Program-made: the position numbers and the translations under genes | Shown here: piece after piece, positions 1-64,000 of the stretch | Layout: each line of letters starts with the position of its first letter | Position numbering within the stretch: the first letter of the stretch is position 1 | Source: Silvibacterium acidisoli | GTDB taxonomy: Bacteria; Acidobacteriota; Terriglobia; Terriglobales; Acidobacteriaceae | DNA: 64,000 nucleotides | Direction of reading: 5' to 3' | Assembly: GCA_022870745.1 (NCBI GenBank) | Contig: CP085323.1 | Coordinates: 1,488,001-1,552,000 of the forward strand | Notes under the pieces: model-generated | Database searches by the model: none | What the model saw: only the letters and a program-made list of their open reading frames with translations | What the model was told of the DNA's origin: nothing

Positions 1-816
1 AGTACGGCCTTCGTTCGCATTCCAGAGACGTGTCTCCTGGATCACGCGGCCGCCGCCCTCGAGAATCTCCACCTGGCGCTCGATCTCGTACTCAAGAGCG
101 GAACGGATGAAGCGGAAGCTGTTCACGTTCTTGACTTCAGCCTTCGTCCCGAACTTTTCCTGCCCACGCGGACGCACGCTCACGTTGGCATCGCAACGCA
201 GCGAACCCTCTTCCATGTTGCAATCGCTGACCGCGGTGTAGAGCAGGATCTCCTTCAACCGCGTGAGGTACTCATAGGCCTCGTCAGGCGTGCGGATATC
301 CGGCTCGCTGACGATCTCGACCAGCGGCGTGCCGCAGCGGTTCAGATCGACGTAGGTGCGCGTCGCCGAATCGGCAAAGCCGTCATGGATGCTCTTTCCG
401 GCGTCCTCTTCCATGTGCAGGCGGGTGATGCCGATGCGCTTGATGCCGTTCGGAGTGGGCACATCGATCCAGCCATGCTCGCCCAGCGGCTTGTCGAACT
501 GCGAGATCTGGTAGCCCTTGGGCGAGTCGGGATAGAAGTAATTCTTGCGGGCGAAGATCGAGGTCTCGCGCACCTGGCAATTGATCGCCATCGAAGCCAG
601 CGTGGCGAACTCCACCGCGCGGCGGTTCAACACCGGAAGCGCGCCGGGCAGGCCAAGGCAGGTGGGACAGACGTTCGTATTCGGCGCAGAACCGAAGCGG
701 TTCGCGCAGCCACAGAAGGCCTTCGTCTCGGTCAGGAGCTGGACGTGGACCTCGAGTCCAATAACCGGCTCGTACTTGGCCAGAATTTCCGGGGATAGGC
801 TGATTGCGGTGCTCAT
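1..816 (-). CDS. gatB: Asp/Glu-tRNA amidotransferase subunit B (GatB), 5' part only
   Basis: GatB is the kinase/transamidation subunit of the GatCAB complex, which converts Glu-tRNA(Gln) and Asp-tRNA(Asn) to the amidated forms in the cytoplasm. The reverse strand reads an open frame of 272 codons from ATG at 816 and runs off the left edge, so about 200 C-terminal residues, including the YqeY-like tail domain, lie outside. The opening segment [18 protein letters not shown] is the family signature, and the zinc cysteines FCGC and CPTC follow. [12 protein letters not shown] and [10 protein letters not shown] are also diagnostic. The Shine-Dalgarno before the ATG is weak. Identification is secure; only the truncation by the window limits it. 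Confidence 0.96.
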
Positions 817-841
817 GTCGTTGTAAAGAGTTTATCAAGCC

Positions 842-905
842 ACCGTGGAGCCGCCCGGCGACTCGAACCAAAACTGAAGTTACAGGCGCTACCCCGCGAT
901 GCAGG
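842..905 (-). other. tRNA-like degenerate segment
   Basis: Read on the minus strand this contains GGTTCGAGTCGCCGGG followed by a GGCTCCA end and preceded by a CCTGTAAC stretch, like the T-arm/acceptor and anticodon loop of a tRNA-Thr. The 5 bases on the two sides of the TTCGAGT loop do not pair and no matching 5' acceptor strand is visible, so it is not a functional tRNA. It may be a decayed tRNA or chance. Confidence 0.2.
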
Positions 906-1015
906 AGTCTAATTCGCCAGACGGAACGTCATTCCTGATGTGAATGGCGTTCCCGCGAGTCTGGTGCTGCCAGATGGACGACACCGGGGCGGAATGCCTC
1001 ACAGCAGGTAAGACA

Positions 1016-1912
1016 GTGAAAGTTGCCGTTTGCGCCTTTTTCCTGGCAAGCATGACTGCCCTGGCTCAAGACCTTTCCACAATGTCCGCCCAACAGATGC
1101 AGCAGGACATGCTGGCTGCCGGCCAGGCAAGTCTGCAGGCAATGCAGGCGATGGAGCAGGCGAATCAGCAGATGCTGCTACAGATGCAGTCGCAGTCCCA
1201 ACCGGCTGGCAGCTACATCGCCAATCCTGCCTCCTGGGACACATGGCGTGTTTCCTCGGGCGGGCATATCGATCTTTCGGTCAGGCCAGGCCCGGTCAAG
1301 CCCGGGACACAGGTTCGAATCAAGTGGCGCGGCAACGAGTACGCAGCGGTTTATTACACGCTCGACGGCTGGAGCCCGACTCCTGCATCGACCCGCTACA
1401 CCGGCCCAATCACGATCACCGGGCCGGTTCACCTTCAGGCAGTGGGAGTCGGCTGGAACTCGTCCAGAAGCGCGATCATCGACGCCAGCTATGACACTCC
1501 ATCGGCAGTGCGGTCAGCCGGCGTAACCGATATCGACACAGACGGGCTTCTGAAGGCCGGCACCAGGCTGAAGCTGAAAACTGCGGGAGAGGCCAGGTCC
1601 GACTCTGCAAAGACGGGAGACAAGCTCTCACTCCAGCTAGACGAGGACATACTCGAGGGAAACACCGTCGTCATTCCCAAAGGAACTCTCGTGGAAGCCG
1701 TTCTCACGAAGGTCGTTTCTTCGAAAGGCCCGCATCATCCCGCTTCGCTCGTCCTGAGCGTTCGCTCTCTGCAGGATGCGAAGATGCTGGTAAAGCTGAC
1801 TGGCTACGAGACAATGGAAGGCATGCCGGCAGTGGGCTCCGGTGTTGCGGTCATCCACCCGGGTATTACTCTCTACGCGAAAGTCGCGCAGGATGTGAAG
1901 CTACAGCCTTAA
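1016..1912 (+). CDS. Secreted protein with chitobiase-like C-terminal domain
   Basis: Start chosen at GTG 1016 because AGGTAAG lies just upstream and the product then opens with a clean signal peptide (KVAVCAFFLASMTALAQ); an ATG at 944 would add 24 residues in front of it. After the signal come about 50 residues very rich in Gln and Met, possibly coiled. A segment containing YYTLDGWSPTPAST and YTGPITI matches the CHB_HEX_C_1 (chitobiase/beta-hexosaminidase C-terminal) fold, usually a carbohydrate- or cell-surface-associated module. The last 110 residues (LKAGTRLKLKT, VVIPKGTLVEAVL) look like a beta-rich domain seen in secreted acidobacterial proteins. No catalytic motif is visible. It is a single-gene unit ending in a hairpin. 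Function unknown. Confidence 0.75.
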   Translation: MKVAVCAFFLASMTALAQDLSTMSAQQMQQDMLAAGQASLQAMQAMEQANQQMLLQMQSQSQPAGSYIANPASWDTWRVSSGGHIDLSVRPGPVKPGTQVRIKWRGNEYAAVYYTLDGWSPTPASTRYTGPITITGPVHLQAVGVGWNSSRSAIIDASYDTPSAVRSAGVTDIDTDGLLKAGTRLKLKTAGEARSDSAKTGDKLSLQLDEDILEGNTVVIPKGTLVEAVLTKVVSSKGPHHPASLVLSVRSLQDAKMLVKLTGYETMEGMPAVGSGVAVIHPGITLYAKVAQDVKLQP

Positions 1913-1916
1913 GCCG

Positions 1917-1956
1917 GGCGATCGATCAACAGCTTTTGATCTGCTGATCGATCGCC
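1917..1956. terminator. Convergent hairpin terminator
   Basis: A perfect 12-bp inverted repeat (GGCGATCGATCA / TGATCGATCGCC) with a 16-base loop lies between the convergent ends of the genes at 1016-1912 and 1983-3497. The T-run is poor, so it may work mainly as a hairpin for both strands. Confidence 0.55.
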
Positions 1957-1982
1957 TCCGTTTAGCGCAGGGGGAAGGACGC

Positions 1983-3497
1983 CTAGTGCTTGGCGTACAT
2001 CTCCATCACGTCTTTCTTCAATTCCCCACCGCTTGAGTTCCGCGTGTAGAACATGTGTCCGCCCGGATACTCATGCACGGAGACCCGCGTGGGATCGCCC
2101 ATGACTGGCATCTGGTCGACCGTCAGCACCGAGCCCATGAACGGGCACGAAAGGTCGTTCCAGCCATGCACGATCATCACGCGCAGCTTCGGATCCGCCG
2201 CAACCGCTTCCCGCAATTGCTCGGTCGAACCTTCGCGCAGCGCCGCATCGCGATCCCACAGCCGGTTTACGTCGTAGGAAAGCGCGTTGTAGCGCGCATC
2301 GACCTTCCAGCCGACGACACGGGTCACGAAGTCGACCATCGCAGTCGTAGTCGGTGCGATGATCGCCGCCAGAATCGGATCATTCGCCTGCTGGTCCGGT
2401 GAATACGGGAAGGGATCGAAGGAGGTCACGTTCGAGTCATAGATCGAGCCGATCTTGCCCTCTTCACGATGCACCTCGCGCAGGTAGGCCCCGATCTCCA
2501 GGCGACCGCCCGAATGCTTCACAAACTCGGGATCGAGCCCCGTCATCTCCGTGACCTTCTGAATCATCTTCTGGGTAGCATCTGCGTCGGCCCGGCCCTT
2601 GATCAGCGTCGTAGCGTATTCGCCCTCGTCGTAAGCGATCACATCCGCCATGGCCTGTGGAGTCAGCTTGTTCTCGCGCTCGAGGTGCGCTGCCGTGATC
2701 GGCGGCAGGGAGACCATCCAGGGAATCGGCGAGAGATCGCCATTGTCACTGATCGTGGGGTTCAGGTATGGAGAGACCAGCACCACGCCGTTCATCGCCA
2801 CGCCAAGCTGCGACTGCAGGTAGTAGGTGATGCGCGGGCCGCGGAAGCCGCCATAGCTTTCGCCTACCAGGTATTTCCTCGACGCGATGCGGTTGTTCTT
2901 GATGAGCCAGTCGTAGATGGCTCGCGAGAGGTATTCGATGTCGGGAACGGTAGTGTAGAAAAGCTTCTTCGTCTGGTCTTCAGGAACCGACGAGCGGCTG
3001 AAACCAGTTCCAATCGGGTCGATGAAAACCAGGTCGGTGAAATCGAGCCACGAATTGGGATTGTCGCTCAGCGTCGTCGGGTCAGAGGCGCTATCGCCCT
3101 CGTTGCCCACCTTCAGCCGCTTCGGCCCGATTGCGCCAAAGTTCAGGTACACCGAAGAAGCACCCGGACCGCCATTCAGGGCAAAGGTCACGGGGCGATT
3201 TGCGCCGTCCACCGTGTAAGCCGTATAGACCACCGACCCGACCTGCTTGCCGTCCTTGTTGTAAGTGGGCAGCGTGCCGACCGTTACCGTGTAGTGCAGC
3301 GTTTTGCCGTTGATCTCAGCAGTCTGCTCGGTGTGCGCGTCAGCAGGCAGCGGCGGCAGCGAAGTGCCTTCTGCGGGCTTCTCTGTCTTTGATTCGGGCT
3401 TGGCGTCCTCGGCAAATGCACGGACGGCCATAGGGCATGCAAGGCTAAGGGCTAGTGCCGCACAGGCAACGCGGCTGAGACGATCGAAAAATTTCAT
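1983..3497 (-). CDS. Secreted serine carboxypeptidase (peptidase family S10)
   Basis: This 504-residue protein begins with a signal peptide (CAALALSLACPMAVRA) and a Pro/Glu/Lys-rich linker, then the S10 alpha/beta-hydrolase domain. Visible family motifs are the oxyanion segment LNGGPGASS near 108-116, the nucleophile motif GESYGG with Ser214, Asp448 in HGWNDLSCP and His481 in PGGHMFY. S10 enzymes remove C-terminal residues at acidic pH, and this one should act in the periplasm or outside the cell. Acidobacteria commonly carry such enzymes for peptide scavenging. It is monocistronic and convergent with the upstream gene. Family assignment is firm; substrate is unknown. Confidence 0.93.
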   Translation of the reverse strand: MKFFDRLSRVACAALALSLACPMAVRAFAEDAKPESKTEKPAEGTSLPPLPADAHTEQTAEINGKTLHYTVTVGTLPTYNKDGKQVGSVVYTAYTVDGANRPVTFALNGGPGASSVYLNFGAIGPKRLKVGNEGDSASDPTTLSDNPNSWLDFTDLVFIDPIGTGFSRSSVPEDQTKKLFYTTVPDIEYLSRAIYDWLIKNNRIASRKYLVGESYGGFRGPRITYYLQSQLGVAMNGVVLVSPYLNPTISDNGDLSPIPWMVSLPPITAAHLERENKLTPQAMADVIAYDEGEYATTLIKGRADADATQKMIQKVTEMTGLDPEFVKHSGGRLEIGAYLREVHREEGKIGSIYDSNVTSFDPFPYSPDQQANDPILAAIIAPTTTAMVDFVTRVVGWKVDARYNALSYDVNRLWDRDAALREGSTEQLREAVAADPKLRVMIVHGWNDLSCPFMGSVLTVDQMPVMGDPTRVSVHEYPGGHMFYTRNSSGGELKKDVMEMYAKH

Positions 3498-3538
3498 GTG
3501 ACTACGATATACCGGCTTCGACCCAGCCGGGATATCGA

Positions 3539-4027
3539 TCAGCTATCAGCCCGCTCCACCGTAACCACGCCATCCGGCATGATGCCGGCATAGTAGCGCG
3601 CGCTGCTCCAGTCCCATTCGGTTGCAGATTCCACCAGCTTTGCCCTTACTGGTGCTTCATGCATGGTGCGTAGCGTCGTCTCAAGCCGCTCGGCGCCCAT
3701 AATGTGCGTGTCCGTGTAATCGTTCTCCCAGACCGGCTCGGTGCTGCGGGCGGAGTTGTTGTAGCGTCTCTGGTAGCGCTGCAGCAGGGTTTCGACGGAG
3801 TTCGCCGCCGTATCGACCAGCGGCTCCACCATCAGCAGGCTGAAATTGTCGGGCATCAGCACATAGCCTGCGACCTTGAAGCGGAACTTCACGCGCACTT
3901 CCTCAAGCAGCCTGCAAAACAGGTCGCGGTGCTTCTCTTCTCCCAGCTTCTGTTCCCGGTCACGGCAGTAGCAATTGATCAGGTGCAGATGCCCCTTGCC
4001 GTAAACGCGTTTTTCACTCTTCGGCAT
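3539..4027 (-). CDS. RAYT/IS200-like transposase homologue with lost catalytic residues
   Basis: The 162-residue protein has the layout of the Y1_Tnp/RAYT family found in Acidobacteria: GKGHLHLINCYCRDR at the start, GYVLMPDNFSLLMVEP in the middle and TMHEAPVRAKLVESATEWDWSS near the end. In active relatives the middle motif is MPxHVHLL, whose two histidines bind the metal; here they are Asn61 and Ser63. The catalytic tyrosine expected just before MHxNP is Thr121, and the Asn of NPV is Ala. The frame is intact. It starts 9 bases after the purD stop codon on the same strand, so it is probably co-transcribed with purD. It cannot be a normal HUH nuclease; it may be a domesticated DNA/RNA-binding protein or an early pseudogene. 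Confidence 0.8.
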   Translation of the reverse strand: MPKSEKRVYGKGHLHLINCYCRDREQKLGEEKHRDLFCRLLEEVRVKFRFKVAGYVLMPDNFSLLMVEPLVDTAANSVETLLQRYQRRYNNSARSTEPVWENDYTDTHIMGAERLETTLRTMHEAPVRAKLVESATEWDWSSARYYAGIMPDGVVTVERADS

Positions 4028-4036
4028 CTTGTTTTC

Positions 4037-5317
4037 TCAGGCCCGCGGCTTCTTCAGAGCGCGATGTCCAATGTCGCGGCGGTAATACATTCCTTCAAAC
4101 TGAATCTTCGCGATCGCCTCGTAAGCCTTGCTCAGCGCGTTCTCAAGCGTGTCACCGGTCGCCGTCACCGCCAGCACGCGGCCGCCCGCGGTCACGCAAT
4201 GGTCATCGACCAGAGCCGTTCCGGCATGGAATACAACCACATCCGGCACCTTCGCCGCTTCCGCCAGTCCGCTGATGGGGTGACCCGAGGTAAACGCTCC
4301 CGGATATCCACCAGAAGCAGCAATCACTGACGCTGCAGCGCCCGGCTTCCAGCGAAACTCCGTGTCGCTCAGGCGGCCCTGCACGCTGGCCTCGAGCGCT
4401 TCAAACAGATCGCTCTCCAGCCGCACCATAATCGCCTGCGTCTCCGGATCTCCGAAGCGGGTGTTGTACTCAAGCACCATGGGGCCACGTGCTGTCATCA
4501 TCAGGCCGCAATAGAGCACGCCGACAAAAGGGGCGTCCTCGGCAGCCATGCCTGCGAGCGTCGGCTGCGCCACGTGATGCAGCAACCACTGCGTCATCTC
4601 CGCATCGAGGATCGAATCCGTCGAATAGACGCCCATACCGCCTGTGTTCAAACCGGTGTCGCCCTCGCCGATGCGCTTGTGATCCTGCGCAGGCACGAGC
4701 GGAGCCGCATGCTTACCGTCACACAGCAGCAGGAAAGAAACTTCTTCGCCGCTCAGAAACTCTTCGAGCACCAGGCTGGTAGCAGCGGTACCCAGCAGCT
4801 TGCCGGAGAACAAGCCATTGATGGCGTTTTCCGCCTCAGCCTTCGTATCGCAGATGATCACGCCTTTTCCAGCGGCAAGCCCATCGGCTTTGACGACCAG
4901 CGGAAAGTGGAAAAGCCCCAGCGCCTTGATCGCCTCCTCGGCGCTCGAGGCTACCGAATAATTCGCAGTCGGAATGTTGTGGCGCTGCATGAAGCGCTTG
5001 GCGAAGGCCTTGCTCGTTTCGAGCATGGCAGCGGCGCGAGTTGGGCCAAAAACAGCTAGTCCACGGCGCTGCAGCTCGTCGACCAGCCCGAGCGAAAGCG
5101 GCAGCTCCGGTCCCACGATGGTAAGGTCGGGCGACTCCTGCACAACAACGCGCAGCATGTCATCCAGATCGGACTGGCTCACAGGGACGCAACGCGCAAT
5201 AGCCGCGATACCGCCGTTACCTGGGGCGCAGACGATTTCTTTTACACGGGGAGATTTGCTCAGGGCCCAGATCAGGGCATGTTCGCGGCCGCCGCCGCCA
5301 ATCACCAGCACTTTCAT
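4037..5317 (-). CDS. purD: Phosphoribosylamine-glycine ligase
   Basis: PurD joins phosphoribosylamine and glycine using ATP, the second step of purine synthesis, in the cytoplasm. The 426-residue length is standard. The N-terminal motif VIGGGGREHALIWAL, the ATP-grasp region with VVKADGLAAGKGVIIC, and the C-terminal RFGDPETQAIM are all typical. The downstream RAYT-like gene starts 9 bases after the stop. No other purine gene is in the window. Confidence 0.97.
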   Translation of the reverse strand: MKVLVIGGGGREHALIWALSKSPRVKEIVCAPGNGGIAAIARCVPVSQSDLDDMLRVVVQESPDLTIVGPELPLSLGLVDELQRRGLAVFGPTRAAAMLETSKAFAKRFMQRHNIPTANYSVASSAEEAIKALGLFHFPLVVKADGLAAGKGVIICDTKAEAENAINGLFSGKLLGTAATSLVLEEFLSGEEVSFLLLCDGKHAAPLVPAQDHKRIGEGDTGLNTGGMGVYSTDSILDAEMTQWLLHHVAQPTLAGMAAEDAPFVGVLYCGLMMTARGPMVLEYNTRFGDPETQAIMVRLESDLFEALEASVQGRLSDTEFRWKPGAAASVIAASGGYPGAFTSGHPISGLAEAAKVPDVVVFHAGTALVDDHCVTAGGRVLAVTATGDTLENALSKAYEAIAKIQFEGMYYRRDIGHRALKKPRA

Positions 5318-5385
5318 AACAATCCGATTCCTTCAATTCCTCTGCCAAGCCTACCGTATGGCGACACCTGCCGCCAAACAGCAGA

Positions 5386-5419
5386 AAGCCCTGCCGCTCG
5401 TCCAAGAGCGGCAGGGCTT
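5386..5419 (-). terminator. Rho-independent terminator of the CADD-family gene
   Basis: A perfect 14-bp stem (AAGCCCTGCCGCTC / GAGCGGCAGGGCTT) with a 6-base loop sits 13 bases beyond the stop of the gene ending at 5433 and before purD. It separates the serB/CADD unit from purD. Confidence 0.8.
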
Positions 5420-5432
5420 CAAAAGGAATCGC

Positions 5433-6134
5433 CTAGTTAACCAGGGCGCAGTCGTGAATATTGTGGCGCTCGCAGACGGCAGAGAGAAGTCCGTAAAGGC
5501 CATCGAGCACCTCGCCAGCCGCTCCCAGCGCGGCTTCGCCGTGAGTTGCATCCACAAGCCGCGCAATCTGCGCCGCTTCGACGGCGGCATGCTCGCGATC
5601 GGCCTCGATGTGCACCGTAAAGTAGGCGTAATCCGCAGGATTCGAGAAGCCGTAAAACTCCTTCAGCCCATCGATTTTCTTTTCGGAAACAGCAGGAATC
5701 TGGCTCTCATACGCATACAGAGCGCACAGACCCGCCTCCGTGCCACGCGAACCGCAGCAGTCGCGGAAATCACCGATCAGCTTCTTTGTCGCGGGCCACT
5801 GCTTGCTGCTCTGCACCTGTTCGCGATCCAGACCGAGGCTTTCGGCGAACTGCAGCCACAGCTCAGGATGGTTCGGGCTGCCGGCTTCTTCATCGATCAG
5901 GTTGGTCAGAAGCTGGCGGCGCGTGACGGCATCATCCGTCTGCGCATGAACCGCGGAAAGATACGTCGGGAAGGCTGCTACGTGGTGATAGTATTGCGTC
6001 GCGTAATCGCGAAGGGCATCCATCGAGAGCTCGCCGCGCGACCAGGCCTGGTAGAAGGGGTGCTGCAGCAGATGCTGGCTGGCAATGCGTGCGTCGAGAG
6101 AGTCGAGAATCGGAGTGTTGGGGGTTGCGTTCAT
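5433..6134 (-). CDS. CADD family protein, putative para-aminobenzoate synthase
   Basis: The start is ATG 6134, which has GAGG about 9 bases upstream; longer frames lack this. The 233-residue product is an all-helical TENA/PqqC-fold protein of the CADD (chlamydial CT610) family, linked to folate. In Chlamydia CADD makes para-aminobenzoate from one of its own tyrosines using a dinuclear metal site. The ligand set known there (Glu81, His88, Glu142, His174, Asp178, His181) appears here one residue later as Glu82, His89, Glu143, His175, Asp179 and His182. Tyr28, Tyr44, Tyr171 and Lys153 also sit one residue after the tyrosines and lysine reported around the chlamydial site. It lies 35 bases after serB on the same strand and has its own terminator. 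Confidence 0.82.
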   Translation of the reverse strand: MNATPNTPILDSLDARIASQHLLQHPFYQAWSRGELSMDALRDYATQYYHHVAAFPTYLSAVHAQTDDAVTRRQLLTNLIDEEAGSPNHPELWLQFAESLGLDREQVQSSKQWPATKKLIGDFRDCCGSRGTEAGLCALYAYESQIPAVSEKKIDGLKEFYGFSNPADYAYFTVHIEADREHAAVEAAQIARLVDATHGEAALGAAGEVLDGLYGLLSAVCERHNIHDCALVN

Positions 6135-6169
6135 ACTTGCCTCGCAAAAGTTCGGATGAGAGCAGGTTA

Positions 6170-7423
6170 CTACGATTGCACCGGAACGTCCGGCGCCTGG
6201 AGACAATCAAGCTTCTCAAGGTCGCGGTCACGCACGCCTATCAGGTACAACAGGCTGTCGAGCCCAAGGTGCGTCAGCGAGTGCCCGGCATTCTGCCGCA
6301 CCAGCGGTTTTGCGCGGAAGGCTATGCCCATACCTGCAAGGTTCAGCATCGGCAGGTCGTTCGCCCCGTCTCCGACGGCAATTACCTGGTCCAACAGGAT
6401 GTTTTCTTCGCGGGCAATCTGCTTCAACATCTCGGCCTTACGCGCACCATCGACGATCGGGTCGATCACTTCGCCGGTCACGACACCATCCGCCATCGCC
6501 AGCTCGTTTGCGTGTACATAATCGATGCCAAAACGGGCCTGTAGATGATGAGCGAAAAAAGTAAAACCACCCGACAGAATCGCCGTCTTGTAACCCAGCG
6601 TCTTGAGCGTACAAATCAGCCGCTCGGCTCCCTCGGTCAGCGGAATCTTGCCCAGCAGCTCGCGCACCCGCGATTCCGGCAGCCCTTTCAGCAGGCCGAC
6701 GCGGCGGCGAAAGCTTTCCTTGAACTCGATCTCTCCGCGCATGGCAGATTCGGTGATCTTCACCACCTGGTCGGCAACTCCGGCCATCTTCGCGAGTTCA
6801 TCGATCACTTCTCCCTGGATCAGGGTCGAGTCCATGTCAAAGGCAAACAGGCGGCGGTTGCGGCGGAAGATGCTCTCCCGCTGAAACGAGATATCGAGCG
6901 GAAACGCCTGTGTCGCGGCAAGAAAATCGGCGCGCATGCCGTTTTCATTCTGGGCCTTGCCGCTGGCGTGCATCTCCACGCAGGCATTCGCTTGTGCCGT
7001 CTGCTTCGCCAGGGAAAGCCGGCCCGAGAGCCGCTCGATTCGATCGATGTTCAATCCATGGTCGGCGATGATCGAGCTGACTCGCGACAGGTGCTCTCCG
7101 GAGACAGCCCGGCCAAGCAGGGTGATAATGAAGCGGTCCTTCCCCTGCGCCACCATCCAGTGATCGAGCGCCTCGTGCGTAACCGGAGTCACCCGCAGAT
7201 GCAACCCAAGCGAGGCGGATGTCTCCGAAAGCGCCGCCTTCAGCGGAGCAAAGTCCGAGCCCTCGGGCAGTTCGATAAGCAGCCCCAGAGCCAGCGTCTC
7301 GTGGACGAGAGCCTGCCCGATGTCGAGCACGCATGCATTGAACCCGGAAAGAATTCCAGTGAGCGCGGCAATCTGTCCGGGCCGGTCCTGGCCGGAAAAG
7401 TGTAGGAGAAATGTGTCGGTCAT
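6170..7423 (-). CDS. serB: Phosphoserine phosphatase with N-terminal ACT domains
   Basis: SerB removes phosphate from phosphoserine, the last step of serine synthesis. The ATG at 7423 was preferred over one 25 codons upstream because the ACT fold begins immediately (TDTFLLHFSGQDRPGQ). The 417-residue product has two ACT-like regulatory domains (about 1-180), then the HAD phosphatase domain with motif I FDMDSTL, LSGGFTFF and GDGANDLPML. serA is 11 kb away on the other strand, so the pathway is not one operon here. The ACT domains suggest serine feedback, which is inference. Confidence 0.95.
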   Translation of the reverse strand: MTDTFLLHFSGQDRPGQIAALTGILSGFNACVLDIGQALVHETLALGLLIELPEGSDFAPLKAALSETSASLGLHLRVTPVTHEALDHWMVAQGKDRFIITLLGRAVSGEHLSRVSSIIADHGLNIDRIERLSGRLSLAKQTAQANACVEMHASGKAQNENGMRADFLAATQAFPLDISFQRESIFRRNRRLFAFDMDSTLIQGEVIDELAKMAGVADQVVKITESAMRGEIEFKESFRRRVGLLKGLPESRVRELLGKIPLTEGAERLICTLKTLGYKTAILSGGFTFFAHHLQARFGIDYVHANELAMADGVVTGEVIDPIVDGARKAEMLKQIAREENILLDQVIAVGDGANDLPMLNLAGMGIAFRAKPLVRQNAGHSLTHLGLDSLLYLIGVRDRDLEKLDCLQAPDVPVQS

Positions 7424-7490
7424 GGCCTGATTCCAGCCTACCAAGCCGGCGGAGATTGCGCTTTCAATGCCCCTTAGCCGTCGCTTAAAT

Positions 7491-7722
7491 GTTGTCATCC
7501 CAAGCGCAGTGAGGGACCTGCCTATTGAAACGCCTATTGAGGCACATCACCCTTCAGACGGGCGAAGTTTCACCACAGAGGACACGGAGAGCACAGGCGA
7601 ATTGGTGCCTCAGCAGCAGGTTTCGCGTCCCCGGAGCTCTCTGCGCCCTCCGTGCTCTCTGTGGTGAAAAGCCTTTGTGGTCTCGATCCGTGCAGGTCCA
7701 TCACTGCGTTCGGGATGACAAA
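7491..7722. repeat. Nested inverted-repeat element
   Basis: Two inverted repeats lie one inside the other between serB and acnA. The outer arms are about 31 bases at 7491-7521 (GTCATCCCAAGCGCAGTGA core) and 7692-7722, matching with few differences. The inner arms at 7568-7589 (TTTCACCACAGAGGACACGG) and 7648-7670 are also near-perfect complements. Both sequences resemble families of dispersed repeats known from environmental bacteria including Acidobacteria. No open frame of note is inside, so this looks like a non-coding mobile or REP/MITE-like element. Confidence 0.7.
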
Positions 7723-7778
7723 CGGGGGTAAACCTGAGTCCCCAACGGAACCACAAGTACCTCATCCAACTGCTGACT

Positions 7779-7807
7779 TTGACCGCTGAAATGTCATAAA
7801 ATTACAT
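7779..7807 (+). promoter_or_regulatory. Candidate promoter of acnA
   Basis: TTGACC, a 17-base spacer and TTACAT lie about 200 bases before the acnA start. The -35 is good and the -10 is poor. A TGTCAT word sits in the spacer. The 230-base stretch to the gene otherwise shows only the strong AGAGGAAGG ribosome site before 8011. Confidence 0.3.
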
Positions 7808-8010
7808 CGAAGACGATGAAAGCCCTGTATGTGCCTCCGTTTCTGAAGCGCTTTCGCCACGGCCGCCCGGATCGTGGACGTTCTCTTTCCCAGTAAGTAA
7901 GCTCCTTTGTCGGATGTGTTTTCCGGGTTGCGCCTTTGCGTTTACAGGCTCCGGAGTGAAAAACGCATCGCCCTGTCAGGCCTTTTCACCTCAAAGAGGA
8001 AGGTTGAGTC

Positions 8011-10812
<2,802 letters not shown>

Positions 10813-10831
10813 ACAGGTTCCACACACGGAC

Positions 10832-10862
10832 AAAGGGCCGCGAGTCATCGCGGCCCTTTAAT
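10832..10862 (+). terminator. acnA terminator
   Basis: A 12-bp stem (AAAGGGCCGCGA / TCGCGGCCCTTT) with a GTCA loop, followed by a short T/A-rich tail, sits 19 bases after the acnA stop. Confidence 0.88.
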
Positions 10863-10880
10863 TTGCCATGGCGCAGAAAA

Positions 10881-10903
10881 TGTCATTAAAATAAAAGTGT
10901 CAT
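10881..10903 (+). promoter_or_regulatory. Direct TGTCAT repeats before vapB
   Basis: Two TGTCAT words 17 bases apart (10881 and 10898) flank an A-rich stretch with a TAAAAT -10-like element, just before the vapB ribosome site AGAGG. VapBC operons are autoregulated at such promoter-proximal repeats, so this may be the operator; this is inference. Confidence 0.3.
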
Positions 10904-10914
10904 ACAGAGGAAAT

Positions 10915-11163
10915 ATGCCAGCGATACAAGCGACGGTTGCAGCCAACGGACGACTCGTCATCCCACTCGAACTTCGACGCGCCCTGGGAATCGAAGGCGG
11001 CGGCGAAGTTTTGCTTGAACTCGCTGAAAAGGAACTCAGGATAACCTCACGGCGTCGTCTGGCTGCGGAAGCTAAGGCTCGCCTGCTGAGCCAGATGAAA
11101 GGCAAAAAGGGCCTGGTAGACGAATTGATCGCCGAGCGACGCGAAGCCGCGAAGCATGAGTAG
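10915..11163 (+). CDS. vapB: AbrB/VapB-type antitoxin
   Basis: An 82-residue protein starting at ATG 10915, with AGAGG 4 bases before it. The N-terminal half (ATVAANGRLVIPLELRRALG) is a SpoVT/AbrB swapped-hairpin DNA-binding domain; the basic, helical C-terminal half would wrap the toxin. Its stop overlaps the toxin start by 8 bases, the usual translational coupling of toxin-antitoxin pairs. It should repress its own promoter and neutralise the downstream PIN nuclease. Confidence 0.88.
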   Translation: MPAIQATVAANGRLVIPLELRRALGIEGGGEVLLELAEKELRITSRRRLAAEAKARLLSQMKGKKGLVDELIAERREAAKHE

Positions 11164-11548
11164 ATTCGTACTCGATGCTTCAGCCCTGATCGCATTCCTG
11201 AACGAAGAACCCGGATGGGAGAATCTGCCGGACGATGCGGATTGGGAGACCGGCGCGCTCATCAGCGCGGTCAATGCAGCCGAGGTCGAAACTAAGTATC
11301 TGAAGGACGCACGAGAGCCGAAGTTCGTATGGGAAGCGATTTCCGCGTGTGTCGCAGAGATCGTTCCGTACGACCAGGAGCAGGCAAAGCTTTGCGGCGA
11401 CCTGGTTTCGTCTACCCGGAAGCTTGGCCTTTCATTGGGTGACCGCGCATGCCTCGCTCTGGGACTGACGCTGGGTCTACCGGTCTATACAGCAGATCGC
11501 CCATGGAGCAAGCTCAAACTAGCGATTGAAATCCACTCAATCCGTTAA
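11156..11548 (+). CDS. vapC: PIN-domain ribonuclease toxin
   Basis: A 130-residue PIN-domain protein, presumed to cut RNA when freed from its antitoxin. The acidic metal-binding residues are at the expected places: Asp7 in FVLDASALIAFL, Glu43 in NAAEVE, Asp96 in LSLGDRACLALG and Asp114 in YTADRPW. It overlaps vapB by 8 bases. All catalytic residues are present, so it looks active. A strong hairpin terminator follows immediately. Confidence 0.9.
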   Translation: MSRFVLDASALIAFLNEEPGWENLPDDADWETGALISAVNAAEVETKYLKDAREPKFVWEAISACVAEIVPYDQEQAKLCGDLVSSTRKLGLSLGDRACLALGLTLGLPVYTADRPWSKLKLAIEIHSIR

Positions 11549-11550
11549 TG

Positions 11551-11580
11551 AGAAAAGCCCCGGCAGGCCGGGGCTTTTCT
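11551..11580. terminator. Bidirectional terminator
   Basis: A perfect 13-bp stem (AGAAAAGCCCCGG / CCGGGGCTTTTCT) with a 4-base loop. It is A-rich on the left and T-rich on the right, so it can end vapC on the plus strand and the small gene stopping at 11598 on the minus strand. Confidence 0.9.
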
Positions 11581-11597
11581 CTTATCGATTTCAAAAC

Positions 11598-11828
11598 CTA
11601 AACGCCGACGCCATATTCCGCTGCCTGGGATTCATCTCCAGCGTGGGAGTAGAAATCGCTCGGGGTCCGGCGATTGAACTTGTAGCGCATGCGAAGTTCG
11701 CGGCCCACATACACGCCGAGTGCTGCGACGCCGACTGCCACCGAGGCCCATCCAAGGGTCCGCAGTGCGATTACTTTTTCTTCCAACACTTTCTTACGAG
11801 AACCGCGCAGTAAGCTCACTGGGTACAT
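11598..11828 (-). CDS. Small single-pass membrane protein, unknown function
   Basis: The product is up to 76 residues with a basic N-terminus, one membrane helix (about 26-44, WASVAVGVAALGVYVGREL) and a hydrophilic tail. AGAAGG abuts the ATG at 11828, so translation may really begin at GTG 11819, nine bases after that site. It shares the bidirectional terminator with vapC. No family motif is recognised. Confidence 0.6.
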   Translation of the reverse strand: MYPVSLLRGSRKKVLEEKVIALRTLGWASVAVGVAALGVYVGRELRMRYKFNRRTPSDFYSHAGDESQAAEYGVGV

Positions 11829-11928
11829 CCTTCTTTCCGCGGCTCAGGCCGCGTTGCCATCATGATAGCTCAGTTCTATCGAACTAAAACCCTCTGTCGC
11901 CCTATATCCGTGTACAACTTTTGTCATA

Positions 11929-12942
11929 TCAGGCAAGCTGTTCGATTTGCTGCAGAAGAGCTATCTTTCGGCCGGGTGGAAGAAAGCTTGCTTCGATCGA
12001 ATTAGCCGCCAGTTCCCTCAGATGCTCATCGGTGAACTCGAAATCTGCCTGTGCAATCAGATATTCATCTTCCAGATCACTTTCAAACATCGCCGGATCG
12101 TCAGAGTTCAGCGTAATCATCAGGCCCGAATCGAAATAGCTCTTCACCGGATGATCGGACAGTTGCACACAACACCCCGTACGTACATTCGACGAGATGC
12201 AAATCTCGATGGGAATCTGGCGTTCGGCCAATACATCCATCAATTCCGGATCCTGGATAGCCGTCAGTCCATGGCCTATGCGCTCAGCACCGATGTTGAT
12301 AGCCCCCCAGATACCCTCCGGACCGACCGTCTCTCCCGCATGAGCGGTAAGACGCAGACCGGCCTCACGCGCCTCAGCGTATAGTTCCCGAAAAGGCTCG
12401 GCTCCTGTCCGGCGTTCGTCGCCGCCAATTCCGATTCCAACGATCGACGGATGTTGCAAGCGCATCTCAGCCGCTTTGCGGAAGACGCGCGCTGCTTCTT
12501 CAGACCCAAAATGGCGAACGGCGTCGAAGATCCAGTAGGCCGTGATGCCGAAGTCCTTTTCAGCACGCTCCCGGCCACGCTCCATGCCCTCGAAGAGCGG
12601 TTCGAACTCCACCCGCTTCCAGTAATAAATCACGCCCACCGAGACATAGACCTCGGCATGTACAACTCCCTGTTGAGAGAGCTTCTCGAGCATCCGATAC
12701 GTGATCAGCTCGAAATCTTCCGGCGTGCGCAGACGCTCCGTAACAGCCTTGAAGGCCATCAGGAAGCCAGTGAAATCGGTGTAGCGATAGATAGCCTGGG
12801 CTTCGGTAAGGCTTAGCGGTTCACCATCGTGGCGGCCGCTTAACTCAACCAGCGTTTCGGGAGAGACGGTGCCCTCCAGATGCAGGTGGAGCTCCGCCTT
12901 GGGAAGACGGCGAAGAAAATCGCGACTCAGCGGAGATTCCAT
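11929..12942 (-). CDS. add: Adenosine deaminase family protein
   Basis: A 337-residue amidohydrolase predicted to turn adenosine (or a related nucleoside) into the inosine form in the cytoplasm. Metal and catalytic motifs are ELHLHLEG with His19/His21, TAHAGE, the IGHG motif and LNSDDP. It starts 9 bases after the stop of the radical SAM gene on the same strand, so the two are probably co-transcribed. That pairing raises 5'-deoxyadenosine or aminofutalosine as alternative substrates; the sequence alone does not decide. Confidence 0.88.
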   Translation of the reverse strand: MESPLSRDFLRRLPKAELHLHLEGTVSPETLVELSGRHDGEPLSLTEAQAIYRYTDFTGFLMAFKAVTERLRTPEDFELITYRMLEKLSQQGVVHAEVYVSVGVIYYWKRVEFEPLFEGMERGRERAEKDFGITAYWIFDAVRHFGSEEAARVFRKAAEMRLQHPSIVGIGIGGDERRTGAEPFRELYAEAREAGLRLTAHAGETVGPEGIWGAINIGAERIGHGLTAIQDPELMDVLAERQIPIEICISSNVRTGCCVQLSDHPVKSYFDSGLMITLNSDDPAMFESDLEDEYLIAQADFEFTDEHLRELAANSIEASFLPPGRKIALLQQIEQLA

Positions 12943-12951
12943 GCGGAAGGC

Positions 12952-14004
12952 TTAAATCTGAATGTTGACCAGGTCCTCGACAGCACCCGGCGAGACGCGC
13001 GTCGTTTGCGGAGCGCGCCAGTGATCGATATGGGAAACCTGGTGCACGCAGCTGATGGTGCAGTTCGGCGCACAGGTCTTCTCAGTCAGGAATTCACGCT
13101 TCAGGTCGGCGGCGGTGTAATCCGACAACGGCACACCTGGGAAACCGCGCTGCTGCGAGCAGTAATGAACCAGTCCGTCTTCGCAGATGTACAGGTAGCG
13201 CGAACCGGCACGGCAGCGCCAGTCGTTCGGCTGGCCATTGGCGATCGCTTCCTGGAACTGGTTGAAGCGCGAATAGTTCTTCTTCTTCCAGCTGCGCATC
13301 TCTTCCCAGACGGCGCGCTCTGCATCCCCAAGGGGCTTTAGCTGCCCATCTCCGTCATGGATGATGCCGATGGTCGAGGTGAATCCTAACTCGATAGCAC
13401 GGCGGCCAATGACAAGCGCGTCCTGCGGGTTCTTGATGCCGCCGCCGACCACGGAGTTGATATTCACGTGGAAATCAGCATGCTCTGAAAGCCACTGCAG
13501 CTTCTTGTCCAGAACCTTGAGGCTCTTCTTCGAGACGTCGTCGGGTTCGATGTTATCGATCGAAATCTGCAGGTGATCGAGGCCAGCCTTGTTCAGCCGC
13601 TTGATGCGGTCGGGAACGAGGAAATAGCCGTTCGTGATCATGCCGGCCAGGGCGCCGACCTTGCGGATGCGGGCAATCACCTGGTCAAGATCGGGATGCG
13701 TCAGCGGCTCGCCACCGGAGATCGTGATGATGCTGGTTCCGAGGCGTCCAAGGTGGTCGATGCGGCGAAGCATCTCGTCCACGGGAACAGGCTCAGAGAC
13801 CTTGTCGTACTCGTTGCAATAAGCGCACGAAAGATTGCAGAAGCGCATGGGCACGATCTGCGCCATGACCGGATGAGCGGTCGATGCGAGCGCGCGGCCA
13901 ACGAGAGACAGCTCACGGGCCTTACGCGCGGCAGCTTTCAATCGCCGGGCCGGCGTCTGCTTAACCTGGCTCTGCGGTGCGCCGGATGTCTGGTTCACTG
14001 CCAT
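12952..14004 (-). CDS. Radical SAM protein with C-terminal Cys-rich region
   Basis: A 350-residue enzyme with the [4Fe-4S]/SAM motif CNLSCAYC (Cys56, Cys60, Cys63), the SAM-binding ISGGEPLTHP and a TIM-barrel-like body. The C-terminal part has WRCRAGSRYLYICEDG, YCSQQRG and CAPNCTISC, a SPASM/twitch-like set of cysteines that could bind an extra cluster. The specific reaction is not recognised; it is not a close HpnH, MqnE or PqqE match by motif. It is followed by the adenosine deaminase gene 9 bases on. A TATAAT lies only 6 bases before the ATG, so the transcript may be leaderless. Confidence 0.85.
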   Translation of the reverse strand: MAVNQTSGAPQSQVKQTPARRLKAAARKARELSLVGRALASTAHPVMAQIVPMRFCNLSCAYCNEYDKVSEPVPVDEMLRRIDHLGRLGTSIITISGGEPLTHPDLDQVIARIRKVGALAGMITNGYFLVPDRIKRLNKAGLDHLQISIDNIEPDDVSKKSLKVLDKKLQWLSEHADFHVNINSVVGGGIKNPQDALVIGRRAIELGFTSTIGIIHDGDGQLKPLGDAERAVWEEMRSWKKKNYSRFNQFQEAIANGQPNDWRCRAGSRYLYICEDGLVHYCSQQRGFPGVPLSDYTAADLKREFLTEKTCAPNCTISCVHQVSHIDHWRAPQTTRVSPGAVEDLVNIQI

Positions 14005-14010
14005 ATCTCA

Positions 14011-14016
14011 ATTATA
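14011..14016 (-). promoter_or_regulatory. TATAAT -10 element next to the radical SAM start
   Basis: On the minus strand a consensus TATAAT ends 6 bases before the ATG at 14004. Transcription would begin at or near the A of ATG. No well-spaced -35 hexamer is seen. Confidence 0.4.
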
Positions 14017-14054
14017 ACGGTGGAAAGGGTTTGTCCGCTGTACAACCAACAGGG

Positions 14055-14945
14055 TCAGCCCTTGTGTTTTGCGTCGCCGTCCTGCAGGTTCAACACCTGT
14101 TCGCGGCGGTTGCGCATGATGGTTACCGGAATCACTTTGCCCTTATTGGCGCGCATGGCTTTTTCCCAGGCGTTCATCGTCGGAATGACCTGCCCGTTCA
14201 CCTTGGTCACCACATCTCCGGCATGGAACCCAGCGGCGGAGGCCGGGCTATTCTGCGCAACCCGCTTCACCAGCATCCCCTGGCCATCCTTCACGCCAAA
14301 ATAATCGGCCAGCTGCGATCCCAGCGGATCAAGTTCCACTCCGACCGAGGGCGCGCCGAAATTAAGAACGCCGAAAAAGCCGCTGGTGCCCGTGCCCTTA
14401 TGTCCCGACGGCGGCACGAGCGGATACTCCGGCGGATCGTCGCTTTCAGGATCGGGAACGGGAGAATGGTTCGACCAGGAATCCAGCGCCAGGGTGTCGC
14501 GGTCGACGAGCTGCACGTTAAAGTTCAACGGCTGGCCATCCCGGACGACCGCAAAAGCTACGCTGCCTCCGGGTGGAATCTCTTTCAGCACCCTGCGCAG
14601 CTGATCGCAGCTACCAACCGGCTGGCCATTTACCTGCAGAATCACATCGTGGACGCGCAGGCCGGCCTTTCCGGCAGGAGCATCGTGGTCGACGACAGTA
14701 ATCTCAACACCGGTTGCATCCTTCAGCTTGAGTGCCGCGACGCGTTCGTTATCCAGGTCGCGCATGTCGATACCCAGATAGCCCTGCTGAGGATGCACGG
14801 ACAACAGGACCCCGGCGAAATGCAGGCTCGCGAATTGCGCTTCAGCGGCTCCGGAAATCAAGGCAAATGCAAGAACAGCGACAACAGAAGTCCGTCGAAT
14901 TGCGGGAGAACTCATTTCCGGCAATGACCTCGAAAAGTGTTTCAT
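14055..14945 (-). CDS. Secreted double-PDZ domain protein
   Basis: The 296-residue protein starts at ATG 14945 with GAGGG 5 bases upstream. A signal peptide (VVAVLAFALISGAAEAQ) is followed by two PDZ domains: about 50-145 (YLGIDMRDL, APAGKAGLRVHDVILQVNG) and about 205-285 (SPASAAGFHAGDVVTKVNGQVI). No trypsin-like protease domain is attached, so it is a scaffold or peptide-binding protein of the envelope rather than a complete DegP. It lies downstream of, and in the same direction as, the sigma/anti-sigma pair, with a gap of 187 bases. An envelope-stress role is inference. Confidence 0.85.
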   Translation of the reverse strand: MKHFSRSLPEMSSPAIRRTSVVAVLAFALISGAAEAQFASLHFAGVLLSVHPQQGYLGIDMRDLDNERVAALKLKDATGVEITVVDHDAPAGKAGLRVHDVILQVNGQPVGSCDQLRRVLKEIPPGGSVAFAVVRDGQPLNFNVQLVDRDTLALDSWSNHSPVPDPESDDPPEYPLVPPSGHKGTGTSGFFGVLNFGAPSVGVELDPLGSQLADYFGVKDGQGMLVKRVAQNSPASAAGFHAGDVVTKVNGQVIPTMNAWEKAMRANKGKVIPVTIMRNRREQVLNLQDGDAKHKG

Positions 14946-15132
14946 AAGACCCTCGGCCCAGCTCCCTCTGACGGGGAGATTTTCGGGCCAACCTGCAGCC
15001 GCGCCACATTCTAGTACCCGGACGCTGCCATATCCATTTTTAAAGACGTGGATGAACTTCGAACGTTATCCCGCCTGTGTTGCGACCAGCATAACCCGAT
15101 GACGTGTCTGGCAGATTACGAAATCGGGTGCA

Positions 15133-16098
15133 CTACTGGACCTGCGGAACGTTGTCGAGAATTTGCTGCGAGGCTGTACGGATCTCAGGGTTATCGTCCT
15201 GGTCGACAACGGTATGCAGCACCTGCCGGACGCTCGAATCTGCCTCTACCGGAGTGAGAAGACCGATCGCTTCGGTGCGGATCCGGGCCTCCGGATCCTT
15301 CATCAAGGCCTCGAGGACGGCGTCACGGACGCGCATGTCGTCGGGTACATAGGGCTGCAGTCCCTTGAGCGCTTTCATGCGTACCGTGGAGCTCTTGTCA
15401 TAGAGGAGAGCAACCATGAGCGCATTGCGCGTAGGTTCGTCATCGCAGACCCGTCCCGCCTGGCATGCCTCCGCCAGCAGTCCGACCGAGTCGTCCCGGA
15501 CGCCGGCATTCAGGCGATTCTGCGCACCAAGCAGCAGCAGATGGCGGATTTGCGGGTCGTTTGGCGAGCCTTCGATCGTGTCCGGCTCCAGGCGATTGAA
15601 GACTACCTCGACCGTCCCCGACTGTGGCTGCTGGATGACCTGGCTCACGCTGGCGATCTGCTCCGCCGCCGTTGCACTCGTCATGGCGTGCTGCAGAAAA
15701 TCGACCTCAGAAACCTGGTGCTCGTGCGCTCCCAGGCGGTAGCCGCCGTAGGCCCCGGCGCCAAGCCCGGCGAGAAGCAGTGCCGACGCTGCCACAGGTG
15801 CCGCGCGTAACTTGCCCATTCCCTGCGTGAATCCTTGGCAGAAGCGCAATAGCCAGCCTGCATTCGGCATGGCGTCCAAAGCGTCCGCCAGCTTCATGCG
15901 GGTGCGGGCCATCAGGTTTGCGGTAGGCTCCTCCGCGGGGAGCAATGACATCGCCTTGGCCAACGCCTCGACCGCCTGCAGTTCCTGGCGGCAGGCCTCG
16001 CACTGCGAGAGATGCAATTCGAGTTGCGGCCGGGACTCGTCAGGGAGTTCGCCGAAAACGGCGAGCGCGATGATCTCCTGTGCATGTTCGCACGTCAT
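15133..16098 (-). CDS. Zinc-finger anti-sigma factor with C-terminal HEAT-like repeats
   Basis: The 321-residue protein has the ZAS anti-sigma motif at the start (Cys3, His29-x3-Cys33-x2-Cys36 in HLSQCEACRQEL), a membrane helix at about 101-123, and an external part whose last 110 residues (SSTVRMKALKGLQPYV, EARIRTEAIGLLTPVE, NPEIRTASQQILDNVP) form HEAT-like repeats. It begins 54 bases after the sigma factor stop. It should hold the sigma factor at the membrane until a periplasmic signal is sensed, probably through the HEAT region. Confidence 0.88.
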   Translation of the reverse strand: MTCEHAQEIIALAVFGELPDESRPQLELHLSQCEACRQELQAVEALAKAMSLLPAEEPTANLMARTRMKLADALDAMPNAGWLLRFCQGFTQGMGKLRAAPVAASALLLAGLGAGAYGGYRLGAHEHQVSEVDFLQHAMTSATAAEQIASVSQVIQQPQSGTVEVVFNRLEPDTIEGSPNDPQIRHLLLLGAQNRLNAGVRDDSVGLLAEACQAGRVCDDEPTRNALMVALLYDKSSTVRMKALKGLQPYVPDDMRVRDAVLEALMKDPEARIRTEAIGLLTPVEADSSVRQVLHTVVDQDDNPEIRTASQQILDNVPQVQ

Positions 16099-16152
16099 GG
16101 TGGTTCCTTTGCCTCACTTGCCTCAAAAATCGCCTTGGCTGTATGCAGCTCG

Positions 16153-16851
16153 TTAGCGTACTTCCGCCAGGTTCGCTCGTAGCTTCCTGGTCGCGCGGAA
16201 AAGTGTATTTTTTGCTGTCTCTTCCGTCGTATTCAGCATTTCGCCGATCGTTCTCAACTTCAGGCCCTGGTAGTGCTTGAGCTCGAAGACCATTCTCTCG
16301 CGGGGCGTGAGCAGATCCAGCGCCTCGCGAATCTTGCCGCCTAAAATCTTTCTGCTGAGTTCGCGGTCCGGGTTGGCGCTCGCGCGCGTGTCCGAGACAT
16401 TCGTCAGCAGATCAATTTCTTCCCCCGACGAGTCGAGGGTCACAGCCTGGTCTTCCTTCCGCGACTTTCTCCGCCGCAGCAGATCCAGGCACAGATTCGT
16501 CACGATCCGGTAGATCCATGTGTAGAAAGAGCACTCGAACCGGAAATTCCCCAGGTACCGGTACGCCTTCAAAAATGCTTCCTGGTGGATATCCTCGGCA
16601 TCCTGCTCCGAACCCGTCAGGTGCAGGGCCAGCCGAAGTACCGCCTGATCATATTGACGTATGAGAGTATCAAAGGCTGTGCGGGAACCTGCCTGCGCCT
16701 CGCGAATCAGGTCCATTTCCGCCGCACGGAGAGCCGGATCGATCGTTTTGCCGGACGATTGGACCGGGGCTGGGGCATCCGCAGGAGTGCTGCCCTTCGC
16801 AGATGGCGACAGCAGTGACGGGGAAGAGAAACGAAGTACGTCTACAGGCAT
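16153..16851 (-). CDS. ECF (group 4) RNA polymerase sigma factor
   Basis: Start at ATG 16851, which has GAGGG 8 bases before it. The 232-residue product has region 2 (FDTLIRQYDQAVLRLAL, EDIHQEAFLKAYRYLGNF, YTWIYRIVTNLCLD) and region 4 (LTPRERMVFELKHYQGLKL, with an HTH at TIGEMLNTTEETAKNTLF). An N-terminal extension of about 50 residues is Ser/Pro-rich and disordered. It is cotranscribed with its anti-sigma factor. The target promoters cannot be told from here. Confidence 0.93.
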   Translation of the reverse strand: MPVDVLRFSSPSLLSPSAKGSTPADAPAPVQSSGKTIDPALRAAEMDLIREAQAGSRTAFDTLIRQYDQAVLRLALHLTGSEQDAEDIHQEAFLKAYRYLGNFRFECSFYTWIYRIVTNLCLDLLRRRKSRKEDQAVTLDSSGEEIDLLTNVSDTRASANPDRELSRKILGGKIREALDLLTPRERMVFELKHYQGLKLRTIGEMLNTTEETAKNTLFRATRKLRANLAEVR

Positions 16852-16963
16852 CGTGGTCCCTCTTTTTTGGGCAGACAACTCCGCCCATAAGACGTAAGAC
16901 ACAAAAATTCGTGAGCAGATGCGGTGGAAAAACAAAAGGTACCGATCCACTAAACTGCAAGCT

Positions 16964-17575
16964 ATGAGATCAGGTCAGGCAGACAATGGGCAACTGTGGC
17001 CCGAAACCGGAACAAAAAACAGCGATGGCGATACTGTCACAGCCTACTGCGACGGTGGTTCCCGCGGTAATCCCGGACCCTCAGGCTACGGCGTTTACCT
17101 TGAGGGCGCGAATGGCGTCTCCGTTGGCGAGCTGAGCGAGTTTCTGGGTAAAAGAACCAACAACTTCGCGGAATATTCCGGCCTGCTGGCGGCGCTCGAT
17201 TTTGCACTGAAAAACGGGCATCCGAAGCTGCGGGTGGTCGCCGATTCCGAGCTGATGGTGAAGCAGATCAAAGGCCAGTACCGGGTCAACAGCCCCGAGT
17301 TGCGGCCGCTTTACGAAGAGGCCAAGCGCCGGATCGCCCAGCTCGATTTTTTCCGGATCGAGCACGTGCTGCGGAACAAAAATAAAAAGGCTGATGAGCT
17401 GGCGAACAGAGCCATGGATCGTGGCATGGGCAAGACTTCGAGCGCAGCCACAGAAAAGCCGAAGCGCCCCGAGCTCCCCACCGTAAAGGGATTCGTCAAG
17501 AACGGGGTCGTGCACTTTCTGGAGGGAGAGCTGCCGGACGGCATCTTCGTAAAGGTAGTGCCGGATCGCCAGTAA
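16964..17575 (+). CDS. rnhA: Ribonuclease HI-type protein with C-terminal extension
   Basis: The start at ATG 16964 is the nearest to the domain; no strong ribosome site is present. The RNase H fold carries the full catalytic set: Asp30 (YCDGGSRGNPGPSGYG), Glu70 (NNFAEYSGLLAAL), Asp94 (VVADSELMVKQI) and Asp144 (KKADELANRAMD). It should cut RNA in RNA/DNA hybrids. About 45 further residues (PELPTVKGFVKNGVVHFLEG) form a C-terminal extension not found in E. coli RnhA. The gene diverges from the sigma factor. Confidence 0.9.
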   Translation: MRSGQADNGQLWPETGTKNSDGDTVTAYCDGGSRGNPGPSGYGVYLEGANGVSVGELSEFLGKRTNNFAEYSGLLAALDFALKNGHPKLRVVADSELMVKQIKGQYRVNSPELRPLYEEAKRRIAQLDFFRIEHVLRNKNKKADELANRAMDRGMGKTSSAATEKPKRPELPTVKGFVKNGVVHFLEGELPDGIFVKVVPDRQ

Positions 17576-17585
17576 CTGGCGATCC
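17563..17585. terminator. Hairpin between convergent rnhA and yqeY
   Basis: A perfect 10-bp inverted repeat (GGATCGCCAG / CTGGCGATCC) with the rnhA stop codon TAA as its loop. No T-run follows, so termination is plausible but not proven. Confidence 0.5.
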
Positions 17586-17597
17586 GAGATTTATCGG

Positions 17598-18074
17598 CTA
17601 CTTCGCGAGTTCTTCCTTAACGATCTCGCTGACCTGGCGGCCATCGGCACGGACGCCTGCGGCCTGCAGCTTGGCCTGGACCGCCTTCATGGTCGTGCCC
17701 ATGTCCTTGGGGCCGGGCTTGTTTCCTGCCGCGGTCAACTCGGCGACCACTTCCGCCACGACTTCGCGGATTTCGCCTTCTCCTGCCGCCTTAGGCATGT
17801 AGGTCTCGATCAGGGCGATCTCGGAGATTTCCTTCGCCGCCAGCTCGGGGCGGTTGCCCTTGGTGAACTGCTCGGCTGAGTCGCGGCGCTGCTTGATCAG
17901 GGTGGTAAGCACCTGCAGGACTTCGGCTTCGGTCAGCGGGGAACGCTTGTCGATCTCTTTGTTCTTGATCGCGGTTTTGACCATGCGAAGCGCGGTGGTG
18001 CGCTCGCCATCGCGCGCTTTCATTGCGGTGACGATGTCTTTATCGATCTGGGAAACCAGGCTTACGTCGGTCAT
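17598..18074 (-). CDS. yqeY: YqeY/GatB-C-terminal-like protein
   Basis: The start is ATG 18074 with GGAG 6 bases upstream. The 158-residue protein is a stand-alone version of the helical tail domain of GatB (IDKDIVTAMKARDGERTTALRMV, GPKDMGTTMKAVQAKL). The family probably binds tRNA and is often annotated as a tRNA amidotransferase-like protein, but it lacks the kinase and amidase domains. It lies alone, convergent with rnhA. Confidence 0.92.
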   Translation of the reverse strand: MTDVSLVSQIDKDIVTAMKARDGERTTALRMVKTAIKNKEIDKRSPLTEAEVLQVLTTLIKQRRDSAEQFTKGNRPELAAKEISEIALIETYMPKAAGEGEIREVVAEVVAELTAAGNKPGPKDMGTTMKAVQAKLQAAGVRADGRQVSEIVKEELAK

Positions 18075-18156
18075 CGGATACTCCAAACTTCTCATTATAG
18101 AAAGAAAGCGGCCCCTCTGCGTGCTCGATACAATAAGAGGAAAGGATACCCAGACG

Positions 18157-18268
18157 ATGGCCATAAAGGTTCGCCTTTTCACACCCGGTCCCGCTCGAGC
18201 AGATTGCTGTCCTCGGTCAGGGTGAGGAATCGTCGCAGTATCTCGCCGGAGCAGTAGCGGCGCGCTAA
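18157..18268 (+). pseudogene. Relic of a class V aminotransferase gene upstream of serA
   Basis: ATG 18157, preceded by AGGAAAGGA, opens a reading frame MAIKVRLFTPGPAR that stops after 22 codons. The first 12 residues match the N-terminus of class V aminotransferases (alanine-glyoxylate/phosphoserine type, xIKxRLFTPGPTPVP), which are often encoded just before serA. Sequence resembling a gene's last codons (QYLAGAVAAR then TAA at 18266-18268) follows in another frame. An internal deletion of such a gene would explain this. The C-terminal part of the reading is tentative. Confidence 0.4.
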
Positions 18269-18341
18269 ACCGTACTTCCCCTCCAATTGGCGATTCGATA
18301 CTCAGCGTATCCAACCGCCCCTGTAACCCCGAGGAGTTTGC

Positions 18342-19961
18342 ATGAAGATCGTTCTGGCCGAGAAGGTGTCTCCGGCTACGCTTGCCGTGTTTCAGAGTGA
18401 ACCGGACTGGCAGATTGTGAGCCATGATCAGATTCAGAATGGCCTGGCGGCGGAAATTGCCGACGCGGATGGCCTCGTCGTTCGTTCAGCGGTGCAGGCA
18501 GACGATGCACTGATGGCCGCAGCCCCCAAGCTGCGTGTGATTGGCCGTGCAGGTGTAGGCGTGGACAACATCGACGCCGAAGCAGCGACCCGTCGTGGCA
18601 TCGTGGTGATGAATACTCCCGGCGCAAACGCAATCGCTGTCGCCGAACTCACCATCGGCCTGATGATCGCCCTTGGACGCCAGATTCCCAAGGCAAACTC
18701 GACCATGCACGCAGGCAAGTGGGAAAAGAAGTCTCTGCAGGGTTCTGAACTCCGTGGCAAGAAGCTGGGCGTTCTCGGACTCGGCCGCATCGGTCTTGAC
18801 GTTGCACGCCGCGCCCGCGCATTCGGCATGGAATTGATCGGCCATGATCCTTTTGTGTCGCAGGCCATCGCCCGCGAGAACAACATCACCCTGGTTTCGA
18901 CCGAAGAGCTCTTCGCGCAGGCGGATTACCTCACGCTGCATGTCGGCCTGACGCCCCAGACGGCGGGCATCATCAACGAGAAGACCATCGCCACCATGAA
19001 GAAGGGCGTGCGCATCGTGAACTGCGCCCGCGGTGAGCTGATCGTCGATGAAGCGCTCGCGGAAGCGTTGAAGAACGGCCGCATCGCAGGCGCTGCGCTT
19101 GACGTCTTCCACAAGGAACCGTTGAAGGATTCGCCCTTCTTCGGGCTCGAGAACGTCATCCTGACTCCGCACATCGCGGGATCGACCAACGAAGCGCAGG
19201 AGGCAGTCGGTGTCCAGATTGCGCTGCAGGTTCGCGAATATCTCAAGCTCGGCGTCGTACAGAACGCCGTCAACCTGCCCTCGCTCTCACATGAAGAGTA
19301 TGTGGAGCTCGCACCGTACATGACCCTGGCCGACCGCCTCGGCTCCTTCCTCGCGCAGTTCCCGGAAGGCAGCTTTGAGAGCGTTCACATCGCGTACAAC
19401 GGCCGCATCGCTGAAGGCAAGACGGACCTGATTCGCAATGCCGCCATCGAAGGCCTGCTCGGACACGCTGAAGGCGTGAACCGCATCAACGCGGCATCCG
19501 TCGCGGAGGAGCGCGGCATTCGCATCCACGAAGACCGTAAGCCTTCGGCTTCCGGCGGCGCAGGCAATGTACTCAAGCTCACTGTCCACACCCGCTCGGG
19601 CGACGTGACGGCCAGCGGCACAGTTCTGCACGGCAACTCTGCTCGCCTGCTGAGCCTGAATGGTATCGACATCGAAGCGCCGCTTGAAGGCACCCTCCTG
19701 ACCTTCCGTAACCAGGACGTCCCGGGCGTGATCGGCAAGATCGGCACCATCCTCGGCGACCACCAGGTCAACGTGGCGAACTTCGCTCTCGGCCGCGCCG
19801 GACGCGATCCTCGCCTGCCCAAGGGCACCGCGCTGGCAGTGGTTCAAGTCGACGGCAAGGTGACGGACAAGGTCCTCGACGTACTGCGCAACGTGGAAGC
19901 GATCATCGAAGTCCACCAGGCCAGCCTGGGCGAAAAGCTGCCGCCCGCGCCGGTAGAATAG
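18342..19961 (+). CDS. serA: D-3-phosphoglycerate dehydrogenase
   Basis: SerA oxidises 3-phosphoglycerate with NAD+, the first step of serine synthesis. The 539-residue length is that of the long form: substrate and Rossmann domains (GVDNIDAEAATRRGIVVMN, LGVLGLGRIGLDVARRA, catalytic His near LTPHIAGSTNEAQ), an intervening domain (about 320-455), and a C-terminal ACT domain (LTFRNQDVPGVIGKIGTIL) for serine feedback. CGAGGAG lies 7 bases before the ATG. The fmdB-like gene follows after 22 bases and is probably co-transcribed. Confidence 0.97.
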   Translation: MKIVLAEKVSPATLAVFQSEPDWQIVSHDQIQNGLAAEIADADGLVVRSAVQADDALMAAAPKLRVIGRAGVGVDNIDAEAATRRGIVVMNTPGANAIAVAELTIGLMIALGRQIPKANSTMHAGKWEKKSLQGSELRGKKLGVLGLGRIGLDVARRARAFGMELIGHDPFVSQAIARENNITLVSTEELFAQADYLTLHVGLTPQTAGIINEKTIATMKKGVRIVNCARGELIVDEALAEALKNGRIAGAALDVFHKEPLKDSPFFGLENVILTPHIAGSTNEAQEAVGVQIALQVREYLKLGVVQNAVNLPSLSHEEYVELAPYMTLADRLGSFLAQFPEGSFESVHIAYNGRIAEGKTDLIRNAAIEGLLGHAEGVNRINAASVAEERGIRIHEDRKPSASGGAGNVLKLTVHTRSGDVTASGTVLHGNSARLLSLNGIDIEAPLEGTLLTFRNQDVPGVIGKIGTILGDHQVNVANFALGRAGRDPRLPKGTALAVVQVDGKVTDKVLDVLRNVEAIIEVHQASLGEKLPPAPVE

Positions 19962-19983
19962 TAACTGTAAGGGAGAAATAACC

Positions 19984-20313
19984 GTGCCGTTGTATGAATA
20001 CCGCTGCAAGCAATGCGGTCACCAATTCGAGAAGATCCAGAGCTTCAGCGCTCCGGATCTCACTGAATGCCCGGTTTGCAAGGGAGAGCTGGAGCGGTTG
20101 ATTTCCGCTCCAGCCATCCAGTTCAAGGGCGCAGGCTGGTATGTAAACGACTACGCAGGCAAAAGCAGCAAGCCGGCATCGAAGTCTGCCAGCGAAAACG
20201 GCAGCAGCTCAGGCGAGAAGTCGCCTGCTTCGAACTCGTCGGACAGCTCCTCGGGAAGCTCTTCCAACTCGACGGCCTCGTCCACGCCATCTACACCCAG
20301 CAAGAGTGAGTAG
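19984..20313 (+). CDS. FmdB-family zinc ribbon protein with Ser-rich tail
   Basis: A 109-residue protein starting at GTG 19984 with AGGGAG 9 bases upstream. The N-terminal 45 residues form the FmdB/CxxC regulatory-type zinc ribbon (YRCKQCGHQFEKIQ, ECPVCKGELERLIS). A conserved aromatic/Gly stretch (FKGAGWYVNDYAG) follows, and then a tail of about 55 residues that is almost entirely Ser, Lys, Ala and Thr and must be disordered. Its function is unknown. It follows serA and ends at a hairpin. Confidence 0.85.
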   Translation: MPLYEYRCKQCGHQFEKIQSFSAPDLTECPVCKGELERLISAPAIQFKGAGWYVNDYAGKSSKPASKSASENGSSSGEKSPASNSSDSSSGSSSNSTASSTPSTPSKSE

Positions 20314-20330
20314 CCGGCCCGGCCGGCTAC
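20310..20330. terminator. Convergent hairpin terminator
   Basis: A 9-bp stem (GTAGCCGGC / GCCGGCTAC) with a 3-base loop overlaps the fmdB-like stop codon and abuts the end of the basic-protein gene on the other strand. It is followed by TTCTT on the plus strand. Confidence 0.7.
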
Positions 20331-20333
20331 TTC

Positions 20334-20699
20334 TTACTTCTTCTTCTTCTTCGCAGACTTCTTCTTCGCAGGAACTTTTGCGCCAGCTTTACGTGCTTCG
20401 GAGAGGCCAATAGCGATCGCCTGCTTCTTGCTGGTGACCTTCTTCTTGCTGCGCCCCGACTTAAGCTTGCCTTCCTTCATGGCTTTCATCTCGCGTTCAA
20501 CCGAGCGTGAGGCCTTCGGGCTGTACTTACGGCTGGATGCCTTCTTTACTGCGCTCTTCTTTGCAGCCTTCTTCGCAGGCGCCTTCTTCACAGCCTTCTT
20601 CGCAGGCGCTTTTTTCACGGCCTTCTTGGCAGGAGCCTTCTTTGCTGCCTTCTTCACGGCTTTTTTCGTCGCCTTCTTTGCAGCTTTCTTTGTTGCCAT
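20334..20699 (-). CDS. Histone H1-like Lys/Ala-rich protein with DUF6496
   Basis: The start is ATG 20699, with GGGAGG 10 bases upstream. The 121-residue product begins with about 55 residues of Lys/Ala/Pro repeats (three copies of a KKAPAKKAV-like 9-mer), like eukaryotic H1 tails and bacterial HctB-type proteins. It ends with a DUF6496-like part (SVEREMKAMKEGKLKSG, KKQAIAIGLSEARKAGAK) and a run of Lys. It should bind DNA or RNA without sequence preference. The low-complexity DNA encoding it makes copy-number change by slippage likely. Confidence 0.85.
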   Translation of the reverse strand: MATKKAAKKATKKAVKKAAKKAPAKKAVKKAPAKKAVKKAPAKKAAKKSAVKKASSRKYSPKASRSVEREMKAMKEGKLKSGRSKKKVTSKKQAIAIGLSEARKAGAKVPAKKKSAKKKKK

Positions 20700-20866
20700 A
20701 GGTAAAATCCTCCCGGTGCTGGGAAGCAACGGGGCTTGGGCAGGTTGCCGCTTGTTTTGCCTCGCTTTGCGGCGCGAACCACGATGTATACCCCAAGGCC
20801 TCCTGCGGAGATCATCCTTTTGACCGATATGGCGCTCGTCATCCGGACGTATAGTATTCCCACAGA

Positions 20867-23800
20867 GTGAAGAGACGCGGGCAGCAGGCTGGAAAAGCAC
20901 TGGTATGGTTGATCGGATGTGCAGCCATGCCTGCTCTTCATGCTCTCGATCCACACCAGGACCTGGGGCATTATGGCTATCAATCCTGGCAGGTGGACAG
21001 CGGACTACCGCAGAACACCGTACATGCTGTTGCCCAGACGCACGATGGCTACATGTGGTTCGCCACCGAAGGCGGACTCGTGCGCTTCGACTCTATCCAG
21101 TTTCGGGTTATTACAAGCAGCACAACCCCGGCCCTGAAAAGCGATGTGGTTTACTCCCTCACTGAAGACAAGACGGGATCGCTATGGGTTGGGACATCCC
21201 GTGGCGTGGTCCGCTATCGCGACCGGCACTTTGAAGCAGTAAGCGGAATCGAACACGCTGCCTGGTCTATATTCGCCGACAGCAGAAATCGCGTGTGGGC
21301 TCTGTCCTCGGATGGATTGAAGCGCCTCGACGGCAATCGCTTCGTCGATGTGCAGGGCGCGCAGGGTTTGAGTGAGGACAGCACGCTGCTCGAAGGCAGG
21401 GACGGATCGATCTGGATCGGAACACCTTCGGGCCTCGCGGTCTCTCGAGAGGGGAAAAGCTTTCAGCCGGTATCGACACAGGCAGGGATACAGGGCCTGG
21501 CTCAGGAACCGAACGGCGGTGTGTGGGCCGGAACCCGCAATGGTCTTGAATCGTGCTCCGTCACTGGGTGCAATGCTTTCGTGCTCCCCGATCGACCGTC
21601 TGCGCCGCCCGACGTAACAGCTCTCGCACAATCTCCAGATGGAGCACTTTGGATTGGAACCTCCAGTGGGCTGCTGCGCTTCGATGGACGGCACACACAG
21701 CAATTTTCCACCGGCGACGGACTGCCCTCCGACGCAGTGCAGATTCTCAGGGTCGATCGCGAAGGAACACTCTGGATAGGAACCAACGCAGGGCTCGCAA
21801 GATTCGCTGAAGGAAGAATCGAATCGTTTACGCCGAAAGAGGGCCTGTCGAGCAATCAACTTCTCGCTATCAGCGAGGATCGTGAAGGCAACCTGTGGCT
21901 GGGCACCGAATCGGGAGGTGTCGACATCCTGAGGGATCGGGCCTTCTCTACATACACAGTGCAGGATGGTATCTCTGACGATTACATCCGCGTGATTTAT
22001 CAGGACAGTAAAGGCACTGTGTGGCTCGGCACGAACGGTGGGGGACTGAACCGTTTCGATGGCAGGAGATTCACGGCGATGACAACAGCCGATGGCCTGT
22101 CCAGCAATATCATCCTGTCGATTACGAGCGGCCCTGGTGGCGATCTGTGGGTCGGTACTCCCGATGGCCTCAACCAGCTACATCAGGGCAAGGTAAAGGT
22201 CTACACGTCTGCTGACGGCCTTGCGGACGATTTTGTCCGTTCGCTCTCATTCGATCACTCAGGCGCCCTCTGGATCGGCACGCGGCGTGGGCTGTCGCGC
22301 CTGGAGGAAGGACAGTTCACTTCCTACAGCTCGCTCGACGGGCTGGGCAGCGATCTCGTCGGAGCGCTGCTCGAAGCGCATGACGGTTCGCTGTGGGCAG
22401 GAACGCTGGGCGGTCTTACTCACATCGAACACGGAAAATTTCATAACTACGCGATGACCGATGGGCTGTCGAATAACGTCATCACGGCGTTGCACGAAGA
22501 TCCGGACGGCACGCTCTGGATCGGCACAAATGGCGGAAGCCTGAATCGCCTCCGCAACGGCCGATTCGCCACGATCGCAAAAGACAACCCATTGCCGCCA
22601 AGTATCTATAGCATTCTCGATGGAGGCCGTGGCGATCTTTGGATGAGCTCAAACCATGGCATCTTTCGCGTCAACAAAGACGACCTGAATCACGTGTTTG
22701 ACCGGCCACGCACTCCGCTATCCGTCTCTTCTTATGGAACCGATGATGGCATGCGTGTCACCGAGGCAGGCAGCGGAGGACATCCCGCAGCCTGGCGGCT
22801 GCAGGATGGAAGCCTGTGGTTCGCAACATTGAAAGGCGCAAGCACCGTGAACCCCGCCCACCTGCCATCGAACACTATTCCCCCGCTGGCGGCGATCGAA
22901 GGCTTCAGCGTCGATGACCGCGAGCTTCGACTCGAACAGTCTCCAGGTGGACAAATCGAAGTTCCGGCGGGAGGGCGGCGGTTCGTCATCAACTACGCTG
23001 GACTGAGTTTTGTCGCACCGCAGAAGGTGCGCTTTCGCTACCGGCTGGATGGATTCGATCACCAGTGGATGGACGGCAGCAGCCTGCGCACGGCGTACTA
23101 CACCAACCTTCCGCCAGGCCGTTATATCTTTCACGTCATGGTGGCAAATAACGATGGTGTCTGGAGCGCAGTGCCTGCTTCTGTTTCATTCCGTCTGAAG
23201 CCGTATTTCTACCAGACGCTGTGGTTTTATTTTGCTGTTGGACTCGGCGTCGTTCTTCTTGGTGTGGCAGGGTATCGCTGGCGTGTCCGTCATGTAGAGT
23301 CGCGCTTCAACGCCGTGCTTGCGGAGAGAAATCGTATTGCGCGCGAGATCCATGACACGCTCGCGCAGGGGTTTGTCGCAGTGTCCGTACAGCTGCAGAT
23401 CGTTGGCCGCCTGCTTGGCTCATCGACTGAAGCAGCACAGACACACCTTTCGCAGGCGCAGGAACTGGTGAAGAGCGGACTCGAAGATGCTCGTAGAGCA
23501 ATCTGGGAGCTGCGTTCGCAAGGCCCTGCCGAACAGGACCTGGCGACACGATTGAAGCAAGTCGCGGAGCGCGTAACAGCAGGCAGTTCCATCAGGAGCA
23601 CCGTCGAGGCGCGCGGGACGTACCATCCGCTGAACGAAAGAGTAGAAAGCGAACTGTTGCGCATCGCCCAGGAGGCCGTGACCAATGTCGTGAGGCATGC
23701 GCAGGCAGGTCACGTGAGAATTCGGCTCGACTACGAAACGAATCGCACGCGCATGGCGGTCGAAGATGACGGTGTAGGGTTCAGAGAAGATGCGCCTTCA

Positions 23801-23929
23801 GCCATAGACGGACATTTTGGCATCACGGGCATGAAGGAACGTGCCCGCAACCTCGGCGGAGAACTCTCCGTAACGGGCGGCAACGGCGGCGGCACGCGCG
23901 TGACAGTGGAACTGCCCGGAGCAGAATAG
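20867..23929 (+). CDS. Propeller-sensor histidine kinase (Reg_prop, Y_Y_Y, HisKA_3)
   Basis: A 1020-residue membrane sensor kinase starting at GTG 20867. After a signal peptide come two seven-bladed beta-propellers made of about 14 Reg_prop repeats (pattern DGSLWIGT.GGL.R), then a Y_Y_Y domain (about 690-770), one membrane helix (about 785-805), and a HisKA_3 dimerisation domain with phosphorylated His829 in IAREIHDTLAQGF. The ATPase domain has EAVTNVVRHA, EDDGVGF and GHFGITGMKERA. The architecture is that of Bacteroidetes BT4663-like sensors, which bind sugars or peptides in the periplasm, but here the regulator is a separate gene 8 bases downstream. Confidence 0.93.
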   Translation: MKRRGQQAGKALVWLIGCAAMPALHALDPHQDLGHYGYQSWQVDSGLPQNTVHAVAQTHDGYMWFATEGGLVRFDSIQFRVITSSTTPALKSDVVYSLTEDKTGSLWVGTSRGVVRYRDRHFEAVSGIEHAAWSIFADSRNRVWALSSDGLKRLDGNRFVDVQGAQGLSEDSTLLEGRDGSIWIGTPSGLAVSREGKSFQPVSTQAGIQGLAQEPNGGVWAGTRNGLESCSVTGCNAFVLPDRPSAPPDVTALAQSPDGALWIGTSSGLLRFDGRHTQQFSTGDGLPSDAVQILRVDREGTLWIGTNAGLARFAEGRIESFTPKEGLSSNQLLAISEDREGNLWLGTESGGVDILRDRAFSTYTVQDGISDDYIRVIYQDSKGTVWLGTNGGGLNRFDGRRFTAMTTADGLSSNIILSITSGPGGDLWVGTPDGLNQLHQGKVKVYTSADGLADDFVRSLSFDHSGALWIGTRRGLSRLEEGQFTSYSSLDGLGSDLVGALLEAHDGSLWAGTLGGLTHIEHGKFHNYAMTDGLSNNVITALHEDPDGTLWIGTNGGSLNRLRNGRFATIAKDNPLPPSIYSILDGGRGDLWMSSNHGIFRVNKDDLNHVFDRPRTPLSVSSYGTDDGMRVTEAGSGGHPAAWRLQDGSLWFATLKGASTVNPAHLPSNTIPPLAAIEGFSVDDRELRLEQSPGGQIEVPAGGRRFVINYAGLSFVAPQKVRFRYRLDGFDHQWMDGSSLRTAYYTNLPPGRYIFHVMVANNDGVWSAVPASVSFRLKPYFYQTLWFYFAVGLGVVLLGVAGYRWRVRHVESRFNAVLAERNRIAREIHDTLAQGFVAVSVQLQIVGRLLGSSTEAAQTHLSQAQELVKSGLEDARRAIWELRSQGPAEQDLATRLKQVAERVTAGSSIRSTVEARGTYHPLNERVESELLRIAQEAVTNVVRHAQAGHVRIRLDYETNRTRMAVEDDGVGFREDAPSAIDGHFGITGMKERARNLGGELSVTGGNGGGTRVTVELPGAE

Positions 23930-23937
23930 GAGCAAGT

Positions 23938-24561
23938 ATGGAGACGATCAAAATCCTGGTGGTGGACGATCACAATGTCGTGAGACAAGGGCTGGTCGCG
24001 CTGCTCAACACCATGGCAGACCTGCGCGTGGTGGGCGAAGCATCCGACGGACAGGAAGCCATCACATTGCATCGCCAGCTCAAGCCGGATGTGACATTGA
24101 TGGATCTGCGGCTACCGAAGCTGAGCGGCGCCGATGCCATCACCCAGATTCGCCGCGAAACCCCTGCGGCGCGCATCATTGTGCTGACCACATTCGACGG
24201 CGACGAAGATATCTTTCGCGCCCTGCAGGCGGGCGCAAAGGGATACCTGCTGAAAGGCATGGACATTGACGAATTAACAGCGGCCATTCGCGCTGTACAT
24301 GCCGGAAAATCGCGTATTCCCGCGACGGTAGCAGAGAAGCTTGCAGAGCGAATGGGCGGCCCGGCGCTGACCACACGTGAGATTGAAGTGCTGCAACGCA
24401 TTGTTGCCGGACGGAGCAACAAGGAGATATCGAGCGATCTCTGCATCTCCGAAGCAACAGTGAAGACTCACATCAACAGCCTGTTGAGCAAGCTGGGCGT
24501 GAGCGATCGCACACAGGCTGCCACAACCGCGCTGCAGCGTGGCATCGTCCACCTGGAGTAA
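23938..24561 (+). CDS. NarL/FixJ-type response regulator
   Basis: A 207-residue regulator with a receiver domain (VVDDHNVVRQGL, phosphoacceptor Asp56 in TLMDLRLP, LTTFDGDED, KGYLLKG) and a LuxR-type HTH at about 142-205 (LTTREIEVLQRIVAGRSN, ATVKTHINSLLSKLGVSDR). It starts 8 bases after the kinase gene and should be its partner. The secreted protein gene begins 2 bases after its stop. Confidence 0.95.
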   Translation: METIKILVVDDHNVVRQGLVALLNTMADLRVVGEASDGQEAITLHRQLKPDVTLMDLRLPKLSGADAITQIRRETPAARIIVLTTFDGDEDIFRALQAGAKGYLLKGMDIDELTAAIRAVHAGKSRIPATVAEKLAERMGGPALTTREIEVLQRIVAGRSNKEISSDLCISEATVKTHINSLLSKLGVSDRTQAATTALQRGIVHLE

Positions 24562-24563
24562 CG

Positions 24564-25091
24564 ATGAAAAAGAAGCTCTTATCCCTCATGGCATTCTGTG
24601 CGGTTCTCTTCTGCTTTCTGCCTGTTAGCCAAGGCCTCGCGTTCGCAGCATCGTGGCGCGCTGCCAATGAGAGCGAACTCAGGACGGTACTGCCGGCGCG
24701 CGCGCCCGTTCTGCAGGAGCGTATCGAGACCGAGATGCGAACTGCCTCGGGCATCACTGACGGCAATGGGCGATTTGTCGCCGGCATCGTCCTGATCACT
24801 GCAGGCTATTCAGCCGACGGCAAGTACTCGCACTATTTCGTTTCGCAGGTTCCGTTGAAGATCGGCGGCTCATCACTCAAGGCAGGCGAATACGTCATCG
24901 GCTGGCAACATATCGAGGACGGCCTCAGCGTAAAGTTTTACGAATCCTCAACAGGTAAAGAGGTAGCCACCGTCGAGGCAAGGTTAAGTCCACAGGTGAC
25001 CCGTGTCGAGTCGTTTCGTGTCTGGCCGCCATCGGAGCGAGGCATCATGCAGATCGGCCGCTTCAGCTTTCCTTACCAGATCGTCGAATGA
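24564..25091 (+). CDS. Small secreted protein in a two-component operon, unknown function
   Basis: The 175-residue product has a signal peptide (LLSLMAFCAVLFCFLPVSQGLAFA) and a beta-rich mature domain (GYSADGKYSHYFVSQ, LKAGEYVIGWQHI, VKFYESSTGKEVATVEA). Similar short domains occur in acidobacterial secreted proteins, including the one encoded at 49252-49929 (GxYxI... pattern), but no family is named with confidence. It starts 2 bases after the response regulator stop, so it belongs to the same transcript and may modulate or report on the sensor. This is inference. Confidence 0.75.
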   Translation: MKKKLLSLMAFCAVLFCFLPVSQGLAFAASWRAANESELRTVLPARAPVLQERIETEMRTASGITDGNGRFVAGIVLITAGYSADGKYSHYFVSQVPLKIGGSSLKAGEYVIGWQHIEDGLSVKFYESSTGKEVATVEARLSPQVTRVESFRVWPPSERGIMQIGRFSFPYQIVE

Positions 25092-25095
25092 ATAC

Positions 25096-25126
25096 TGCTG
25101 CCGCGGCCATCAAGGCTGCGGCAGCA
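25096..25126. terminator. Hairpin between convergent genes
   Basis: A 9-bp inverted repeat (TGCTGCCGC / GCGGCAGCA) lies just after the secreted protein gene and overlaps the last codons of the CocE gene on the other strand. No T-run is present. Confidence 0.4.
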
Positions 25127-27017
25127 CATACACCTCGACGCCCGAGGCCGATTTCTCCGCATGATAGATCGTCTCGGTCGCAGCCTTGAAATCGGAAGGC
25201 TTCGCGTTCGGAATATCCGTGAACGTCTGCGGGTTGCGATCGACCAGCGGGAACCAGCTGCTCTGCACCTGCACCATGATGCGGTGCCCTTTGCGGAAGG
25301 TATGGTTCAGATCCGCCATGGTGAAGTTGACCTCGGCCATCCTGCCGGGAGTGAACGCCTCGGGCTTCTCCCAGCTGTTGCGGAACTTTCCGCGCATCGG
25401 CTCGCCGCGCAGCAGTTGCTGATAACCACCCATCTGCAGCTCAGGCGTATCGATCACATGCTTACCGACTTCCGGTGTCGTCTCCGGATTCGGAAAGTCA
25501 TTCGGATACACATCGATCAGCTTCACGACGAAGTCGGAGTCGGTTCCGGTTGTCGAGACCCAGAGTCTCGGAGAGACAGGTCCGGCAATCGTGACATCGT
25601 CGTTCAGCGGATCGGTCTCATACACCAGCACGTCTGGCCGGGTCGCGGCAAAGCGCTGATCATCCACCATGTAGCGTTGTGGCACCGTGTTGGTTACATA
25701 TCCCACGAACGGAACCGGGTGCGCGGGGTCGCTTACATATGAGTCTGAACCTTCATTGCTGGCAGGCTGCTCGAATGTCAGCTTGCCGCCGGTGCGAAAG
25801 TAGAGCATCTTGGCTTTGGCCTGCTGCGGAGGCCACGCATCATAGGTGCGCCAAACGTTCGTTCCCGTCTCGAAGACATCCGCATGCGGCGCAGGCTTGC
25901 CCTTGTCCTTCAGGTAGTACTCGAAGAATGGAAACTGGATATTCTGGCGGAAGTACTCACCGGTCTTCGCATTAAAGCTCACATCTCCAAGATGATCGCC
26001 ATCGCTGCGTGCCCAGCCGCCATGCACCCACGGCCCTTCGACGATGGTGTCGACTGTGCCGGGATTCCGCTGCTTAATCGAGTGATAGATGCTCATCGGG
26101 CCAACCAGATCTTCGGCATCGAACCAGCCACCCACCACCATGACGGCGCAATGCACATTGTTCATGTGCTGCGCGAGATCGCGGACCTTCCAGTAGTCAT
26201 CGTAGGTGTCGTGATACATCTGGTCGTTGTAGAGCGGATTCGTACCGCGCAGATACACCTTGTCCAGGTTTCCGATGGGCCCCGCCTGCATGTAGAACTC
26301 GTATGTGTTCGGCGTACCCATATCGAATGGCACCGCCGGTACAGGCGGGGTCGGCGTATCCTGCGGCGTGAAGAATGTATAGAAGCTGAAGTTCGCATCG
26401 AGCATGAATGCTCCGCCATGGTACGTATCGTCGCCCATAAACAGGTTCGTCATAGGTGCCTGCGGCGAAGCGGCCTTCAGCGCGGGATGTGAATCGATGA
26501 TGCTCGCCGAGGTGTAGAAGCCGGGATAAGAGATGCCCCAGATGCCCACACGTCCGTTGTTGTTCGGCACATGCTTCAGCAGGAACTCGATCGTGTCGTA
26601 CATATCCGAGCTGTCATCGACGTCTTTCGGAGATGTTTTATGGTCGATGTGCGGCCGCATCTCGACGAACGTTCCTTCTGACATGAAGCGTCCACGAACA
26701 TCCTGGTAGACGAAGATGTATCCAGCCTTTTCGAACTCATCCGATGGCCCAAGGGCCTTCGCGTACTGGTCTTCACCATAGGGAGCCACGCTGTAAGGCG
26801 TGCGATTCATCAGGAAGGGATAGCTCTGCGAGGCATCCTTCGGCACATACACCTGGGTGAAAAGATGAACCCCGTCACGCATCGGGATGCGGTACTCGTA
26901 CTTGGTGTAGTGAGCCTTGACGTAATCTTCCTGCGCGGCTTCAGCATGGGCACTGAAACAGGCAGTTACGAAAACGATCGACAAGAGGATGAGACGGCCC
27001 AGGCGGCGGAGCTTCAT
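25110..27017 (-). CDS. Secreted CocE/NonD-family hydrolase (S15-like acyl/ester hydrolase)
   Basis: A 635-residue protein with a signal peptide (LILLSIVFVTACFSAHAEA) and the X-Pro dipeptidyl-peptidase/CocE fold: alpha/beta hydrolase with nucleophile Ser163 in GIWGISYPGF, a cap region rich in Trp/Asp (VVGGWFDAED), and a C-terminal jelly-roll (YMVDDQRFA, MVQVQSSWFPLVDRNP). Relatives include cocaine esterase, glutaryl-7-ACA acylase and alpha-amino acid ester hydrolase. It begins 43 bases after tyrA on the same strand but is probably not part of aromatic synthesis. Substrate unknown. Confidence 0.9.
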   Translation of the reverse strand: MKLRRLGRLILLSIVFVTACFSAHAEAAQEDYVKAHYTKYEYRIPMRDGVHLFTQVYVPKDASQSYPFLMNRTPYSVAPYGEDQYAKALGPSDEFEKAGYIFVYQDVRGRFMSEGTFVEMRPHIDHKTSPKDVDDSSDMYDTIEFLLKHVPNNNGRVGIWGISYPGFYTSASIIDSHPALKAASPQAPMTNLFMGDDTYHGGAFMLDANFSFYTFFTPQDTPTPPVPAVPFDMGTPNTYEFYMQAGPIGNLDKVYLRGTNPLYNDQMYHDTYDDYWKVRDLAQHMNNVHCAVMVVGGWFDAEDLVGPMSIYHSIKQRNPGTVDTIVEGPWVHGGWARSDGDHLGDVSFNAKTGEYFRQNIQFPFFEYYLKDKGKPAPHADVFETGTNVWRTYDAWPPQQAKAKMLYFRTGGKLTFEQPASNEGSDSYVSDPAHPVPFVGYVTNTVPQRYMVDDQRFAATRPDVLVYETDPLNDDVTIAGPVSPRLWVSTTGTDSDFVVKLIDVYPNDFPNPETTPEVGKHVIDTPELQMGGYQQLLRGEPMRGKFRNSWEKPEAFTPGRMAEVNFTMADLNHTFRKGHRIMVQVQSSWFPLVDRNPQTFTDIPNAKPSDFKAATETIYHAEKSASGVEVYVLPQP

Positions 27018-27060
27018 GGAGAGGCCTTTCGAGATATATCAGCTATGTTCTTGCAGGGAC

Positions 27061-27936
27061 TTATTGATTGTTTTTAGAGCGAAAGCGATTGGCAAGCAGA
27101 AACTCTTCGCGCAACTCGGGCGTCTTCAGATTTTCGCGGAGATGCGCGAGCCTCTGCTCAAGCGCAAGCAACGATGCCGCAATCGCATCGGTGTTGGTAT
27201 ACGCGATATCGCGCCACATCGAGAAGGGACTCGAGCCGAGGCGCGTCATCTCGCGCAAAGCACGGCCGCCGATGGGGATGACCTCGTCCTTCGACCCAAA
27301 TTCGTCTTCGAGCAATGCCGTGAATGCCGTCGAAATGAACTGCGGTAGATGACTCACCCATGCACACAGCATGTCGTGCCGCGCCGGCTCGAGATCGAGC
27401 ACACGGCAGCCGAACTTCAGCGGCCACTCTCGCCACTCGTCCGCGATCTCTCGTGATGCCGTCTCCATCGCATACGACTCCGGGGTTTCGGTGAAAAGCC
27501 ATGCCGCGTCCTTGAAGAGATCGGCATCCGCGTTCGCGGCGCCGCCAACTTCCTTGCCTGCCATGGGGTGACCACCAAGAAACCCTGCGCGGCCTTCGAG
27601 GTTGTAGAACCTTGCCGCCTGCTCGACCAGCGCGCCTTTCACGCTGCCCACATCCGTGACCAGTTGTCCCGGCTTCAACTCGGGGCCGAGACGCTCCAGC
27701 CATTCGAGGATCGTAAAAACAGGGCCACCCAGCAGAATGAGATCACTCTGCTTCGCTGCGGAGATGGGATCTGAGACCGCTTCGTGAATCGCGCCGCGTT
27801 CCTGTGCGGTAGCGGCTTGCTGGGGATTGGGGTCCCAGCCGGAGATGTGTCCGGAAAAACCATGTTCGCGGAGCGCCATCCCGGTCGAGGCTCCGATGAG
27901 CCCCGTTCCCAGGATGGCGATTCGCTGTATAGCCAT
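27061..27936 (-). CDS. tyrA: Prephenate dehydrogenase
   Basis: TyrA oxidises prephenate to 4-hydroxyphenylpyruvate with NAD(P)+ for tyrosine synthesis. The 291-residue protein has the Rossmann motif AILGTGLIGAS at 7-17, GGHPMAGKEVGG with the catalytic His, and SHLPQFISTAF. It starts 2 bases after the DAHP synthase stop and closes the aromatic operon. Confidence 0.93.
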   Translation of the reverse strand: MAIQRIAILGTGLIGASTGMALREHGFSGHISGWDPNPQQAATAQERGAIHEAVSDPISAAKQSDLILLGGPVFTILEWLERLGPELKPGQLVTDVGSVKGALVEQAARFYNLEGRAGFLGGHPMAGKEVGGAANADADLFKDAAWLFTETPESYAMETASREIADEWREWPLKFGCRVLDLEPARHDMLCAWVSHLPQFISTAFTALLEDEFGSKDEVIPIGGRALREMTRLGSSPFSMWRDIAYTNTDAIAASLLALEQRLAHLRENLKTPELREEFLLANRFRSKNNQ

Positions 27937-27938
27937 AA

Positions 27939-28982
27939 TTAGGCGACGGGGACCGCTGCCGGTTCGGCGATGGTGCGGCTCACTGCCGGAGCAATGATCC
28001 GCAGCTCGTCCATGAGCTTGGAGAACTGCTCAGGAAAGAGCGACTGCGCGCCGTCAGAAACAGCCTTTTCCGGGTTGGGGTGAACTTCGATGATCAGCCC
28101 GTCCGCGCCTGCTGCAACTGACGCGCGCGCCATCGCCGGAACCATATCGCGGCGGCCGGTGCCGTGCGAAGGATCGGCAATGATGGGCAGATGCGACAGG
28201 TGCTTGATCACCGGGATCGCCGAGATATCCATCGTGTTGCGCGTGTACGTCTCGTAGGTGCGGATGCCGCGCTCGCAGAGCATGAGATCGTAGTTGCCGC
28301 CGGCAAGAATGTACTCGGCCGAGAGCAACAGCTCTTCGATCGTGGCCGCGATGCCGCGCTTGAGCAGGATCGGCTTGCGCACCTGGCCAAGTTCACGAAG
28401 CAGGTTGAAGTTCTGCATGTTGCGCGCGCCCACCTGGAAGCAATCGATGTAGGGCAGCATCACTTCGATCTGCGAGATTTCCATCACCTCGGTAATGATG
28501 AGCAGCCCGGTCTCGTCGCCAACCTCGCGCAAGAGCTTCAGGCCTTCGAGGCCCATGCCCTGGAAGGAGTAGGGCGAACTGCGGGGCTTGAAGGCGCCTC
28601 CACGAAGAAACTTCGCTCCGGCGGCCTTCACCTGATTTGCGGAAAGAAAGATCTGCTCGCGGCTTTCTACCGAGCAGGGACCGGCCATCACCACCACTTC
28701 GTCTCCGCCAATCTTCACGCCGTTAGGAAAGGTAACGATGGTGCCTCCGGGACGGAAGTTGCGCCCGGCAAGTTTGTACGGCGACGAGATGCGGATGACT
28801 TCGGCAACTCCGCCGAGCAATTCAAAGTCCTTGTGATCGAACTGTCCGGGACGGCCTACGCCTGCGAGGATGGTCTGCACGGCGCCGGTGGTGCGATGAA
28901 CATTGAAGCCGACTTCCACCATCCGCGCTACAACATGCTGGATCTGTTCGTCGGTTGCATTTTCCTGCATTGCTACGATCAT
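27939..28982 (-). CDS. aroF: 3-Deoxy-7-phosphoheptulonate (DAHP) synthase, Thermotoga type
   Basis: This enzyme condenses PEP and erythrose 4-phosphate, the entry step to aromatic compounds. The 347-residue length includes an N-terminal ferredoxin-like regulatory domain (about 1-70, [18 protein letters not shown]) in front of the TIM barrel ([46 protein letters not shown]). That architecture matches the tyrosine-inhibited Thermotoga enzyme. It lies 41 bases after chorismate mutase and 2 bases before tyrA. Confidence 0.95.
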
Positions 28983-29023
28983 TGCTTTCTATCCTGTTCC
29001 TGCGCAGTCTCGCGCGGTAAAAC

Positions 29024-29317
29024 CTAGCTCCCTGTCGTCGTGTTATTGCCTGATGCAAGTTCGTCCCGCTGCAGAGCCCGCATCACGTCGATGATGCGCT
29101 CATAGATATGAACCAGTTCAATATCCGGCAGCGGCCCCTTGTTGGCGGCACGTACTCTCTCAAAGATCACACGTTCACGATTCGGTTCATAGACGGGCAT
29201 GGAGGTGGAGCGTTTCAACTGGCCAATCGCCTTGGCGGCAACGGCGCGCTCACTGAGCAGTGCCACGATCTGAAGGTCAAGTTCGTCGATTTTCAGTCGC
29301 CAGTCTGCGATTTCCAT
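29024..29317 (-). CDS. Chorismate mutase, AroQ class
   Basis: Start at ATG 29317 with AGGAG 6 bases upstream. The 97-residue product is a monofunctional AroQ-fold enzyme (WRLKIDELDLQIVALLSERA, VYEPNRERVIFERVRA, YERIIDVMRALQ) that turns chorismate into prephenate. No fused prephenate dehydratase domain is present. It lies between trpA and DAHP synthase, so it feeds tyrA two genes downstream. Confidence 0.92.
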   Translation of the reverse strand: MEIADWRLKIDELDLQIVALLSERAVAAKAIGQLKRSTSMPVYEPNRERVIFERVRAANKGPLPDIELVHIYERIIDVMRALQRDELASGNNTTTGS

Positions 29318-29385
29318 GCCTACTCCTTTGCGGCGCACACCAATGGCAGCCGCGGTCGATAGTTTCCGTCGATGAGCCGTGGAAT

Positions 29386-30165
29386 TTAGCGGGCCTGCAA
29401 AGCCGGTTGGCGCAGGCCCTTGATAAATCGCGCGATGGAGCTGGGTGCTTCCTGCGGCTCAGACCTCTCGATGATCGCCACGATAGCGCTGCCGATGACC
29501 GCAGCATCCGCGAACTCACCTACCGCGGCAAAATGGTCGGCGTTCGAAACGCCAAAACCCACCGCGATGGGCAGATCGGTGTAACGGCGGAGACGTTCGA
29601 CGAGCTGGCTTGCATCCGAGGCAAGGGCGCTCTGCGTTCCAGTGATGCCTACGCGGGAGATAGCGTAGACGAATCCGCCCGATACCGCGGCAATCTGCTT
29701 CAGACGCTCATCCGGACTGGTGGGAGCTGCGAGGAAGATGGGCGCCAGTTCGTAGCGGCGCAGCATTTCGAGATACTCGTCTGCTTCCTCGACGATCATG
29801 TCCGTCACCAGCACGCCGTCTACACCTGCCTGCTGCGCAGCCGAGCAGAAGCGCTCCAGGCCGTAACGCAGAATCGGATTGTAGTAGCTGAAGATGACCA
29901 GTCCGGCCTGCGGACGCTCTGCGCGCAGTAGCGCAGCCAGGGAGAGAACGTCGCTCAGCTTCGTTCCGCCCTTTACAGCCCGCTCGCTGGCACGCTGAAT
30001 AACGGGACCATCGGCCAGCGGATCGCTGAATGGAACGCCCAGCTCAATCACATCCGCGCCCGCGTCAATTGCGGCGATGGCGATTTCGCGCGTAGTAGGT
30101 AGGTCGGGGTCACCAGCGGTGAGGTACGCTACCAGACCTGGCTTGCCGGCAAAACGGATCGGCAT
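29386..30165 (-). CDS. trpA: Tryptophan synthase alpha subunit
   Basis: TrpA cleaves indole-3-glycerol phosphate and passes indole to TrpB. The 259-residue protein carries the catalytic pair Glu41 (IELGVPFSDP) and Asp52 (ADGPVIQ), 11 residues apart as in E. coli. Its start is 8 bases after the trpB stop. Confidence 0.97.
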   Translation of the reverse strand: MPIRFAGKPGLVAYLTAGDPDLPTTREIAIAAIDAGADVIELGVPFSDPLADGPVIQRASERAVKGGTKLSDVLSLAALLRAERPQAGLVIFSYYNPILRYGLERFCSAAQQAGVDGVLVTDMIVEEADEYLEMLRRYELAPIFLAAPTSPDERLKQIAAVSGGFVYAISRVGITGTQSALASDASQLVERLRRYTDLPIAVGFGVSNADHFAAVGEFADAAVIGSAIVAIIERSEPQEAPSSIARFIKGLRQPALQAR

Positions 30166-30173
30166 CGAACGAC

Positions 30174-31385
30174 TTACGCTCCCTTGAGATTCAGCTCACG
30201 CGACAGGATACCCATATCCTTGTCGCCACGGCCAGATAAGTTGACTACTAGTATGTCATGGCGATCCATCGTGGGGGCAATCCGAATTGCCTCAGCAATG
30301 GCATGGGCGCTTTCCAGTGCAGGCAGAATACCTTCCGTCCTGGCCAGCGTCACGGTCGCATCGAGCGCAGACTTATCTGTCGCAGATACATATTCGGCCC
30401 GTCCGGAATCGTGCAATGCCGCGTGCTCCGGCCCGACCGAGGCGTAATCCAGCCCGGCGGAGACGGAATGAGTGAGGCAGATCTGTCCGTCTTCGTCCTG
30501 CAGAACGTAGGAATAGGTGCCCTGCAGTACTCCCGGAACGCCTCCCTGGAAACGGGCCGCATGCTCACCAAGGCCCATGCCACGACCGCCGGCTTCCACG
30601 CCGATGAGGCGGACGTTCGCATCGGGAATGAACTCGTAAAAAGCGCCGATAGCGTTCGATCCGCCACCAACGCAGGCGACGATCGCATTCGGCAGACGGC
30701 CTTCCTGGTCGAGGATCTGCTTGCGGGCTTCACGGCTGATCACACGCTGGAAGTCGCGAACCATTATCGGATAAGGATGCGCGCCAAGTACGCTGCCGAG
30801 CAGGTAGTGCGTAGTGCGGACGTTCGTGACCCAGTCGCGCATCGCCTCGTTGATGGCATCCTTGAGGGTCTTCGATCCCGAGCTGACGCCGCGAACCTCG
30901 GCGCCGAGCAGGCGCATGCGCAGGACGTTGAGCTCCTGGCGGCGCATGTCCTCTTCGCCCATGTAGACGACGCATTCCATGCCCAGCAGGGCGCAGACCG
31001 TAGCCGTCGCCACGCCGTGCTGTCCGGCGCCGGTTTCGGCAATGATGCGCCGCTTGCCCATGCGCTGAGCCAGCAGGCCCTGGCCGATGCAGTTGTTGAT
31101 CTTGTGCGCGCCAGTGTGGAGCAGATCTTCACGCTTCAGGTAGATCTTCGCTCCGCCGAGCGACTCCGATAGGCGCTTCGCATGATAAAGGGGCGTCGGA
31201 CGCCCCACATAATCGCGGAGAAGCGCATCCACCTGCGCCTGGAATTCGGGGTCGGCCTGCGCCTTCGCGTACGCGGCTTCCAGTTCTTCGAGTGCCGCCA
31301 TAAGAGTTTCCGGCACATAACGGCCACCGTAGGCGCCAAAGCGCCCAACTGCCGCTTTTTCAGGAGATTCGGTCATCGTAGCCAT
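30174..31385 (-). CDS. trpB: Tryptophan synthase beta subunit
   Basis: TrpB joins indole and serine using PLP. The 403-residue sequence has the PLP lysine Lys95 in [21 protein letters not shown], and [10 protein letters not shown]. It is a TrpB1-type protein of normal length. It follows trpF by 34 bases and precedes trpA by 8. Confidence 0.98.
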
Positions 31386-31419
31386 GTCTCAATCCTTATT
31401 GTTGCACTGCGGAGAATAT

Positions 31420-32109
31420 CTAAGCTTCCACTCGTTCCGCTATTTCCATCCGGTGTGCTGCGCTGCGCGCATTCTCGACGAATGCTCTGATCTTTTCTGG
31501 GCTTTTCCGGCCGGGTGATTCTTCGACACCGGTCACAACATCGACGCCCCACGGATGCAGCGTTTCGATCGCCTCCGCGACGTTCTCGGGATTCAATCCG
31601 CCCGCAGCCACCAACCGCAAACCAGATCCTGACCGGAAACCGCTCTGCGCCTCCCGCCAGTTAAAGGTGACACCGGTTCCACCCAGCAGCTTCCCGACAC
31701 GGGAATCGACCAGCACGGCATCGATCGCCGGATCGGCTGCTGCTTCTACCTGGGTCTTCAGATCGCTGCCGAAGTGCACCACCTGGATCAGCCGCAGATT
31801 TTCCCAACCAAGGCGGCCGGCAAAGTGAGCCTGGAGGCGCGATGCCAGCGCCGGATCTCCTCCGCTATGCAACTGGATGCCGGTGACGCCGCTCTCCTCG
31901 ACCGCTTTCACGATCTCGTCGAAGCTGAAATTCGCAAATACACCGATCGTCTCAACCGGCCTGCTCAGGCCCTGAAGAATCGCCCGGACCTGTAGGGCAT
32001 TTACCTGCCGCTTGCTCTCCGCGAAAACAAACCCCAGCGCATCCGCACCCGCATCGAGCGCCAACTGCGCGTCAGCGAGGTTTGTATTCCCGCAGATCTT
32101 GACCCACAC
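31420..32109 (-). CDS. trpF: Phosphoribosylanthranilate isomerase
   Basis: A 229-residue TIM-barrel enzyme of tryptophan synthesis, with the catalytic Cys6 in VKICGN, LGFVFAESKR, VDSRVGKLLGGTG and GVDVVTGVEESPG. Its start is 2 bases after the trpC stop, so the two are coupled. Confidence 0.95.
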   Translation of the reverse strand: MWVKICGNTNLADAQLALDAGADALGFVFAESKRQVNALQVRAILQGLSRPVETIGVFANFSFDEIVKAVEESGVTGIQLHSGGDPALASRLQAHFAGRLGWENLRLIQVVHFGSDLKTQVEAAADPAIDAVLVDSRVGKLLGGTGVTFNWREAQSGFRSGSGLRLVAAGGLNPENVAEAIETLHPWGVDVVTGVEESPGRKSPEKIRAFVENARSAAHRMEIAERVEA

Positions 32110-32111
32110 GG

Positions 32112-32906
32112 CTACACCCGCTCCGCAGTCGTAGCGAGAAGCGTCCGCAGCGCTGCACCGGGATCCGGTTGCCGCATCAGGGATTCCCCAATCAGGAAAG
32201 CATCGAAACCCGCCTCGCGAAGAGTCTCAATATGCTCAGGCGTATGGATGCCGCTCTCTGCAACCTTTACAGCCGTGGCAGGCATGCGGTCTACCAGGTC
32301 GAATGAGGTTTGGAGGCTGACCTCGAAGGTGCTGAGGTTGCGATTATTGACGCCGTAAGCGTCGCAGCCAAGATCTCTGGCGCGCTCTAGCTCTTCCGCT
32401 GTGTGAACTTCGCATAGGACGTCCAGCTCATGACGGTGCGCAGCATCGGTGAAAGCGCGCAACTCCGTGTCATCCAGGGCCGCGACGATCAGAAGAATCG
32501 CGTCCGCGGAGTGCGCCCGTGCTTCGAGGATCTGGAATTCATCGACAATGAAATCCTTGCGAAGGCAAGGTATGCCCGATACTTCAGACGCGATCTCCAG
32601 ATTGCGCAGGCTGCCCTGGAAGTAAGGCTCGTCGGTGAGGACTGACAGCGTGGTAGCGCCAGCATCTCTGAGCAGCTTCGCCAGGATCTCGGGGTCGAAC
32701 TCAGAGCGGATAAGCCCTTTAGATGGAGAGGCTTTCTTCAGCTCGGCGATAATCGCCGGGCCGCTTTTCGCCTGTTCCGACAGGCTGCGGGCGAAACCGC
32801 GTGGGAGATGACGGGCGGCCATCCGTTCCAGCTCACCGTAGTCGGCATGCTGCTTACGCTGCGCGACTGCCGCCCGGGTCGTCTCCAAAATGCGTTCCAG
32901 ATGCAC
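32112..32906 (-). CDS. trpC: Indole-3-glycerol-phosphate synthase
   Basis: TrpC closes the indole ring in tryptophan synthesis. The start is GTG 32906, with AGGAG 6 bases upstream; this gives 264 residues, the normal length, and avoids overlap with the small gene upstream. A frame opening at ATG 32978 would add 24 unlikely residues and overlap it. Motifs: IIAELKKASPSKGLI, VLTDEPYFQGS, LRKDFIVDEFQI, VNNRNLSTFEV, VAESGIHTPEH. Confidence 0.95.
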   Translation of the reverse strand: MHLERILETTRAAVAQRKQHADYGELERMAARHLPRGFARSLSEQAKSGPAIIAELKKASPSKGLIRSEFDPEILAKLLRDAGATTLSVLTDEPYFQGSLRNLEIASEVSGIPCLRKDFIVDEFQILEARAHSADAILLIVAALDDTELRAFTDAAHRHELDVLCEVHTAEELERARDLGCDAYGVNNRNLSTFEVSLQTSFDLVDRMPATAVKVAESGIHTPEHIETLREAGFDAFLIGESLMRQPDPGAALRTLLATTAERV

Positions 32907-32940
32907 GAAAAGCTCCTGGAACCAGTATATCGGGTTGCGT

Positions 32941-33153
32941 TCAGGCCTGGCCGGCCGGTGTGAAGCCGTCGCAGCCACTCATCGGAGTAACTTTCAAATG
33001 CAATCCTGAGTGCTTGGGATGACCACAGTTATCCAGCAGCTCCGGCGGTGCGGTCTTGCTGGTGTGGATGCTAACGAGTACCTGATCCGACGATCCCTTT
33101 TCTTCTCCGAAATGGGAGCAAAGGCCGCACTGTCCATTGTGTAAAGCAATCAT
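32941..33153 (-). CDS. Small Cys/His-rich protein heading the aromatic operon
   Basis: A 70-residue protein with a strong GGAGG site 7 bases before ATG 33153. It has two Cys pairs (GQCGLCSHFGEE and NCGHPKHSGLHLKVTPMSGC), suggesting a zinc site. It contains no tryptophan, phenylalanine-run or tyrosine-run, so it is not an attenuator leader peptide. It ends 34 bases before trpC on the same strand. Similar short proteins seem to occur in Acidobacteria (recollection), with no assigned function. Confidence 0.7.
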   Translation of the reverse strand: MIALHNGQCGLCSHFGEEKGSSDQVLVSIHTSKTAPPELLDNCGHPKHSGLHLKVTPMSGCDGFTPAGQA

Positions 33154-33325
33154 CGTGAATCCTCCGTTACTGGTAGGATTGCCGCCCTACCAGGCGGGTT
33201 GCTAACCGGGCCTGGGATAGCCCTCATGAATTGAGGTACATCGCTGGTCCTTATGCAATTTATTTCTTGAAATGTAATCACAGATTCATCACTTTCGATC
33301 ACAGCTGCGGCCTAATAACCACAGC

Positions 33326-33883
33326 ATGAGAACCTCACGCCGCCTCGACACCCTACTCTTTCCGCTGACCCACTGGCACTGGAAAGCAGCCCTGGTCACG
33401 GCCATCTTTCGCGCCGGTGCGTGCATGGCCGCGCTATGGCATGCGCCGCTCAACGCGCGTGAACATTTCGGGATGGTGGAAGCAGCCTATGTGCTGCTGA
33501 CTGCGGGAGTTTTCTCGGCGTGGCAACAGCAGGCTATGGGTATTCCATGGAGAAAGCTGGCGTGGACGGTCACGGTACTCGCCATTCCCCTCGGGTCGCT
33601 TGCAGCGGACTCGGCACTTCATCTCTGGCTTGACCGGGGAAACATGCGTGCTCTCGGTATCGGCGCGCTCGTTGCAACGCTGATTTCAGCCATGTTCCAT
33701 TGGCACGTGATGCAGAATGGCGCGATGATTATCGGCGCCGAAGGTAGGCCCTTCTGGGACGATATGAAGCAGATGCCGCGGCTGGCGGCGACCTTCGTAT
33801 GGGATCCCCTGCAACGCATCATCGGAAAGCCGGCTGCCGTGGCTGCTATCGCAGAAGAAGAGGAATACGAGGTCGCCGCTTAG
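33326..33883 (+). CDS. Membrane protein with about four helices, unknown function
   Basis: A 185-residue protein with hydrophobic segments near 20-40, 50-65, 80-97 and 110-130, a conserved-looking His/Trp patch (THWHWKAAL, SAMFHWHVMQNG) and an acidic tail. No signal peptide or catalytic motif is recognised, and the ribosome site is weak. It is divergent from the trp operon and convergent with the YciE-like gene. Confidence 0.65.
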   Translation: MRTSRRLDTLLFPLTHWHWKAALVTAIFRAGACMAALWHAPLNAREHFGMVEAAYVLLTAGVFSAWQQQAMGIPWRKLAWTVTVLAIPLGSLAADSALHLWLDRGNMRALGIGALVATLISAMFHWHVMQNGAMIIGAEGRPFWDDMKQMPRLAATFVWDPLQRIIGKPAAVAAIAEEEEYEVAA

Positions 33884-33887
33884 CGGC

Positions 33888-34382
33888 CTAAGCTGCCTTC
33901 ATCGCTTCCGAGTTGACCCGCCTGGAAATGCTGTTCAGCTTTTCGTCCGCGGCCTTCTCTTCTTCGAGCGTTTCCTGCAGCAACCTGGCGATCTCAGTCT
34001 GACCGAGCAGCTCGGCGTACGTCCGGACACCGCCATACCCGGCCATCTCATAATGCTCGACTCGTTGCGCCGCTGTAATCAGTGCAGCATCACGTACCTG
34101 CGGGTTCTCGTAGTCCTCCATGACTTCCGAGCCTTCTTCAAGCACGCCCTTCATGCCGTTGCATGTCTTGCCCTTAGGGCTTTTCTCAAGAATTTCGAAG
34201 ATCTTTTCAAGGCGCTCGATCTGCCCCTTTGTTTCCTCGAGATGGCTCTCGAAGGCCTTCTTCAACTCCGGCGAAGTTGCGGCTTTCACCAGCTTGGGCA
34301 ACGCCTTTGTGATCTGGTTTTCAGCGGAATAGAGATCTTTCAATTCGTCGACTAAAAGCTTTTCCAATGTCTCTTCGCTCAC
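33888..34382 (-). CDS. YciE/YciF-type ferritin-like protein (DUF892)
   Basis: The start is GTG 34382, with AAAGGTG 6 bases upstream, giving 164 residues, the family length. The four-helix bundle has ferritin-like metal residues (LLVDELKDLYSAENQI, ELKKAFESHLEETKGQIERLE, AAQRVEHYEMAGYGGVRTYA, LLQETLEEEKAADEKL). YciE-like proteins are stress-induced and related to iron storage or oxidation; the exact role is not proven. It is an isolated gene. Confidence 0.9.
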   Translation of the reverse strand: MSEETLEKLLVDELKDLYSAENQITKALPKLVKAATSPELKKAFESHLEETKGQIERLEKIFEILEKSPKGKTCNGMKGVLEEGSEVMEDYENPQVRDAALITAAQRVEHYEMAGYGGVRTYAELLGQTEIARLLQETLEEEKAADEKLNSISRRVNSEAMKAA

Positions 34383-34534
34383 GGTAACACCTTTGACTTG
34401 GGAGATTTTTCTTTCCACGTTCCCAGGTTGAGATGCCCTGTAGTTTGCCGTGACTCGCCTCGGAGCTGCAGAAAGCTCTTATGTCTGTAAGCCGACAATG
34501 CGAACCAGCGCTGCCTGCCGTGTAGTTACCGGTG

Positions 34535-34568
34535 AAATAAAAAGCCGGGGCGAAGAATCCGCCCCGGC
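34535..34568 (-). terminator. Terminator of the phosphoesterase gene
   Basis: On the minus strand a 9-bp GC stem (GCCGGGGCG / CGCCCCGGC) with a 7-base loop is followed by a run TTTTTATTT. It lies 23 bases after the stop at 34591. Confidence 0.9.
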
Positions 34569-34590
34569 ATAGTCAGTCAGAAGGTGAATG

Positions 34591-36666
34591 CTATTTGCCG
34601 CCACTAAAGTCGAGGAGGCTGAAGAGGTCTCCAATAGCAGGGCTGTTGGTCGGAACATACGGATTATCCGCATTAACAGTGGGATTGGGGAAGTTGTCAC
34701 GGCTGCGAGCCGTCACTGGCGTCAATCCCCAATTGCGCTCGATGAACTTGAGAATCGAAACGTGGTCGGTGTACTCGTGCGAAATGTGGCCGCCCACGGT
34801 GTAGGGAGAGACGATGATCAGCGGAATGCGCGTACCGTCGCCGAAGTAATCGAGCGGCTGTACGTAGCCCGAGTCATAGTAGCCGCCGCCTTCATCGAAG
34901 GTGATGATGATGGCAGTGCTCTTCCACAGATCAGGGTTGCGCTGCACGTCAGTGATGATCTTCTGAGCAAAGCCTTCGAAGAGATCGAGCTTGGATGAGG
35001 ACGGGTGACCATCAACCAGGCCGCTGGGCTTGACGATCGAGACAGCAGGCAGCGTGTTGTTTGCGATGTCGCGGTAAAGATCGGTCGTGTCCTGGATGTG
35101 AGCCGCGCGAATAGCGGGGTTCGCCATGATCGAGGTGTCGTACTGGAAGGGATTGCAGATGGTGCAATACTCGTCGGTCTTATTGCCGATAGCGCTGAAG
35201 TTCAGCTGATAAGGATCGTCGATGTAGTTGTACCACTGGTCTCCGTAGTACTTCCACGAGATGTTGTTCTCGAGCAGCTTATCGCCGATGCTCTTAACCG
35301 GCGAAGGCGGAATGACGAAAACCGTGTTGTTCGGGTTCTTGTCGGTGTAGGCGTTGTTGCCGTTGCCGAAGTAGCCCGGGTTGTAGTTGTTCAGCAGGTA
35401 GTAGTGACCGGCTTCGCAGCGAGGATTGATCGGCGTGGCCAGCGACTTCAGGTAAGTGGTAATCGCCTTGACACCCGGCTGAGTCTGGTCTGAGCAGTCC
35501 GTGTAGGAACCGCCGCCGTAAGAGGGCGAACCATAAGAACCACCGCCGTAGCCATCTTCCATGTACCAGTTGTTGGTACCCTTGGCCGGGTTCGGATTCT
35601 CGATTTCGTCGACAACACCAGCATTGGCCGTGCCGCTGGCCACTTCCTGGTTGTGCGGCGGAGTAGCGGCATTGCCCTTGCCGTCGGTGAAGTAAATCAT
35701 GTCACCGTGACCGAGCATAATGTGATTCGCACCCGTTCCGCCGTCGACCGACTGGTGGAAGTTGTCGCTCATCGCATATTGGTCAGCAAGCTGCTTGAAG
35801 TAAGGCACGTCGCCCTGCTGCACGTTGTAGAAGCCCATCGCGGTCGAGCCTTCACCGGTAGTGACAGAGTTCGGCGAATACTCGGTGCTGAAATTGGCAG
35901 GCTGTGCAACGCCGTTCGTGCCAGCGCCTACCGTGGTTTCAACCCAGGGAAAGAGACCGGCATCGCAACCCGAGGGATTCTTTGCCGTCGCTTTATCCGC
36001 GCTGCAGTCCATCTGCTGCCACATCTGGTAGAAGCGGTGCACAGGGCTGGCGGCGTAGGAGTTGTAGGTAAAAGTCTTGCCGTTGGTCAGCTGGAAGGGG
36101 CCAGGAGGCAGGCTGTTCACATTGCTGATGCGGGCGTCCGGAGTTTCAGAGGTCTGCCCCGTACCACCGCTCACCAGCGAGGAGTAGTAGTCGCCGGGAA
36201 GACCATTTTCCGACTGTGTGGCCAGCGTAACGCTGTCGCCCTTTACATACGAATCCTTCGGACCGCCAACGAGAGGAGCAGGCAGGACAGATCCCTGGAA
36301 CGTAGTTTTCGCCGGGCTCAACTCGAACGCATCCGGCGCTTCGTCATAAGCGGCGCTCTGCTCGGCCTTCGAGAAGTTGGGGCCGGGCGTACCGTCGGCT
36401 TTCACGATGCCCTCGGAAAGCAGGTTCCAGACAGTTTCGCCCTTTCTGGTGGGAACATAAGTTGCAAACACGTGATCGAAGCTGCGGTTTTCACCGACGA
36501 TAACGATCACATGCTTGATGGGGGTGGCGGTCGAATTATCGCGGGATGGGCCTTGCGTCAGATTAGCGGCAACTGCATTGCCGATGGCCAACTGAAAGAT
36601 CGCAGCGGATAGAAGCCCCGTGCGCACCGTCCGCATGGCTGTGGATGCGAACTGCTGTGTGGTCAT
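34591..36666 (-). CDS. Secreted phospholipase C/acid phosphatase-type phosphoesterase
   Basis: The start is ATG 36666, with a perfect AGGAGG 5 bases upstream. The 691-residue product has a signal peptide (LLSAAIFQLAIGNAVAA) and the PF04185 phosphoesterase fold: HVIVIVGENRSFDHVFATY, FHQSVDGGTGANHIMLGHG, ITFDEGGGYYDSGYVQP, and IPLIIVSPYTVGGHISHEYTD. Several Gly/Tyr/Ser-rich inserts (GGGSYGSPSYGGGSY) are present. It probably releases phosphate from phospholipids or other esters outside the cell. The 144-base gap upstream suggests its own promoter. Confidence 0.92.
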   Translation of the reverse strand: MTTQQFASTAMRTVRTGLLSAAIFQLAIGNAVAANLTQGPSRDNSTATPIKHVIVIVGENRSFDHVFATYVPTRKGETVWNLLSEGIVKADGTPGPNFSKAEQSAAYDEAPDAFELSPAKTTFQGSVLPAPLVGGPKDSYVKGDSVTLATQSENGLPGDYYSSLVSGGTGQTSETPDARISNVNSLPPGPFQLTNGKTFTYNSYAASPVHRFYQMWQQMDCSADKATAKNPSGCDAGLFPWVETTVGAGTNGVAQPANFSTEYSPNSVTTGEGSTAMGFYNVQQGDVPYFKQLADQYAMSDNFHQSVDGGTGANHIMLGHGDMIYFTDGKGNAATPPHNQEVASGTANAGVVDEIENPNPAKGTNNWYMEDGYGGGSYGSPSYGGGSYTDCSDQTQPGVKAITTYLKSLATPINPRCEAGHYYLLNNYNPGYFGNGNNAYTDKNPNNTVFVIPPSPVKSIGDKLLENNISWKYYGDQWYNYIDDPYQLNFSAIGNKTDEYCTICNPFQYDTSIMANPAIRAAHIQDTTDLYRDIANNTLPAVSIVKPSGLVDGHPSSSKLDLFEGFAQKIITDVQRNPDLWKSTAIIITFDEGGGYYDSGYVQPLDYFGDGTRIPLIIVSPYTVGGHISHEYTDHVSILKFIERNWGLTPVTARSRDNFPNPTVNADNPYVPTNSPAIGDLFSLLDFSGGK

Positions 36667-36810
36667 ACTTCCTCCTGTTGAGCCTTGTGTCTCAACGCGA
36701 GGAAGCATAAGTCCCCGATCATTGCTGGCTCATATTTTTTTCGTGAATGAGCGATGAATAGATACAGTGAATCTGGGCTTCCCCGCATGGGTGGCGTAAG
36801 CAGGAAGTAA

Positions 36811-38568
36811 TTACTTGTTGTTTGCGGAGATAGTATCTTTCTTACACTGCAGGCAAGACTTTTCTACGACAATATTTTGTTTTGCCGTGGCCCCAGGAAG
36901 CACCTGTATCGTACCCATCATGCCTTTATCCTCGTGCTCGAGCAGATGACAGTGGTACGGGAACGTCCCGACGCTATTGGGATCGCGAAAGTCCATCCTG
37001 ACCCGGACGCTCGGATAGGTAAGCAATCGTCCGGAGGAGTACGGAACATTCACCGTATCGCGCAGGAAGTCTTCCGACACAGCCCGGCCGTTGTAGTCCA
37101 GCAGCAGGAAATGCAGCTGGTGAATATGAAAGGCATGAAGCTCGTTTGTGCGATTCTCGATAATCCAGTCTTCAACCGTTCCCTGCTGCGCGACGATGTT
37201 AGGGTCGGGGTCGTTCATATCGAACATCTTCGGAGTCTGGCCATCCACCGTCAGGTAAAACTCCACAGCACTTGTAGGATCGTTCGGATCGGCAAGCTTC
37301 TCCGAGAAGTAGAGGTGTCTCTCTCGCACCGGCTGCACATCTCCCAGCCAAGGACGCGCATCGGCAGACGGGGGCCCGGGCGATTCCTGCAAATGAGAGA
37401 CCGGTTCAGGCGCATTCGCTTCAGGAACGATCTGTGCAAGCATCCTGTTTGGATCGTTCTCGCCACCCGGTCCTGTATCGACACTCTTTGTAACGAGTAA
37501 ACCGGTTGTGCCCGCCGGCGGTCCCTGCACAACAAACTCGACGCGCGCTCCCGGCGGAACACCAAAGTGATTCTGCCAGTCCACACCGCCACGCAGCGGC
37601 ACTCCGTCCATGGCAATCAATCCCAGTGGCTGCGGCACGCGATTGATCAACACCTCGATGTTCAGGTAAGTCAGCGCCGAAGCATTCAGAACTCGCCATA
37701 GCTGCTTCTCGCCAGGCTTCACGCGGATCGTGGCTGGAGGATAGTCCGGGTACGGCACAGGGACGTAGTTGATCGAGAGATCCTTCGCCGGCATGCCGAA
37801 TCCCGTGCCAGTGTTCGCCGCATCTCCATCGCGATCAATCATGAACTTCGGCACAACCGGCTCAGACTTTGCGGGCGGAGCCTTTGGATTCATAAGATCC
37901 TGATCGCGAATGACGAAAACTCTCTCCGGCAATCCAGCCACCTCGCGACGTGTGTCCTCGATGCCTTCCACGATCAGCGCACCCGACGCACCACCCAGCA
38001 GTTGCTCCTTGCTAAAGCCATGAATGTGCGGATGGTACCAGTACAAGCCAGGAGCTTCATCCTCCGGAATGCGAAAGCGATATTCAAATGCCTTATCGCC
38101 AGGCTGGATCGATGTTTTCAATACATCGTCCTGATGGCAGACCGGCGGAACCGTCAACCCGTGGAAATGAAGATTCGTGGACACCGGGCTCATGATGCCG
38201 GAAGCACAGGGGGGCGAAGATGCACCCGCATGATGCATGTGCATCCCTTTGTCCATCTCGTGGCGAAGATCGCTTTGCTCGTTCTTCAGATGAATCACCA
38301 CGGTGTCACCGGGATGCACACGCAGGTTTGGAGATTCGTGCCCGTGCTCATCCGTATAGCAATAACGGACAGAGCCATCCGGCTGCGCGGAATTCGTCAC
38401 AGTCAACTGCACATTCAATACACCGTTGACGCTTCGCAGGTCAGCAGGCTCCTGCACCTCACTGCCAACTGCCGGGCGAGGACACGCTTCTTCGCCATGG
38501 GCATGCGCAAAGGAAAGCGAAGTGAAAAGAATTGTCAGCAGGATGGGGGAAAGAGGCTGCAACCGCAT
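36811..38568 (-). CDS. Multicopper oxidase, three-cupredoxin type (MCO-A)
   Basis: The start is ATG 38568, with GGTGGAG 6 bases upstream, giving a 585-residue product with a signal peptide (LSPILLTILFTSLSFAHA). All four copper motifs are present: NLHFHGLT, WYHPHIHGFS, AFHIHQLHFLLLD and YHCHLLEHEDKGMM. The long Met/His stretch (RHEMDKGMHMHHAG) between the first motifs could bind copper. It should oxidise a phenol, metal or similar donor with O2 in the periplasm. It follows MCO-B by 116 bases and is the last gene of the PQQ cassette. Confidence 0.92.
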   Translation of the reverse strand: MRLQPLSPILLTILFTSLSFAHAHGEEACPRPAVGSEVQEPADLRSVNGVLNVQLTVTNSAQPDGSVRYCYTDEHGHESPNLRVHPGDTVVIHLKNEQSDLRHEMDKGMHMHHAGASSPPCASGIMSPVSTNLHFHGLTVPPVCHQDDVLKTSIQPGDKAFEYRFRIPEDEAPGLYWYHPHIHGFSKEQLLGGASGALIVEGIEDTRREVAGLPERVFVIRDQDLMNPKAPPAKSEPVVPKFMIDRDGDAANTGTGFGMPAKDLSINYVPVPYPDYPPATIRVKPGEKQLWRVLNASALTYLNIEVLINRVPQPLGLIAMDGVPLRGGVDWQNHFGVPPGARVEFVVQGPPAGTTGLLVTKSVDTGPGGENDPNRMLAQIVPEANAPEPVSHLQESPGPPSADARPWLGDVQPVRERHLYFSEKLADPNDPTSAVEFYLTVDGQTPKMFDMNDPDPNIVAQQGTVEDWIIENRTNELHAFHIHQLHFLLLDYNGRAVSEDFLRDTVNVPYSSGRLLTYPSVRVRMDFRDPNSVGTFPYHCHLLEHEDKGMMGTIQVLPGATAKQNIVVEKSCLQCKKDTISANNK

Positions 38569-38684
38569 GAAATCTCCACCCGAGCATTCTTCCAATACTC
38601 GCCACTGGATGGTGTTAACGGCAGATGAATCAAAATCTTTCTTCTCCTCGCGGGACAAGTGGATACGGGCGGGTGAAGCGTTCG

Positions 38685-40052
38685 CTAAACATAATCGATC
38701 AACTGCATGAAGCCATAGTCCATGTGTAACTGCTGATGGCAATGAAAAAGTGTCTTACCGGGATTGTCGGCAACGAAATCAACCTTCATGGAGCTGTAAG
38801 GAGGGATGTTGACCACATCCTTCATCAGACCGGAGCACAGTTTCCCGGCGATGCTGACGATCTCAAAGCTATGCCGGTGCAGATGCAGAGGGTGAAACTC
38901 ACCGCTTGCGTTCGTGAATACAAGCCGGTAGCGCCGGCCCTGCTGAACCTTCAATGCCGGAGTATCGGGATAAGATTTTCCGTTGACCGTCCAGCTCTGT
39001 AACTTATCAGCAGCGGTAGCCACGGGTGCGAAGACCATCGGAATCTCCTCCGCCGGTAGAGAATCACTGAAGGCATTCGCAAAGTCGAGATAGCTCCAGT
39101 CCGTCGCTTTTGGATCCACCCACACAGGCGTGCCGCTCGCTCCCGCGTATTCCACGACGCGCCCCAGCCCCTTGGCCCGGTCGTCGCTGCTTGCGGAACC
39201 CAGGACCCACACACCCGGAGATTGCATCTCCACGATAACGTCCAGCCTCTCGGCAACCGCCATCGTGATGGTCTCCACGGATCGGGGCTGCGGAACCCTG
39301 TTGCCATCCATTGCGATCACCGTGAATCGATGCCCTGGCAGTGCGAGCGTAACCGCCTCTGTCGCACTCGCATTCAGCAGGCGAAAGAGGACACGCTGCC
39401 CCTGCCGCACACGGATCGGCTCGGACGCTGACATGAGCCTCCCATCGAACGAAGCGTATTTATAGTGGACGTCCAGCGCATTCATCGGCGGCCCCATCGG
39501 TACCAGCGACGGCCCCCAGTGATGAATGCTTAAAAAGATCTCCTGGTCGTAACTTCCGCTGTCATACTTCGGCTCGACATACAAGAACCCGAACTGCCCG
39601 GTGTAAGTCGCACGCGAGAGATTGTCACGAGCTTCCGTATGCGTGTGATACCAGCGAGTGCCGGAGGGATTTGGCGTAAACCGGTAAGTGACGCGCTCCT
39701 GCGGCGCGATCATCGGCGATCCCTCTTCCATCGCACCGTCGTTGATCGAATCAATATGCAGGCCATGCCAATGCACCAGCTCCGGAACCGGCGATTGATT
39801 GATTACGTCGATACTGACCGGAACACCTTCACGCAGGCGAAGGATTGGTCCGGGGACCTGGCCGTTGTAGCTCATCGTCGGCACATGAATGCCAGGTGCG
39901 AGCTCAAGATGAATCGGCTCGATACGCAAGGTGTGGTCAGCGGTCTTCCGCTGGACTTGGGCTGCACGAAGAGCACCATGGGTGGCGGCAGCGCCCGCGA
40001 TCGTCAGGAACTGGCGGCGATTGATCGAATGATTCATCAGGCGATCTCTCAT
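38685..40052 (-). CDS. Multicopper oxidase with Tat signal (MCO-B)
   Basis: A 455-residue laccase-like enzyme with a twin-arginine signal (SINRRQFLTIAGAAA), so it is exported folded. Copper motifs: LVHWHGLHID, WYHTHTEA, HPLHLHRHSFEI and FHCHQQLHMDYGFM. The start at 40052 forms an ATGA overlap with the PQQ dehydrogenase stop; a second ATG at 40037 gives a cleaner Tat leader and is an alternative. It differs from MCO-A in size and export route, so the two are not recent duplicates. Confidence 0.92.
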   Translation of the reverse strand: MRDRLMNHSINRRQFLTIAGAAATHGALRAAQVQRKTADHTLRIEPIHLELAPGIHVPTMSYNGQVPGPILRLREGVPVSIDVINQSPVPELVHWHGLHIDSINDGAMEEGSPMIAPQERVTYRFTPNPSGTRWYHTHTEARDNLSRATYTGQFGFLYVEPKYDSGSYDQEIFLSIHHWGPSLVPMGPPMNALDVHYKYASFDGRLMSASEPIRVRQGQRVLFRLLNASATEAVTLALPGHRFTVIAMDGNRVPQPRSVETITMAVAERLDVIVEMQSPGVWVLGSASSDDRAKGLGRVVEYAGASGTPVWVDPKATDWSYLDFANAFSDSLPAEEIPMVFAPVATAADKLQSWTVNGKSYPDTPALKVQQGRRYRLVFTNASGEFHPLHLHRHSFEIVSIAGKLCSGLMKDVVNIPPYSSMKVDFVADNPGKTLFHCHQQLHMDYGFMQLIDYV

Positions 40053-41668
40053 GGCAAGGCAAAGGCGAAGATGTCGCTACCGGCGGCGATGGCGAAATAC
40101 TGCTTTCCATCCACCGCGTAGCTCATCGGTGAAGCGTGCGGCGGCTGGCCCATGTTGAAATGCCACAGCGACTTTCCCGTAGCTCCATCGACCGCCTCGA
40201 AAGAGTTTGCATCATTACCAAAGAGCACCAGCCCGCTCGCTGTAGACATAACACCGGCAAAGGAGTGGCCCTCGCCTACCTGCGCATTTCTCCACTCGAA
40301 GTGATTGGTGACTGGGTTATAAGCGATCAGCACCTTCTGCTTCACTTCATCCTGCGGATGCTTTACCCCAGTTGAGTAATACTCCCGCCCTTCTTCAAAC
40401 TTCTCCACTTTTGCCGAGTACACATTGCAGTCATCGAGCGACATGAAATAGAAGAGACGTGTCGCTTCACTGTAGGTCGGCGAAAACCAGTTCGTAGCGC
40501 CCGCGTAGCCAGGGCAGATGCGCGCACCTTTTTCATCGGGAATGAGGCCGGTGAGAATCGGACGCCCGTTCTCGTCGATTCCCTTTGCCCAGTTCTGCTT
40601 CAGCGAGAACTGTCGTGCAGAAAGAAATTTTCCATTCGTGCGGTCGAGAACGTAAACGAAACCGTTACGATTTGCCTGGAGGATAAGCTTACGCGGCTTG
40701 CCCTCGTAAACTGAGTCCACCAGCACCGGCGTTTCCACCGCATCGTAGTCGGCGAGGTCGTGCGGCGTGAACTGGAAGTACCATTTCAGCTTGCCGGTAT
40801 CGGGATCGATCGCGAGCACGCAATTCGTATAGAGATCGTCACCCGGCCTGACTGTACCTTCAAAATCCGGTGAAGGGTTGCTCGTTCCCCAATAGATGGT
40901 ATTGAGTTCCGGGTCGAATGTACCGGGCATCCAGGTTGTGCCGCCGCCATGCATATACAGGTCGCCCGGCCAACTGGACGATCCAAATTCACCCGGCGCG
41001 GGGATCGTCCAGAACCGCCACTCCTCCTTGCCTGTCTCGGCATTGAAAGCCGCAACGAAACCGCGAACACCGTCGTCTCCACCCGAAGTGCCGACGATAA
41101 CTTTGTCCTTCACCACCAGGGGCGCGCTGGTGGCGCCGTAGTTCCTGTTGCCCGTGGCGTATGCCACATCCCACAACAGGTTTCCGGATCGCGCATCGAG
41201 GCAAACGAGATGCGCATTATCCGTCTCCATGTAGAGCCGGTTTCCGAGCACGGCAACGCCGCGGTTGATATGCCCGGAAGCATCATCGACCAGCCCTTCA
41301 GTGATCTGCCGGGAGTGATGCCATATCACCTGCCCGGTGCTTGCGTAAATCGCATAAGCATCGTTCGATCCCGTCACGTACATAACGCCGTTAACGACAA
41401 CAGGAGTTACCTCGAGCACTCCGGCGTTTCGGCTGTGAAAGACCCACTGCGCGCGCATCTGCCCAACATTTTGTGGAGTGATCTGCGTAAGGCTGGTAAA
41501 GCGTCGCCCTGTGTAATCACCGTTGTAGGAGAGCCAGTTGTCGTGAATCCCCTTCTTCTCAAGTTGCGCCTGCATCACACCCTCAGCCGCGTTGGACTGT
41601 GCGAGCACAACCGATGAAGCAAGCATCATGACCGCGAGTGCTAAACCTGTTCTTAACCCGCTCATCAT
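40049..41668 (-). CDS. PQQ-dependent alcohol dehydrogenase family protein, D-Y-D type
   Basis: A 539-residue periplasmic quinoprotein of the methanol/ethanol dehydrogenase fold, with a signal peptide (LAVMMLASSVVLAQ) and no haem domain. PQQ and metal site landmarks are GTSGGDDGVRGF, GTSNPSPDF with Asn264, and TPHDLADYDAV with catalytic Asp307. Asp309, two residues later, is the extra acidic residue typical of lanthanide-using enzymes (XoxF-type), whereas calcium enzymes have Ala there. The glutamate metal ligand of the family looks replaced by Asp198, and the usual adjacent-Cys disulphide is absent (ASGHINRG). It overlaps both neighbours by 4 bases. Substrate unknown. Confidence 0.9.
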   Translation of the reverse strand: MMSGLRTGLALAVMMLASSVVLAQSNAAEGVMQAQLEKKGIHDNWLSYNGDYTGRRFTSLTQITPQNVGQMRAQWVFHSRNAGVLEVTPVVVNGVMYVTGSNDAYAIYASTGQVIWHHSRQITEGLVDDASGHINRGVAVLGNRLYMETDNAHLVCLDARSGNLLWDVAYATGNRNYGATSAPLVVKDKVIVGTSGGDDGVRGFVAAFNAETGKEEWRFWTIPAPGEFGSSSWPGDLYMHGGGTTWMPGTFDPELNTIYWGTSNPSPDFEGTVRPGDDLYTNCVLAIDPDTGKLKWYFQFTPHDLADYDAVETPVLVDSVYEGKPRKLILQANRNGFVYVLDRTNGKFLSARQFSLKQNWAKGIDENGRPILTGLIPDEKGARICPGYAGATNWFSPTYSEATRLFYFMSLDDCNVYSAKVEKFEEGREYYSTGVKHPQDEVKQKVLIAYNPVTNHFEWRNAQVGEGHSFAGVMSTASGLVLFGNDANSFEAVDGATGKSLWHFNMGQPPHASPMSYAVDGKQYFAIAAGSDIFAFALP

Positions 41669-43041
41669 TTTCCCTCGGCTCCCCCTTGCACCTTTGCCTC
41701 ATCAAGCAGGCCCCAGTCGCTGCCGTCTGAAGCGATCAGGTGCAGCGCAACTCGCGATGGCTTGAAGTCCAGGGGAATATCCGCATGCACTGTTGCGACA
41801 CTCTTCGGCGACACCTGATCGAGTGTTACCCGCTTCGTATCACGGCCGCCATGATCGTACACACGAAGCTCAAGGTGCCCCTCAGCAACCGGGCTGAATA
41901 TTCCATCGACATGGATTCCACCCGCAGAGACTTTCGCCTCCAAACTGGATGAAGTCAAGCCCGCCTCCGTAACTCTAACCACCTGCGGACTGGCATGGAC
42001 CGGGTACCAGGTCGTATCGAAGGCCGCGCTAGCACCCGGCTTAAGCGTCACCAGAGGACTGTTAACCTCTGCCTCCATGTAATAGGGCATCTGCAACTGT
42101 GGCCGAATCGCTATCTCAGGATTGCCTGCATCGTTCATTCGGATTGACGGACCATTCTTGTAGAAGATAACCGTAGCCTTGCCTGGATAGCTTGCTGACG
42201 AGTCGTAATCAAAACGCTCAATCATTCCGAATCCGCTCTCACCATCTACGACAGCAAGCCATCCACCCGGCGAATCGACCCACACTTCGTTTTGCAGATT
42301 CATCCAATGCAAACGGAAGAGTCCACCTTCGATACTGAAGGACGGATCATTGACTAACCCATCGCGAACATGGAAGTGATCGAGGTAAGACGATGATGGA
42401 TTCTCCTCCGTATAGGCCCAGAAGTCGCGATTGAATGTCTGAGGATTGGCCGCGCTCGCGAGATTGTATTGCGACACCGATTGCACCGACCATTTCAACG
42501 TGTGCGCCGTGGCGTTATGCATCAGAGCATGGAAGCGTATCGCCGGAGAATCGGCGTCAATACTTACCTGGCGTGTGTACTGCAGGCCTGTTACGGGGTC
42601 CGCAGGTCCCTCAAGCAGTACCGTGCAGTGCGCACTTTGCTCGAGCGTCTTGAATGAATAGGCCCCATCGTCAAGCAACGACGATTCCAATACCCAATGC
42701 TGCTCGTCGTCATTGCCCTCGGGCATCGGCCAGATCTTATCGCCACCGTAATTGATCCATTTACCGGCAGCCTGTTCGGACGAGATTGTCTGCCCGGCGA
42801 ACCTTGGATTCACGAAGAGATAGGGATGGCCATCAAACTCGACCTGCATCAGCCTGCCTCCGAGTTGAGGAACAAAGGTCAGCTTCACCCAACGATTCGC
42901 TAACTGCTCCGCCTGCCAGCCCTTGTACTGTACAGCTTCGACAGTGCATTTCTGACCCCATATCGTCGCGGTCGAACCGAGCCCGAGACCGACCACCAGC
43001 ATCATGCAACGCCATCTCGCCGATGCGAGAAGATTATTCAT
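41665..43041 (-). CDS. DUF4380 protein, galactose-mutarotase-like fold
   Basis: A 458-residue secreted protein (signal CMMLVVGLGLGSTATIWGQ) with the DUF4380 opening LANRWVKLTFVPQLGGRLMQVEF and YLFVNPRF, recalling the aldose 1-epimerase supersandwich. The domain fills about 40-330 and a beta-sandwich with Val/Asp-rich strands ends the protein. Such folds bind carbohydrates. It overlaps the SMP-30 gene by 8 bases and the PQQ gene by 4, so it is translated with them. Whether it is an enzyme or a binding protein cannot be told. Confidence 0.85.
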   Translation of the reverse strand: MNNLLASARWRCMMLVVGLGLGSTATIWGQKCTVEAVQYKGWQAEQLANRWVKLTFVPQLGGRLMQVEFDGHPYLFVNPRFAGQTISSEQAAGKWINYGGDKIWPMPEGNDDEQHWVLESSLLDDGAYSFKTLEQSAHCTVLLEGPADPVTGLQYTRQVSIDADSPAIRFHALMHNATAHTLKWSVQSVSQYNLASAANPQTFNRDFWAYTEENPSSSYLDHFHVRDGLVNDPSFSIEGGLFRLHWMNLQNEVWVDSPGGWLAVVDGESGFGMIERFDYDSSASYPGKATVIFYKNGPSIRMNDAGNPEIAIRPQLQMPYYMEAEVNSPLVTLKPGASAAFDTTWYPVHASPQVVRVTEAGLTSSSLEAKVSAGGIHVDGIFSPVAEGHLELRVYDHGGRDTKRVTLDQVSPKSVATVHADIPLDFKPSRVALHLIASDGSDWGLLDEAKVQGGAEGK

Positions 43042-44002
43042 ACGGAATAAACCCGTGTGTCAGAGTTGGCAGGATGTAGACCGACTTTGTAGCGGTGATG
43101 TAGAGCGTTGAGTCATCCTTGCCGCCCCAGGAAAGGTTCGCCGGCTGCTCCGGCAATTCAATAGTGCCAAGATGCTTTCCCGACTGGCTCCAAACCCAGA
43201 TGCCTCGTGGCCCGGTCACAAAGAGGTGCCCGGCCCTGTCGAAGCGCATTCCATCCGGAACACCTTCGCCATCGGCTCCATCTTCTTTGCCAAAGATGCG
43301 GCCGTTCGAAACCGTTCCGTCAGGATGAAAGTCATAAACCCAGATCGTGCGCTTATCGCTGTCATCGACGAACAGCTTCTTGCCGTCAGGAGTAAACGCC
43401 AGTCCGTTCGGCTGACTAAGCTCCTTTGTCAGCAGGGTGACCTTTCCTGAAGAGTCGAGACGATAGACTCCCTGGAATGGAATCTCCTGCTTTTCGCCCT
43501 TTGGCAAATCGAGCGTCGGATCGGTGAAGTAAATCGCGCCATCAGGTCCGAGCACCACGTCGTTGGGGCTATTGAAGCGCTGGCCCTCATACCTGTCGGC
43601 CAGTACCTTGTAGCTCCTGCCATCCGGGGTGAGGCGAATGATCGCACGCAGAACGCTCGCACAGTCGAGCAGGCGGTGCTCGCGATCGTAAGTATTTCCA
43701 TCCGGATCGCCAAGAGCGATCATCTCTTCACGGTGCCCGTCAGGATAGAGACGAAAGATCTTATTGATCTCTTCATCGCTCACCCAGAGATAGCCCGCCC
43801 TGTCCCACACAGGGCCTTCAGTGAAGCCGAAGCCGCTTCCCATGGTCTTGAGGCTGGCATTCCTCGGGATTAACTTCCAGAAGGCCTCATCCTCGGCCGT
43901 CAGCCGGTAGCTGCGCGGAGCCTTCACCTCCTGGGCCAATGCCGAAAATGTGCCTGCCAGCGCACAAACTAAAGCCAGGCCGGCAACGATTGTTTGCTTC
44001 AT
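43034..44002 (-). CDS. Secreted SMP-30/gluconolactonase-like protein
   Basis: A 322-residue beta-propeller protein starting at ATG 44002, with a signal peptide (TIVAGLALVCALAGTFSALAQ). Metal-site motifs of the family are FTEGPVWDRAGYLWVSD (Glu), FNSPNDVVLGPDGAIYFTDP (Asn) and LSQPNGLAFTPDGKKLFVDDS (Asn, Asp). SMP-30 enzymes hydrolyse lactones, the usual product of sugar or lactol oxidation by a PQQ enzyme. The gene starts 13 bases after the cytochrome stop. The pathway link is inference. Confidence 0.9.
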   Translation of the reverse strand: MKQTIVAGLALVCALAGTFSALAQEVKAPRSYRLTAEDEAFWKLIPRNASLKTMGSGFGFTEGPVWDRAGYLWVSDEEINKIFRLYPDGHREEMIALGDPDGNTYDREHRLLDCASVLRAIIRLTPDGRSYKVLADRYEGQRFNSPNDVVLGPDGAIYFTDPTLDLPKGEKQEIPFQGVYRLDSSGKVTLLTKELSQPNGLAFTPDGKKLFVDDSDKRTIWVYDFHPDGTVSNGRIFGKEDGADGEGVPDGMRFDRAGHLFVTGPRGIWVWSQSGKHLGTIELPEQPANLSWGGKDDSTLYITATKSVYILPTLTHGFIPYE

Positions 44003-44015
44003 GGTGTGTCTCATC

Positions 44016-44792
44016 TCATTTCTCGTCGGCACCTGTTTTCAGCAGGTAGCTGAGAAGATCATCGAGTTCCTTGTTGCTCAGGCGCGACTCGTAATCGCCT
44101 GGCATCATCAGTGCTTTGTCCGGCTCGGTGCGGAGAACTTTACTTCTACTTACAAGATGAATGCCACCATCGTTCGCCTGCAAAACGATTGAGAAGTTGT
44201 CCTGGTTGCGAATCATCCCGGAGAGCTTGGCGCCATCTTTCATCAGCACGACGACTGCGGATTCTTCGCGGCCCCTCTTCCGCTCGGGATGAAGAATGCT
44301 CGCGCGCAGATCCTCCGCCGAGTGGCCGCTGCCATAGCCGCTGAGATCTTCCGCAATGAATCCGCCGCGGCCATTCACCATGTGGCAACTCCCGCATGCT
44401 GCCTTTCCGAAGAAGACCATTTCTCCCTGTGCGGGGTCGCCCGGCAGCTGCTTCATCGCTCCTACACCTTGCAAAGTACGAAGGTGCGCAACGATCGCTT
44501 TGATCTTTTCGTCCCCAAGATAGCCGAAGGCAGGCATGCCGGTTCCCGCAATGCCACGCTGCACAATGCGAATGAGGTCAGCATCGCTCAACGAGACGAC
44601 TTCTCTTCGTGTCGCGATATTCGGAGCGCGCTCCCCACTGCGGCCATCGCTACCGTGACAGGCCCCACAGGTAGAAGCAAAGAGTTGGGGACCGTTCGCC
44701 GCATGTTCCTGCGCAAGCAGGCGCGCCTGAAACGCAAGGAGGGCAATCACGGCGAGCAACCAGACCGGCTTAGTACGACAAAGCTTCATCAT
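44016..44792 (-). CDS. Dihaem c-type cytochrome with Planctomycete-type haem domain
   Basis: A 258-residue periplasmic protein (signal WLLAVIALLAFQARLLAQ). The first haem motif CGACHGSDG (Cys42, Cys45, His46) has a possible axial Met86 in GTGMPAF. The second, CGSCHMVNG (Cys133, Cys136, His137), leads into a small beta-barrel-like segment (VVVLMKDGAKLSGMIRNQ, GGIHLVSRSKV) like the TIGR02603 haem domain of Planctomycetes and Verrucomicrobia. It is the likely electron acceptor of the PQQ dehydrogenase four genes down. It follows the TonB receptor by 58 bases. Confidence 0.9.
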   Translation of the reverse strand: MMKLCRTKPVWLLAVIALLAFQARLLAQEHAANGPQLFASTCGACHGSDGRSGERAPNIATRREVVSLSDADLIRIVQRGIAGTGMPAFGYLGDEKIKAIVAHLRTLQGVGAMKQLPGDPAQGEMVFFGKAACGSCHMVNGRGGFIAEDLSGYGSGHSAEDLRASILHPERKRGREESAVVVLMKDGAKLSGMIRNQDNFSIVLQANDGGIHLVSRSKVLRTEPDKALMMPGDYESRLSNKELDDLLSYLLKTGADEK

Positions 44793-44850
44793 GCTGAGAC
44801 AGAAATCTGCGGACCGGGATCATCCCGGTCCGCAGCTCGTGGATATTTAT

Positions 44851-47800
44851 TTAGAAGAGTAGCTTGAGAGCGACCTGCATGATGCGCGGATCGTTCGCCG
44901 AGTTGATGTAACCCATGCCGCCGGGCCCAAGGTTGTCGATGCTGCCCGAAGGGTTGTTGAACTGCGCGTGATTGAAGACGTTGAAGGCTTCTGCACGGAA
45001 CTCCAGCTTGGTTGAGTCGGTGAAGCCGAAGGTCTTCAACAGGGCCAGATCGGTATTGTTCAATCCAGGTCCGTGGAAGAAGCGGCGTTTGGAGTTGCCG
45101 AAGCTGCCCAGATTCTCCACCGAGAAGAGATTGGTGTTGAAATACGGGTTGCCGTGGCGCGGATTCTTATCGGCATAGAGCTTGCCTCCGGTTGGATCAT
45201 AGTTCGGCAGGTCGGCGCTTGTGCCCGTCAGCGAACGATCATCGCCCTCTGACATGGTAATCGGCAGCCCCGTCGCAAAGGTGGTGATACCTGACACCGC
45301 CCATCCGCCCAGCGTTTTCTTCACCAGTCCCTTCTGCGGCAGAAAACCGTCGATAGGCAGCGGCACGTTGTAGCTGGCGACGAAGTTATGGGTTACGTCG
45401 AAGCTTGACAGGCCGCGGCTAAGCAGCGGATTAAATACGTTCGTCAACTCACCTTGCGCAGACGAGTTATCGAACGAACGGCCATAGGTGTAGCCAATCA
45501 GCAGGTCGGCATACTTGTTGTTCTGCTGCAGCGCGATCTGCAGCGAGTTGTAACTCGAACTGGCTGCGGTCTTCATGTAAGGGTCAGACGCAAAATTGAT
45601 GCCAAGAATCGGCCTCGTGCCTTCGACCGTAGTGCCATCGGCAAGCGTGTAGACGTTCGTTTCAAGGCCAGGACCGCATGCAGTCTGTCCTGGAGCCAGG
45701 GTCGAAGAATTCAGTGACAAACAGAGATTGGGATCGCCGGGATTCGACTCTTCCTGCGTGATGAGCTTACGTCCGATATTGCCGACATAGTTCACGCTGA
45801 GTACTGTTTTCGAAGTCAGCTCACGCTGGTAGCTGAGAAAGAAGCTTTCGATATAAGGAAGCGTATTGTGTATGTCGAAAGCAAGAGATCCGGAGATCGG
45901 TTCAACACCTGCCCAATTGAAGCTGGTGTCCGGATTACTCGCCGAGACCTTTGTCGATGGAAAGACGAACGGGAAGCGCTGCCCTTCGCTGTTGCCTGTA
46001 GCGCGATCGATAAACGGCGTTGAGAACTGCGACGGTACAGGGCTGGCATAAAACAATCCGTAAGGAGCATCGCCCACTTCTACAAACCCTGTCGCATCCT
46101 GGATGTTGGTGTAGAAGATGCCGTAGCCGCCACGAACGCTTGTCTTGCCCGGTGCGCCAAAGATCCGTTCTGTCCAGCCGGAGGTCTGCGGCGTAAAGGC
46201 GAAGCCAAAGCGGGGAGCGACGTTGTTCCAGCGAATAGGTGCCAGCGTTCTCGGCACACCCGGATCCCCCGGCACGAGATAGCCCTTAGGGGCGCCTGGA
46301 AAAAGAACCGACTGAACTCCGGGAACAATCGCTTCGAGCTTGTTCTGCGTGTCATACCATGGCGTGCTGATTTCGTAGCGAAGACCCATGTTCAAGGTCA
46401 GGCTGGGAGTCGCACGCCAGCTGTCCTGCGCATATGCGCCCACGTAGTGACTGCGTGAATCGAGGATCTGGAGGCTGGCCTGGATAAAGCTGGCTGGGGC
46501 GCCGATCAGGAAGTCTGTGAAATCATCCTGCGATTCCTGGCCATTGAACCCAAACGATCCATTCTCACCGTAGTAATTGCGCTCGTTGATCTGGTCATAG
46601 TGATAGCTGGCTCCAAACTGCAGAGTGTGCGACCCAATCACGCGCGTGTAGTTATCGATCCACTGAAAGGTGTTGTTGTACTGACGGAGCGTGTCGGCGG
46701 GCACACCAATCGTGAAACTGTTGAAGCTGACATTGGGAACCGCCTCATAAGCCGGATTGATGGCTCCAATGCCGCCCGATGGTCCCCATGGCGATACAAA
46801 CCCCAAAGATGAAAGCGTCGTACCCACTGACCCGGTCGGCACGCCCTGCAGATTCACGTCGCGCAGATAGGCAAAGCGAAAGTCGTTTACCGTGCTGCTG
46901 CTGAAGGTCTTCGTCCAGCCCAGGTTGACCATCTGAGCTTTGCCCTTTGTCGTTGCCGCGAATCCAGGCGTATTGCCTCCGCCATAAGGATTGTCGAGCG
47001 TAAAGCTGTCGACAAAGTAGTACCCGAAGAAGCTTCCCATGTGCGTGTTGATGTCTACACGGCCGCTTCCCTTGTAGTCGGAGAGTGTTTGCGAAAATGC
47101 CGCAGTCGAATAATTGCCATTGCTGACATTCTGCTGCGGTATGTACTGAATGAGGTGCGCTGCAGGCGTATCCCAGGCAGCTGTCGGAACCTGCCCATTT
47201 GGAAACACGCATTGCGTGTTAGAGGTACAAAGCTGAGGGTTCCCGCTGTTGGCCGTAGCCGGATCGGCAAAGTACTGCTCTCCCGGAGTGACGGCGTAGC
47301 CAAGTCGCTGGCTTAGAACATTCGCCCAGGCATTTCCGTTTACCGTAATCGGCGAGGCGCCATTTTGCCATTCCTGCGAGATCAGGCTGGCGACATTGCC
47401 CGAACGGCTTGCCGCCGAAGGCACGGGATAATTCTGGGTCAGGCCCTGTATCTGCTTCGTCCCTTGAAAGTCGCCGAAGAAAAAGATCTTGTCCTTCTTC
47501 ACCGGACCGCCAAGAACTCCGCCGAAAATATTCTGAATAAATACGCCACGTTGCTGCGCAAAATAGTTGCGGGCATCGAGATCCGTGTTGCGCAGGAAGT
47601 CGAAGACATCGCCATGAAAATTATTGGTGCCCGACTTCGTGACCACGTTCACCTGGCCACCGCTGAAGTTTCCATACTCGGCGTTGAAGTTATTGGTGAT
47701 GATACGGAACTCGGCAATCGAGTCGAGATTGGGAACGATCGCAGCGCCGTTTTCTACACCTTCGTTCGCATCCGCACCGTTGATCATGAAGCCATTTGAA

Positions 47801-48381
47801 GCCTCGCGGCCGCCGTTGACTGACTGGTTGCCGGCATTCAAATCACCGGAAACCGGGCGGCTTCCGCCTTCAGAGACATTCTTGTACGGCGAAACGCCCG
47901 GCTGAAGCTGCAGCAGATCTGTAAAGGAACGGCCATTCAGCGGCACAGCTTCGATCTTTGTCGACTGGATCACTTCGCCCAGCTGCGTGTTGGCAGTTTC
48001 TACCTGCAGCGCATCGGCTTCGACGTGCTCCGTTTCTGTAACCGAACCGACCTTCAGCGCGACATCGACGCGCACCGACGAGTTGGCATCGATGCGAATA
48101 TTTTCCTCGGAGAATTCGCGGAAGGAAGACTGCGCAGTCTTGACCGTATAAATACCTACCGGCAGCACAGGAAAGCTGTAGAAGCCCTTACCATCCGACA
48201 CGGTGCTGACCGCGACACCGGTCTGCTGGTTAGTCGCCGTCACAGTCACACCCGGAATGGCAGCGCCACTTGGGTCGGTGATCAGTCCGGAGATCACACC
48301 GGTGATATCCGCAAACGCACAAGGAACGCTGAGAATCAGCAGTACAGGGAAAACAATCCGCAAGAGCTTGCGCAAAATCAT
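44851..48381 (-). CDS. Oar-like TonB-dependent receptor
   Basis: A 1176-residue outer-membrane protein with a signal peptide, a carboxypeptidase-regulatory-like domain (about 27-115, GLITDPSGAAIPGVTVTATN), a plug (about 120-260, VPLNGRSFTDLLQLQPGVSP) and a beta-barrel ending in the aromatic residue Phe (IMQVALKLLF). This is the typical acidobacterial transporter family, which usually imports carbohydrates or other nutrients. GAGGAGAGG precedes the ATG. It heads the cassette, so it probably imports the cassette's substrate or cofactor (for example lanthanide or PQQ), which is inference. Confidence 0.93.
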   Translation of the reverse strand: MILRKLLRIVFPVLLILSVPCAFADITGVISGLITDPSGAAIPGVTVTATNQQTGVAVSTVSDGKGFYSFPVLPVGIYTVKTAQSSFREFSEENIRIDANSSVRVDVALKVGSVTETEHVEADALQVETANTQLGEVIQSTKIEAVPLNGRSFTDLLQLQPGVSPYKNVSEGGSRPVSGDLNAGNQSVNGGREASNGFMINGADANEGVENGAAIVPNLDSIAEFRIITNNFNAEYGNFSGGQVNVVTKSGTNNFHGDVFDFLRNTDLDARNYFAQQRGVFIQNIFGGVLGGPVKKDKIFFFGDFQGTKQIQGLTQNYPVPSAASRSGNVASLISQEWQNGASPITVNGNAWANVLSQRLGYAVTPGEQYFADPATANSGNPQLCTSNTQCVFPNGQVPTAAWDTPAAHLIQYIPQQNVSNGNYSTAAFSQTLSDYKGSGRVDINTHMGSFFGYYFVDSFTLDNPYGGGNTPGFAATTKGKAQMVNLGWTKTFSSSTVNDFRFAYLRDVNLQGVPTGSVGTTLSSLGFVSPWGPSGGIGAINPAYEAVPNVSFNSFTIGVPADTLRQYNNTFQWIDNYTRVIGSHTLQFGASYHYDQINERNYYGENGSFGFNGQESQDDFTDFLIGAPASFIQASLQILDSRSHYVGAYAQDSWRATPSLTLNMGLRYEISTPWYDTQNKLEAIVPGVQSVLFPGAPKGYLVPGDPGVPRTLAPIRWNNVAPRFGFAFTPQTSGWTERIFGAPGKTSVRGGYGIFYTNIQDATGFVEVGDAPYGLFYASPVPSQFSTPFIDRATGNSEGQRFPFVFPSTKVSASNPDTSFNWAGVEPISGSLAFDIHNTLPYIESFFLSYQRELTSKTVLSVNYVGNIGRKLITQEESNPGDPNLCLSLNSSTLAPGQTACGPGLETNVYTLADGTTVEGTRPILGINFASDPYMKTAASSSYNSLQIALQQNNKYADLLIGYTYGRSFDNSSAQGELTNVFNPLLSRGLSSFDVTHNFVASYNVPLPIDGFLPQKGLVKKTLGGWAVSGITTFATGLPITMSEGDDRSLTGTSADLPNYDPTGGKLYADKNPRHGNPYFNTNLFSVENLGSFGNSKRRFFHGPGLNNTDLALLKTFGFTDSTKLEFRAEAFNVFNHAQFNNPSGSIDNLGPGGMGYINSANDPRIMQVALKLLF

Positions 48382-48676
48382 TCAGGCCTCTCCTCAAAAA
48401 CAAACCAAACAAGCAATCTCGTCTGCTGCATCGAAAAGCGACTACAAAATGCAAAACCGTGAAGCGGGTCCCGAAGCCTTTGAATGGATGTTCAGCCTCG
48501 AACAAATACTTTCAAAAACCTCGACCTTAAAACGATTGAATAAATGGACGCACACCTGGCGCTATGAACTTTTCAAAATTGTCCGGGAACATTAACGCCG
48601 AGTGAAAGCATAATCAGGGAAGGCGCCGCGACGCGCATCGGACAAATGACCTATATAAAGTTTATTTATGAGTTAA
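48382..48676 (-). other. Intergenic region before the TonB receptor
   Basis: About 295 bases, AT-richer than the genes. It should hold the promoter of the TonB/PQQ cassette. The strong ribosome site is at its left end. No long inverted repeat, leader peptide or convincing -35/-10 pair was found. Confidence 0.5.
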
Positions 48677-49243
48677 CTATCGATGCGAGGATGCAACGAC
48701 TGAGAGAAGATGGGCGTGCACAATGAAGCGCTGGGGAGCAGAGCCGACATAGTAGAAGGGGTAGCAGGTGACGAGCGTCAACGCTGGCCGGGATTGAATG
48801 TCCAGCACCCTCGTCTGATCCGGCGTAACGATCTCAGTCGAATCGACGGAGTACAAGTAAGCGCCGTTCGCGCCGGCGAGTTGAATGACCATCCCCTTGC
48901 GGATAGCCTTGAGCGGTCGCAGATAAGTATCGCGGTGTCCCGCCAGACCGACAGTTCCCAGCCCTCCCGGCAGTGCCGTCCCAGGAATGTGTCCCACGCC
49001 GCGTAGCAGATCGGCTTTCTCAATGCCCGATGTCATCGGGACAGCAAGATGCAGGGCCGGAATTGTCATCTGGCCGATCACGCCATCCTGCGCCTGATGC
49101 ACATCTGCAACGTGCGCCGCCACACGGGCCGCACCATGCGCGGAAAGATACTGAACGGCGAGCCAGCAGAAGACGAGAGCCGAGACGATCCAAAGCCCCG
49201 GCTCCGCGATACGGCTCCAGCGCGCGGTGTGAAATCGGCCCAT
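48677..49243 (-). CDS. Class D-like sortase
   Basis: Starts at ATG 49243, 8 bases after the stop of the LPxTA gene. The 188-residue product has a membrane helix at about 15-33 and a sortase barrel with His103 (GLAGHRDTYLRPL), Cys160 (LTLVTCYPFYYVG) and Arg172 (APQRFIVHAH). The FYYVGSAP stretch and length match class D-type enzymes. Sortases cut a C-terminal LPxT signal and join the protein to another molecule. All catalytic residues are present. Its upstream neighbour carries a matching signal. Confidence 0.93.
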   Translation of the reverse strand: MGRFHTARWSRIAEPGLWIVSALVFCWLAVQYLSAHGAARVAAHVADVHQAQDGVIGQMTIPALHLAVPMTSGIEKADLLRGVGHIPGTALPGGLGTVGLAGHRDTYLRPLKAIRKGMVIQLAGANGAYLYSVDSTEIVTPDQTRVLDIQSRPALTLVTCYPFYYVGSAPQRFIVHAHLLSVVASSHR

Positions 49244-49251
49244 GCGAAGCT

Positions 49252-49929
49252 TTAGACTTTGCGAGCTGAGAGTCTGAGGGTCGTCAGCGTGGCTGCTGCG
49301 AGCAGGGTCAAAACTCCGCCGAGCAGGATAACGGGAGTGTCGCTCGCCGTATGCGGCAGGCTCTTCACCTGCGGCTTTGCGCTCGCAACTTCCGAGAGCT
49401 TCGCCGCCTGGATGCCGGGTCCGACATGCGTGGGTGTCAGCAGCCAAAGAGTAATCAGCTGCATTTCATCCTGGCTCAGTCCGCTGAGTTGTGGAGAGTG
49501 CCCTTCCGACTCCGGATCGACCGCGGCAACAGGCTTTCCGTTTGCCTTGGCCAACGCAACGGCATCGTTCTTCGGGTAGACGAATTCAACAGCCTCTCCC
49601 CTGCCGAAAGAGAAACCTCGCAGAGCGCTCTGACCATCCGCGGCAGACTGCCATGCGACGGCTCCGCGCTTCGTGCTCTCCAGGCTCCTCTTCGGCCTGA
49701 TACCGATGAAGGTAGCCTTGTCGCTGCCTTGTGTCGCATCGATGCGGACAATGTATCTGTCTTTCAGTTGATCCAGAAGCGTTATGGAGTAGCTTCCGGG
49801 AGGTAACGTCGCGCCAGGAACGAGAGTTCTCTCTGACAATGTGAACTGCGCCTGGGGAAGACCTGCCGCCACAAGCGGCAGTGGCGCCAGGAACAACAAC
49901 GCGGCTTTGCACAATGCTTTGACTGTCAT
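49252..49929 (-). CDS. Secreted protein with LPxTA sorting signal, probable sortase substrate
   Basis: The start is ATG 49929 with AAGGAGG 5 bases upstream. The 225-residue product has a signal peptide (ALLFLAPLPLVAAG) and a beta-rich domain (ERTLVPGATLPPGSYSITL, VRIDATQGSDKATFIGIRPK). It ends in LPHTA (191-195), a helix of about 22 residues and a basic tail (RLSARKV), exactly the layout of a cell-wall sorting signal. The mature domain's function is unknown. It sits directly before the sortase gene. Confidence 0.88.
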   Translation of the reverse strand: MTVKALCKAALLFLAPLPLVAAGLPQAQFTLSERTLVPGATLPPGSYSITLLDQLKDRYIVRIDATQGSDKATFIGIRPKRSLESTKRGAVAWQSAADGQSALRGFSFGRGEAVEFVYPKNDAVALAKANGKPVAAVDPESEGHSPQLSGLSQDEMQLITLWLLTPTHVGPGIQAAKLSEVASAKPQVKSLPHTASDTPVILLGGVLTLLAAATLTTLRLSARKV

Positions 49930-49986
49930 GCATCCTCCTTGCGTTCAACCTAAAAATGAGGGGAACGAGCTCAGCTGACTGCGAAG

Positions 49987-50691
49987 CTAGTCAAAATCGT
50001 TCATGACAACCGAGCTGCGTACCTGCCCCAGGGAGCGGATAGTATTCCGAAGGGCAGTTGCCTTCGTTTTTCCGGATCGAACCACAAGGACAACCTCATC
50101 GACCCGTTCCGCAAGCGCCTTTACGTGCGGAGAGCTTGTTAATTCGGGGGCGTCCAGAATCGTGCAGGCAAAACCAGACTTCGCATAGTCCAATAGATTG
50201 TTCAGATGCGTGCCCGGCGCAAGCAGTTCATCAGCCATTGGTAACGACTCGCCGATGCCCGCAAGAGAGATGCCGGTGTTACCGAGCTCGCCCACGATGG
50301 CATCCGGTTGAATGAGTCCGCGCAGCACCTGTTCCACCCCTGGATGGTTCGGAGGCGCGCCGAAGACAAAGCGGAAGCGTGGCCGTTGAAGCGACAGCTC
50401 CATCAGCAGCACCGGCTTCTTCTGCTCTGCAACAGCAAAGGCCAGGTTCACGGCGGTGATCGTCTTGCCTTCCGCCGCTCCCGGACTCGTCACCAGGAGA
50501 ACTTTATTCGACGCGTCACCTGCGACCAGGTCTCCGCAGATTTCGCGATAACGATTTGCCGCGGCACTATCCGGCGCCGAAGCGAAGACAAACGCGTCAT
50601 GCCGAGTGGGTGCATATGAAGGCAAAGCGCTTCTGCCCCGCTTACGCAGAGGCGCGTCCGATACCAGCAATCTATCGATAGAGAGTTTCAT
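49987..50691 (-). CDS. BY-kinase-like/CpsD-type ATPase of exopolysaccharide synthesis
   Basis: A 234-residue P-loop protein: Walker A at about 69-77 (SPGAAEGKT), a Walker A' (VLLMELSLQRP) whose usual Asp is Glu98, and Walker B (ILDAPEL). The fold is that of CpsD/CapB bacterial tyrosine kinases, but the tail ends in VVMNDFD with no tyrosine cluster, so autophosphorylation is doubtful. It overlaps the Wzz-like gene by 20 bases. It probably works with it in polysaccharide export. Confidence 0.85.
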   Translation of the reverse strand: MKLSIDRLLVSDAPLRKRGRSALPSYAPTRHDAFVFASAPDSAAANRYREICGDLVAGDASNKVLLVTSPGAAEGKTITAVNLAFAVAEQKKPVLLMELSLQRPRFRFVFGAPPNHPGVEQVLRGLIQPDAIVGELGNTGISLAGIGESLPMADELLAPGTHLNNLLDYAKSGFACTILDAPELTSSPHVKALAERVDEVVLVVRSGKTKATALRNTIRSLGQVRSSVVMNDFD

Positions 50692-51733
50692 GTCTAATCC
50701 GGGGAACCGCTCCGAGATAACGCATCGAGCCGGTAAGTTGTGCTTGCAGATCTGTTTCCCTCTTCACGGTTCCATCGAAGCGGTCGACCAGCAGAACGAT
50801 CAGCAACGTCAGCGCGACAGCCAGGGGAAGAAGCAGCCAGAGCAAAGGAGACTGGCGAACCTGCTTCACGTCGGCGTCTGCAGACATGGCAATCTTCCAG
50901 GGAAAGGCTTGCTGCTGTTGCACGCCTGGAGTTGGAAGCGAAGCCGGAACCGGAGCATGAGCCTCAGGAGGCTGTTTCGCGATGAGCTTCCTCAGCCGCT
51001 GTTCTTCTCTCTGGTTTGCAGAGATCTGTTTCTGCAGCGCAATGATCTGTTTTTCCTGCTCCGCACGTTGCCTGTTCAATTGCGTCGCCATCGCTTCACG
51101 CTCTTCGGCCGAGAGCCCCGAGAGCTGGCGGCGCATGCGGGCCCACTCCGTGGCCTTCTGCTGGAATGCCGCATGCAATTCCTCATCTTGATGAAGGGCA
51201 TCGTTGAGCAGAATCTCTTCGCGCGTAGGCACCCTGTCGGCCTGTATCTTCTGCGTGGGCTGCGGTTGTGGAGCAGGTGTGGACGGCTGCTGCTTCTGCC
51301 ACGCGTCAGAGATCGATCCGGCAACGGACTTCGCAAGCGCAGTAGAGGCTACCGCCGCCATGTCAGCTGACCGGTTCTGAAAAGTGACCGTCAGGCGCTT
51401 TGTGCCGTCGGACTGGGCTCCGGAAAGAGACACGGTGCTGTGCGAGCGCAGCGCGCGCAACATATATCCCCGATACCTTCCGGAGTCGAGTCCAAGCTGA
51501 TGCGAAAGATTCCAGTAAACATCGTCGCTGGGCGGCGAGAAGGGCAGCACCTGCGAACGGGCCGACGCCGTCTGCGGATAATATGTCACCTGCGTTGTTG
51601 CCACATATTGTTTGGGCGAACGCAGGCTCACCCAGGCGGCAGCGATCGCCAACGGCAAAAAGATCGCCATAGCGAGCCCGGTATGGCGCTGCAGCGCTCT
51701 CAGTTGTCGGATGACCCACGCACCCAGCCTCAT
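50672..51733 (-). CDS. Wzz-type polysaccharide co-polymerase
   Basis: The 353-residue protein has two membrane helices, near 20-38 and 304-322, enclosing a periplasmic region with an early beta part and a long coiled coil (about 165-265, EEREAMATQLNRQRAEQEKQ). This is the chain-length determinant layout. The tail after the second helix is short and the ATPase is separate, encoded by the overlapping next gene. It is the first gene of the operon with the LPxTA protein and sortase. Confidence 0.87.
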   Translation of the reverse strand: MRLGAWVIRQLRALQRHTGLAMAIFLPLAIAAAWVSLRSPKQYVATTQVTYYPQTASARSQVLPFSPPSDDVYWNLSHQLGLDSGRYRGYMLRALRSHSTVSLSGAQSDGTKRLTVTFQNRSADMAAVASTALAKSVAGSISDAWQKQQPSTPAPQPQPTQKIQADRVPTREEILLNDALHQDEELHAAFQQKATEWARMRRQLSGLSAEEREAMATQLNRQRAEQEKQIIALQKQISANQREEQRLRKLIAKQPPEAHAPVPASLPTPGVQQQQAFPWKIAMSADADVKQVRQSPLLWLLLPLAVALTLLIVLLVDRFDGTVKRETDLQAQLTGSMRYLGAVPRIRHETLYR

Positions 51734-52194
51734 GCCAATCTCCAGATATGAACCTGCCGCATAGAGCGGGCAAAGTTATACAGAGGCAGAAAAGTCGTAC
51801 AGGGTAGTCAAGGATCTTCGAAATCCGACTTGACTTCGCGGTAAAGCGGGGCCGGATCGCATGCTTTCAGGAAAGTGCTTTTTCTCGCACTCCGGATCCA
51901 CTACCGGAACGATAAAACTCTCGCCGGTGGATTCGACACCAAAGCATTTCTCAATCTATGTAAGGTAATTTTCTCAGCAAAACCCGGCTCAGGCGATGCA
52001 GGGTGACTAAAGGAAGATCGCACCCGAAAACTGATGATCTCGCTAGTACCTATGAGTAACCATAATTTGGGAACAAAGGGCGAAAAGCTAAAGAGCAGCA
52101 GGATGATTTACCCTTCTGTCTCAGCGCGTCGCGTTCATTTTTTTCGGACTTCTACTTTCAGCCGACGCAGCATGGAACGACCGGGGATTTCTAC
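51734..52194. other. Intergenic region between divergent operons
   Basis: About 460 bases between the divergent wzz-like and alpha-galactosidase genes. It must carry promoters for both. I see the palindrome at 51806-51835 and no other convincing element, open frame or riboswitch core. Confidence 0.5.
51806..51835. promoter_or_regulatory. Palindromic operator-like site before the wzz operon
   Basis: AGTCAAG and CTTGACT form 7-bp arms around a core that contains GGAT...ATCC and TTCGAA. It lies about 75-100 bases upstream of the wzz start. It looks like a repressor or activator site; the regulator is not known. Confidence 0.35.
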
Positions 52195-54447
52195 ATGAGA
52201 CTTTTTCGAAGCCAATCTTCTGCCTACCGCTTCTTCGGCCTGACATTTTCTACTCTTTTTGCCGCTCTTGCGATCAGCTTTACGGCCGCCGCACAGACTC
52301 TGCCCACGCACATCAGCTTTGATCCCGAGACGCATATCTTCCGAATCGACAGCGCGGATTCCAGCTACATCTTCGGAGTCAATGAGAGCGAGCAACTACA
52401 GGCTCTGTACTGGGGCAAGCGTCTTGCGGATTCGGATCGCTTCAGCCCGGCGAAATCCATGCCCGAAGTCGCATCCTTCGATGCGCCCAGCACAACCACG
52501 CAGCAGGAATACATCGGATGGGGCGGCGTGCTTTACGTCGAGCCCAGCCTCAAGATCACCTTCCCTGACGGGAATCGCGACCTCAGGCTCAAGTATCTGA
52601 GCAACCACATCGACGGCAACCACCTGTCGATCCAGATGAAAGATATCTCTCGCGAGATCTACGTCACCCTCAACTACGACGCTGATGGCGAGACCGGCAT
52701 CCTCCGTCGATCGGCGGAGATCGAAAATCGCACCGGCGGCCCCGTCAGCATTGAGGAAGTCTCAGCAGCGACCTGGAATCTCCCTCGCGGAACAGATTAT
52801 CGTCTTCGCTATCTCACTGGCCGTTGGGCCGGAGAGAACACGGTCCAGGAGCAACCACTCAACCCCGGCAAAACCGTTCTCGAAAGCCGCCGCGGAACGA
52901 CTGGCGCGCAGAATGCTCCCTGGTTCGCAATCGACCATCGCAACGAAAACGACTCAGAGCATGGCGATGTCTGGTTCGGAGCACTCGGCTGGAGCGGATC
53001 CTGGCAGATCACCATCGAACAGGATGTGCTGCAGCAGGTACGCGTCAATGGCGGCCCGAATAGCTTCGACTTCGCCTACCATCTCGCAAAAGGCGCGAAG
53101 TTTCAGACACCCTACTTTTACGGCGGCTACTCCGATCAGGGTGTCGGGGGCGCATCGCGTCTGCTGCACCGCTACGAACTCGACTCGATCCTGCCGCAGG
53201 CACCGAAGCCAAAGGTACGTCCGGTTCTTTACAACTCGTGGGAAGCAACCGGGTTCGACGTAACCGAAACTGGCCAGATGGCTTTGGCCGAAAAAGCTGC
53301 AAGCATCGGCGTGGAACGCTTCGTCATCGATGATGGCTGGTTTGGCCAGCGCAAGACCGACCATGCTGGACTCGGCGACTGGTACGTAAATCCGCAGAAG
53401 TTTCCGAACGGATTAAAACCGCTCATCGATAAAGTCCACTCGCTCGGCATGGACTTCGGTATCTGGGTCGAGCCGGAGATGGTCAATCCAGACAGCGATC
53501 TCTATCGCAAGCATCCTGACTGGGTGTTGAATTTTGATGGGCGCCCGCGCACCGAACGGCGCAACCAGCTGGTGCTGAATCTCGCACGCCCCGACGTTCG
53601 CGCATACGTCTACGGATTCCTCGACAAGCTGCTCAACGAAAACCAGATCGCCTTTCTCAAGTGGGATTACAACCGCAACTGGTCTGAGCCCGGATGGCCT
53701 GCCGTCCCGGTCGACGAGCAGAAGAATGTGTACGTCGATTTCATTCGCAACTACTACAGCATCCTCGCGGAGCTGCGAGAAAAACATCCTGGAGTGGAGA
53801 TTGAAAGCTGCTCGGGCGGTGGGGCACGCGTCGACCTGGGCGTGATGCACCTCACCGACGAAGTGTGGCCGTCGGATAACACCGACGCCTTCGATCGCCT
53901 GCTCATCCAGAATGGCTTTACGTATGCCTACACACCCGGCGTGATGATGGCGTGGGTCACCGACTCGCCGACCTGGGTCAACAACCGCACGCTATCCCTG
54001 CAGTATCGTTTCCTCTCTTCCATGCAGGGTTCGCTCGGCATCGGAGCCAACCTGAACAAGTGGACGCCCGAGGACTTCGACACCGCGAAAAAGATGGTCG
54101 CGCAATACAAGGGCATACGGGAAACCGTTCAGCACGGCTCGCTTTATCGCATCATCACTCCGGAGCATGACAGCCAGCAGTCCGTCACAGAATCTGTTGC
54201 GCGCGATGGACACGAAGCAGTCGTCTTCGCCTTCCTTCACTCCAGTCGTGAGAACTATCCGTATCCACGGATCCATCTGCACGGACTCAACCCAACTGCG
54301 CGTTACAGAATTACAAGCCTGGATGGAAAACTCGCTGACGATACTCCGGAAACAGCCAGCGGCGCATGGCTGGAAAATCGCGGTGTAGATGTCGATCTGA
54401 AAGGCGACTTCCAGGCGATGTCGTTCCACCTGGAACGCCTGCCATAA
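52195..54447 (+). CDS. Alpha-galactosidase, glycoside hydrolase family 36
   Basis: A 750-residue secreted enzyme with a signal peptide (LFAALAISFTAAAQ). The N-terminal beta-sandwich (about 35-310) is followed by the TIM barrel with nucleophile Asp491 (FLKWDYNRNW), ESCSGGGARVD and acid/base Asp561 (WPSDNTD), then a C-terminal beta domain. It releases galactose from raffinose-type sugars or galactomannan. The galK gene at 60112 could handle the product. Confidence 0.95.
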   Translation: MRLFRSQSSAYRFFGLTFSTLFAALAISFTAAAQTLPTHISFDPETHIFRIDSADSSYIFGVNESEQLQALYWGKRLADSDRFSPAKSMPEVASFDAPSTTTQQEYIGWGGVLYVEPSLKITFPDGNRDLRLKYLSNHIDGNHLSIQMKDISREIYVTLNYDADGETGILRRSAEIENRTGGPVSIEEVSAATWNLPRGTDYRLRYLTGRWAGENTVQEQPLNPGKTVLESRRGTTGAQNAPWFAIDHRNENDSEHGDVWFGALGWSGSWQITIEQDVLQQVRVNGGPNSFDFAYHLAKGAKFQTPYFYGGYSDQGVGGASRLLHRYELDSILPQAPKPKVRPVLYNSWEATGFDVTETGQMALAEKAASIGVERFVIDDGWFGQRKTDHAGLGDWYVNPQKFPNGLKPLIDKVHSLGMDFGIWVEPEMVNPDSDLYRKHPDWVLNFDGRPRTERRNQLVLNLARPDVRAYVYGFLDKLLNENQIAFLKWDYNRNWSEPGWPAVPVDEQKNVYVDFIRNYYSILAELREKHPGVEIESCSGGGARVDLGVMHLTDEVWPSDNTDAFDRLLIQNGFTYAYTPGVMMAWVTDSPTWVNNRTLSLQYRFLSSMQGSLGIGANLNKWTPEDFDTAKKMVAQYKGIRETVQHGSLYRIITPEHDSQQSVTESVARDGHEAVVFAFLHSSRENYPYPRIHLHGLNPTARYRITSLDGKLADDTPETASGAWLENRGVDVDLKGDFQAMSFHLERLP

Positions 54448-54452
54448 ACAAG

Positions 54453-54490
54453 ATGGTCTCGAGCTGGTTGTACAGCTCGAGACCATTTCC
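54453..54490 (+). terminator. Alpha-galactosidase terminator
   Basis: A perfect 13-bp stem (ATGGTCTCGAGCT / AGCTCGAGACCAT) with an 8-base loop and a T/C-rich tail, 5 bases after the stop codon. Confidence 0.75.
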
Positions 54491-54547
54491 TTCCTCTCAA
54501 CACTCCTGAAAACCGGTTCGACAGCTTGGTGCTAGATCCTGAACAAG

Positions 54548-55786
54548 CTATTGCCCGAGCAACTTCAGGTCGATTGCATTTCCCATCGCAGCGTAACCGG
54601 CATCGGCAGGATGCAGGTGATCTCCCGAATCGTTCGCCTTGAGAAAGACCGACGGATTCGCGGGATCCTGCGTGGCCTTTTCAAAGTCGATGAAGCCATC
54701 CGTCTCGTGATTGGTGCGAATCCACTGGTTGAGAGCTGTCCGCATGGCCTCGCCCTGCGGTGTCTGGTAGCCGGCTCCGACGAAGGGTGTCAGTGTGGCG
54801 CAGATCACCTTGATGCCATGCTGGTGCGCCCGCTCCGTCATCTGCTGCATAGCGGCTATCAGCTGATCCGCCGTGATGATGTCGGCTTGCGATCGGGGCG
54901 CATGTGTACCTCCGCCGATGTCGTTGATGCCTTCGAGAATGATGACGTACTTCACACCCGCCTGGGCTATGACATCGCGGTCAAAGCGCGCCAGTGCATT
55001 CACCCCGGCGCCATCCGTCAGAATGCGATTGCCGCCGATTCCCTCATTCAGCACTCCCAGCGGCTGACTGCTGTTGTTGCCGAGCAATCGTTGCGCCAGC
55101 ACATCCGGCCAGCGAGCGTTCTTATCCGGCGTGCTCGCAGCGCCATCGGTAATGCTGTCGCCAAAGGTTACGACCGTCCCGGCGTTGGTGTTCGCCGCGA
55201 CCTGCACGCCTTTCAGAAAATACCAGGAGCGAGCCATCTGCGGCTGGTTCAGGGTCGCCGCGGTAACGGCGTTTCCAGCAACGATGTAATTTGTTTGATC
55301 AGCAAACCAGTGAAGCGTTCCCCGGCTGATTGCCTGCGCCGGAACAAAGATGCTCACGGCGAGGCTAGAGAGCTGCGGAAGATTCATCGCCACAGGATCG
55401 CTGATCATCATCGCGCCGGCCGGGATGGTCACAGAAGGCCTGCCTGCAAACGTCAGGCCATGCGATGCAGCTGGATCCACCGCTCCGCCGGTGCCGGCCG
55501 GCGCCACGGATGCTGCACCGATCGTGAGAGGTTCGCTGCCGAACTCATTCGTCAGAACAACCCGGATCTTTGAACCGCCGAGAGAGACATGCACAATCTC
55601 CCGATAGGTGGTGTCTGCGGCCCCAAAGGAACCATCGTTGCCCCTTGCCGCTACAGGTGCGGTGGCCCAGGTTCCAACCCAGTGATCCGTGTCAGGCGGT
55701 GTAGCCGCCGAGGCAGCTACAGCAAAGAGCAGCACTGCCCAAGAGCAGCAGGAGAGAAGCACACGTCCGGCAGTTCCTCGATTCAC
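54548..55786 (-). CDS. Secreted SGNH/GDSL hydrolase
   Basis: The start is GTG 55786, preceded by GAGG at 5 bases and followed by a clean signal peptide (VLLSCCSWAVLLFAVAASAA); upstream ATGs lack both. The 412-residue product has all SGNH blocks: VTFGDSITDG (Ser), NEGIGGNRIL (Gly), ILEGINDIGG (Asn) and SGDHLHPADAGY (Asp/His). A beta-rich N-terminal half (about 40-200) is typical of secreted relatives. It should be an esterase, perhaps on acetylated polysaccharide, which would fit the alpha-galactosidase next door. Confidence 0.92.
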   Translation of the reverse strand: MNRGTAGRVLLSCCSWAVLLFAVAASAATPPDTDHWVGTWATAPVAARGNDGSFGAADTTYREIVHVSLGGSKIRVVLTNEFGSEPLTIGAASVAPAGTGGAVDPAASHGLTFAGRPSVTIPAGAMMISDPVAMNLPQLSSLAVSIFVPAQAISRGTLHWFADQTNYIVAGNAVTAATLNQPQMARSWYFLKGVQVAANTNAGTVVTFGDSITDGAASTPDKNARWPDVLAQRLLGNNSSQPLGVLNEGIGGNRILTDGAGVNALARFDRDVIAQAGVKYVIILEGINDIGGGTHAPRSQADIITADQLIAAMQQMTERAHQHGIKVICATLTPFVGAGYQTPQGEAMRTALNQWIRTNHETDGFIDFEKATQDPANPSVFLKANDSGDHLHPADAGYAAMGNAIDLKLLGQ

Positions 55787-55952
55787 GATGTCCTCGTCTT
55801 CATTCATGAATTTGAGGAACATCGGAGTTCGATTTCCCCACAGAATCGCTAACTATAAGATCTGCCGCGATACGAGTCAACGAGACGCGGGACATCGATC
55901 TCACTCTTCGCTCGAAGATCGCTATATCGCTTTGTTTATCGCGGAAAAAAAG

Positions 55953-56294
55953 TGGTGGCCAGAGACGGGATCGAACCGCCGACGCTGAAAGGCCCTTTCA
56001 GGGCCGCGGGCTGGCACTGAGCTTCGCTAGAAGAGCGCGGCATCGCTTTATTTGTCGCGGAAAAAGTGGTGGCCAGAGACGGGATCGAACCGCCGACGCT
56101 GAAAGGCCTTTTCAGGGCCGCGGGCTGGCACTGAGCTTCGCTAGAAGAGCGCGGCATCGCTTTATTTGTCGCGGAAAAAGTGGTGGCCAGAGACGGGATC
56201 GAACCGCCGACGCTGAAAGGCCTTTTCAGGGCCGCGGGCTGGCACTGAGCTTCGCTAGAAGAGCGCGGCATCGCTTTATTTGTCGCGGAAAAAG
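55953..56294 (-). repeat. Three tandem 114-bp tRNA-Phe-derived units
   Basis: Downstream of the intact tRNA-Phe (in its transcription direction), three units start at exactly 114-base steps (CCA ends at 56181, 56067 and 55953). Each keeps the T-arm, CCA end and the CTGAAAA anticodon loop with most of its stem. The acceptor 5' strand and D-stem are destroyed, and four extra bases enter after the anticodon stem, making a near-palindrome CTGAAAGGCCTTTTCAG. Units are almost identical; the outermost has a few substitutions, and a worn partial copy extends left to about 55900. They are pseudo-tRNAs or processed RNA units, not functional tRNAs. Confidence 0.9.
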
Positions 56295-56369
56295 TGGTGG
56301 CCAGAGACGGGATCGAACCGCCGACGCCGGCCTTTTCAGGGCCGCGCTCTACCACTGAGCTATCTGGCC
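56295..56369 (-). tRNA. tRNA-Phe (GAA)
   Basis: On the minus strand it begins GGCCAGATAGCTCAG and ends TCTGGCCACCA, with CCA encoded. The 7-bp acceptor stem (GGCCAGA/TCTGGCC), D-arm (GCTC/GAGC), anticodon stem (CGGCC/GGCCG) and T-arm around TTCGATC all pair. The anticodon loop CTGAAAA gives GAA, phenylalanine. A TATACT -10-like element lies about 100 bases upstream. Confidence 0.95.
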
Positions 56370-56603
56370 TTGGGGTGTCCAAGGGCGATCTGGGACGATC
56401 GCGCGGGCAGGTCTTGAGGGTGGTACGCCGGGACGGGAATCACCAGCAACTTCTCTTCAAACTACCTGAGTCAGTATAGCAAAGAACGGCGCTTGCGGGG
56501 CGATCCCACTCCTTACCTTTTGCAATCGTTCCCGGCGCTGTATTTTGCTCTCAATGACATACACTGAGTGACATCGTTTTAAGGATGCACCAAGGACGCA
56601 ACC

Positions 56604-58202
56604 ATGACGCGCTTCTCTCGCTACAGGTCTGCCCTCATCGCCTCTGCCGCATTGATGCTTTCACTGCTGCCGATCCAGCTTTTCGCCGAGTCTCGATCTG
56701 CGGCGAAAACGGCCCATGTTGCGGCCCCTGCTACATCCAGTGCAGAAGCGCGCACCGAGCGCGCCTTTCAGGACGCCCGCCGGCAAGGGCCGCTGGCGCT
56801 GCGAGCCTTCCTCTACCAGATGCCCAAGGGTGGCGATCTGCATAGCCATCTCACCGGCGCGATCTATGCCGAATCATGGATTCGCGCAGCCGGCGAAGAT
56901 CATCTCTGCGTCGACGTCAAGAAGCTGGATTTCGTGAAGCCCCGCTCGGAACATGGCGACTGTCACGAAGGACAGATATCGGCCAGCGCGCTCCCCACGG
57001 ATCAGCATCTATATGACGCGTTGGTGGACGCCTTCTCCATGCGCACCTTTGTGCCCCGGTCCGCTGACTCAGGCCACGATCACTTCTTCGACACCTTCGG
57101 GCAATTCGACGGTACAGACAAGAACCACGTTGGAGAATGGATCGACGAAGTCGCTACCCGCGCCGCCGCGCAGAATGAGCAATATCTCGAGCTCATGCAC
57201 ACGCCGGACTTCCGCGATGCCGCTGCCCTCGCTGCCAAGGTCGGCTACAATCCCGACTTCCCTGCTTATCGCCAGAAGCTGCTCGACTCCGGTCTGCGCA
57301 ACCTCGTCCCGACGATCATTGCCAGCATGGATCAGGCCGAGGACGTTCGCAAGCAGCGCGAGCACTGCGGATTGCCCGACGCGCAGCCTGCCTGCTCCGT
57401 CAAAGTCCGCTACATCTACCAGGTTCTGCGCGCCAAGTCTCCGGAGATTGTCTTTGCCCAGGTACTTCTCGGCTTTGAAACAGCAGCAGCCGATCCCCGA
57501 TTTGTAGGCATGAATTTCGTGCAGCCTGAAGACAACTACGTTGCCATGCACGACTACCGCCTGCACATGCAGATGCTCGACGCACTGCACAACTTCTATC
57601 CCCAGGTTCATATCAGCCTGCATGCCGGGGAGCTCGCGCCGGGCATGGTTCCTCCCGACGGTCTGCGCTTCCATATCCGCTTAGCTGTTGAGCAAGGTCA
57701 GGCCGAGCGCATCGGCCACGGCGTGGACATTATGTATGAGGATCATCCCTACGACCTGCTTAAGGAAATGGCGGCCAAGCACGTAATGGTGGAAATCAAT
57801 CTAACCAGTAACGACGTCATCCTGAACGTAAAGGGTGATGAGCATCCGCTGCCCTTTTATCTGAAATACGGGGTTCCCGTAGCTTTATCGACGGACGATG
57901 AAGGTGTTTCCCGGATTGACCTCACCCATGAATTTGTCCGCGCCGCCACGACCTACAACCTCGGCTACACAGACCTGAAAAAGATGGTGCGAACCAGCAT
58001 CGAGCATAGTTTCCTGCCCGGCGCGAGCCTGTGGCAGACCTCGAATCCAGAAAGCTTCGATCACCCGGTTGCCGTATGTGCCATGCAGCTGGGGAGCGAA
58101 ACGCCGGCAGGCCCCTGTGCCGAACTGGTCTCCGGAAGCGAAAAAGCGCAGCAACAATGGGAACTTGAACACAGAATTCATGTGTTTGAGGCAAGCTTTT
58201 GA
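56604..58202 (+). CDS. Secreted ADA2/ADGF-type adenosine deaminase
   Basis: A 532-residue amidohydrolase with a signal peptide (LIASAALMLSLLPIQLFA), so it acts outside the cytoplasm, unlike the add gene at 11929. Motifs are MPKGGDLHSHLTGA (His80, His82), HISLHAGE, ERIGHGVDI and VALSTDDEGVSR. The long spacing before the second motif matches the growth-factor (ADA2/CECR1) branch. It would deaminate external adenosine. AAGGA lies 8 bases before the ATG. The glycosyltransferase starts 3 bases after its stop. Confidence 0.9.
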   Translation: MTRFSRYRSALIASAALMLSLLPIQLFAESRSAAKTAHVAAPATSSAEARTERAFQDARRQGPLALRAFLYQMPKGGDLHSHLTGAIYAESWIRAAGEDHLCVDVKKLDFVKPRSEHGDCHEGQISASALPTDQHLYDALVDAFSMRTFVPRSADSGHDHFFDTFGQFDGTDKNHVGEWIDEVATRAAAQNEQYLELMHTPDFRDAAALAAKVGYNPDFPAYRQKLLDSGLRNLVPTIIASMDQAEDVRKQREHCGLPDAQPACSVKVRYIYQVLRAKSPEIVFAQVLLGFETAAADPRFVGMNFVQPEDNYVAMHDYRLHMQMLDALHNFYPQVHISLHAGELAPGMVPPDGLRFHIRLAVEQGQAERIGHGVDIMYEDHPYDLLKEMAAKHVMVEINLTSNDVILNVKGDEHPLPFYLKYGVPVALSTDDEGVSRIDLTHEFVRAATTYNLGYTDLKKMVRTSIEHSFLPGASLWQTSNPESFDHPVAVCAMQLGSETPAGPCAELVSGSEKAQQQWELEHRIHVFEASF

Positions 58203-58205
58203 CAG

Positions 58206-59486
58206 ATGCGTATCGTTTTTTCGACCTTTGGGACCTTCGGTGACGTAAATCCGCTGATTGCCTTGGCGCTGGAGCTTAAGAGACGTGGCCATGTTCCCGT
58301 CCTCGCTGCGCCAGCCATGTTTGGCGAAAAGGTTACTCCGCTCGGCATTGAGTTTGTGGCAGTGCGTCCGAACCAGGACCCCAACGACAAGCGCATGGTC
58401 GAGATGATCTGGGACATAAAGAAAGGAACGGAGCGCGGTCTTCGCGAATTTCTTTTCCCAGCCATCCGCGATAGCTATGACGACCTGCTCGCTGCCGTAA
58501 CCGACCAGGGAGGCGCCGACCTGCTTGTGACGGGAGAGCTGGCTTACGCCGGCCCCATCGTCGCCGAAAAAACCGGCATCCCCTGGGCCTCCTACGTTCT
58601 GGCGCCGCTCTCGTTTTTCTCCGGATACGACCCGCCGGTGCTGCCTCCATATCCGACGCTGGCCAAGGTCCAATCACTGGTTCCAGGCATCGGCCATCTC
58701 GTGCCCCGCTTTGCACGGCTGGTTACGCAACACTGGCCGAAGCCGATCTATGACCTGCGTCGCGAACTCGGCTTGCCTCGGGGCGAAAATCCGATCTTCG
58801 ACGCCAAGCACTCCAAGCGGCTTGTGCTTGCGCTGTTTTCGCATGTATTGGGCGATCCGCAACCGGACTGGCCGGCCAGCACGCTGATCTCGGGATTCGC
58901 TTTTTATGACGGCGATGCTGGCAAAACTGATCTGAGTCCCGGACTGCAGGCTTTTCTGGATGCCGGCGCTCCTCCGCTGGTCTTTACACTCGGCTCTGCG
59001 GCCGTCATGGCTGCCGGAAACTTCTACGAAGAGAGCGCGCTGGCTGCGGAAAGGCTGGGCGAACGGGCGGTGCTGCTGGTAGGAAACGATCCCCGGAACC
59101 GGCCCACAGTATCTCTTTCCGACAGGATCTGGATTGAACCCTACGCGCCGTTCTCGCGCATCTTTCCCCGCGCATCGGCGATCGTTCACCAGGGCGGAGT
59201 GGGCACGACTGCGCAGGCGCTTCGAGCAGGGCGCCCCATGCTGGTCATGCCATACAGTCACGACCAGCCTGATAACGCACGGAGGGTTCGGCACCTCGGA
59301 GTGGCCAAGGCGATTGCGCGCAAGGATTACCGCGCCGAGACGGCAGCGGTAAGAATCCGTCAATTGCTCGACGAACGCAGCTATGCGGAACGCGCAGAAC
59401 AGGTAGCGCGCCGCGTCCAGATGGAGGACGGCGTCAAAACGGCATGCGATGCCCTGGAAAAAGCCGCGATCCGTTCAGCCCGCTGA
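58206..59486 (+). CDS. UGT/MGT-type glycosyltransferase (GT1)
   Basis: A 426-residue GT-B enzyme. The N-terminal opening FSTFGTFGDVNPLIALALEL and the C-terminal donor-site region VHQGGVGTTAQALRAGRPML with PYSHDQPDNARR place it in GT1, which transfers sugars to lipids, sterols or small aglycones. It is coupled to the ADA2 gene by a 3-base gap, but no functional link is evident. A terminator follows. Confidence 0.92.
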   Translation: MRIVFSTFGTFGDVNPLIALALELKRRGHVPVLAAPAMFGEKVTPLGIEFVAVRPNQDPNDKRMVEMIWDIKKGTERGLREFLFPAIRDSYDDLLAAVTDQGGADLLVTGELAYAGPIVAEKTGIPWASYVLAPLSFFSGYDPPVLPPYPTLAKVQSLVPGIGHLVPRFARLVTQHWPKPIYDLRRELGLPRGENPIFDAKHSKRLVLALFSHVLGDPQPDWPASTLISGFAFYDGDAGKTDLSPGLQAFLDAGAPPLVFTLGSAAVMAAGNFYEESALAAERLGERAVLLVGNDPRNRPTVSLSDRIWIEPYAPFSRIFPRASAIVHQGGVGTTAQALRAGRPMLVMPYSHDQPDNARRVRHLGVAKAIARKDYRAETAAVRIRQLLDERSYAERAEQVARRVQMEDGVKTACDALEKAAIRSAR

Positions 59487-59518
59487 GTAGCAGGACAAAA
59501 GTTTGGCTTCGAGTACAG

Positions 59519-59544
59519 AAAGGCGAGCCGGGGCTCGCCTTTCC
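59519..59544 (+). terminator. Terminator after the glycosyltransferase
   Basis: An 11-bp stem (AAAGGCGAGCC / GGCTCGCCTTT) with a very short loop lies about 30 bases after the stop codon. It may also end the cold-shock gene on the other strand, which stops at 59583. Confidence 0.8.
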
Positions 59545-59582
59545 GCTCGGTCTTGCTACCGTTTTAATACTGTCTGCGTCAA

Positions 59583-59783
59583 TTAGAGAGGCTGGACATC
59601 CGATGCTTGCCAGCCTTTCGGCCCCTTAACGACGTTGAACTGCACGGCCTGACCTTCTTGCAGACTCTTAAAGCCATTGGAGTTAATGGCAGAGTAGTGC
59701 ACGAAGACATCCTCGCCATTCTGGCGGGAGATGAAGCCGAAGCCCTTGGCGTCGTTAAACCACTTCACGGTACCTTGTTCCAT
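59583..59783 (-). CDS. Cold shock domain protein
   Basis: A 66-residue OB-fold protein starting at ATG 59783 with AGGAATAAG upstream. RNP1 (KGFGFISRQ) and RNP2 (VFVHYSAI) are intact; the opening is [17 protein letters not shown]. It binds single-stranded RNA or DNA and acts as an RNA chaperone. An untranslated leader of up to about 100 bases is typical of the family and is possible here. Confidence 0.96.
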
Positions 59784-60111
59784 CTGATGCTTATTCCTAG
59801 ATTGAATTGCGCTGGAGTGAATCGGAGCCAAACTTGCACAATCTCGCGATCAAGCAGGACTGCATTAACCCGGATTAGTTCTAACGCGTGGACAGTTTAG
59901 CAGACTTTACAAGAGCTGCGACAAAACTTTGACGCCTGCGACAGATCGGCAAAGCTGCGCCCATTTGTCCTTTAATACCGATGCGGGCGGCCTCGCGCAT
60001 ATTCCCGATACATATAAATGTCCGGACGATAACGGTCTCGCATCCCCCCTCTATGAGTTTTTCCAGCTCCCTGTGGATGGCGGCTCGGCTCTCTGGTATA
60101 CCGGGAAGAGA
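59784..60111. other. Intergenic region between cold-shock gene and galK
   Basis: About 330 bases holding the leader of the cold-shock gene on one strand and the galK upstream region on the other. An open frame reaches back to 59929 in the galK frame, but its residues do not look like a galactokinase extension. Nothing else is seen. Confidence 0.5.
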
Positions 60112-61272
60112 ATGCAGACCGAGATGCTGAAACAAATCCAGGAAACCCATAGAGCGAAGTTTTCCGATAACCCTGCTGTCTTTTCCGCGCCGGGACGAGT
60201 CAACCTGATCGGCGAGCACACGGATTACGCGGGCGGTTTCGTAATGCCTGCCGCCATTAACTTTCAGACGCTGGCAGCGATCAGCCCCCGCGCCGACGGC
60301 CAGATCGCCATTTACTCGAAGAATTTCGACGAGCTTCTCACCTACCCTCTCGATGCGATTCCGGCAAAGGCCTCTCACCGCTGGGTCGACTATCCGCTCG
60401 GAGTGCTCACGGTTCTGCGCCAGCAGGGGATCGAAATTCCTGCATTCAACCTGACGCTCGACGGCAATGTGCCCCTTGGCGCGGGGCTCAGCTCGTCTGC
60501 ATCGATCGAAGTCGCCACCATGGCGGCGATGCTCAGCCTGACCGCGACCAAGCTGCCTCTTCCGAAGATCGCGCTGCTCAGCCAGAGCGCCGAGAACAAC
60601 TATGTCGGCGCCTCGTGCGGAATTATGGACCAGTTCATCTCCTGTTGCGGCGAAGAGGATCACGCCCTGCTGCTGGACTGCCGCTCCCTTGAATACCAGA
60701 TGGCTCCGATCCCTTCGGACATAAGCCTGGTTATTGCCAACACCATGGTGAAGCACTCCCATGCGGGCGGCGAATACAACCAGCGCCGCGCCGAGGTGGA
60801 AGAAGGCGCGCGGATCCTCGCTACTCATCGGCCGGAAATCAAGCTGCTGCGCGACGCGACCATGGATGATCTCGAGAAGTGGGGCTCGACCATGCCTGAA
60901 GGCGTACTCAAGCGCAGCCGTCACGTTATCTCGGAAAATCTGAGAACCGTCGCCGCGGCCAAAGCTCTTGAGGCTGGAGATCTGGAAACACTCGGACGCC
61001 TGATGTACGAGGCTCACGCCAGCTACCGCGACGACTTCGAGGCCAGTTGCCGCGAAGCCGACATCATGGTGGAGTTTGCCTCGAAGGAACCTGCCTGCAT
61101 CGGCGCCCGCCTCACGGGCGGCGGCTTTGGCGGCTGCACCATCAACCTGGTCAAAGCGGCAGAGGCCAAGGGTTTCACCGAGCGACTGAAGGAGTACTAC
61201 CATACAGCGACCGGGATCTCAGCCGAGATTTACCTGTGCCGCGCCTCTTCGGGAGTTCACCAGGTCATTTGA
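60112..61272 (+). CDS. galK: Galactokinase
   Basis: GalK phosphorylates galactose with ATP, the first Leloir step. Starting at ATG 60112 (GGGAAGAG upstream) gives 386 residues, the normal length. GHMP motifs are all there: APGRVNLIGEHTDYAGGF, VPLGAGLSSSASIEVA, GIMDQFISCCG and the C-terminal TGGGFGGCTI. No galT, galE or galM is within the window. The alpha-galactosidase 6 kb upstream could supply galactose. Confidence 0.96.
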   Translation: MQTEMLKQIQETHRAKFSDNPAVFSAPGRVNLIGEHTDYAGGFVMPAAINFQTLAAISPRADGQIAIYSKNFDELLTYPLDAIPAKASHRWVDYPLGVLTVLRQQGIEIPAFNLTLDGNVPLGAGLSSSASIEVATMAAMLSLTATKLPLPKIALLSQSAENNYVGASCGIMDQFISCCGEEDHALLLDCRSLEYQMAPIPSDISLVIANTMVKHSHAGGEYNQRRAEVEEGARILATHRPEIKLLRDATMDDLEKWGSTMPEGVLKRSRHVISENLRTVAAAKALEAGDLETLGRLMYEAHASYRDDFEASCREADIMVEFASKEPACIGARLTGGGFGGCTINLVKAAEAKGFTERLKEYYHTATGISAEIYLCRASSGVHQVI

Positions 61273-61288
61273 TGGGATCACAGTATTT

Positions 61289-61332
61289 ATCTGTGAAGCG
61301 CTCTAACCGTGGATGCGCTTCACAGATTTTCA
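61289..61332 (+). terminator. galK terminator
   Basis: A 13-bp stem (ATCTGTGAAGCGC / GCGCTTCACAGAT) with a 13-base loop, followed by TTTCATTCTTT. Confidence 0.88.
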
Positions 61333-61569
61333 TTCTTTCCGGCATCGGCCCATTGCTAGAATAACGACACCGGAGCCCTTAAAAACGAGTGTGACAGACA
61401 GCACTGGCCGCTTCGGCGCAGTACGTTGAGGCATTTCCGGCGCCTTTCCCGTTTGAACGCTTTACTCTTGCGCGGGCCAGGTCCGGAGTCGCCCCCCTGA
61501 TTTGATCTGAGCTTCAGCAACCGTTCTGCACAGAAACATTGATGGGATTTTTTGGGAGATTGTAAAAAA

Positions 61570-63339
61570 ATGAGCTTAGCCACCTGGCCACAGCCTATTT
61601 CCCCGCAGCCTGCGGGGAGCCACAACATCGTTGCATACTTTTCCATGGAAATCGCGGTTACTCCGGAGATGCCGACCTATAGCGGAGGCCTTGGAGTGCT
61701 CGCCGGGGATACATTGCGCGCCGCCGCCGATATGGGCCTGCGTCTCGCCGCCGTTACCCTTGCGCATCGCAAAGGCTATTTCCAGCAGCATCTGACCGAT
61801 GCCGGCGTGCAGTCGGAAACCACCCAGCCCTGGAGCCCGGAGAAGGTGCTCTTTGGTGAAGACCCGATCATCTCCATCACCATCGAAGACCGGCCGGTTG
61901 CGATTCGCACCTGGCGCTATGACATGGAAGGCGTCACCGGCCACATTATTCCGATCTATTTCCTCGATACCAATCTGGAGCAGAACGATCCCCGCGACCG
62001 CGTTCTGACCGACTCTCTCTATGGCGGCAACGGCGATTACCGCCTGCGCCAGGAGGCCGTTCTCGGCATGGGCGGAGCGCGCATCCTCGAAGCGCTCGAT
62101 TACCAGCCGCTCGTCTATCACATGAACGAAGGCCATGCCGCCCTGCTTACCATTGCCCTGCTCAAGCAGCAGATCTTCGGCGAGCCCCTCGAAAGCGCCG
62201 GCCCCGCGGACATTGAAGCCATCCGGCAAAAGTGTGTTTTCACGACGCATACGCCAGTTCCGGCCGGTCACGACCGTTTCTCCGCTGAGCAATCGCAACG
62301 CATTCTCGGCGCAGAGCGCACTGCGCTGCTCGAACGCATCGGTGCCTTCCACGAAGGCCTGCTCAACATGACCTATGTCGCGCTTCGCTTTTCGCGTTTT
62401 GTAAACGGCGTGGCAATGCAGCACGGCAAGGTCTCGCGCGAAATGTTCCCGGAATACTCGATCGAGGCGATCACCAACGGTGTGCACGCCGGAACCTGGA
62501 CCGCACCCGCCGTGCAGGAGGTCTTCGATCGTCACCTGCCGCACTGGCGCCAGGACAATCTTGCACTGCGTTACGCCATCGACATCCCTGAGTCTGAAAT
62601 CGCCGAGGCTCATGCCGAGTCGAAAAAGGCGCTCCTTACAGCCGTTAAGGAGCGGACGGGCGTGGAACTGCGTCCGGATATCTTCACGATCGGCTTCGCC
62701 CGCCGCGCCGCAACCTACAAGCGCAGCACCCTGCTCTTTGACGATCCCGAACGCCTCGTCAAGATGGCCAGGGACTTCGGCGGCCTCCAGATCGCGTACG
62801 CGGGCAAGGCTCACCCTGCCGACGAGCCCGGTAAGGCAATGATCAGGAAGGTGATCGAACTCTCGCACGAGCTGAGTTCAGACCTGCTGAAGATTGTTTA
62901 CCTGGAGAATTACGAGTGGAACCTCGGCGCTTTGCTTACCGGCGGAGTCGATGTCTGGCTCAATACTCCGAAGAGGCCCTATGAAGCCTCCGGCACCAGC
63001 GGCATGAAAGCGGCTCTGAATGGAGTTCCCAGTCTCAGCATCCTCGATGGCTGGTGGATTGAAGGCTGGATCGAGGGTGTGACCGGCTGGGCCATCGAAG
63101 ATATGGAGACCGAATCCGAGGAAGCCAACTCTCTCTACGAGCACCTTGAGCAGGTCGTTCTGCCGCTCTACTATCAACAGCCCGACCAGTGGAGGCGGAT
63201 CATGCGCTCGACGATCGCGCTGAATGGCTCCTACTTCAACACGCAGCGGATGCTGGAGCAGTATGTGCAGAACTCCTACTTCCCCGAGATCGCAGTGCCC
63301 CGGGCAATTTCCGTCCCCGAACCCGTCCTCGCCCGCTAG
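61570..63339 (+). CDS. glgP: Alpha-glucan phosphorylase, short GT35 type
   Basis: A 589-residue glycogen/maltodextrin phosphorylase, which releases glucose 1-phosphate. The start is ATG 61570; GGGAG lies 11 bases upstream and an in-frame TTG at 61552 is less likely. The short form lacks the long N-terminal regulatory part of the E. coli enzyme and begins VAYFSMEIAVTPEMPTYSGGLGVLAGD. The PLP lysine is Lys480 in GTSGMKAALNG. It follows galK with a terminator between, so it has its own promoter. Confidence 0.94.
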   Translation: MSLATWPQPISPQPAGSHNIVAYFSMEIAVTPEMPTYSGGLGVLAGDTLRAAADMGLRLAAVTLAHRKGYFQQHLTDAGVQSETTQPWSPEKVLFGEDPIISITIEDRPVAIRTWRYDMEGVTGHIIPIYFLDTNLEQNDPRDRVLTDSLYGGNGDYRLRQEAVLGMGGARILEALDYQPLVYHMNEGHAALLTIALLKQQIFGEPLESAGPADIEAIRQKCVFTTHTPVPAGHDRFSAEQSQRILGAERTALLERIGAFHEGLLNMTYVALRFSRFVNGVAMQHGKVSREMFPEYSIEAITNGVHAGTWTAPAVQEVFDRHLPHWRQDNLALRYAIDIPESEIAEAHAESKKALLTAVKERTGVELRPDIFTIGFARRAATYKRSTLLFDDPERLVKMARDFGGLQIAYAGKAHPADEPGKAMIRKVIELSHELSSDLLKIVYLENYEWNLGALLTGGVDVWLNTPKRPYEASGTSGMKAALNGVPSLSILDGWWIEGWIEGVTGWAIEDMETESEEANSLYEHLEQVVLPLYYQQPDQWRRIMRSTIALNGSYFNTQRMLEQYVQNSYFPEIAVPRAISVPEPVLAR

Positions 63340-63351
63340 ATCACACAAAAG

Positions 63352-63370
63352 TGTCATGAAATCAATGACA
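63352..63370. promoter_or_regulatory. TGTCAT-N7-ATGACA palindrome
   Basis: Perfect 6-bp arms (TGTCAT/ATGACA) around GAAATCA, in the gap between glgP and the HAD gene. It has the size of a dimeric regulator site. Similar TGTCAT words occur before acnA and vapB. Confidence 0.35.
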
Positions 63371-63375
63371 TGAGT

Positions 63376-63409
63376 AGCGCCACTGCCATACATTCGCAGC
63401 AGTGGCGCT
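63376..63409 (+). terminator. Hairpin downstream of glgP
   Basis: A perfect 11-bp stem (AGCGCCACTGC / GCAGTGGCGCT) with a 12-base loop. There is no T-run, so it may be a terminator or a leader structure of the following gene. Confidence 0.5.
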
Positions 63410-63513
63410 GCTATACTTAGGCAGGACGCTAACCGACCGCTGCATGGCATTCTGACTGGTCCGTTCCCCACATCCGCGTTCTGCGTCATACGAAAGCACA
63501 GGGAGAAACACTG

Positions 63514-64000
63514 GTGAACCAGGTTGTCGTAGAGGAAACCGTTCAGTCGGCCTCATCGCGCCCGATTTGTGTCGATCTTGACGGCACATTGGTGAAGAGC
63601 GACACGCTGATCGATTCACTTCTTCTGCTCGTACGCACTTACCCGCTTCGTTCGCTGCAGGCCCCTCTGTGGATCACCGGCGGCAAGGCTGCGCTCAAAG
63701 CGAAGGTCGTCTCTTATGTGCAGCTCGATGTGGAGCACCTGCCGTACAACAGCGAACTGCTGGAGTATCTGCGGGCCGAGCACCGCCAGGGGCGCAAGAT
63801 CTACCTGACGACCGGCGCGGACAGCAGCCTCGCCCATCGCATTGCCGAACACCTTGGCATCTTTGAGGGCGTACTGGCCAGTGACGGCACCGTCAACCTG
63901 ATCGGCCACAACAAGCTCGATAGCCTCAAGCAGCTTTTTGCGGCAGACGGATTCGATTACATCGGAAATGCTCCGCCGGACGTTCCGCTCTTTGAGCATG
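63514..64000 (+). CDS. HAD-domain protein, probably fused to a UbiA prenyltransferase (5' part)
   Basis: Start at GTG 63514, with AGGGAG 9 bases upstream; the frame is open to the right edge (162 codons). HAD motif I is CVDLDGTLVKSD (Asp21, Asp23), motif II is YLTTGADSS and the cap region is short. YIGNAPPDVPLFEH resembles the third motif with Asp replaced (usual GDSxxD). This arrangement, with LLLLVRTYPLRSLQAPLW after motif I, is seen at the start of UbiA-family proteins that carry a HAD front domain. The membrane part would lie outside the window. Confidence 0.75.
   Translation, partial: MNQVVVEETVQSASSRPICVDLDGTLVKSDTLIDSLLLLVRTYPLRSLQAPLWITGGKAALKAKVVSYVQLDVEHLPYNSELLEYLRAEHRQGRKIYLTTGADSSLAHRIAEHLGIFEGVLASDGTVNLIGHNKLDSLKQLFAADGFDYIGNAPPDVPLFEH

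Follow-up and report, generated by a model that had tools for sequence, protein, structure and literature searches.

The window, by which we mean the whole 64-kb stretch of DNA that was analysed, carries on its minus strand a run of seven ORFs, all at the places given for them in the ORF list, which by Pfam profile encode a CarboxypepD_reg and outer-membrane barrel protein, a cytochrome c, an SGL (SMP-30) protein, a DUF4380 protein, a PQQ protein and two multicopper oxidases, MCO-B and MCO-A. An earlier note on this DNA had named these same-strand genes and their families, and both the ORF coordinates and the Pfam matches bear it out.

Features of the gene run and its flank (positions in the window).
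Feature	Position	Strand	Profile match or remark
TonB-dependent-receptor-like outer-membrane protein, core	44851..48381	-	PF25183 E 2.4e-186 (OMP_b-brl_4), PF13620 E 3.5e-19 (CarboxypepD_reg)
13-bp GC-rich hairpin then T-rich stretch, between receptor and cytochrome genes	44807..44835	-	
Dihaem cytochrome c, C-terminal TIGR02603 domain, core	44016..44792	-	two CxxCH; PF00034
SMP-30/gluconolactonase-like lactonase, core	43034..44032	-	PF08450 E 1.3e-49; ORF from GTG 44032
DUF4380 protein, core	41665..43041	-	PF14315 over cut-off
Quinoprotein dehydrogenase, nearest acido-empty-quinoprotein group A, core	40049..41668	-	TIGR04528 and TIGR03075 scores (in text)
MCO-B, laccase-like multicopper oxidase, twin-Arg motif	38685..40052	-	PF07731, PF07732, PF00394
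MCO-A, multicopper oxidase	36811..38568	-	PF07731, PF07732; ORF open from TTG 38742
Phosphoesterase (acid phosphatase / phospholipase C type)	34591..36708	-	PF04185 E 3.1e-52
Terminator-like hairpin after phosphoesterase	34544..34568	-	11-pair stem with T tail; scan overall gave no more sites than shuffles

Computed from the ORF coordinates, the SMP-30 and DUF4380 genes overlap by 8 bases, and the DUF4380/PQQ and PQQ/MCO-B junctions by 4 bases each, which agrees with the overlaps of 4–8 bases reported earlier for this stretch; the 13-base gap given there between the cytochrome and SMP-30 genes holds only if the latter starts at ATG 44002, with ATG 44014 and GTG 44032, the codon that opens the ORF, also possible. 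The probable start of MCO-A is ATG 38568 and not TTG 38742, which leaves 116 bases between this gene and MCO-B, and 102 bases after MCO-A lies a further same-strand gene beyond the seven, the phosphoesterase. The claim that every product has an export signal is matched by simple motif tests, which find a strongly hydrophobic N-terminal stretch in six of the products and a twin-Arg motif in MCO-B. The genes look like three units: the core, MCO-B, and MCO-A with the phosphoesterase.

The hairpin between the receptor and cytochrome genes folds at -28.5 kcal/mol (z -5.17, with 0 of 200 shuffles as good) and is possibly an attenuator or a terminator. In relatives, 12 receptor–cytochrome junctions were folded, without shuffles, and long stems are visible by eye in three (L063, L068 and L072), which only suggests that an attenuator is conserved. 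The hairpin after the phosphoesterase is possibly where a transcript running across the cluster ends; a scan of the region found 13 terminator-like sites against 13.5 expected from shuffles.

The core of receptor, dihaem cytochrome, SMP-30 protein, DUF4380 protein and quinoprotein recurs in relatives beyond chance, and the copper oxidases do not. Among 80 named DUF4380 loci, the best 80 of 251 confirmed and picked by DUF4380, the quinoprotein is found in 61, the receptor in 44 (some matches distant, at 25–34% identity), the cytochrome in 41 and the lactonase in 40; 33 of the 80 are shorter than 12 kb, so that partners absent from them may lie off the contig. DUF4380 is followed directly by the PQQ gene on one strand in 52 loci, and the cytochrome and SMP-30 genes are adjacent in 28 of the 33 loci that have both. 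The gene order of the window, without the MCOs, returns in L063 and L070, and the same run with lyase and Rid genes added in L057, L059, L061 and L068, and in L058 without the receptor. Several of the 80 share their contig with a locus that has a G handle (L073 with G227, for example), and none of the DUF4380, orthologue and paralogue locus sets is phylogenetically independent. As for the conserved gene order by which the earlier note would have its cassette judged, the content of the core is kept, its order is often changed, and the copper oxidases are not conserved.

A single seven-gene cassette was therefore rejected, as both MCOs are nearly absent from DUF4380 loci: an MCO-A homologue occurs in 0 of the 80 named loci and an MCO-B homologue in one, L063, where it lies about 6 kb beyond the quinoprotein gene and on the other strand. 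MCO-A stands with the phosphoesterase: as in the window, the latter is the next gene downstream in 8 of the 12 homologous loci that were examined (12 of 46 other rows: ranks 2–10, 12 and 13, plus G087 from the host's genus; two of the 12 are from G224), the phosphoesterases of these eight being 60–77% identical. We place MCO-A, probably, outside the cassette and paired with the phosphoesterase.

MCO-B shows another association. Of its homologues, 18 of the 30 examined adjoin other quinoproteins, of clades other than the window's; the sample is ranks 2–33 (32 loci) less L170 and L196, in which no MCO-B ORF was called, several of the 18 loci are near-identical neighbours, and L204, whose MCO-B homologue lies two ORFs from a haem-fused-type quinoprotein, is counted as non-adjacent. 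L170 gave no quinoprotein match by tblastn. The host has four MCO-B genes, counted from the 6 of 16 candidates that were scored, and four quinoprotein genes; three of the former lie beside three of the latter, a number reached by 1 of 2,000,000 draws when gene order is assumed random for four plus four genes among a round 4,500. The MCO-linked quinoprotein of L160 scores 760 bits with TIGR04528 (cut-off 650). MCO-B looks like a recruited partner, a lineage-specific neighbour of the quinoprotein outside the conserved core, so that the earlier inclusion of the copper enzymes survives in part, for MCO-B with its quinoprotein and not for MCO-A.

The copper His/Cys motifs are kept in both oxidases, and the copper-resistance profiles stay below cut-off (CopA 166 of 479 and CueO 109 of 525 bits for MCO-B, CueO 91 of 525 for MCO-A). 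Together with the overlap of MCO-B and the quinoprotein gene, the intact motifs might make the two oxidases the working heart of the run, in an oxidative attack on aromatics such as the earlier note had allowed for with aromatic alcohols; we consider this highly improbable in view of the pairing of MCO-A with the phosphoesterase and the single MCO-B among the DUF4380 loci.

The quinoprotein itself finds its best NCBIfam family in TIGR04528 (acido-empty-quinoprotein group A), at 521.3 of 650 bits, and scores 470.6 of 480 bits with TIGR03075 (PQQ-dependent dehydrogenase, methanol/ethanol family), both below cut-off; it belongs to a clade separate from group A. Seven residues, Asp198, Asn264, Asp307, Asp309, Arg334, Asn393 and Trp394, are present in all 54 quinoprotein sequences. 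The marks of the methanol/ethanol family we take to be a vicinal Cys pair near PQQ, a catalytic Asp, and metal-ligand Asn and Glu: the catalytic position (Asp307) and Asn264 are kept in 54/54, the position of the metal-site Glu is Asp198 in 54/54, and at the positions aligned to the vicinal Cys-Cys of 1kv9 a Cys is found in 0/54. Asp309, two residues after the catalytic Asp, corresponds to the extra Asp that is presumably the lanthanide mark of XoxF/PedH. Of the PQQ site the protein has most residues, together with an Asp of lanthanide type, but it lacks the vicinal cysteines. With this Asp, and with the quinoprotein alcohol dehydrogenases 1kv9 and 6zcv as its nearest solved relatives by sequence, it might oxidise alcohols or aldehydes as a lanthanide-type alcohol dehydrogenase, the lactonase acting on an unrelated lactone. 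We think this quite unlikely, however, given that the vicinal pair is missing and that genes for a DgaE-like lyase, a lactonase and a protein of mutarotase fold often stand alongside.

PQQ dependence, which had been assumed at first, is not a given: profile search found neither PqqE nor PqqC over cut-off in the host genome, nor PqqU (79 of 80 genome candidates scored). Two matches in the window were rejected as signs of PQQ synthesis, a PqqC-like one that belongs to the CADD family (TIGR04305, 291 of 200 bits) and a weak PqqE-like one at 12952-14004, for which the best profile is MoaA, below cut-off. PqqU is a TonB-dependent receptor by which non-producers scavenge PQQ, and the accessible part of the report on it places it, among Acidobacteria, only in Vicinamibacteria (PMC12124388); the window receptor is likewise of TonB-dependent type, but scores 19 of 1200 bits as PqqU. 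It may therefore be asked how, or whether, bacteria with four quinoprotein genes and none of these three genes over cut-off obtain PQQ. One answer would be that the quinoprotein is PQQ-empty in this host and has a binding or scaffold role, the gene set there being no oxidation pathway, as the name of its nearest family, the host's gene content, the absent cysteines and the change of the metal-site Glu to Asp would allow. The other PQQ- and metal-site residues are, however, kept in 54/54, the cytochrome is retained, and 49 of 250 genomes of the class, the module carriers G227, G233 and G242 among them, have PqqC above its cut-off, and we regard an empty protein as very unlikely. A periplasmic oxidation of the kind proposed in the earlier note stays plausible, as DUF4380 is repeatedly accompanied by receptor, quinoprotein, cytochrome c and lactonase.

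Among the remaining core proteins, the cytochrome exceeds the TIGR02603 cut-off (81.1 of 68.15 bits) and is likely the electron acceptor, and the lactonase has all four short SMP-30 motifs, which we take to carry the metal ligands. The DUF4380 protein matches the mutarotase profile NF052227 at E 2.1e-7, yet with 30 of 550 bits. Its AlphaFold model (mean pLDDT 88.9) has galactose mutarotases as best Foldseek matches, with probability 1.00, TM 0.43–0.44 by query and 0.58–0.60 by target, and rmsd 6.6–7.3 for the best two, and the same kind of fold is also common to the YidC periplasmic domain. Mutarotases use a His and a Glu in the pocket for catalysis; in an alignment of 52 DUF4380 sequences several Glu are invariant and His72 is the sole invariant His. 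A mutarotase-like fold is thus predicted, and the protein is possibly an aldose 1-epimerase. DUF4380 is found without a quinoprotein in 19 of the 80 loci, and in L041 and L047–L050.

A hint of the substrate comes from two further genes of the relatives, a DgaE-like PLP ammonia-lyase and a Rid protein, each in 56 of the 80 DUF4380 loci and both in 52; 47 of the 61 PQQ-bearing loci have one or the other. The lyase has TIGR01437 (DgaE family) as best profile (E 4e-54) and D-glucosaminate-6-phosphate ammonia lyase, 7lc0, as best solved structure (E 1.4e-33), its scores being far under the cut-offs (184 of 385 bits for TIGR01437, 144 of 600 for NF047797), and the PLP-Lys motif SGGK is present in 55 of 55 long ORFs. 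Export signals occur in most of the DgaE-like and Rid products. For the lyase, export rests on the twin-Arg motif (54/57, against 6/62 for PQQ and 8/77 for DUF4380 proteins), because the hydrophobic-stretch test is passed by 16 of 57. The association extends to quinoprotein orthologues without DUF4380: DgaE-like genes occur in 10 of 15 such loci and in 1 of 20 paralogue loci (Fisher p 1.5e-4), and Rid (E <= 1e-10) in 10 of 15 and 0 of 20 (Fisher p 1.6e-5), or 7 of 15 orthologue loci at >= 40% identity. The orthologue sample is 15 of the 17 non-DUF4380-linked rows down to G100:C2, leaving out G164 and G242:C1; the 20 controls, quinoproteins 45–51% identical, are a selection of rows taken in descending order from that list, some of their loci being short (6.9–14 kb) and many from families other than the orthologues'. 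Rarer companions are genes for a sugar-acid transporter, a KDG-kinase-like protein and a KDPG aldolase; in L149, genes of KdgK-like and aldolase type stand next to the set, and KdgK-like and transporter scores are below cut-off. Nearby glycosidases are GH31 and GH116, and a de-N-acetylase, expected for GlcNAc, occurs in L042 and L043 and in 0 of the 80 DUF4380 loci.

From gene content, neighbourhoods, motifs, site residues and predicted fold we infer that the run probably serves to oxidise a sugar, which may be an amino sugar, outside the cytoplasm, and with this function the direction of electron flow and every catalytic step below. Since DgaE-like and Rid genes stand beside the core in most related loci, a 2-amino sugar such as glucosamine is favoured, and the relatives' gene set suggests its oxidation to 2-keto-3-deoxygluconate (KDG). 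We tentatively read the window's core, with a probability of roughly 0.4, as a pared-down version of a periplasmic module, conserved in acidobacteria, for oxidising a 2-amino sugar, joined by MCO-B and with MCO-A in the next unit. The receptor would take the sugar across the outer membrane, the DUF4380 protein would set its anomeric form, the quinoprotein would oxidise the pyranose at C1 to the lactone and pass electrons to the cytochrome, and the SMP-30 enzyme would open the lactone to the sugar acid. In relatives, glucosaminate would then be converted to KDG and ammonia outside the cytoplasm, followed by import and splitting. MCO-B, having joined the window quinoprotein as its relatives joined others, may pass electrons of the chain to O2.

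The window cluster itself has neither a DgaE-like nor a Rid gene, nor have the same-family loci L037 and L039 or L063, L070, L073 and L124 (the last from the cultured Edaphobacter modestus), so that a plain aldose may be the substrate in the window's branch; three DgaE-like genes lie elsewhere in the host genome. More broadly, the core might oxidise ordinary aldoses or oligosaccharides, as glucose dehydrogenases do, with the relatives' DgaE-like and Rid genes belonging to neighbouring, separate pathways. Lactonase, cytochrome and mutarotase-fold protein fit any aldose, L149 and L040, the latter on one contig with L075, have GH31 next to the set, and the core lacks lyase and Rid in the window, L037, L039, L063, L070 and L124, but the frequency of DgaE-like genes in the DUF4380 loci, and in orthologue over control loci, makes this rather unlikely in our view.

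Acidobacteria are abundant in soil, where amino sugars are a large nitrogen pool. If the amino-sugar route to KDG is true, ammonia would be released outside the cell interior, and exported PLP enzymes would be needed; the repeated pairing of MCO and quinoprotein raises the question whether a soluble copper oxidase can drain a quinoprotein. The furthest extension, that Terriglobia carry out full amino-sugar oxidation outside the cytoplasm with an exported PLP lyase and Rid, yielding periplasmic ammonia and KDG, and also that Acidobacteriaceae MCOs were repeatedly recruited as the O2-reducing partner of quinoproteins, in a short, membrane-free chain in hosts like this one in which neither PQQ synthesis genes nor PqqU are seen, is speculative and, taken whole, unlikely. 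Literature on the name of the quinoprotein family, on DUF4380 and on the pathway does not describe the gene set in its titles and opening lines of abstracts.

One familiar scheme close to this is the periplasmic PQQ glucose dehydrogenase or gluconate route, in which an aldose is turned into lactone and then acid in the periplasm, as proposed here; in place of the membrane-bound glucose dehydrogenase, the window has a protein of alcohol-dehydrogenase type that comes with cytochrome c and lactonase genes of its own. DgaE is the nearest solved homologue and the best profile of the relatives' lyase, which keeps the PLP lysine motif, but the substrate of DgaE is phosphorylated, whereas the lyase has a twin-Arg motif, stays below the cut-offs and is absent from the window cluster. 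In the ong cluster of Pseudoalteromonas, for oxidative chitin utilisation, the accessible part of the report describes a C1-oxidised 2-amino sugar acid that a PLP enzyme deaminates to KDG, in a pathway that likewise includes a RidA-family protein, a KDG kinase and TonB-dependent receptors (PMC9537276). There, according to the same part of the report, the acid arises through an LPMO and is deaminated in the cytoplasm by the fold-type III PLP enzyme OngC (PMC9537276), whereas here the acid would come from quinoprotein and lactonase, and the relatives' lyase, DgaE-like and SelA-related, carries its twin-Arg motif.

The five genes running from the TonB receptor through the dihaem cytochrome, SMP-30 lactonase and DUF4380 to the PQQ quinoprotein form a real core that recurs in relatives, and in those relatives it bears an amino-sugar signature. 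In this complete 5.36 Mb genome, ORF calls bear out the close array of seven same-strand genes that the earlier note had read as one cassette, and domain assignment agrees with its protein families; the cytochrome contains a pair of CxxCH motifs and, at its C-terminus, a TIGR02603 domain above cut-off. A DUF4380 relative at E <= 1e-10 is present in 44 of 250 genomes of the class Terriglobia and absent from the genus mate G087 in that scan. Around DUF4380 in the fetched loci the quinoprotein, cytochrome, lactonase and receptor are frequent, in variable order; no quinoprotein was found in loci L041 and L047-L050, and none of the partners in L053-L056, which hold more distant DUF4380 relatives.

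Named genomes gave 251 confirmed DUF4380 relatives, the best 80 of which were retained for counts: quinoprotein 61, receptor 44, cytochrome 41, lactonase 40, MCO-B 1 and MCO-A 0. The 47 loci of at least 12 kb among these 80 have quinoprotein 39, receptor 36, lactonase 29 and cytochrome 28, and the quinoprotein comes immediately after DUF4380 in 52/80. The window's five-gene order is matched exactly in L063 and L070; L057, L059, L061 and L068 carry the core run plus additional genes, and L058 the same without the receptor. Receptor-cytochrome junctions folded in 12 relatives have long stems, differing in sequence, in three (L063, L068, L072).

Coordinates of features in the window and the host genome (G000)
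Feature	Position	Remark
Hairpin, 13 bp	44807-44835	between receptor and cytochrome genes; stable, z -5.17
MCO-A and phosphoesterase	34591-38568	recurrent two-gene pair
Protein with sortase domain	48677-49447	E 2e-25
Gene closest to XrtA-associated tyrosine autokinase model	49987-50691	below cut-off
REP-associated tyrosine transposase-like gene	3539-4027	67.7 of 80 bits, below NCBIfam cut-off
L141	G000:C1:1693000-1712900	DgaE-like with twin-Arg motif, RraA-like, ROK regulator, GH116 and ThuA genes
L165	G000:C1:1404000-1423900	host MCO/quinoprotein neighbours
L166	G000:C1:3150000-3169900	host MCO/quinoprotein neighbours

MCO-B looks like a recruited copper oxidase, and MCO-A probably belongs to a different unit. 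The likeliest start of MCO-A is ATG 38568, 116 bases downstream of MCO-B, with the phosphoesterase on the same strand 102 bases beyond it and, further downstream, a terminator-like hairpin from a scan that gave 13 such sites against 13.5 expected. Of the 12 MCO-A homologue loci examined, 8 have immediately after MCO-A a phosphoesterase with 60-77% identity to that of the window, so ending the cassette at MCO-A, as had been proposed, appears to divide a pair.

Among 32 MCO-B homologue loci ranked below the window, the ORF was called in 30, and in 18 of these it lies directly beside a quinoprotein or one gene away, either as MCO-B, trihaem cytochrome and quinoprotein (the L162 cytochrome by tblastn only) or with a quinoprotein fused to two haem motifs. 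In the midpoint-rooted tree these 18 form a single clade (100/99); the window's MCO-B lies outside it, in a 21-row group (98/94) with L167 and L203, where no quinoprotein neighbour of that kind was found. The quinoproteins (37 rows) form three separate clades, the cassette type and two MCO-B-linked types. Four MCO-B genes were found in the host, which has four PF01011 genes; three of each kind are paired as neighbours (of L165 and L166, one has the haem-fused quinoprotein, the other the intervening trihaem cytochrome), and 1 of 2,000,000 simulated random placements equalled this adjacency; MCO-B is therefore unlikely to follow the quinoprotein by chance, yet it is rare in the DUF4380 module.

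The window quinoprotein best matches TIGR04528, below cut-off, with TIGR03075 just below its own. Across 54 aligned cassette quinoproteins, the window's included, the catalytic Asp, metal-site Asn, an extra Asp, Arg334, Asn393 and Trp394 are invariant, the metal-site position that is usually Glu is Asp in all 54, and no vicinal cysteines were found. The extra Asp is a mark of lanthanide-type quinoproteins; judged by its residues, the site seems capable of binding PQQ and a metal. In the host, with its four PF01011 genes, nothing scores above cut-off as PqqE, PqqC or PqqU; PqqC exceeds its cut-off in 49/250 class genomes. A weak PqqC match at window 5433-6206, which could mislead a call of PQQ synthesis, is instead a CADD-family protein (TIGR04305 above cut-off). 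PMC12124388 reports PqqU within Acidobacteria from Vicinamibacteria only.

The AlphaFold model of DUF4380, from 52 sequences, has a mean pLDDT of 88.9, and among solved structures Foldseek ranks two galactose mutarotases highest (probability 1.00; TM by query 0.43-0.44, by target 0.58-0.60); glycosidase domains and the YidC periplasmic domain share this fold. Mutarotase activity is a plausible prediction from this model.

Partner genes of relatives suggest the chemistry of the module. Within the best 80 of 251 loci, a SelA-like PLP protein and Rid each occur in 56 and together in 52, and at least one of the two is present in 47 of the 61 loci that carry the quinoprotein. The L040 PLP protein is nearest, by profile and solved structure, to DgaE, D-glucosaminate-6-phosphate ammonia lyase, at scores far below profile cut-offs. 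All 55 long DgaE-like ORFs have the PLP-lysine motif; 54/57 carry a twin-arginine motif close to the N-terminus, and 16/57 pass a simple hydrophobicity test. Two sets of Rid proteins have the twin-arginine motif in 15/23 and 3/41, and a hydrophobic stretch in 13/23 and 35/41. Rarer partners in the same 80 are cupin (30; for example L118:8911-9822), RraA-like (22), NagB-like (12), KdgK-like (4) and KDPG aldolase (3), with a transporter nearest the D-galactonate family in 19; de-N-acetylase was found in none of the 80, and is present in L042 and L043. L149 has in a row cytochrome, RraA, quinoprotein, Rid, DgaE-like, transporter, kinase and aldolase genes. Lyase and Rid genes are lacking in the window cluster, in the same-family loci L037 and L039, and in L063, L070 and L124. 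Host DgaE-like matches lie in three places outside the cluster, all below cut-off; one of these places is L141, whose sugar-acid-type transporter is 56% identical to that of relatives.

As a control, we compared 15 quinoprotein orthologue loci that lack DUF4380 (about 63-74% identical) with 20 paralogue loci (45-51% identical): DgaE-like occurs in 10/15 versus 1/20 (Fisher p 1.5e-4), Rid in 10/15 versus 0/20 (Fisher p 1.6e-5) and cytochrome in 15/15 versus 9/20 (p 5.5e-4), values that overstate the case because the loci are mutually related and the sets unlike in family make-up and length.

No description of this gene set was found in the part of the literature that was searched. Among the literature examined, the nearest described logic is the oxidative chitin pathway, in which, according to PMC9537276, a PLP enzyme converts glucosaminate to 2-keto-3-deoxygluconate and a RidA protein is encoded in the cluster; as described there, it differs from the module of the window and its relatives in its enzymes and its cytoplasmic location.
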